This document shows, piece by piece, positions 1 through 26,137 of a DNA stretch of 26,137 bases. The stretch covers positions 1 to 26,137 of IMG/VR virus record IMGVR_UViG_3300009593_000104; one strand, 5' to 3'. A program made the translations under genes and the position numbers. Within the stretch, counting starts at the first letter, position 1. Every line of letters starts with the position of its first letter. A model generated the notes under the pieces. The model was given only the letters and a program-made list of their open reading frames with translations. It made no database searches and was not told the DNA's origin. The stretch is from a virus.

Positions 1-2526
1 AGCAAACTGGAAAGTATTAGTGTCGTAATGGAAATAGTTCCCGTTTGCCTTATCTCCAAAAAATACTTCTGTTCCGTCATCTTTTATTCGTGTCTGCCAG
101 TTATTCGTCGAGGCGCCTCCACCAGATCGGAGTTCACCTGTTAAGGCTTTTGCATATGTGTCAAAATCCCCCCACCACATGTTCCCGTCTTTGTCGATGT
201 TGAATGTCATCGCCGAGCCGCCAGGGTAACTACTTCCATCTGCATCAGAGGCTGAGGCAGGTTGTGGCATTCTTACCGCCGAAGTCAATACCTGATCGGC
301 GTCTATTGTATTAGCAGTGATCGACCCTGCCGCTATTTCGTTAGCCGTAATTGTGTGAGAAGCAATATGAGAAGCAGCAATAGTGTCTTCTCCTATAAGG
401 ACACCAACTTGTGACTCATCATCCTTGTTTAGAACAACATTGCCGACAGAAGACCAATCGCCTTCCGTGCCATCCCAGTTGATACACCTGACTCTCACAT
501 AATGAGTGGTGCCAGGATCGTTGCCTGACTTGAGCCCACCGCAAACATAACCCCCACCACCAGTGACGAAGAACTGTTTACATGCGCTTCCACTCTCACC
601 GCTGGTATCTGAACCAATCGTTGTGGTCCAGGTGTTCCCACTGGTTTCGTTAAACCCTCCAGACGCATTAGAGATTTGAACCTCATATTTACCCCTGTTG
701 GCTGAATAAGTAACAGAGTTGTCTCCCGTATTGCCAGCAAAATCAGTGAATTTAACAATGACAGCATTCAACATTGGGAATAATGAAAGCCCTGTAATTT
801 GTGGAGGCTTATGAGGGTCGAATGCCCCACCTTCCCCTGATTCTGTCATCGTGAATGTCAATAAAGCAGCAGGAATCCACTCACTATCATTGCCACTTTT
901 CCCAACAGATTTAATGCGGGCTTTATAGGTGCCACCCTTGGTGCCTAGACCAGTGATGTCAACTTCATGCCCTACTGTACTTCTGTCTATCTCAACATAA
1001 GCATCGAATTTTTTGCTCGTATTGGAGGCATTCCAGCATTCAACTTTGAAACCAGCGATAGTCTCTTCTTCGCCTAGTGGCCTATCCCAGTTGAACTTAC
1101 ATCCACGAACCTCACCTTCCCTGAATGGGGTCGCCGTGAAATTTCGAGGGGGGAGCGGGATTGTGGTTTTATTCTTGCCTTTTCTCGCATACCTCGAAGC
1201 CCTGGATGTGACCTCAGCCGTAAACGAATCGTTCTCGATTTTTCTTTGCAGTTTAACGATGGCATTTTTAACAATGTCACCAACCACGACTTGAATTTGA
1301 ACACCGTCAGCGCCTATAGATGCTCCTAAGCCAGAAATTTGCCTGTTTTGAACGAGACCAGGTTTGTATTCGATATTGACCGAATCACCTACCTGGAAAT
1401 CAACAAATGCTCGAGTTGCATCCGTCTCCACATAATCAAATGTGAATTCGTCTAAAGCATCTTTAATTTTCTCCAAAGCATATTTGGCTTCATCAGCGAC
1501 ATATTCACCTTTTGCTTGGTCAGCGTCAATGAAACCTTCTCTTCTACCAACCAGGGTGTTTGCACCGCTGTCAGTTGCGGCTTCAAATTTGAAGCCGTTA
1601 GAACCATAAAGGCGAGACCGCACATCCCTACTGTTGAGTTGGTTGGCTGTTTTTGTCGCCTGCGGCACCGACAGCATAATGGTCCCAGATCGGTCCGTTC
1701 CGAGACTGTTTGCTATGGAAATAACCCCAGTGGGGGAAACAGTCCATTGGGCATTCGCTTGCAAAGTACAGCATTCACTTAACACCTCAAACATCGTCAT
1801 TCCAGAAGTTATAGAAGTGATTAAATGTGTTACGTCTACCTGTGCATACTTGGTGTTGTCGGACCAGGAATTACCATTTGCATCATTTGTGTGTGACATG
1901 CTTGAGTCGAGAGACAAAGGCCATGTGACACCAGAGCCGTTACGGCTCGACGAATTTTGAGTGTAATTTGTCCAAGTTTGAGCGTTACCTGTGTCCGCCT
2001 CATTGAAAAGGAAAACAAAAGCACCGCCAGGTTGCGCTGGGTATTTAGGATTATCAACCGTGTAGGTCCCAGCATCAAGTTCTTCTTCAGTGTCGAAAAC
2101 TTTACCGAAACCCCTAGACATACGAAGTTCATAATTCGAATCATCATCGGGGTCGGCGTTAGCCTCATTAAAACCTTCTGGTAGAACAATCCCCCATTCC
2201 AGGCAAGCGGCCAACCCACGACCGCCTATCGCTACTCTTCTTCTATCGCCCGCATATTCAACTTCGGCTTCTTCAATAATAAAGGTGTAAGCAACCGTGC
2301 CTGCTCGAAGAATTTGGATAGCATAATTCCCCTCCCACGGGTATTTGCTATTTGCCGTGTGAAACGATGAAACCCAAGCAGAGTCATAGTCAAAAGTTAA
2401 AGACCCGTGCCCCTGCTCAAGTATCGAATCAGCAAATTCAGCGCTTTCCCATTCAGGGCAATAAGCAACCACACTTAAATCTGTGGCGTTTACAATCCGA
2501 ACGTCCCACGGCGTGGGAGTAAGCAT
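1..2526 (-). CDS. Tail-tip / central fibre protein with FN3 domains (partial, C-terminus off the window)
   Basis: The frame stays open for 842 codons from an ATG at 2526 to the left edge, checked triplet by triplet. The start overlaps the stop of the distal tail protein gene in a TAATG junction, so translation is probably coupled. Roughly the first 350 residues look like a phage tail-tip baseplate region. Residues about 455-560 and 569-690 look like two fibronectin type III domains; the first starts near PLPPRNFTA and the second near PHKPPQITGL. Residues about 709-750 carry the repeated 'ITANEIAAGSITANTID' pattern common in lambda J-like and central fibre proteins. The place after tape measure and distal tail genes matches a tail-associated protein that contacts the host surface. 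No catalytic motif was seen. The general class is fairly sure; the exact family is not. Confidence 0.8.
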   Translation of the reverse strand, partial: MLTPTPWDVRIVNATDLSVVAYCPEWESAEFADSILEQGHGSLTFDYDSAWVSSFHTANSKYPWEGNYAIQILRAGTVAYTFIIEEAEVEYAGDRRRVAIGGRGLAACLEWGIVLPEGFNEANADPDDDSNYELRMSRGFGKVFDTEEELDAGTYTVDNPKYPAQPGGAFVFLFNEADTGNAQTWTNYTQNSSSRNGSGVTWPLSLDSSMSHTNDANGNSWSDNTKYAQVDVTHLITSITSGMTMFEVLSECCTLQANAQWTVSPTGVISIANSLGTDRSGTIMLSVPQATKTANQLNSRDVRSRLYGSNGFKFEAATDSGANTLVGRREGFIDADQAKGEYVADEAKYALEKIKDALDEFTFDYVETDATRAFVDFQVGDSVNIEYKPGLVQNRQISGLGASIGADGVQIQVVVGDIVKNAIVKLQRKIENDSFTAEVTSRASRYARKGKNKTTIPLPPRNFTATPFREGEVRGCKFNWDRPLGEEETIAGFKVECWNASNTSKKFDAYVEIDRSTVGHEVDITGLGTKGGTYKARIKSVGKSGNDSEWIPAALLTFTMTESGEGGAFDPHKPPQITGLSLFPMLNAVIVKFTDFAGNTGDNSVTYSANRGKYEVQISNASGGFNETSGNTWTTTIGSDTSGESGSACKQFFVTGGGGYVCGGLKSGNDPGTTHYVRVRCINWDGTEGDWSSVGNVVLNKDDESQVGVLIGEDTIAASHIASHTITANEIAAGSITANTIDADQVLTSAVRMPQPASASDADGSSYPGGSAMTFNIDKDGNMWWGDFDTYAKALTGELRSGGGASTNNWQTRIKDDGTEVFFGDKANGNYFHYDTNTFQFA

Positions 2527-3386
2527 TAGATATACGCCTTCGTGTAGGTAATGGTAAATGTCGTATTAGACGAAAAATCATTATCTACACCAGGGCGTAG
2601 TTCAAACCAATCGGTTGTTGTGGAACCTGTCCTGTCAACATCGCCAGTGACATTCGTGGAGCCAGAAAATGCTGTGAAATTTGTTGTGTCAAAAGTAACC
2701 GCACCCGTGCCGCTGTACTTCAATTTGCTGCCAGTGGTGTTATTCGTGATTTCAGGATTTGTGGCAGATGCTAAAGCAATTGTCATTCGAGTCATTATTG
2801 CTGTCCCACCTGGATTACCGTCAGCGGTCAATGTAGAAGCAGTTTTATCGCCGGAAGAGTCACATTCATACCAACGAGGATCATGGTAACCAATACGAGC
2901 ATCAAACGACGCCCAAGCAAAATTCTGATAGTCGGGCACTGAGGGGGCTTGTGACATCTCCCCATAATTAACCCAATAAGTATCAGCAGGACTAGAAGTG
3001 TCTCTTTTCATTTTTCTAACAACTTGTAACGGTGCTTCGTAGGCATCACCCCCACTATTTTCAGTGCTGGAGGCAGCATGAGTGGTGAGTAAAATACCCA
3101 TCACCTCATCCCAATTGGCGTGGAACTGGGCACGCCGTGCTGCTTCTGTCGTTGGAGGTAACCCAGGGAAGGAAGCAGCATCATCAGGTTGATTGTCGGT
3201 GACCCAAATATTCCACATTTCAGAACGAGAACCAAGACGTTTTTTCCGCCACTGGCTTCCGTGATCCATTGCAGGAACTAGATTACCGCCTTTAAGCCCA
3301 GGGACCGTTTGCTCGACCCGATGGATCGCAAATCGCGAATTATCAAATGATGTTCCATTAACCGTGTAACTCTCAACCCAAGCCAT
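2526..3386 (-). CDS. Distal tail (Dit-like) protein
   Basis: This 286-residue protein probably forms the hub joining the tail tube to the tip. The N-terminus (MAWVESYTVNG... then 'AIHRVEQTVPGLKGGN') resembles the beta-rich start of siphovirus distal tail proteins. The middle has a sandwich-like stretch ('WYECDSSGDKTASTL') followed by a C-terminal 'DWFELRPGVD' jelly-roll-like part. It lies between the tape measure gene, 7 nt upstream, and the tail-tip gene, which it overlaps by one base, the usual order tape measure-Dit-tip. A purine-rich AGGA sits very close to the ATG, with a further GGGGG about 12 nt upstream. The call rests on position and general pattern rather than a diagnostic motif. 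Confidence 0.72.
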   Translation of the reverse strand: MAWVESYTVNGTSFDNSRFAIHRVEQTVPGLKGGNLVPAMDHGSQWRKKRLGSRSEMWNIWVTDNQPDDAASFPGLPPTTEAARRAQFHANWDEVMGILLTTHAASSTENSGGDAYEAPLQVVRKMKRDTSSPADTYWVNYGEMSQAPSVPDYQNFAWASFDARIGYHDPRWYECDSSGDKTASTLTADGNPGGTAIMTRMTIALASATNPEITNNTTGSKLKYSGTGAVTFDTTNFTAFSGSTNVTGDVDRTGSTTTDWFELRPGVDNDFSSNTTFTITYTKAYI

Positions 3387-3393
3387 TTCCTAA

Positions 3394-6300
3394 TTAGCCC
3401 CCTCTTGATCCTGGTCCAAAGAAAGCACCAAAATCACTCGCCGCTGATGTGCTCCTAGTGCTCCTATTAGTCGCCGAACCGGCTCCGTCTGCGGTGCCAG
3501 CCATTTGCTTTTCAAATGGTCCCCCACCACTCGATGAAATACTGCCGCCTATTGCCCCTTGCAAAGTTTGATTGCCATTGTAGTAAACATTCTCAATATA
3601 GTTTGTGGTGTTCATACTATTAGTGAGATCACGAAATGAGGCCCCTGATGAAGCCATCAAATCAGGAGGCAAGAAGTTCATACCCACGCTCTCCAAACCA
3701 CCCATTGTTGACCCACCCACACCTGCTTGAGCATTGCTGTGACCGGGAAGCCAACTCATAACACCCGTGCCCGCTATTAACGAAGCCATATCCGTAATTT
3801 GTTCGAGATTGGTTTTAACTTCTTCTGTGTCCGCAGCCCAGCCCCCATAAACAAAGGTGGCTCCTTCAGCGGCGGCACCGACATCTTCGGTTACCTCTTT
3901 AACCCAACCTAATCCATCCGCAACATCTTGAATTGCTGATCTGACTTCTTCGCCGATTATTGCTTCGAAAAGGTCGTCATTTGCATCAGTTACGTCAACC
4001 AAACCTTCAACATTAGGAATAAGATTGTTGCCGAGTTTGTCGCCAGTCAGCCCGATTGCATTGCCAAGGTCAATAAACATCTCCTTGGCCTTCTCACCTT
4101 CCATTTTCATTTTCGCTTGGGCTTCAGCAATTTCTTGACCGGCTTCCATTAAACCTAACTGCGCTCTTGCCAACGGGCTCCCAGATTCAACACCTTGTTC
4201 AAAATCTGATAACGCTTCGTTGGCGTCTAGTAGCGCCATTTCTAAATCTTCTTGATGCCCCTGTCCTAACCTTAGAGCACGTAAAGCATCTTCCTTACGT
4301 CTCTTCAACTGCCGTTCTGTGAGTTTCTCCCTTTTTGTCGTGATCCCCTGAGTACCGAAATCACGCATTGCTTTTCTGACTTTCGCTTCAGCATCCTCAA
4401 AAGACAACTGGGCACGAATTGCCCTAGTCACAGACCCTATTTTTTCTCTCGCCGCCGCTAAGGCGGCATCAACAGCATTTTTAGTGTGGTTAACCAAAGT
4501 GCCTTTTTCTGCGCTTATGCCCTCGGCAATTCCTCGAGTGATCGGTCTACCGACTTGATCCATAAAGACAACCGAAGGAGAACTGATACCCAGGAACCAT
4601 TTAGCCCAACCCAGCAGCCCGTTTTCACCAAGGGTCTCACTAAGTTTGCCTATAACAGTGGAATACTCTTGCTCAACACCTAACGCCAACCCTCTAGCAA
4701 ATTCAGCACCTTGGTTTTGCCCCTGAGCGGCACCAAAAATACTCATGGTCCCTTCAGCAAGCGCTTTTAGACGAGTTTCGATCTCGCCTGTTACGAGATC
4801 CTTGTCGCCCATTTTCAGCATGTCTTGCCAGAACGAGTCGCCACCAAAGTTCAGATCTAAAGCGGCATCTACGTCAGACATCAAAGCGCCCTGATTAGTA
4901 GCATTTAACCGGATCAGGTTTTGAATCTTTTCGAATTCCTTCACGGCCGCTTCTTGAGTCCCCCCAGCCTCCAAAACTGCAACGGCGGCATCCCTAGCGA
5001 GATCCGCTAAATCAGAAAAGTTCTCTCTGTTCTCCATACCTGCTTGGCTCATATTGTCCATAGCAGTGCCGTTCTCCATGAACGATTTCACCATGGTCTG
5101 CAAACCTTGGTTAACCTCACGCTGAACTTCGTCAAGACCCCTTGCAGCGCCAGTAAGCATGTCAAAACGGTCTGAGAACTTATCGGCTTCAGCCCCAGCG
5201 GATTCGATGGCCACCTCTATGTCAAGGAAAGCATCTTCGACTGTTCTTAAACTTGTTGGCACATCATCAGCAAGCGCTGATGTTCCCTCTCTCATTTTCA
5301 TCAACTGTTTGGCGGCTTGTTCCAAAGCAACAGTTGCGATCATGTCCTCGCTAATGATCCCTCTTTTTGCCATCCATTTGATCTCAGGGAGGATATCCAT
5401 AACTTCTTGTGCAAAGGCTATCCAGTTCTCTTGACCGGCCCATTCGCCATTCATAAAATCGCTCTCAGGATCGGCATTCGCAATAGCCTCCATTTGCAAT
5501 AATATTGTGTCGAGACCCGCGCCTAAATCTTTATCAAAGAGATCCTGCTTATGGACTTGGTCCATAAATGCTCTTTCCACCAGTGTCATCATGCCAGTTA
5601 GTTCATCGCCAGTCAGGTTGCTCTCTTTACGGAACTGAGACATCATCTCCGCATAAATATTGACTGCTCCTGGTATGTCGCCTTGTTTCATTTTGTCAAC
5701 GACTATCCCAACCGGATCAACGAAACCAGCCTCAATATCTTTTCTGCCTATACGATCGACACCTAGCCAGAACTCCATACTCTCATCTTTATTTTTTGTG
5801 CTCCCCTTTTTTGTATCTGCCGCAATTTTGTCTGCTCTTGCCTCTGCGACAATACCCAGAATATTCTCCATCATTGACCCCGCCCATGAGGCAATTTGAG
5901 CGTCAGCAACCCTTTCACCGCCTTCAAGAACTGCGATCATCGCTTCATCAGGACTCAAACCTTCGAACAAACGGAAAAAGAACTGTTCTCCGTCCAATTG
6001 CCCCCAGAATTGGCTTTCGTATCTTTTAATTAACGCCGTGAAAGCCTCCATAACAGCCGGGTCTGTAGTGCCAGCACTGTTAAACATCTGCATAATCATT
6101 TCTTCCGCAGTGATTAACCCTGCCATCGCATCCTCGTCACCTATTTCATCAATTGCATCACCAAATTCTTGCAAAAAGGCATTCACCATGCCTTGAGAAG
6201 CAGAGATCTCTCCCATCTGACGAAGTTCATTATTGAAGTCCTGGATAGGTACTAAAGCCCTACCAGCGACTACGGCAACATCACGTAAAGAAGATCTAAG

Positions 6301-7770
6301 GTCTTGTAGTTCCTCGTGGGCGCTTTTAGAACTTTTTCCCCAAGCGAAAAACGCCATAGTTAACCCAATCACAGCGGTAGCGAAAAAGAGTATAGGTATA
6401 GCCGCCATCGCAAGTTTAAGAGCACCCATCGCTCCCGCAGCAATCCCAGTGCCTGTGGCTAGTTCCAAAAACGCCAAATATAAACTAACAACCGAGGCAG
6501 TTGCGAAACCTATAAGTTTCGTCAAAGCGCCAAGTGCGATAGCCGTCACACCAAGCGCCACAGTGAAAGCCGCTATCGCTTTATTCTTTGCAAAAACGCT
6601 TAACATCGCTTCCACTGCCCCTAAGAAAATTGCAAATATATCAATCAAAGGTTTTGTGGCTGCCCCTACTGAAATCATTGTTTCTTTCAACTTCGCCATT
6701 GATTGGTCAAACTTAAACTTTGAGGTTTTGGAAACCTTCTGGAAGGCTTCATCTGTATCGCCAGCGCTTTGAGCCAACCTCCTGAAAATGCCTGTGTTCT
6801 CCTCCAAGTTGGCTCCAGTGATGTCCATAGCACCAGCCAAAGCACGAATGTTAGGGAACACATCAGCAAATGCCTGCTCGTTGTCTTTGGCTAAGTCACG
6901 GAGCCTCACAAGGACAGCCAAAAGACCTTCTTGGCGAGCCTGTTTAGCGAGTTCCCCTTGGGCTATACCCATTTCACGCAAAGCCTGCTCTGTTTGACGT
7001 GATGGGTCCAAAATTGACTGCATTATCTGCCGCAACTGAATCGCTGACGTTCTGGCATCAGTACCAGTACGAGTCATAGCAGCAATAGCCGCTGCGACTT
7101 CGTGGAATTCGATACCCATAGCGGAAGCGACAGGAATGGCTTTACCAATAGCAGGGGCTAAACGGTCGGCTTCAACTTTACCTTCACGCACGGCGGCAGT
7201 AAGAACATCTACAGCATCGCTACCGCTCAGGTTCTCTGCGCCATAAGCGTTAACGGCTGATGTTGCAGCATCGGCAACAACTTTCGTTTCACCTAAACCA
7301 ATAGCGGCACCTTTAGCGGATGCCTCCATAACCTCCATAGCGGTTGCGCCACGCAAACCGGCTGAAGCCACGAAGAACATGGCGTCTGCGAGTTCTTGCG
7401 GTCCACGACCTGTGTCACGAGACACTGATTTAACAGCCTTGGAAAATTGTGCTACACCACCAGCAGAAACACCCACAAGGGCTTCAATCTTGACCATTGA
7501 TGCTTCAAACTTGGCAAAAGACATTGCTGCTAAAGAACCGATGGCGACAATTGGCAACCCTAATTTTTTCATCAAGGCATTACCGACAGTCTGTGCCTTG
7601 TAACCCATTGACGTTAAACTGCCGCCCGCATTTCCAGCGTTATCCCCAAATCGGGTCAATTGTTTATTAGCAGGTGCTAAATGTTTCGAAAATTGGCCAA
7701 CGCCACCTTTAACCCCTGTGGGGTCAAGAATAATTCGCTGTACGAGAGGTGGTAATTGAATCGCGGCCAT
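3394..7770 (-). CDS. Tail tape measure protein (TP901 family)
   Basis: This 1458-residue protein is the longest gene in the window and sits just after the tail assembly chaperone, as expected for a tape measure. Residues about 85-310 carry the TP901-type core ('GRGPQELADAMFFVASAGL', 'AIPVASAMGIEFHEVAAAIAAM', 'TSAIQLRQIMQSI'). Residues about 373-478 hold several hydrophobic segments rich in Ala, Leu and Ile, a usual membrane-inserting region. The rest is mainly helical. 'SSPSVVFMDQVGRPITRGIAEGI' near residue 1050 is a motif seen in many siphovirus tape measures. With the usual 0.15 nm per residue the tail would be roughly 220 nm. The last 120 residues are rich in Gly, Ser and Asn and may bind the tip. 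No peptidase or lysozyme motif was noticed. Confidence 0.93.
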   Translation of the reverse strand: MAAIQLPPLVQRIILDPTGVKGGVGQFSKHLAPANKQLTRFGDNAGNAGGSLTSMGYKAQTVGNALMKKLGLPIVAIGSLAAMSFAKFEASMVKIEALVGVSAGGVAQFSKAVKSVSRDTGRGPQELADAMFFVASAGLRGATAMEVMEASAKGAAIGLGETKVVADAATSAVNAYGAENLSGSDAVDVLTAAVREGKVEADRLAPAIGKAIPVASAMGIEFHEVAAAIAAMTRTGTDARTSAIQLRQIMQSILDPSRQTEQALREMGIAQGELAKQARQEGLLAVLVRLRDLAKDNEQAFADVFPNIRALAGAMDITGANLEENTGIFRRLAQSAGDTDEAFQKVSKTSKFKFDQSMAKLKETMISVGAATKPLIDIFAIFLGAVEAMLSVFAKNKAIAAFTVALGVTAIALGALTKLIGFATASVVSLYLAFLELATGTGIAAGAMGALKLAMAAIPILFFATAVIGLTMAFFAWGKSSKSAHEELQDLRSSLRDVAVVAGRALVPIQDFNNELRQMGEISASQGMVNAFLQEFGDAIDEIGDEDAMAGLITAEEMIMQMFNSAGTTDPAVMEAFTALIKRYESQFWGQLDGEQFFFRLFEGLSPDEAMIAVLEGGERVADAQIASWAGSMMENILGIVAEARADKIAADTKKGSTKNKDESMEFWLGVDRIGRKDIEAGFVDPVGIVVDKMKQGDIPGAVNIYAEMMSQFRKESNLTGDELTGMMTLVERAFMDQVHKQDLFDKDLGAGLDTILLQMEAIANADPESDFMNGEWAGQENWIAFAQEVMDILPEIKWMAKRGIISEDMIATVALEQAAKQLMKMREGTSALADDVPTSLRTVEDAFLDIEVAIESAGAEADKFSDRFDMLTGAARGLDEVQREVNQGLQTMVKSFMENGTAMDNMSQAGMENRENFSDLADLARDAAVAVLEAGGTQEAAVKEFEKIQNLIRLNATNQGALMSDVDAALDLNFGGDSFWQDMLKMGDKDLVTGEIETRLKALAEGTMSIFGAAQGQNQGAEFARGLALGVEQEYSTVIGKLSETLGENGLLGWAKWFLGISSPSVVFMDQVGRPITRGIAEGISAEKGTLVNHTKNAVDAALAAAREKIGSVTRAIRAQLSFEDAEAKVRKAMRDFGTQGITTKREKLTERQLKRRKEDALRALRLGQGHQEDLEMALLDANEALSDFEQGVESGSPLARAQLGLMEAGQEIAEAQAKMKMEGEKAKEMFIDLGNAIGLTGDKLGNNLIPNVEGLVDVTDANDDLFEAIIGEEVRSAIQDVADGLGWVKEVTEDVGAAAEGATFVYGGWAADTEEVKTNLEQITDMASLIAGTGVMSWLPGHSNAQAGVGGSTMGGLESVGMNFLPPDLMASSGASFRDLTNSMNTTNYIENVYYNGNQTLQGAIGGSISSSGGGPFEKQMAGTADGAGSATNRSTRSTSAASDFGAFFGPGSRGG

Positions 7771-7794
7771 TACACTATTCTCGCCTAGATTTCG

Positions 7795-7961
7795 CTAATC
7801 ACCAAAGGGATCATCAGGGTCAAACGTATCCCTAGTGAAATCGGACCCCATATTTCTTGAGAACGCTTCAACCGCAGAAACCTCTTTAATCTTCTTCTTT
7901 TTCGTATCAGGCACTTCGCAGGCCGCTATGACTTGGGCTGGGCTTGCTTCCCAGAAGTCTT
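7795..7961 (-). CDS. Frameshift extension of the tail assembly chaperone (gpT-like part)
   Basis: The -1 frame relative to the chaperone stays open past the chaperone stop and ends at a TAG at 7795-7797, 24 nt before the tape measure ATG. The region lacks a convincing start of its own: only a GTG 36 codons and an ATG 16 codons before the end, neither with a ribosome binding site. A -1 slip on the A_AAG tetramer at 7962-7959 would append DFWEASPAQVIAAC... through ...FDPDDPFGD, about 54 residues. A weak stem (TGGG/CCCA, 7953-7939) lies just downstream. Siphoviruses usually make such a fusion between the major tail protein and tape measure genes. The site is not a classical X_XXY_YYZ heptamer, so the exact slip point is a guess. 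Confidence 0.6.
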
Positions 7962-8486
7962 TGTACCTTTGGTTTGTTTGGCACCAGGCTGAGATTGCGT
8001 TTTGCCACGGGTAACTTTCGCCACCTCTTCCTCCACCTCCGTGAGAGTGTTCCCTATCTCTTCGTTCAGTAACTTTATCTGCGAGTCCACTTGCACCGTC
8101 GCGCTTTCTAATAGCCGACTCGCCATCTCGGGGTCCACGCCGTTAGCCAAAGCCCACGCAATACCAATAGAGTTGCTGTACTCAGGCAACCTCCCCTCAA
8201 TCATTTTCATCCCAACCTGATCTGTGGGCTCCATTAAGGCTAAAGCCAAAGTTCTCCTCAAAGTAGAAACCGGCTTAGTTTGCATGGCTTCTTGCCAATT
8301 CTCTAGCCCATCAAAGGCTTCTTCAATGTCGGCAATAATGTTGTGTGTGAATTTGACAAAAATCTCAGAGGTTTCCAAATCTCCATTGGCGTCATATACA
8401 GGGGCCCAATCATTCTCGCCTCTACGAATATTGGCTAAAACTATCGCCACCCCTTTGTTGCGTAATACTTCGGGTGTGTAATCCAT
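7926..8486 (-). CDS. Tail assembly chaperone (gpG-like)
   Basis: This 186-residue protein fits the short product of the tail assembly chaperone pair, which keeps the tape measure soluble while the tail tube polymerises. It lies between the major tail protein and the tape measure. It contains 'NIIADIEEAFDGLENWQEAM' followed by 'STLRRTLALALM', the usual pattern in actinophage chaperones. The last 35 residues are a hydrophilic Lys/Gln/Gly tail, a common place for the frameshift. No clear ribosome binding site precedes the ATG (the upstream bases are AACATGTACAT), so initiation may depend on read-through from the upstream gene or be weak. The -1 extension is listed separately. Confidence 0.85.
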   Translation of the reverse strand: MDYTPEVLRNKGVAIVLANIRRGENDWAPVYDANGDLETSEIFVKFTHNIIADIEEAFDGLENWQEAMQTKPVSTLRRTLALALMEPTDQVGMKMIEGRLPEYSNSIGIAWALANGVDPEMASRLLESATVQVDSQIKLLNEEIGNTLTEVEEEVAKVTRGKTQSQPGAKQTKGTKTSGKQAQPKS

Positions 8487-8506
8487 ATGTACATGTTACC
8501 AAGCGC

Positions 8507-8543
8507 AAGAGGACGACACCCCCATAAGGGATGCCGTCCTCTT
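8507..8543 (-). terminator. Strong hairpin after the major tail protein gene
   Basis: The arms at 8507-8515 and 8535-8543 are perfect 9-bp complements. The inner bases extend the stem to 16 bp with a five-base loop. In minus-strand RNA the two imperfect inner pairs are G.U wobbles, while in plus-strand RNA they would be A.C mismatches, so the structure appears kept for the minus-strand transcript. It lies 38 nt after the major tail protein stop. No long U-run follows, so it may be a partial terminator, attenuator or 3' mRNA-stabilising stem that keeps tail protein yield above that of downstream genes. Confidence 0.6.
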
Positions 8544-8581
8544 AATTTCCCGCTTTTGCTTGAGTTAGTTACTTCTCTTTA

Positions 8582-9148
8582 TTAGAGAGATGCAGCCGTT
8601 TCAGCGAATGATATGTTTCCGAAGCGTATTGGGTCACCGGCAGGCTTAATGGCCTCAGCGGTGAAGTTCGGAGTGTTGAATGAGTCGGTAGAACCCGATA
8701 CCAACGAACCACCAGTTAACTGGCATTTCTGCAATGTCACCAGAACGGTAGCAAGAGCATCTCCAGATGTCTGAAGGTCGTCGATCAGGAAACCGATCTT
8801 AAAGTATGGAAGAGAAGCGTCAGTGATAGCAAGATCTGCTACTTCAGCGTCTCCTGAGCCTGATGTGGCTTTTGTGGCACCGAGAAGAACCTCTAGTACA
8901 AGCATTGAAAGTTCGCCGTATGTACATGAGAAGTTGAGACGGTCAATCTTACCTTTCTTAGCAAGAACAACACCGCCGTCACCTTTCAACTCGTTGGTTA
9001 TAAAGTTTGGCTCGAGAGAGACTTCCTGGATACCAGGAACGTCAACTGCCGAACCGAACGTGGTCGGATTCGCCGCTGCGTCTGCTGTGTGCGTGTACAC
9101 GGCGCAGTCCTTAACGTCGAAGGTAATTGCACTGGTTGATGCGGCCAT
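8582..9148 (-). CDS. Major tail (tube) protein
   Basis: This 188-residue protein is the likely subunit of the tail tube. It reads as a beta-rich single-domain protein: 'ITFDVKDCAVYTHT' and 'DVPGIQEVSLEPNFITNELKGDGGV' near the N-terminus, then 'KIDRLNFSCTYGELSMLVLEVLLG'. The 'LxxGD' type motif is common in tube proteins, where it lies in the loop region that contacts the neighbouring subunit. The length, the position directly upstream of the chaperone and tape measure genes, a good GGAG ribosome binding site 9 nt before the ATG, and stem-loops at both ends of the transcript all fit a highly expressed structural gene. It starts a new minus-strand unit, diverging from the plus-strand island. Confidence 0.87.
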   Translation of the reverse strand: MAASTSAITFDVKDCAVYTHTADAAANPTTFGSAVDVPGIQEVSLEPNFITNELKGDGGVVLAKKGKIDRLNFSCTYGELSMLVLEVLLGATKATSGSGDAEVADLAITDASLPYFKIGFLIDDLQTSGDALATVLVTLQKCQLTGGSLVSGSTDSFNTPNFTAEAIKPAGDPIRFGNISFAETAASL

Positions 9149-9323
9149 AATTAAAACTCCTTAGCGGGATAGTGGGCCTTTTATTGTCTATCCCATTTTG
9201 GCGCATCAGATGTAACACATGAGAGAGGGTAAAGACAGACTATACAAAAAGCCTCACACGGCACTTCCTCAATATTGGTGTAAGGTGTGAAAGAAGAACC
9301 CGTCTACAAAGGAACTTATAGCA
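9149..9323. promoter_or_regulatory. Divergent intergenic region between the tail operon and the plus-strand island
   Basis: The 175 bases separate two head-to-head genes, so promoters for both strands should lie here. On the minus strand TATAGT at 9244-9239 is the best -10 candidate, although no TTGACA-like box sits at the right distance. For the plus strand no clear promoter was found; AAAGGA about 10 nt before the ATG is a ribosome binding site. Two inverted repeats are present: GGGATAG/CTATCCC at 9166-9194, and TCACAC/GTGTGA at 9254-9290, which might be an operator. The calls for individual boxes are weak. Confidence 0.5.
9166..9194 (-). promoter_or_regulatory. 5' leader stem-loop of the major tail protein mRNA
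   Basis: A 7-bp perfect stem (GGGATAG with CTATCCC) encloses a 15-nt loop and ends 6 nt before the GGAG ribosome binding site of the major tail protein gene. In minus-strand RNA it would sit in the 5' leader, where such stems often protect abundant phage mRNAs from decay. It could also be a protein-binding site in DNA. Confidence 0.4.
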
Positions 9324-9569
9324 ATGGACTTTGCCACCACATTTAGTAGTGCAGACCAGCGGGCAATGCTCCAACGAGCGATGGCCGCTATTGAGGCTGA
9401 AATTCTTGAAACTTCATCTCGATGTGGTCTCGACGTCGCCGATATTAACCCTGACACTTGGGAACCCACTGAAAACGAAGATGGGGTTGTACCTGGGCAC
9501 GAAACAGGACTTAAAGACGCTTTAGCAAAATGGAAAATTGTTAAAGGCAAACTCGACGCACTCGCATAG
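9324..9569 (+). CDS. Small hypothetical protein, first gene of the plus-strand island
   Basis: This 81-residue acidic protein (MDFATTFSSADQRAMLQRAM...) was not recognised. It is predicted to have an N-terminal helical part (residues 8-30) and a C-terminal helix (residues 62-80), with a Pro/Asp/Glu-rich linker between them. No transmembrane segment is visible. AAAGGA about 10 nt upstream supports the ATG. It begins a five-gene plus-strand operon in which the next gene follows 8 nt later. An antisense frame overlaps it but has a composition unlike real proteins here. Confidence 0.68.
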   Translation: MDFATTFSSADQRAMLQRAMAAIEAEILETSSRCGLDVADINPDTWEPTENEDGVVPGHETGLKDALAKWKIVKGKLDALA

Positions 9570-9577
9570 GAGGAAAA

Positions 9578-9787
9578 ATGGCTTTAACTACCGCACAAGA
9601 AACCCGTGCCAAAACACGGGCTAAACAATGGCTTGAATACTCGATTTACACGCTTGGTTTGATGCTTCCCGACGTTCCAGATGATGTGGATTCTTCTTTT
9701 GTGAACCCAGCGACAGAAAGTGACGGCTTATACAAGCCTTACGACTGTTTAATCAAGATGTGTAAAGCATACGAACAGATCCCTTAA
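9578..9787 (+). CDS. Small hypothetical protein
   Basis: This 69-residue protein (MALTTAQETRAKTRAKQWLEYSIYTL...) was not recognised. It has an excellent ribosome binding site (AGGAGG, 5-6 nt before the ATG). The first 35 residues look helical, and a short acidic loop ('DVPDDVDSS') divides them from a C-terminal part containing two cysteines. The start lies 8 nt after the previous gene and the stop 9 nt before the next, typical of a tightly packed phage operon. Its size and position could suit a small virion or head-tail protein, but nothing in the sequence shows that. Confidence 0.7.
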   Translation: MALTTAQETRAKTRAKQWLEYSIYTLGLMLPDVPDDVDSSFVNPATESDGLYKPYDCLIKMCKAYEQIP

Positions 9788-9796
9788 GGCGTAAAA

Positions 9797-10396
9797 GTGG
9801 AATTAACTACACCAAACGTCGAAACAAAAGGCCAGGAAGCCGCTCCAGACGCTCAACAAGAGTATTGGATAAAAGTAAACAATCAATCTGACTCAGAACA
9901 TTTGTCGGCAACATTAACCAGCGACTATAGCGACGGCACACCTCGTAACCCTAATGACTTAGAAAAAGATCACAAATCTATTTTAAACATTCAAGCAAGG
10001 GGTACCGACACAGAAGACCAGAAACAATATGGCCAATCTGTTGCAGCCCCTTATAAAAATATTTCTGATCCAATTATTGAACAGCGAGCACTCAAAGAAG
10101 GCAAAATAGTTAACCCTCCCAAAGAATGGATGACTTCTAAACTAGGGGTGAAAGTCTGGGACAATTCCGCTGCCGACAACAATGTTGTTAGGTGGATACC
10201 AGGATTAATATGCCAAGGAAGTGTCGCCCAAGAAGGCAGCAGCGAATGGGTCAAAAATTGCACATCGCTGTTTGACGACCGACTGGGTTACGCCGAAAGC
10301 ACAATCCTTGGTGGTCTATATGAGGAAGACCGCAATAAAGAAGAACACTGGTCTATGCACACGCTCTCAGATGTCGAGTCGGAAGGTAAAAAATAA
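9797..10396 (+). CDS. Hypothetical hydrophilic protein (GTG start)
   Basis: This 199-residue protein was not recognised. The first 85 residues are polar, rich in Asp, Ser, Gln and Asn, and probably disordered; the later half is denser ('EWMTSKLGVKVWDNSAADN', 'VVRWIPGLICQG'). No signal peptide or membrane segment is seen. The start codon is GTG with a modest AAGG about 8 nt upstream; no better ATG lies nearby. The stop overlaps the next ATG in TAATG, so the two are probably translated together. Confidence 0.68.
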   Translation: MELTTPNVETKGQEAAPDAQQEYWIKVNNQSDSEHLSATLTSDYSDGTPRNPNDLEKDHKSILNIQARGTDTEDQKQYGQSVAAPYKNISDPIIEQRALKEGKIVNPPKEWMTSKLGVKVWDNSAADNNVVRWIPGLICQGSVAQEGSSEWVKNCTSLFDDRLGYAESTILGGLYEEDRNKEEHWSMHTLSDVESEGKK

Positions 10397-10770
10397 TGGC
10401 AGTTCGTTCTTTCACGGGTTCAGAAACTTGTTACGACTTTGATACTGATATCAGTCACAATGAAGAAGATGTGGCCATGTACATGCTTATCTTTGGCATG
10501 GACATAGCAGACATAGAAACCGTGACAATAGATGAAATAATTACCGCTAGTAGAACAATGTTTCCTCACACCGAAAGGACTGGTGACCCTAGACCAGTTC
10601 TTTATGCAGCGACTGTTGAAGCCGACCGAGCCGCTGTGGAAGATGCGAGTGGGCGCAACTGGACTAGCGCTGCTGAAGATTGGATTACGACCACAAGATT
10701 TGGTATTCAGTCATACGTTAGGCGTGCTTTTCATTGGAGAAGCATTGCCAAGAAAGGTAAGGCTCTCTAA
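10396..10770 (+). CDS. Hypothetical protein
   Basis: This 124-residue protein (MAVRSFTGSETCYDFD...) was not recognised. It appears to be a compact alpha/beta protein, with an acidic first half ('DTDISHNEEDVAMYMLIFGM', 'DIADIETVTIDEIITASR') and a basic C-terminal tail ('SYVRRAFHWRSIAKKGKAL') that could contact nucleic acid or a protein partner. It overlaps both neighbours by one base in TAATG junctions, so all three are probably translationally coupled. Function unknown. Confidence 0.68.
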   Translation: MAVRSFTGSETCYDFDTDISHNEEDVAMYMLIFGMDIADIETVTIDEIITASRTMFPHTERTGDPRPVLYAATVEADRAAVEDASGRNWTSAAEDWITTTRFGIQSYVRRAFHWRSIAKKGKAL

Positions 10771-11537
10771 TGCCAGGTAAAAACGATTTTGCGATCAGTG
10801 ACCTTTTCCGAAAAAACATGGTTGCTTTGGATATGTCCAAAACACCATATTCAGACATGGATTCCTTTTTTACCGCAGAGCGTAAAGATTTTTATAACTA
10901 CGGTCGGGATTACGTTGAATCATTAACGCCTGACAGGCGTGCAATTGCGGGTGGCCATGACCCATACATGTTTATATGGGACTACCTTGTAGAACCTCAT
11001 CCTGAATGGATGTCTTATGTGTGGGTGCATGAAGAATTAAGAATGCTTCTATGTGATTTGAAGAACCCAACAAAGGCGTTGTTTACGAACCCAGTTGGTG
11101 GCCAGTTCTTAATGACTTTGAGTGAAGACAGAAGTAAAGAGGTTTTCTTTATAAACAACCTTGAGTACAACGTCCTGGAACGATTTGTGAAACAGAGCCC
11201 TGAGTGGGCGAGCAAAGACCCTAACTGGAAGGTGATGGACCAACAGGATCTTCTAGCAGGCGAAGAAGCGGGAACATTCGACTTTGTGGAAACCCATGCA
11301 GAGTACTGCTTTGGTTGTGATGAGGAGATGGCGGATGCTTATATGAATCTTCTTAACCCAGGGGGAATGTTGGTAATCTTGAATAGTGCTTATGCAAAAG
11401 GCATGTACAAGGTTAGGAATTCACTGCACCACGAAAACTATGAACCCAATAAACGTCTTCTGGAACGAGACGGGTTTACCGTGCTCCACTTCCCAATAGA
11501 TGTCGGTTTCACAATTATTCAGCGCGAGGCTTCCTAG
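10770..11537 (+). CDS. Class I methyltransferase-like protein with a degenerate SAM site
   Basis: This 255-residue protein has the layout of a Rossmann-fold SAM-dependent methyltransferase from about residue 95. Likely strands are 'KALFTNP' (102-108), 'KEVFFINN' (123-130), 'NWKVMDQ' (152-158), 'FDFVETHAEY' (170-179, the motif that usually ends in a catalytic or binding acid) and 'GGMLVILNS' (198-206) after 'LLNPGG', the standard loop before strand five. The glycine-rich motif I (usually GxGxG) is not clear; NPVGGQF at 107-113 is the only candidate. The first 95 residues form an extra helical domain with no recognised family. It is the last gene of the plus-strand island and its end overlaps the opposing oxygenase gene by 23 bp. 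Family assignment is inference; it could bind SAM weakly or not at all. Confidence 0.55.
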   Translation: MPGKNDFAISDLFRKNMVALDMSKTPYSDMDSFFTAERKDFYNYGRDYVESLTPDRRAIAGGHDPYMFIWDYLVEPHPEWMSYVWVHEELRMLLCDLKNPTKALFTNPVGGQFLMTLSEDRSKEVFFINNLEYNVLERFVKQSPEWASKDPNWKVMDQQDLLAGEEAGTFDFVETHAEYCFGCDEEMADAYMNLLNPGGMLVILNSAYAKGMYKVRNSLHHENYEPNKRLLERDGFTVLHFPIDVGFTIIQREAS

Positions 11538-12366
11538 CGGCACCTGCCCAAGCCTTTTCCATAGCAGGCCCTAAAGGTTCTGTTAAATACACATTCGTTG
11601 TTTTCAACACTTCATCTTCAGACGCTGAATTTGGATCTAAAGCAAACTCGTTCACTTCCATATTTGGGGTGCCTTGGCAATACCAACCAACATGACTATA
11701 CCTAGTACCCTGTTGAACCACGGTTGCTTCGTGAGCCCCCATGTAGTTAGAAGGGAACACTAACAAGTCACCTGTTTGTGGTGTGTACTCAACATCTAAA
11801 TAAGGGAACCTGACAATCCCACCCATGTAATTTGTCCCATTCAACTCCCAACATTCACTTACGCAATTATTGAAGAATGTGAGTGTGCTTATAACTGTGC
11901 GAGTGGCAATCTGATGCGTAGGGTGGGGTACCCCATATTTATAATCAGTGCTGGTGTCGGCATGAATTCCTAGTGACGCTCCTGGGGGATAAACCAGGAT
12001 GTGCCCTTTTATTTTCCACCATACCGACTGGGCTACCACCGGATAATGCTCCATGTAATCTGCGACACATTGCTCTCTCGCTTCTTCTAGCGCTATTAGC
12101 ATTTCTGTGACCTTCGGATCGGGTGAATTATATAAATAAGCGCAATGGCGGGGCATTTGGTTAATGCCTTCATTGGGGAAGAAGTAACCATTTCGATTTA
12201 AGTACCCTTGTTCCCCAGTTAAAGGATCTGTCCCAGGCGTGTACATGGAGTCCCATTCTTTTTGAGATTGCTTATCAGCGAATTGGCAGAGAGCCTCCCA
12301 ATCGGTATCCAACACATGACGGTACAGAATCAGACCAGGAGCGAGAACCTCAGCCGTGGTATTCAT
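11515..12366 (-). CDS. 2OG-Fe(II) oxygenase, prolyl-4-hydroxylase-like
   Basis: This 283-residue protein should use Fe(II), O2 and 2-oxoglutarate to hydroxylate an unknown substrate. The active-site pattern is complete: H135-A-D137 ('GIHADTST'), H212 ('GAHEATVV') and R222 ('GTRYS') for the 2-oxoglutarate carboxylate. 'GGIVRFPYLDVEYTPQTGDLLVFPS' is the typical double-stranded beta-helix stretch. The N-terminal 120 residues are a less conserved, likely substrate-facing part. It is the last gene of the oxygenase block, overlaps the dead TauD-like gene by 17 bp at its start and converges with the plus-strand island at its end. GAAGG lies 4 nt before the ATG. The substrate is unknown; a virion protein is one option. 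Confidence 0.85.
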   Translation of the reverse strand: MNTTAEVLAPGLILYRHVLDTDWEALCQFADKQSQKEWDSMYTPGTDPLTGEQGYLNRNGYFFPNEGINQMPRHCAYLYNSPDPKVTEMLIALEEAREQCVADYMEHYPVVAQSVWWKIKGHILVYPPGASLGIHADTSTDYKYGVPHPTHQIATRTVISTLTFFNNCVSECWELNGTNYMGGIVRFPYLDVEYTPQTGDLLVFPSNYMGAHEATVVQQGTRYSHVGWYCQGTPNMEVNEFALDPNSASEDEVLKTTNVYLTEPLGPAMEKAWAGAARKPRAE

Positions 12367-13258
12367 GGCCTTCAGGGACTACATACTCAGTAGCACGAGG
12401 TGGAGGAGTGTTTAAGGAGTAACCACCGTTGTGGCGAATCTGATCGAACACCAGTTCGTTTAGTCCGAACCCCGCAGACCAAGCAATGGATAGCCTGTAA
12501 GCGTCGTAGACAACAATGTCGCCTTCTTCCCAATCCCACCAATGCTGGTTACGGGGGTTTGCACAGTAGTTGAACACCCAAGAGTTAATCTCCTTGGTGT
12601 CCTCTTCAGTTAAGTCACCTATTGTGTCTAAATCCCAATAGAAGGGCGGGTCACAGTCGTCGTTAAACCCCTGCATTTGTAAAATAGGGTGGTCCCCAAC
12701 ATGCCACCAATGACGACGCACAATGGGGTGTGGGTATTGGATATTACCATCTGGTAGAAACGAAACCTGAGCCTCGAGTTTATAGGCGTCTCTTAAATGG
12801 TTTTTCCATTTTTTAGGGAGATCTCTCCACGCTTCGTGCATATCCACAAACCCAATAGCCCCCGTACCCGGAGGAGCGGTAAAGGTGTGCATGTTTATTC
12901 CACAAGTCCTTAAAGTGTGCTCCTTGTCGAGATCATCCATATACCAGAACATGAAAGTTTGCCTAGTCGGTTTATCAATACCTGGGTAATAGAAATCTCC
13001 TGCTTCTGGAACCCGCCCCCCTGTTGTCTCACTGTTAAGCATCTGGTTGAATCGAACTTCAAAATTCTCGTTAGGGCGGTAACTGTGGGTCCCATCAGAG
13101 AAGTGCATTGCTTTCATAACTTGGTGAAAATCATCTGGACTTAAATTGATGCCCCTCAACCCAAGCACTCCGTCCACTAAAACTACTGACCGAAATGTCA
13201 TGTCATCTTCGAGAATGCGTTCTTTAGTAATGCCCTTTAATTCGACTATCTTGACCAT
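12350..13258 (-). CDS. TauD-like oxygenase paralogue, probably catalytically dead
   Basis: This 302-residue protein aligns with the active TauD-like protein encoded just upstream. From W105 the two match without gaps for 27 residues up to a shared PG turn (W-Y-M-D here, W-H-M-E there) and continue to 'FVDM' and 'LP'. The first iron-binding His is Tyr106 here, with Asp108 kept. The distal His is replaced by Ile258 ('YRLSIAW' against 'YSLAHAV'). With both His ligands gone it should not bind iron normally, so a regulatory, scaffolding or binding role is more likely than oxidation. A strong GGAGG lies 4 nt before the ATG. Its start sits inside a 30-codon mini-ORF and its end overlaps the next oxygenase. 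The fold is confident, the loss of activity is inferred. Confidence 0.8.
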   Translation of the reverse strand: MVKIVELKGITKERILEDDMTFRSVVLVDGVLGLRGINLSPDDFHQVMKAMHFSDGTHSYRPNENFEVRFNQMLNSETTGGRVPEAGDFYYPGIDKPTRQTFMFWYMDDLDKEHTLRTCGINMHTFTAPPGTGAIGFVDMHEAWRDLPKKWKNHLRDAYKLEAQVSFLPDGNIQYPHPIVRRHWWHVGDHPILQMQGFNDDCDPPFYWDLDTIGDLTEEDTKEINSWVFNYCANPRNQHWWDWEEGDIVVYDAYRLSIAWSAGFGLNELVFDQIRHNGGYSLNTPPPRATEYVVPEGHEYHG

Positions 13259-13338
13259 CGCCCCTCCAGTAAAAAAAGTTCCATCATGTACATGGCTTCG
13301 TCGTCAGAGCGATAGAACAAAGGCCAATACCTACCCAT
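13246..13338 (-). CDS. 30-residue mini-ORF with a strong ribosome binding site
   Basis: The frame encodes 30 residues, starting MGRYWPLFYRSDDEAMYMME and ending with Arg-Trp-Ser-Arg before TAG. The ATG is preceded by GGAGG at 13350-13346 with a 7-nt spacer, which is as good as any site in the window. It fills the 72-nt gap between two TauD-like genes, overlapping the end of the first by 8 nt and the start of the second by 13 nt. Translation through it would load ribosomes onto the next gene, so it may serve as a coupling peptide, or the peptide may act itself. Not recognised as a known family. Confidence 0.5.
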   Translation of the reverse strand: MGRYWPLFYRSDDEAMYMMELFLLEGRWSR

Positions 13339-14212
13339 CGACTTTCCTCCTCTGCATTGGGTCTTCTCCGACACCAAAAACACCAGGCCCGAAATAAAAG
13401 CGACCATCCATCAGTCTTTCGCTCATAAAGAAACCATCAGTAACCGCATGGGCTAATGAATAAATATCCACAACGGCAACATCCCCTTGTTCCCAATGTA
13501 GCCATAACCTGTTGCTTTCGTCTTCTAATTCCGTATGGAGCCAATCAGTAAATTCATTTACCAAATAACCAGGGTTTAGATATATCTCTCTAATGCTTGT
13601 ATCCCCAGGCGGCATTTGCGTAACAGTCCTAAGAATCTCTTCTCCAGTTATCGGGTGCTTTTGAATCAGAGGGTGGGTGGTCACAGGCACTTCTTCCCCC
13701 TCGACATCAGTTGGGAACCAAAAGGTTGTTTCCTCAACCGAACTATTGAAGAGTTCCCTATCTATTGGAAACCAACCAGGCAACCCAACGGTTCTTGTTT
13801 GTTCCGCAAATTTTCTAAGGTGGTAAGGCAATTTACGACACACTTTCCCCATATCAACAAAAATTGTTGACCCACTCCCAGGCTCACACTGGAACTTCTC
13901 CATATGCCAAATCCCATAGACCGGAGGATGGTTCATGTAAAGATTCTCCATATGCCAAGGATTTAGGATGCCATTAACTGAAGGCCAATCGGATTCAAAG
14001 AACCCTTTGTAATCAACCTTGTAAGGAGAGTCCATGTCCTCCGCTGTTCCGAAACCTAGTAGATCTCTTATAACCCCAAACTCATCATCTGTGATATTTA
14101 ACCGTGGGAAAACCATAACTTTATGGTCATTGAAGCGCTCCCTGACATGCTTTTGGAACGGTTGCAGATCCTCGAGTTCATAAACTCCTTCGAAACGGTG
14201 GGCATCAGGCAT
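13331..14212 (-). CDS. TauD/phytanoyl-like 2OG-Fe(II) oxygenase
   Basis: This 293-residue protein has the TauD-type arrangement. H87-M-E89 ('NPWHMENL') supplies two metal ligands, and H255 ('YSLAHAVTDG') the third. R271 ('GRFYFG') is the candidate 2-oxoglutarate anchor. 'PGSGSTIFVDM..VCRKLP' at 111-129 and 'THPLIQKHPITGEEIL' at 179-194 are typical TauD-superfamily segments, the first with the usual PGxG-T-x-F turn. Glu takes the place of the usual Asp in HxD, which some family members share. The start overlaps the DUF6065 gene by 8 bp, and GGAAG lies about 10 nt before the ATG. A paralogue lacking the His ligands follows. The substrate is unknown. Confidence 0.82.
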   Translation of the reverse strand: MPDAHRFEGVYELEDLQPFQKHVRERFNDHKVMVFPRLNITDDEFGVIRDLLGFGTAEDMDSPYKVDYKGFFESDWPSVNGILNPWHMENLYMNHPPVYGIWHMEKFQCEPGSGSTIFVDMGKVCRKLPYHLRKFAEQTRTVGLPGWFPIDRELFNSSVEETTFWFPTDVEGEEVPVTTHPLIQKHPITGEEILRTVTQMPPGDTSIREIYLNPGYLVNEFTDWLHTELEDESNRLWLHWEQGDVAVVDIYSLAHAVTDGFFMSERLMDGRFYFGPGVFGVGEDPMQRRKVDG

Positions 14213-14930
14213 TGGGTTCTTCCAACTTCGGATGCCCTTGATGTTTAGGCCCTATTTGTTCTTCTTTTTCGTTTAAACCTGTGCGGACACTCCCCATCCA
14301 TGTCCAGGGTTGGTCTGTCATTTTTTGTGATTTCGCCGCACCATAACTCATTCTGCTTTCCATGAGTTCCTGGTCATCCCACATGTTGCGAACATCAAAC
14401 TCGACTTTAGATAAAGCCTCATCCTCCACAACTTGGAAAAACATGAAAGGCATCCCTTCGGGGAATGTCACCGGCTTATTAGGAGTTGTGATAACCCAAT
14501 TCATATTTACTTCATCAGGCCACCAGCCAGGCACCATAGCCGTCATAGGAACAGCGCCATCAATAAAATAATTAGGAGCACCGGACATCCAAACGCTATG
14601 TCCAGGAGGTGTGGTTATAGCCCACCCAACGGCGAATGAAACTGTCCCAATAATGCTTTGTTGAACAACATCTCTTTCATACGTTTGTCCATCTTCCAAC
14701 TCGTGGGTTATGGTCTGCCCAGAAAGAACACGGGGAACACTATTCCCCCCTTCCCATTGGACTACGACTGTCTGAGGTAAGCGTATCTCCCACCCGTGAA
14801 CATTTGCCGCCGTTAATGGAAGGCATTTGTAAGCGTGTTTGTTGAATGTTTCGTCCATCCACTCCCGACGTGGGCGGCATTGGCGTATTTCAGGAGGTTT
14901 CTGATGGCTCCTGGTGAGTGTGACTTTCAT
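14205..14930 (-). CDS. DUF6065 family protein
   Basis: This 241-residue protein matches the DUF6065 pattern as remembered. The sequence begins 'REWMDETFNKHAYKCLPL' followed by 'ANVHGWEIRLPQTVVVQWEGG', and has 'WAITTPPGHSVWMSGAPNYF' and 'MNWVITTPNKPVTFPEGMPF' in the centre, in the expected order. DUF6065 proteins are known in cyanophages and other aquatic phages and bacteria, often beside 2OG-Fe(II) oxygenases, but have no settled function. The 4-bp ATGA overlap at its start links it to the upstream oxygenase. The last 40 residues are polar and Lys/Gln/Glu-rich. The family call was made without a profile search. Confidence 0.78.
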   Translation of the reverse strand: MKVTLTRSHQKPPEIRQCRPRREWMDETFNKHAYKCLPLTAANVHGWEIRLPQTVVVQWEGGNSVPRVLSGQTITHELEDGQTYERDVVQQSIIGTVSFAVGWAITTPPGHSVWMSGAPNYFIDGAVPMTAMVPGWWPDEVNMNWVITTPNKPVTFPEGMPFMFFQVVEDEALSKVEFDVRNMWDDQELMESRMSYGAAKSQKMTDQPWTWMGSVRTGLNEKEEQIGPKHQGHPKLEEPNA

Positions 14931-15706
14931 CCAACTCTAGGGAAAGATTCTGCACGTTGGGTCACTTGACCTTCAACCCCTACCTCATCAAAAGCGCCCC
15001 CTAATTGGTTATTCAGAGTTGTGCGTTGATGGTTTCTGTCATTGTAGTCGTACATGACGACACAAGAATATTTAGTGCCGCTAAGTATCGGTAACGATTG
15101 ATGAACATAAGGGTAGTTTGATGGGAATACAACTATGTCCCCCGCCTGTGGTGTAAATGTAAACCCTTGATATGGGAAATCGAGTTGACCCCCTTCGTAA
15201 TCTTCGCCGCAAGTGTTGAAAAATGCCACGACAGAAGTCGTGCAAGAGTAAGAGAACCCATCATCGGGGTGGACCTGGAAATGTTGCCCTTCCGTGTACT
15301 TAACAAAATTAGGTGACTCAAAGTACTCTAGATTGATATTTAATCTCTTTGTGTAGTCGTTGACACAGAAATGAATATTCGCGATTACTTCCTCGTAAAG
15401 ATCCTTAAGGTCACTGAATTCGTCAGGGATGTTTTGGTAATAGGGCATCTCTTCACCTTGGGTGCCTCCAATCTTGAAATCAGAACAATCTCGGTAATTT
15501 TTCATCTCTTGAATGTCCCCCACAGTGGCATTGCCCCAATGGAAATATTCGTCATTTGAGTCCGTGAGACAGGCTTCTAACCTTTCTCCATAAGTTTGGT
15601 CGGCTGGGAAACCATTCTTGTAAATCGCCATACAGGCGCTCGGGTTAGGGCCTAAGGAGATAGGGCCTGCTATGTCTGGGTGTGGCAACCGAACTGATTC
15701 GATCAT
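14927..15706 (-). CDS. 2OG-Fe(II) oxygenase, prolyl-4-hydroxylase-like
   Basis: This 259-residue protein has a complete iron site: H146-P-D148 ('FQVHPDDGF') and H202 ('YPYVHQSL'). The 2-oxoglutarate anchor, usually Arg or Lys, is K212 ('SGTKYS'), where the two other prolyl-hydroxylase-like copies have Arg. 'EGGQLDFPYQGFTFTPQAGDIVVFPSN' is the core beta-helix segment and closely resembles the one encoded at 11515-12366. It overlaps the oxygenase before it and the DUF6065 gene after it by 4 bp each (ATGA), so the three are expressed as one unit. Its substrate is not known; the family includes peptidyl proline hydroxylases. Confidence 0.85.
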   Translation of the reverse strand: MIESVRLPHPDIAGPISLGPNPSACMAIYKNGFPADQTYGERLEACLTDSNDEYFHWGNATVGDIQEMKNYRDCSDFKIGGTQGEEMPYYQNIPDEFSDLKDLYEEVIANIHFCVNDYTKRLNINLEYFESPNFVKYTEGQHFQVHPDDGFSYSCTTSVVAFFNTCGEDYEGGQLDFPYQGFTFTPQAGDIVVFPSNYPYVHQSLPILSGTKYSCVVMYDYNDRNHQRTTLNNQLGGAFDEVGVEGQVTQRAESFPRVG

Positions 15707-16329
15707 TGTTCCTCCAATTCTGTGATTGTATAAAAAGACGGGGTGGTCCAGCGGGTCCCTGAGATGACTGGCTTCACACCGTGTAAATAGTTGATGTCAC
15801 CAGGATGCGCTACTGCCATGCCGGGCTCAATCGTTAATTCAATATCGTGGTCGGGATAATAAAATTCCCCACCTTCAAAATCAGCGTTCCAATAGATAAT
15901 GGAATTCAAATCATATGTTGGGAAGGGGTTAGGAGAGCCGTCATTTAATTGCTTATCTGAGTGTGGTGACTGCTCATTACCAGGAAGCCAACGAACCAAT
16001 ACTGGTGGTCTTTTCCAAAGTTTAACTTTGAAATGACTCTCTATTGCGCTTTGCATTTTGTCGATATACCCGTCAATCATCTCATAAACAAACGGGTTTA
16101 TTCTTTTTATGATCGGACCACTACACATACGGTCCCACCAATAGGAAGCATCATAAATACATTCCCCATCTTCGTTATATTCGGTCTCTCTAGGGTTGTC
16201 CCACTCTTTTATGTGGGGCATAAACACACTCATATGCTCCAAATCGAGCGGAGAAACAAAATCTTTTAAGATAAGGATGCTGTCAGTTGTGTCGCCGAAA
16301 TGGCCAGGCTCAACTAATGATTTTTCCAT
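15703..16329 (-). CDS. 2OG-Fe(II) oxygenase, prolyl-4-hydroxylase-like
   Basis: At 208 residues this is the most compact oxygenase here. Metal ligands are H123-S-D125 ('SPHSDKQ') and H183 ('NYLHGVKP'); R193 ('SGTRWTT') binds 2-oxoglutarate. 'NSIIYWNADFEGGEFYYPDHDIELTIEPGMAVAHPG' is the usual beta-helix core, given here only as a pattern: Asn-rich strand, EGGE turn, PG turn. It is the first oxygenase after the PASTA/FPPx repeat protein, 26 nt away, and its end overlaps the next oxygenase. The ribosome binding site is weak, an AAGGTG about 15 nt before the ATG, which suggests coupling with the upstream gene. It is the best candidate for acting on the proline-rich tail, by position only. Confidence 0.85.
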   Translation of the reverse strand: MEKSLVEPGHFGDTTDSILILKDFVSPLDLEHMSVFMPHIKEWDNPRETEYNEDGECIYDASYWWDRMCSGPIIKRINPFVYEMIDGYIDKMQSAIESHFKVKLWKRPPVLVRWLPGNEQSPHSDKQLNDGSPNPFPTYDLNSIIYWNADFEGGEFYYPDHDIELTIEPGMAVAHPGDINYLHGVKPVISGTRWTTPSFYTITELEEQ

Positions 16330-16355
16330 ACACCATAAGTGTACACCTTTACGCC

Positions 16356-16775
16356 TTAGAACTGTGGCTGATTGTAATGAACAAACGTCGGTGGGAAATG
16401 AGGCGGGAAATGAGGTGGGAAAAATGGAGGGAAGTGAGGTGGGAAAAATGGAGGGAAGAAAGGTGGGAAATGAGGCGGGAAGAATGGAGGAAAGAACGGT
16501 GGGAAGTGAGGTGGGAAATGAGGCGGGAAGAAAGGTGGGAAAAATGGACTGTAATAGGTGTAGTCAATCTCAGTTGACAACGGCTTAATTTCGCCAGCCG
16601 TTATAACCTGTGCACTAACCGTGTTTACCAACGTAGGGACAGAGGTAGAGCCTATACTTTTATCGCCTACAGTGAACCCAGCATTAGTAATTAGCGAATC
16701 AGCGTTAGTGGTCGTCTGCCCAACAATGTTGGGGACACCGGCTTTTCTGGGCCCTTGGTCTTTTGGCTCTACCAT
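16356..16775 (-). CDS. PASTA-like protein with a (Phe-Pro-Pro-x)n C-terminal tail
   Basis: This 139-residue protein has two parts. Residues about 12-38 ('GVPNIVGQTTTNADSLITNAG') match the start of a PASTA domain, a small fold known to bind peptidoglycan or muropeptides in bacterial kinases and penicillin-binding proteins. From about residue 76 to 130 comes a tail of tandem tetrapeptides, F-P-P-H or F-P-P-F, ending in ..HFPPTFVHYNQPQF. It lies directly after the large tail fibre and before the oxygenases, with an AAGG site before the ATG. A virion appendage that touches the cell wall, with a stiff hydrophobic polyproline tail, is a fair guess. The PASTA call is from a short motif and needs a profile check. 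Confidence 0.72.
   Translation of the reverse strand: MVEPKDQGPRKAGVPNIVGQTTTNADSLITNAGFTVGDKSIGSTSVPTLVNTVSAQVITAGEIKPLSTEIDYTYYSPFFPPFFPPHFPPHFPPFFPPFFPPHFPPFFPPFFPPHFPPFFPPHFPPHFPPTFVHYNQPQF
16391..16546 (-). repeat. Thirteen 12-bp tandem repeats encoding Phe-Pro-Pro-x
   Basis: The plus strand shows a 12-bp unit of the type GTGGGAAATGAG, GCGGGAAATGAG, GTGGGAAAAATG or GAGGGAAGTGAG, repeated about thirteen times in register with few stop-free breaks in any frame. All variants keep a purine-only bias on the plus strand. On the minus strand each unit encodes one F-P-P-x tetrapeptide, where x is His or Phe. Unit-to-unit changes are mostly at the x codon and at synonymous sites, so the peptide is kept under selection while the repeat number is likely to vary by slippage. 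Confidence 0.95.
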
Positions 16776-16787
16776 ACTCTTACCTTA

Positions 16788-19700
16788 TCAGTCGTCCATA
16801 TCGCCTGTTATCAGCCATTCGTCTGTTGCTATCTTAGTGCAAGTGCAAGATGAGTATTGATTCCTCAGTTTTAAGCCTGGGGTGGCACGAAGTGTGACTC
16901 CGCTACCAGCAACCATAGTTACTTGACCACTATTAGTTTGTGCAACTTGTATTGAAGTTCCAACAGCGAAACCGACACTGCTGTTAGGTGGCACTGTGCA
17001 GGTAACCGCTGAACCATTGCTCAAAGTTACTAACTTGCCTCGGTCACCGGCAACAAAAGTATAAGAGGCTGTTTGAGCGCTTATAGCGGTGTTGTAAACC
17101 ACGTTGCCCGTGACATCAAGTCCGTTACTATCAATCACTGCTGTTTCAGTTCCGCCAACATCAAATCGGATTTTGTCCTCATCTGAGGATTCCTCAACCT
17201 GAATCTTGGTGTCGTTATCAGCGTCTTTGATTGAGTCACTGCTAAGAGCGCCCAATTCTGTTTGGACGTAAGCCGTAGTAGCGACCTGTGTGGTATTCGT
17301 ATCTGCCGCCGCAGTTGGAGCAGTTGGTGTACCAGTCAAAGCAGGAGAGGCCAAAGTTGCGTAATCACCAAGTTCGGTCATCACGAACGCTGTGGTCGCA
17401 ACCTTTGTCGAACTGTCATTAGCCGACTGGGTAGTAGCGATTACTCCATCAGCGAGAACAACAGTTGCTGCGAGTGAATTCTTCGACAACTGGATGACAC
17501 CATCAATGTAAACACTCTTGCCGGTGGCGAGAGCGATGTGTTCTGAAGATGTCCAAGCGTCAGTTGAGTCAACCCAGTTGAAGGTTTTATCGCTTGCGCC
17601 CTTCAGGGTGATTCCACCGCCGTCAGCAGTGGTGTCACTTGGGGAGGCGACAGAACCAAGTTCAATGTTCTTATCATCAACCGTGATGGTTGTTGAACTG
17701 ATCTCTGTTGTCGTTCCGTTAACTGTGAGGTTGCCTGTAATAGTGACAGTGCCGTCAGCGGCTATTGTCATTCTTTCGGAACCAGCCGTGTCGAAACGGA
17801 TGATGTTCTCGTCTGACGATTCTTCTACTTGGATCTTGGTGTTATTGTCGGCGTCAGTTATTGAGTTACTGCTAAGAGCGTTAAGACCAGTATCCACGTA
17901 AGCAGTAGTGGCAACTTTTGTAGAGTTGTCAGATGCTGACTGCGTAGTAGCAGTCGCACCGTTGTCTAGAGCAGTCCCGTTAAGGTATATGGTTCCTGAA
18001 GCATCTGGGAAATTACAACTTCTATTAGCGGTGGCGCTCTGGGTCATGGTTATCCAGTAACCGTTGTATTCCCTAAGACCGTTAGAAGCAGCAGCAAAAC
18101 TGGTTCCATCACCTATTCGCAAGGAGTGTGTCATGTGCGTGTAATAATCATCAAGATGGAAAGTTCTGAATAATTCATCGCCAGTGCCATCGACATTGCC
18201 GATGTAAAAGTTCAAACCTCCAAAGTCGTCTTCGCCGAGTTCTTCAGCCCACGCAGCGATCTGGGCGTAATTGGATTTGTTGCCTTGCTCATCTTCACCT
18301 GAGAACCTGATAGCGCCTAGCGCATCGTTGTCAGCGGGGCTTGCACTATTTCGGTAAAGATCAAGTATTGGCCCATGAAGAGCGCCAGCATCAGTGCTTG
18401 TGACTGTTACTGTGCCTGAGAAGTCAGCGTTAACTGCACTCACATCAGCAGTGACGGTCAAATCATTACCGATAGTCACATCGTTAGGTAGCCCTATTGT
18501 GACTGCCGCCGTTTCCGAACCTGAGCCAGAAACCTCAACCTCGTTAGAAGTACCCGCTACTGTCGCAACGTAATTACCTGAAGTGTGTGTTCCTAAAGTG
18601 GCAGCAACTGTGAGGTCGATAGCCCCATCGCCTGCATCGTCATATGCGGCTGTTAAACCTGTATGAGAACCGTTAGTTGCTATTTGAGCGCCAGAGATGT
18701 CTTGAACATTCTCTGTGACAAGGGCCAAGTCAATGGCACCATCGCCAGCGTCGTCGTAGGTCGCCGTAATGCCCGTATGAGAGCCGTTGGTGGCTAACTG
18801 GGCACCTGTGATGTCTTCTACGTTCTCAGTCACCAGAGCAAGGTCTATGGCGCCGTCACCGGAATCGTCATATGTGGCCGTGATGCCAGTATGCGACCCG
18901 TTTGTTGCCAACTGGGCTCCAGAAACATCTTGTGTCGCCTCAGTAAAATCTGTTACTGCTGTTGATGGGATAGCGATTGTTGTGGCAGAAGCAGCACTCA
19001 AACGACCGTAAGCATCCACCGTAAATGTGCCCGTTGCGGTAGCACTTCCATAAGAACCGGCTGAGACGCCAGTCGTGGCCAAATCAATATTGTCAGCATT
19101 CGTAACGATGCGAGCAGCGCTTGCTGTCCCTACGTTGATTGTGTTCCCACTTATCGCCACACCAGTACCAGCAGTAAATGCTTGAGTACCAGTGAACTGG
19201 GTGAACGTAATGTCGTGAGTACCCACAGTATGTGGATCACTTGTGGATGTGACGACGAATCCTTGCCCGCTGTTGGCGGAACCAGATAGAACATACACAG
19301 ATTCGCCTGATTTGATCTGCCCTGTTGGGCTTCCATCAAAGTCAACGGCACGAGTCAACACCCATGCGGCTGATCCATCTGTTCCTTGTGTGGTCACATC
19401 ATAAAGACCATTTTGTAATGCGCTTGACTGGTCCTGGACCAGTACCCGATCCCCTGTAGTTGCGTTTGACCCATCTACGACGAGCCTCGCATTAGAACCT
19501 GCGGTAAGAGTAGCCCCTACCCCAGAAGTCCCATTGCTGTAAGTCGGCGAGTTAGGAAGAGCAGCAGCGGTACCCAACTTGACGGCTTCATGCCAGTTAA
19601 CAATGCTTTCCTGATCCACCCATTTAATGCCAGCGGTTTGGGCGCTATCAGCAACAAGAACCTGTCCATTTGAGCCAACGGCAACTCTAGCGACAGTGTT

Positions 19701-19919
19701 ATCTGCGGAACCTACAATGAGATCACCTTTAGCATCAATCAGGGCAGTGTCAATTGACCCTAACCCACCATAACTAAGCGATGTCCAAGCAGTGCTTCCG
19801 TCCCCGATCTTATACTTCGTAGTGTCCGACTCTAAAGCAAATTCACCGTTCGCTAATGTCGGATTGTTGGATGTCCAGTTGGATGCTGTGTCCCTTCTGA
19901 ACTGAATTAGTGCTGGCAT
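16788..19919 (-). CDS. Large tail fibre protein with a tropism-determinant-like N-terminus
   Basis: This 1043-residue protein is likely the main receptor-binding fibre. Residues 1-50 ('RRDTASNWTSNNPTLANGE' to 'KIGDGSTAWTSLSY') match the Mtd N-terminal type seen in many aquatic phage fibres. Residues about 322-435 hold three 38-residue repeats built around 'GAQLATNGSHTGITATYDD'. Further on come three 'TKVATTAYV'-type fibre repeats and a module 'LTVNGTTTEISSTTITVDD' shared with the next fibre gene. The C-terminus ('KLVTLSNGSAVTCTVPPNSS' to 'LKLRNQYSSCTCTKIATDEW') is a widespread fibre tip domain. A clear AGGAG site precedes the ATG. No chaperone gene was recognised next to it. Probably trimeric, by analogy. 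Confidence 0.87.
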   Translation of the reverse strand: MPALIQFRRDTASNWTSNNPTLANGEFALESDTTKYKIGDGSTAWTSLSYGGLGSIDTALIDAKGDLIVGSADNTVARVAVGSNGQVLVADSAQTAGIKWVDQESIVNWHEAVKLGTAAALPNSPTYSNGTSGVGATLTAGSNARLVVDGSNATTGDRVLVQDQSSALQNGLYDVTTQGTDGSAAWVLTRAVDFDGSPTGQIKSGESVYVLSGSANSGQGFVVTSTSDPHTVGTHDITFTQFTGTQAFTAGTGVAISGNTINVGTASAARIVTNADNIDLATTGVSAGSYGSATATGTFTVDAYGRLSAASATTIAIPSTAVTDFTEATQDVSGAQLATNGSHTGITATYDDSGDGAIDLALVTENVEDITGAQLATNGSHTGITATYDDAGDGAIDLALVTENVQDISGAQIATNGSHTGLTAAYDDAGDGAIDLTVAATLGTHTSGNYVATVAGTSNEVEVSGSGSETAAVTIGLPNDVTIGNDLTVTADVSAVNADFSGTVTVTSTDAGALHGPILDLYRNSASPADNDALGAIRFSGEDEQGNKSNYAQIAAWAEELGEDDFGGLNFYIGNVDGTGDELFRTFHLDDYYTHMTHSLRIGDGTSFAAASNGLREYNGYWITMTQSATANRSCNFPDASGTIYLNGTALDNGATATTQSASDNSTKVATTAYVDTGLNALSSNSITDADNNTKIQVEESSDENIIRFDTAGSERMTIAADGTVTITGNLTVNGTTTEISSTTITVDDKNIELGSVASPSDTTADGGGITLKGASDKTFNWVDSTDAWTSSEHIALATGKSVYIDGVIQLSKNSLAATVVLADGVIATTQSANDSSTKVATTAFVMTELGDYATLASPALTGTPTAPTAAADTNTTQVATTAYVQTELGALSSDSIKDADNDTKIQVEESSDEDKIRFDVGGTETAVIDSNGLDVTGNVVYNTAISAQTASYTFVAGDRGKLVTLSNGSAVTCTVPPNSSVGFAVGTSIQVAQTNSGQVTMVAGSGVTLRATPGLKLRNQYSSCTCTKIATDEWLITGDMDD
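17571..17750 (-). repeat. Module shared with the second fibre gene (copy 1)
   Basis: This is the large-fibre copy of the module described at 20881-21060. It encodes the same pattern (TVDDKNIELG, ASPSDTTADGGGITLKGA) and is interrupted by no stop or shift. Confidence 0.7.
18615..18956 (-). repeat. Three 114-bp tandem repeats in the large fibre gene
   Basis: Three units of exactly 114 bp start at 18615, 18729 and 18843 on the plus strand. Each encodes 38 residues containing GAQLATNGSHTG and DDxGDGAIDL. The last unit differs at its far end, where the sequence passes to ...FTEATQDVSG. The equal length and high similarity indicate recent tandem duplication. Confidence 0.85.
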
Positions 19920-19928
19920 AATTTTCTC

Positions 19929-20363
19929 CTATAGTGACGCGCCGTTAGCGCCACCGTCTGCTGCTATTTGATACCTGATCCAAGCCGCCGAATCCCCACC
20001 ATCCGCATCGGTGAGAGACATGGCATTACTTGCATTCCAGGCACTGTTCGCTCTGAAATACAGAGCCTTGTTTGTCGTGTCTACTGCGATAGCACCATCG
20101 GCTAAAGCGCCAGTGGGTTTACCTGAAGTAGTAAGGGTGATAAGGCCAGCGGCACCTTCAAACGTATCATCAGTCTTCAAAGCATTTGCTGCTGACCGAT
20201 ACAAGGTGACATCACCGGCACCACTGCCGGAACCCCAAGTCAATTTGCCACCAGCGTCAACTGCGATTCTGGCATTGGAATCGCCAGAAACAAAAACGTC
20301 TAATGCTGTCGATGCAGCGGATGCAAATGTTTGAGCGGTTATCCGCTCTACAAACTTGGGCAT
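19929..20363 (-). CDS. Small fibre-associated structural protein
   Basis: This 144-residue protein (MPKFVERITAQTFASAAST...) was not matched to a named family. It is rich in Ala, Gly, Thr and Ser, with short beta-repeat segments ('NARIAVDAGGKLTWGSGSG', 'GAIAVDTTNKALYFRANSAW') typical of the shaft of phage fibres. It lies 9 nt before the large fibre gene, and the first three residues MPK are also shared with the next fibre protein, as is the 'AVDTTNKALYF' type repeat found in marine phage structural proteins. GAGG precedes the ATG. A short fibre, a fibre-attaching protein or an adaptor are possible. Confidence 0.72.
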   Translation of the reverse strand: MPKFVERITAQTFASAASTALDVFVSGDSNARIAVDAGGKLTWGSGSGAGDVTLYRSAANALKTDDTFEGAAGLITLTTSGKPTGALADGAIAVDTTNKALYFRANSAWNASNAMSLTDADGGDSAAWIRYQIAADGGANGASL

Positions 20364-20430
20364 AGCCTCAACTATTCCTTATTCTTATTGGCCCCGCTCT
20401 ACCCCGCAGGGCAGTTAAGGGATCTGGTTA

Positions 20431-21570
20431 TTAACCGATGACCACCACTTTGTAAGCGTTGCTCGCCGGGGCCGAAGCGAATGAAACTGTCACCTGGCTG
20501 GTGGAGTTACGATTCACGTTGGCAAATACTGTGTCATTTGTTGATGCGTCGTAAACCTCGACTGTTACGTCGGTGGTTGATCTGTTATGTGTTATAGCGA
20601 ATGATGTAGCGGAACCGTCACCTATTGTTGCGGTGACCTTCTCGATGACTCCAAGGTTGCTCCTAGCGGTGGCCGCATCTGATGCTCCAGTACCACCGTG
20701 GGCTACTGCGACATCGGTGCCTTCCCAGACACCAGTGGCAATAGTGCCGACAGTTGTGAGTGATGAGTTGACAACCGAAGAACCGAGAGTGGTGTTAGTT
20801 AGAACACTTGAGCCATTGATCTTGTAGTCGAAGGTGGCTGCGACATTGATGTTCTGGTTGAAGTCCCATGAATCGGAATCATTTTCCCAAAGGATTGTCT
20901 TGTCAGTCGCACCTTTAAGTGTGATACCACCACCATCAGCAGTGGTGTCGGATGGACTAGCGACAGTGCCAAGTTCGATGTTTTTATCATCAACTGTCAG
21001 TGTCGTCGAGTTGACTTCAGTGGTTGTGCCGTTGACAGTTAGGTTACCTGTAACAGTTAAATGTTGTCCGATTGTTACATCATCAGGAAGACCGACAACA
21101 AGAGTGCCAGCCCCATCCGTGTAAGTAACTGATACTTCGTTTGCTGTACCAGAGATAAGGGCACCAGCAACATCCTCTACGGCTTCTTGGAAGTCTGTAA
21201 CTTGAGTATTTGGGATTGCTATGTTGACATCAGCGGCGGCGGTTAAACGACCTTGAGCATCAACTGTGTAAGTCGGAATAGCGGTCGCACTGCCATAAGA
21301 ATTTGCGGTAACCGAAGTATCCGCAATGTTTAACGTGACGTCTCCCTGGACGCCACCCCCCGAGAGTCCCGTGCCCGCAACGACAGATTCGATATCGCCT
21401 TCAGCGAGGTTTATCCATGAACTGCCATTGTAAAAATTGAGGGTGTTGTTCGATGTGTTGTAGTACATCTGCCCAGTGACTGGGCTCGCAGGGGCACTGG
21501 CTAGATTCTCTATGCGAGGTTTAATTAACTGGTTTTGGTTGAGGTCAAGATTGACCAAATACTTCGGCAT
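20431..21570 (-). CDS. Second tail fibre protein
   Basis: This 379-residue protein has an N-terminal part (MPKYLVNLDLNQNQLIKPRIENL... 'GQMYYNTSNNTLNFYNGSSW') common in aquatic phage fibres. It includes the motif 'LTVNGTTTEVNSTTLTVDD', almost the same as in the large fibre, and 'VAHGGTGASDAATARSNLGV', a classic fibre repeat. The last 80 residues ('KVTATIGDGSATSFAITHNR' and after) form a small beta-domain often found at phage fibre ends. AGGAG precedes the ATG with good spacing. It may share trimerisation or tip elements with the large fibre, and the two could be alternative or stacked fibres. No enzyme motif was seen. Confidence 0.82.
   Translation of the reverse strand: MPKYLVNLDLNQNQLIKPRIENLASAPASPVTGQMYYNTSNNTLNFYNGSSWINLAEGDIESVVAGTGLSGGGVQGDVTLNIADTSVTANSYGSATAIPTYTVDAQGRLTAAADVNIAIPNTQVTDFQEAVEDVAGALISGTANEVSVTYTDGAGTLVVGLPDDVTIGQHLTVTGNLTVNGTTTEVNSTTLTVDDKNIELGTVASPSDTTADGGGITLKGATDKTILWENDSDSWDFNQNINVAATFDYKINGSSVLTNTTLGSSVVNSSLTTVGTIATGVWEGTDVAVAHGGTGASDAATARSNLGVIEKVTATIGDGSATSFAITHNRSTTDVTVEVYDASTNDTVFANVNRNSTSQVTVSFASAPASNAYKVVVIG
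20881..21060 (-). repeat. Module shared with the large fibre gene (copy 2)
   Basis: These roughly 180 bp are closely similar to 17571-17750 in the large fibre gene, in the same reading frame. Both encode a segment beginning LTVNGTTTE and ending near GGGITLKGA.DKT. Most differences are synonymous, which points to exchange or duplication of a fibre module. Confidence 0.7.
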
Positions 21571-21607
21571 TTAGGCTCCTAGCAGCGTATAAAAAAACAA
21601 ATCTCTA

Positions 21608-22198
21608 CTAAGAAAGATACGCCTTTCCGCCGAACGATTGTGCGAAGGTAATCGTCAATGCGTCTGTACTTGTGTATACCACGTCGCCATAGCAGACATT
21701 ATCGGAAGTATCGACCACAAAAACACTGGGCCTAAAGCCTAAATTGTGCGTTACTGACCAAGTGGTAGCGGGTGATTCTTGAGTATGTGTATACGCTGTT
21801 TGGTCAGCAATTGATGATGTTACATACGCTTGAGTCGCATAATTATACGATGTGATTGGATTAGTCGCCGGGGTGATATCTGCTAAATCTAAAGTCCCAC
21901 CTACGGCAGTAGCAGGAATTGCAATGTTGTATTTATTCTGCCCAGCATTATTGATATTCTCAGTTACTTCATAAGTGACACCAGTTGGTTGCGTTGTCGT
22001 ATCATCAGTAGCGGTGAGTGACACACTGATAGTCCCAGAACCGTTCAAAGTACCTGTAACTAAAGTCGGTGCAACAATTTGATTGTTAGATGAATCGGTC
22101 ATCGTCGTTGAGGCGATAAAAGTCACATTGCCGCTGGCCGCCGTAGTGCCATCTGCCTCCTTGTAGGTGCCTGTCACGGTGATTGTTGTAAAAGCCAT
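21608..22198 (-). CDS. Appendage or fibre-like structural protein
   Basis: This 196-residue protein starts with an Ig- or invasin-like beta domain ('TGTYKEADGTTAASGNVTF' and after) and ends with a small domain ('WSVTHNLGFRPSVFVVDTSD' to 'FAQSFGGKAYLS') that is widespread at the end of phage fibre and adsorption proteins. It has no catalytic motif. It sits between the tail terminator and the fibre genes, with a one-base TAATG overlap with the upstream gene. The role may be adhesion or neck decoration. Confidence is good that it is virion-associated but low for the precise part. Confidence 0.7.
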   Translation of the reverse strand: MAFTTITVTGTYKEADGTTAASGNVTFIASTTMTDSSNNQIVAPTLVTGTLNGSGTISVSLTATDDTTTQPTGVTYEVTENINNAGQNKYNIAIPATAVGGTLDLADITPATNPITSYNYATQAYVTSSIADQTAYTHTQESPATTWSVTHNLGFRPSVFVVDTSDNVCYGDVVYTSTDALTITFAQSFGGKAYLS

Positions 22199-22587
22199 TA
22201 GTTTGAATGCACCACATCTACTGTCAGAGCGTGATGACAGATATCTTCTTCTGGTTCAGTTAATCGTTGGATGTCATTAACTCTACATCTGAAGATTGTT
22301 TTATCAGCCCCAGTAAGAGTAGCGCCATCTAAGGCCGCCAATAAAGACTCAACAGTTGTCACATTTTCATTTTGTAAAGATTGCCACAGGTCAACCTGCA
22401 ATTCTTGGAGACGTGCCATGACGACCCCGTCTCCCTGTAATTCTGGAGTGCGAGACATATCCGACTTGAAAGTTATGAAAGGTAGAGAAGCATCATCAGG
22501 GGCATAATCTCGGTACACGCTTGTAGTTATCCCAGAAATGTTTGCCGATGTTATGGCGGTTCTAACCGCAGAACCCACACTAGCCAC
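22198..22587 (-). CDS. Tail terminator protein (minor neck protein)
   Basis: This roughly 129-residue protein has the tail terminator pattern: a short helical start, 'VYRDYAPDDASLPFITFKSD', a central beta segment with 'LQELQVDLWQSL' and 'VESLLAALDGATLTG', and a final 'CRVNDIQRLTEPEEDICHHA' strand. Terminators cap the tail tube and join it to the neck. The longest frame begins at a TTG at 22608, but a GTG at 22587 has a purine-rich AGAGGGG about 7 nt upstream and is the start preferred here. It overlaps the previous gene's end by 8 bp under this choice, and the next gene's start by one base. Position after the HK97-gp10-like gene fits. Confidence 0.8.
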   Translation of the reverse strand: MASVGSAVRTAITSANISGITTSVYRDYAPDDASLPFITFKSDMSRTPELQGDGVVMARLQELQVDLWQSLQNENVTTVESLLAALDGATLTGADKTIFRCRVNDIQRLTEPEEDICHHALTVDVVHSN

Positions 22588-23158
22588 GACGGGACCCCTC
22601 TCGTCCAAACGTAGTTATAGGAAGTGCTGTCATTCTTGCTCCAGCGGCCGCACGTTCAGCGGCCACAAATCGTGCCTTGGTGTTGCTTTTGATTATTGTC
22701 AGTATCATCGGGTTTCGTCGGGTGGGGCCCCAGTTGGGGCGTGGGGAAATCTTTGAAGTCCCATATTCGAGATCTGCTGCGTATGGGTTGTGGGTATAAA
22801 CCTTGATTTCAACCCTTCCAAAACCTTTAACAAATTGACCATTCACGGGGTTTCGCCCAGGTTTTCTGCTAACTGAGTGTCTAACGCTGTCCCTCAAATC
22901 TCCAGTTTGTGCTGCTGGAGGACTACCCGGAACTGATGCTCTTGTTCTTATGCCTGTCCTGGGGTCCTTGTATGGCCTCCCAGTTCCGATCATGGAGTAC
23001 TGTGTTTTAAGGTGGCTCGAGTAATAATTGCCTATGTAAACACCTGCTGTTCGCAAACCACCTAAAGCCCCAGCATTGAAAACCCGCAAAGCATTTGCAA
23101 CAATCGCCGCTTGAAGATGCCCAGCGCCGACTGGCATACTCATATGTCCTGTAAACAT
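22580..23158 (-). CDS. HK97 gp10-like neck protein
   Basis: This 192-residue protein carries 'GSPPAAQTGDLRDSVRHSV' and 'PYAADLEYGTSKISPRP', the two diagnostic stretches of the HK97-gp10-like family, which works at the head-tail junction. The N-terminal part up to residue 60 is a helical segment, and the C-terminus is basic ('RAAAGARMTALPITTFGREG'). It follows the head-tail stopper by 2 nt and overlaps the tail terminator, the conserved order in siphoviruses. A GGCGG is present near the ATG. The exact structural place is inferred from family. Confidence 0.83.
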   Translation of the reverse strand: MFTGHMSMPVGAGHLQAAIVANALRVFNAGALGGLRTAGVYIGNYYSSHLKTQYSMIGTGRPYKDPRTGIRTRASVPGSPPAAQTGDLRDSVRHSVSRKPGRNPVNGQFVKGFGRVEIKVYTHNPYAADLEYGTSKISPRPNWGPTRRNPMILTIIKSNTKARFVAAERAAAGARMTALPITTFGREGSRRG

Positions 23159-23160
23159 AT

Positions 23161-23493
23161 TTATACCGCCCTAGAGCCTGACAGGAAACACCTGTAGTGC
23201 ATTGGAGTGTGTTGCACCCCTTGAACTGTCCATGTTCCGTTAAGGAATGAATCCATGCCAGATGCAACAATCTCCGTCCCCACGCTAACCGTTGTCCCAA
23301 CAGGAAGCCATGCGATTGCTTCTGGCAATGAAGAACGCTGGCCTCTATCCTCCATCTCTTGAGGATCAGCGTTACGGATCATAATTCTTCCACGTACCGA
23401 AACGTCATTATTTGTGTAACTGATTTGACCTTCAGTATTCACTGTGGGGGAAGTTTTACTTCTCACTGTCAAAGTATGGGAGGCGCCTCTCAT
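23161..23493 (-). CDS. Head-tail stopper (head closure) protein
   Basis: This 110-residue protein is short and beta-rich ('SHTLTVRSKTSPTVNTEGQI', 'VSVRGRIMIRNADPQEMEDR', 'LPVGTTVSVGTEIVASG'). This fits proteins that close the portal after DNA packaging, similar in size to SPP1 gp16. Its stop lies just before the gp10-like gene, and its ATG overlaps the connector stop in TAATG. The assignment comes from size and conserved order; the sequence alone would not prove it. Confidence 0.68.
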   Translation of the reverse strand: MRGASHTLTVRSKTSPTVNTEGQISYTNNDVSVRGRIMIRNADPQEMEDRGQRSSLPEAIAWLPVGTTVSVGTEIVASGMDSFLNGTWTVQGVQHTPMHYRCFLSGSRAV

Positions 23494-24053
23494 TAGTAAA
23501 CCCCTCTACGCCTATACCTCCGCACCCAACGAAGATCCTCGTCGGAAAAGCCCGAAGCCCCCGCATTAGCAAAAGTCATATCCACGCCTTCAGCCTTTAA
23601 CCGTTGCAAGCCTTGGGCATCAGCGAGAATTTGTGACATCTCTCGAGCCGTGACACGAAGCATTAACGCTTCCAGTTGTTGCTGTTCGGTGGTGGACATA
23701 CCTGCTGTATAGGTCACAAGAGCACTGGTGCCCTGTGTGGTAGCGAATATACCGTCGATCCCCCAAGTGTAAATATCGAAATCTGAAAGTGTTTGGACGA
23801 CCTCAGAACCGAGGTCCCCAATCTTTAATTCAGTGACAGAAATGACAGGGTACTCTTTTAAAAATATCTGTTTTTGATTTCTCTGTAAGATGTGGGCTTC
23901 AGCGGTTACTGACGTCCCAGTGAGGGATCTATTTAAAATACCTGAGAGTTCCCGCTCTAATGCGCCAATCATCGTATTGGCCGCCGACTGCTCACCCGTC
24001 GTGAACGTCTTGTTCATGTAGGTTGCAAGATCTTGATAAGTAATGATGGCCAT
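23493..24053 (-). CDS. Head-tail connector (adaptor) protein
   Basis: This 186-residue protein resembles adaptors of the gp6/gp15 type, which bind below the portal. A helical start ('TYQDLATYMNKTFTTGEQSA') is followed by 'AANTMIGALERELSGILNR', then a beta segment around 'KEYPVISVTELKIGDLG' and helices near 'QQQLEALMLRVTAREMSQIL'. The C-terminus is Arg-rich (WVRRYRRRGVY) and could meet DNA or the portal. It lies directly upstream of the stopper and downstream of WhiB. The capsid and portal genes should lie to the right of the window. Confidence 0.8.
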   Translation of the reverse strand: MAIITYQDLATYMNKTFTTGEQSAANTMIGALERELSGILNRSLTGTSVTAEAHILQRNQKQIFLKEYPVISVTELKIGDLGSEVVQTLSDFDIYTWGIDGIFATTQGTSALVTYTAGMSTTEQQQLEALMLRVTAREMSQILADAQGLQRLKAEGVDMTFANAGASGFSDEDLRWVRRYRRRGVY

Positions 24054-24088
24054 GTGCCTAGCCTACGCTCTCTTATGGTCTAGGTCGA

Positions 24089-24418
24089 TTAGGCTTCGCC
24101 TACCTCTAGCATTCTTTTTGCTCTCAGTATTAAAAGCCTTTCTCGGGTGCTTTTCCCTCCCCATATACCATAACGCTCATTGTTCCCTAACGCATATTCT
24201 AAACACTCTCTTACTACCGGACATCTAGAACAGAGTTCCTTGGCTGCTTTGAGGGATTCCGTATCTCCAGGTGAAGGGAAAAAGATTGATGGGTCCTCAA
24301 TGTTTTTACACAAAGCCCCTTCTTGATATTGGGGTCTCTCAACAGCCAATATCCGATCTGAGGTATCCCATCCCCCAGAGCCAGCCTGAGACGTTAAATA
24401 TGAATCATTCCAGGCCAT
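24089..24418 (-). CDS. WhiB-family [4Fe-4S] transcription factor
   Basis: This 109-residue protein has the WhiB signature: Cys37, then C63-x-x-C66 and Cys72 ('ELCSRCPVVRECLEYAL'), followed by the 'GIWGG' turn at 84-88 and a basic helix 'KSTRERLLILRAKRMLE' that usually contacts DNA. The four cysteines hold an iron-sulfur cluster. WhiB proteins bind the primary sigma factor in actinobacteria and tune promoter choice; phage copies such as the TM4 one are known to interfere with host WhiB genes. The 36-residue N-terminal extension is longer than the core. It sits in the neck operon, so it is probably expressed late. The ribosome binding site is weak, which could point to a start close to the 5' end. 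Confidence 0.92.
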   Translation of the reverse strand: MAWNDSYLTSQAGSGGWDTSDRILAVERPQYQEGALCKNIEDPSIFFPSPGDTESLKAAKELCSRCPVVRECLEYALGNNERYGIWGGKSTRERLLILRAKRMLEVGEA

Positions 24419-24482
24419 ACCTATATTTTGGCACGTTACATTTGTGTATCAGTCCCTTTAGGGGCGCGTAAGTTAGTACATT

Positions 24483-25391
24483 TTAGCGCAGGTGCCCCCA
24501 ACACGCTTTACTTGGATTCCAATGATGCCTACCCGAGTTATAAAAAAGATGGCTGGCTACGCCAACCTGGGCTTTTAAGTCGTAAATATCCCACCCCTCG
24601 AAATCGGCGGCGGCGGACCTAACTTTCCAATAGCGTGCTAAATGCTGGAAGGCCCCAACGGCGAGCGCAGAACTCACCGCCTCATTGTGAGTGTGATGGG
24701 GCAAAGCACTACTCTCACAAAAGGCGATACGAAGGGCGAGAGCCCTGTCGTTTGGCAAAAAGTATTGGTCTACAAGTTCTTGGAGTGTTGGCCTATCTTC
24801 CCAATAATTACCCAAATACTCATCAGCAGGTTCTTCCTCATTTGCCTCTAAATACCAATCAGCCCTCCCATTGAAATGTTCAAGCGCTTCTGTCGTGGAG
24901 CCGAACCAAAGCATATGGGCTTTCCTGGTATTGGGCCCATAGATGCCATCTACTTGGCTCACCCCTAACATTTTTTGTAATTCAACTATGTGTGAACCAC
25001 GCTCATAATAACGATACATCTGGTCAATCAAATAAGGAATTTCAGGTTCAGCGTCCCCCACTTCAAACTCAATTAAATCATCATGGGTGTAAGACACCAC
25101 AATTGATTCAGGCTCAAATTCTTCTTTTACTACCTCATCAACTTTAAAATAAGTATGGGGCACTTCTTCCCGTATTGGGAAAATAGGTTCCGTGGTGGTA
25201 GTGGTTTGATAATAATTAGGCGGGAAACCCCTCCCAAACGAAGCGCTGACACTTCTTGTTTCTTCACTTACATCTGCACTTGCATCGCCTCGCCATGCCG
25301 GGTTAACCGTTTCGGCCACCCACGCCATAACCATCAATACAGTTATTACAACAACCAGATGCGTCGAAAATCCTCTAGATATTTCTTTCAT
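24483..25391 (-). CDS. Membrane-anchored lytic transglycosylase-like protein with a peptidoglycan-binding domain
   Basis: This 302-residue protein starts with a signal-anchor (hydrophobic residues about 11-27) and a Thr/Pro/Glu-rich linker up to about residue 115. Residues about 130-165 resemble a peptidoglycan-binding domain type 1 ('GSHIVELQKMLGVSQVDGIY' then 'GPNTRKA'). Residues about 215-300 have a lysozyme/SLT-like fold: 'ALALRIAFCESSALP' contains the likely catalytic Glu226, followed by 'AVGAFQHL' and 'GVASHLFYNSGRHHWNPSKACW'. It should cut the glycan chain of peptidoglycan. Its ATGA overlap with the HNH gene and place in the head-neck operon suggest either a lysin or a virion-associated wall enzyme. 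Which role applies cannot be told from sequence. Confidence 0.8.
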   Translation of the reverse strand: MKEISRGFSTHLVVVITVLMVMAWVAETVNPAWRGDASADVSEETRSVSASFGRGFPPNYYQTTTTTEPIFPIREEVPHTYFKVDEVVKEEFEPESIVVSYTHDDLIEFEVGDAEPEIPYLIDQMYRYYERGSHIVELQKMLGVSQVDGIYGPNTRKAHMLWFGSTTEALEHFNGRADWYLEANEEEPADEYLGNYWEDRPTLQELVDQYFLPNDRALALRIAFCESSALPHHTHNEAVSSALAVGAFQHLARYWKVRSAAADFEGWDIYDLKAQVGVASHLFYNSGRHHWNPSKACWGHLR

Positions 25392-25747
25392 GGATCGAAT
25401 GTTCCCCTCTTAGGTTTAAGTCTTGCTGTAAGGCCGAGGCTTGTCGCATCAGCCGGATTCAAATGTTTCCAATCGTGATGGGCCCTGCATAAAACCTGAC
25501 AATTGTCAGGATCTAACCAATCCCCGCCGCGACCCCTCCCGATGATTTCATCTACATCTAGAGGACCCCAACACTCTACCTCGGTAACTAGATGTTTAGC
25601 AACACATTTGTACGCATCCCGCTCAAGAACTTCTTCCCTCACGTTCTTGCGTGCTGATAACTCAGCCTTGCGTCTTGCGCTGGCCCAGTTAAGTGGTTTT
25701 TTCCTCTTCAACGGAGTGTTACGCCGTAGAGGTCCCCCTCTTTTCAA
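25388..25747 (-). CDS. HNH endonuclease (TTG start)
   Basis: This 119-residue protein has the HNH fold. The first position reads D66-E67-I ('VDEIIGRGRGG') in place of the more usual His pair; N82 and the H90/H91-H95 end ('DNCQVLCRAHHDWKH') are present. Cys48, Cys59 and Cys87 could hold a zinc ion. The N-terminal 45 residues are very basic, suiting DNA binding. Small HNH proteins of this kind help terminase cleavage in many phages, but this one may differ since the first His of the motif is replaced. The start is TTG with AGGA 8 nt upstream; the frame is closed by stops before any ATG. The end overlaps the lysin start by 4 bp. Confidence 0.8.
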   Translation of the reverse strand: MKRGGPLRRNTPLKRKKPLNWASARRKAELSARKNVREEVLERDAYKCVAKHLVTEVECWGPLDVDEIIGRGRGGDWLDPDNCQVLCRAHHDWKHLNPADATSLGLTARLKPKRGTFDP

Positions 25748-25750
25748 AGA

Positions 25751-25756
25751 TATAAT
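25751..25756 (+). promoter_or_regulatory. Consensus -10 box directly before a plus-strand ATG
   Basis: TATAAT lies 6 nt before the ATG at 25763, so transcription should begin at or one or two bases from the A of that ATG and give a leaderless mRNA. No good -35 box was found at 17-18 nt. On the other strand the same bases overlap the ribosome binding site of the HNH gene (AGGA at 25759-25756). Confidence 0.5.
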
Positions 25757-25762
25757 CCTGTG

Positions 25763-25930
25763 ATGGGCATTATTATCTTCCTCTCTGTCGTAATCGCTGC
25801 GTTTTCGCTATATCTATTAGCCATAATCCACGCTGTCCGATTCAACTATAGGATAAGTCAAGCGGCAAAAGCCGCATCAGAAAAAAGCCTTACACAAAAA
25901 GAAGACTTTTTAGAAGAGCCTCTTATGTGA
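25763..25930 (+). CDS. Small single-pass membrane protein on the opposite strand
   Basis: The frame encodes 55 residues: MGIIIFLSVVIAAFSLYLLA, then a short loop and a Lys/Glu-rich tail ('ASEKSLTQKEDFLEEPLM'). Residues 2-24 form one hydrophobic segment, with Arg26 and Arg30 following, so the C-terminus is probably cytoplasmic. It fills the 162-nt gap between two minus-strand genes and its end overlaps the next one by 21 bp in a tail-to-tail arrangement. A perfect -10 box lies just before the ATG. Lysis, regulation or membrane stress are possible roles; a holin is one guess, given the neighbouring wall enzyme. No family was recognised. Confidence 0.52.
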   Translation: MGIIIFLSVVIAAFSLYLLAIIHAVRFNYRISQAAKAASEKSLTQKEDFLEEPLM

Positions 25931-26137
25931 GGATGCGCTTATTCGCTGATTACTGTCGGGTCGTACAACCTTTGCCTCTAATGCAGGCATACCTGCTGAT
26001 TCAATAGGGAGAACCCCGTGTTTGCGTGCGACCTCAGGGGTCACTCTTTCACCTTTACGTGCCAACAGAGTCCTAACTCCGTCTTTCTCTTCAAAGAGAT
26101 CACGGTCAAGGACAACAGTTAGTTTTGTTTCTGGTGC
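25910..26137 (-). CDS. Unrecognised gene, C-terminal part only
   Basis: The frame is open for 75 codons from the right edge to TAA at 25910-25912; the start lies outside the window. The visible part reads 'KLTVVLDRDLFEEKDGVRTL' then 'LARKGERVTPEVARKHGVLP', followed by a polar end ('RPDSNQRISASSHKRLF'). The 'ARKGERVTPEVARKHG' stretch looks like a small conserved phage head-region protein, but it was not matched to a family. It lies in the minus-strand run upstream of the HNH gene, where capsid-associated genes are expected. Confidence 0.6.
   Translation of the reverse strand, partial: APETKLTVVLDRDLFEEKDGVRTLLARKGERVTPEVARKHGVLPIESAGMPALEAKVVRPDSNQRISASSHKRLF

Follow-up and report, generated by a model that had tools for sequence, protein, structure and literature searches.

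Few accessory genes are annotated as often in aquatic phages as those for 2OG-Fe(II) oxygenases, whose roles have been guessed to lie in nitrogen metabolism, DNA repair or host recognition. In collagen, prolyl 3-hydroxylase (P3H1) acts on the first proline of Pro-4Hyp, i.e. the proline that precedes 4-hydroxyproline, and in PBCV-1 the repeat substrates are of the PAPK type. The PBCV-1 enzyme vCPH (PDB 5c5t) is characterized in the 1999 paper 'Evidence for 4-hydroxyproline in viral proteins', as that paper is cited in PMC9301287. P4H genes in Baltic viruses have been termed 'cryptic' (PMC9301287), EGLN3-like folds have been reported in marine phages (PMC12774648), and bacterial and viral collagens are described as having no prolyl hydroxylation (PMC3368898). 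For phages, 2OG oxygenases have been proposed to serve nitrogen/2OG control and DNA repair (PMC3037559), and a part in host recognition has been proposed for Fe(II)-dependent oxygenases from their location in islands (PMC3909814).

The locus analysed here lies in a 26,137-base virus record of IMG/VR (GC 47%), the whole of which we refer to as the window. It encodes a short protein ending in a run of Phe-Pro-Pro-x (FPPx) units, followed by a series of 2OG oxygenase genes. The co-occurrence of this repeat with such enzymes, which extends to many uncultured phages and nearly always falls within one gene cluster, together with the kinship of the enzymes, suggests that phages modify their own tails chemically after synthesis. 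On balance we think it likely that the phage has hydroxylases dedicated to the prolines of its own FPPx tail, the genes forming a tail-modification cassette.

Organization of the FPPx locus

The window comes from a tailed phage, to judge by its predicted genes for WhiB, a tape-measure protein and Dit, and the WhiB gene indicates that the host is probably an actinobacterium. The features are as follows.

2526-3386: Dit-like protein
3394-7770: phage minor-tail/tape-measure domain (E 1.8e-24)
11515-12366, minus strand: third PF13640 2OG-Fe(II) oxygenase, w3, with H135, D137, H212 and R222 (PF13640, E 5.2e-8)
12350-13258, minus strand: TauD-family protein without an HxD/E motif (PF02668, 9.5e-11; motif scan)
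13331-14212, minus strand: TauD-family (2OG superfamily) protein (PF02668, 3.7e-20)
14205-14930, minus strand: DUF6065 protein, a frequent cassette member (PF19541, 1.6e-41)
14927-15706, minus strand: Lys-type 2OG-Fe(II) oxygenase w2, prolyl-4-hydroxylase-like, with H146, D148, H202 and K212 (PF13640, 4e-9)
15703-16329, minus strand: Arg-type 2OG-Fe(II) oxygenase w1, prolyl-hydroxylase-like, with H123, D125, H183 and R193 (PF13640, E 1.5e-4; PHROG 61, E 1e-12)
16356-16775, minus strand: FPPx repeat protein of 139 residues, with a PASTA-type N-terminal part and a C-terminal repeat tail (ORF; homologues aligned)
16386-16541, minus strand: 13 consecutive FPP[F/H/T] units, residues 79-130
16581-16736, minus strand: PASTA-like domain, residues 14-65 (Pfam PF03793)
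16788-19919, minus strand: tail-fibre-like protein with an Mtd_N domain, directly upstream of the FPPx gene (PF18454, 4.1e-12; PHROG tail fibre, 3e-25)
24089-24418, minus strand: WhiB regulator (E 3e-21)

On the minus strand the Mtd_N gene is followed by the FPPx protein, w1, w2, DUF6065, TauD, TauD and w3, with successive gaps from the FPPx gene to w3 of 26, -4, -4, -8, 72 and -17 nt, i.e. a tightly packed operon. When the neighbours of FPPx loci are clustered, the cluster of the Mtd_N tail-fibre-like gene occupies position -1 relative to the FPPx gene in 28 loci. Two plus-strand genes, 10396-10770 and 10770-11537, are convergent with the cassette and, as clusters 11 and 7, are conserved in some 30 FPPx loci; neither has a significant match in NCBIfam, the search of 10770-11537 against Pfam likewise gave none, and by eye 10770-11537 looks like a SAM-dependent methyltransferase.

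The initial annotation had seen about 13 Phe-Pro-Pro-x units at the end of a PASTA-like protein. Exactly 13 are counted, whereas 20,000 shuffles of the same residues give 1.3 FPP on average and never more than 7. The proline codons CCA, CCG and CCT differ freely from unit to unit while the encoded residues stay constant, and selection thus acts at the protein level. The repeat is FPPx and glycine-free, and so distinct from the collagen-like Gly-X-Y type. PASTA (PF03793) is weak in the window protein (E 1.4e-4, 22.2 bits versus a cut-off of 23.2) and is matched by 14 of its 18 relatives (E <= 0.01), with a best E of 7.7e-10. Two plus-strand ORFs that run across the repeat (16196-16588 and 16287-16577) were rejected as genes, since PASTA and all homologues use the minus-strand frame.

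The 2OG-Fe(II) oxygenase that the same annotation placed 26 nt from the repeat gene, with an HxD...H...R site, corresponds to w1 (H123-x-D125, H183, R193). Its two further oxygenases are w2 and w3, both of which belong to PF13640, but w2 carries lysine (K212) rather than arginine. The operon also holds the two TauD-family proteins and the DUF6065 protein, which that annotation did not mention. A double-stranded beta-helix fold, the HxD...H motif and a basic 2OG-binding residue place the PF13640 oxygenases of the cassette within the 2OG-Fe(II) superfamily with intact active sites, and the TauD-family protein at 12350-13258 (minus strand) may be inactive, atypical or a non-catalytic partner.

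The repeat and its carriers in related phages

The longest unbroken FPPx run in relatives spans 3 to 34 units, with a median of 13. Across 156 loci among the matches listed, the x residue (about 2,370 in total) is F in 1460 cases, Y in 396, H in 359, S in 46, T in 25, A in 18 and W in 15, and in 115 of these 156 carriers no more than 20 residues separate the end of the repeat from the C-terminus. Seventeen FPPx loci had no in-frame repeat by ORF calling, and in the seven that were examined again the repeat is in frame.

In some carriers the FPPx run is directly followed by another domain. A Peptidase_S74 chaperone was found after the repeat in all three carriers scanned, of six bearing the motif, and a Hint/intein-like domain follows in L073 by Pfam and in L008, L070 and L100 by motif; the Peptidase_S74 or Hint/intein-like arrangement is seen at L146:9912-10451, L158:10037-10552, L167:10572-11210, L177:9143-9886 and L073:8063-9304, in addition to the three motif-based loci. 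Both domains are self-cleaving, so that after cleavage the repeat would again be the mature C-terminus.

The carriers comprise a PASTA type, a fibronectin-III (fn3) type and smaller ones, which share no BLAST similarity with each other upstream of the repeat. 2OG genes accompany 37 of 41 PASTA-type loci and 36 of 40 fn3-type loci, and the w2 tree requires at least two carrier switches on supported branches. The 2OG genes track the repeat rather than the carrier. As a separate observation, glutathione-peroxidase/redoxin-like genes adjoin FPPx genes in 24 and 30 loci, for example L064:5950-6564 and L141:853-1791.

Co-occurrence of FPPx repeats and 2OG oxygenases

IMG/VR was scanned, blind to the enzymes, for DNA able to encode (FPPx)4, which yielded at least 120 loci. 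In DNA of at most 15 kb, 2OG genes were called with an HMM built from the enzymes of the window plus the requirement for HxD/E...H. The survey of FPPx/2OG co-occurrence that the initial annotation had called for finds the pairing to be real, frequent and specific: a 2OG gene is present in 83 of 120 FPPx loci among the matches listed versus 0 of 98 random viral loci picked by an arbitrary 14-mer and only roughly matched in habitat (Fisher 4e-31). Loci with collagen-like repeats hold one in 8 of 91 cases. With curated Pfam on whole contigs, PF13640 occurs in 46 of the 50 FPPx contigs of at least 25 kb among the matches listed, mostly in 5-15 copies, and 2 of 26 random contigs of at least 25 kb have one weak match, below the cut-off. 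E-values and Fisher tests here ignore phylogeny, for which dereplication is a partial correction. Conversely, w1 retrieves 78 contigs, at least 64 of which carry FPPx (44, 8 and 12 from three checks), and many of those beyond these 64 are short or cut beside the gene.

The fairest control is anchoring on the tail-fibre N-domain. Loci found in this way have both features in 13 cases, FPPx only in 3, 2OG only in 4 and neither in 60 (Fisher 4e-9, dereplicated 2e-7), and among the long contigs so anchored, four have both, eight neither and one FPPx only, its contig end falling within the repeat. The presence of 2OG genes in 4 of 64 anchored phages without FPPx versus 13 of 16 with FPPx weighs against an explanation by hitch-hiking, according to which FPPx tails and 2OG oxygenases travel together because both reside in the hypervariable island that aquatic phages use for host recognition, the one not being a substrate of the other. 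In favour of hitch-hiking, Fe(II)-dependent oxygenases are listed in marine metaviromic islands beside host-recognition genes (PMC3909814), and within loci of at most 15 kb the FPPx gene is not clearly nearer to a 2OG gene than other genes are (median 290 versus 581 bp; 35 versus about 31 within 300 bp). Joint exchange would, however, leave the lower enrichment beside collagen-like tails and the recurrence of the same two enzyme families with several unrelated carriers to be accounted for, and we regard it as improbable.

Permutation of adjacency within a locus is uninformative where loci are this short and so densely filled with 2OG genes, and whole contigs were used instead. In contigs of at least 50 kb, 36 of the 88 2OG genes among those listed are no more than 8 kb away from the FPPx gene, versus 16.3 under the null (5,000 draws, maximum 40). 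Local clustering of 2OG genes near the FPPx gene is thus present and moderate.

FPPx repeats common in oxygenase-free phages, which the initial annotation named as evidence against its proposal, are not what is seen: four of the 50 long FPPx contigs among the matches listed (L009, L065, L071 and L088) have no PF13640. A third carrier family of eight members (six loci of at least 6 kb), which includes L009, L011, L012 and five others, has FPPx with no 2OG gene nearby, and represents either a form that stays unmodified or one whose modifying genes lie far away.

T4-like cyanophages carry 2-11 PF13640 copies, or 1-11 when their relatives are included, and in the six records examined FPPx is absent, not even two units being found. 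The related phage enzymes therefore serve other jobs, and a strict two-way co-occurrence is ruled out. Among these cyanophages, NC_006883, NC_015287 and NC_015281 have 5-11 PF13640 copies per genome and are FPPx-free. A search of 50,697 deposited phage records with w1, w2 and flanking genes gave only distant and partial w1/w2 matches, mostly cyanophage 2OG enzymes. In bacterial genomes, in-frame FPPx matches are mostly uniform, microsatellite-like runs of FPPP, FPPV, FPPL or FPPR with no 2OG genes; the sole FPP[FHY] runs are at L421, L451 and L491, two of which have 2OG genes in the 6-8 kb covered, and these three loci look phage-derived. From kinship and literature rather than sample metadata, the FPPx phages are apparently aquatic.

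Families and relatives of the cassette enzymes

By neighbour clustering, the w1 family occurs in 116, the w2 family in 110 and DUF6065 in 63 of the 156 loci among the matches listed, a set partly chosen by w1. Of the 56 pattern-found loci of at least 8 kb among the matches listed, 44 contain w1 or w2 and 32 contain the two together. The 2OG-binding residue is arginine in 150 of 160 w1 proteins and lysine in 132 of 139 w2 proteins; in alignments, lysine is also found at this position in B. anthracis P4H and arginine in P3H1.

Against solved structures, which is the scope of this search and is biased to well-studied hydroxylases, the w1 profile matches P3H1 best (2.6e-17), bacterial P4H next (5e-13) and then PiuC, human C-P4H, algal P4H and EGLN1, with Tet-like enzymes also among the PDB relatives, whereas the w2 profile matches P4H (1.3e-6) and LH3. 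AlphaFold2 models of w1 and w2 have pLDDT values of 94.8 and 85.2, respectively. Foldseek with the w1 model retrieves P3H1, PHD2, PiuC and vCPH, and with the w2 model P. putida P4H (EF-Tu) at the top, then vCPH, PHD2 and algal P4H bound to (Ser-Pro)5. Assignment to the PiuC/PKHD type (PRK05467, an NCBIfam equivalog) does not hold, w2 scoring 34.5 bits versus a cut-off of 143 and w1 having no match. By profile and predicted fold, the closest relatives of w1 and w2 among solved structures are mostly peptidyl prolyl and lysyl hydroxylases.

Discussion

Co-occurrence alone leaves the identity of the substrate unfixed. We infer that the repeat is the substrate, hydroxyproline the product and the virion the destination of the protein, with a benefit to the phage. 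The phage would make a tail-region protein with a C-terminal run of FPP-aromatic units, and the enzymes of the operon, above all the Arg-type w1 and the Lys-type w2, would hydroxylate its prolines in the infected cell, consuming O2, Fe(II) and 2-oxoglutarate. Hydroxylation may set the conformation of a rod, a role that hydroxyproline has in collagen and in plant HRGPs, may render the tail stiffer or give it its shape, or may confer adhesiveness. The x residues, or other substrates, may be the targets of w3, TauD and DUF6065. The initial annotation had proposed that the phage hydroxylates its own proline-rich tail, changing its stiffness or its binding to the cell wall. Of this, the pairing and the kinship to prolyl and lysyl hydroxylases stand, but PASTA-based binding to the cell wall does not hold throughout, since a considerable fraction of the repeats is borne by fn3-type carriers instead.

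A more specific version, which we put forward tentatively and consider rather doubtful, is a two-enzyme pathway in which the P4H-like w2 and the P3H-like w1 hydroxylate the neighbouring prolines in every FPP-aromatic unit, so that the virion would bear a novel type of hydroxylated aromatic-proline fibre, one that would be widespread in uncultured aquatic phages. As an idea only, the Pro-Pro pair of FPPx would suit such a two-step route, since P3H acts on the proline before 4Hyp.

Loci often hold 5-15 enzymes, which is more than proline alone seems to need. The five enzymes of the window, too, exceed the needs of one reaction, and x is nearly always F, Y or H, which would fit enzymes that act on the FPPx tail mainly at aromatic or histidine residues (x or Phe), forming for example DOPA-like or hydroxyhistidine adhesive groups, with proline secondary. 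TauD-cluster genes associate with His-rich repeats (0.32 versus 0.08, p 5e-8), and one glutathione-peroxidase-like cluster with Tyr-rich, His-free repeats (p 7e-8). The matching of these single enzymes to residue types was nevertheless rejected, as the correlations are confounded by lineage and structural tail genes give equal p-values. With the two most conserved enzymes resembling prolyl hydroxylases, we think it unlikely that proline is only the secondary target. It is similarly unlikely that the oxygenases act on the host, either on a protein such as EF-Tu, which the top fold match of w2 modifies in P. putida, or on 2-oxoglutarate/nitrogen metabolism, as published for the FPPx-free cyanophages (PMC3037559), because this leaves unexplained both the enzymes' association with FPPx tails on different carriers and their near absence from comparable FPPx-negative phages.

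The specific and recurrent link to a tail repeat gives a large subset of phage 2OG oxygenases a concrete candidate substrate that is cheap to test. If hydroxylation of the FPPx tail is confirmed, it would be, to our knowledge, the first case of a phage hydroxylating its own virion protein and would offer a bacterial, two-gene route to hydroxyproline polymers; the two-enzyme pathway, if true, would assign a function to a large group of those phage 2OG oxygenases that are commonly catalogued as auxiliary metabolic genes. The proposed modification would also tie tail adhesion to the oxygen, iron and 2-oxoglutarate of the infected cell. Our search, which covered papers in the open literature, turned up no account of FPPx tails or of oxygenases paired with them, in line with the initial annotation, which had regarded the pairing as not described.

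Among known systems, collagen P3H1 and collagen P4H are the closest solved relatives of w1 (2.6e-17) and w2 (1e-6), and the FPPx unit offers a Pro-Pro pair, but the collagen enzymes are large ER proteins that act on Gly-X-Y triple helices, whereas the glycine-free FPPx repeat makes a collagen helix impossible. Collagen-like (GXY) phage tail fibres likewise bear a proline-rich tail repeat, yet with a different unit and with 2OG genes in the 8 of 91 loci noted above. The 2OG-Fe(II) oxygenases of T4-like cyanophages (PHROG 61) belong to the same broad family and are present in several copies per genome, but their matches to w1 and w2 are weak and partial, the six records contain no FPPx, and the role published for them is in nitrogen metabolism or DNA repair. 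The nearest known system is PBCV-1 vCPH, which is also a virus-encoded 2OG prolyl hydroxylase and whose fold is shared by the w1 and w2 models. PBCV-1 is, however, a eukaryotic algal virus with repeat substrates that differ from FPPx, and we know of no operon in it in which a repeat tail adjoins a pair of Arg- and Lys-type enzymes. Thus, systems in which a virus encodes both a prolyl hydroxylase and the repeat substrate are already known as a kind, and what is new, as far as we have seen, is the repeat, the enzyme pairing and the occurrence in phages.
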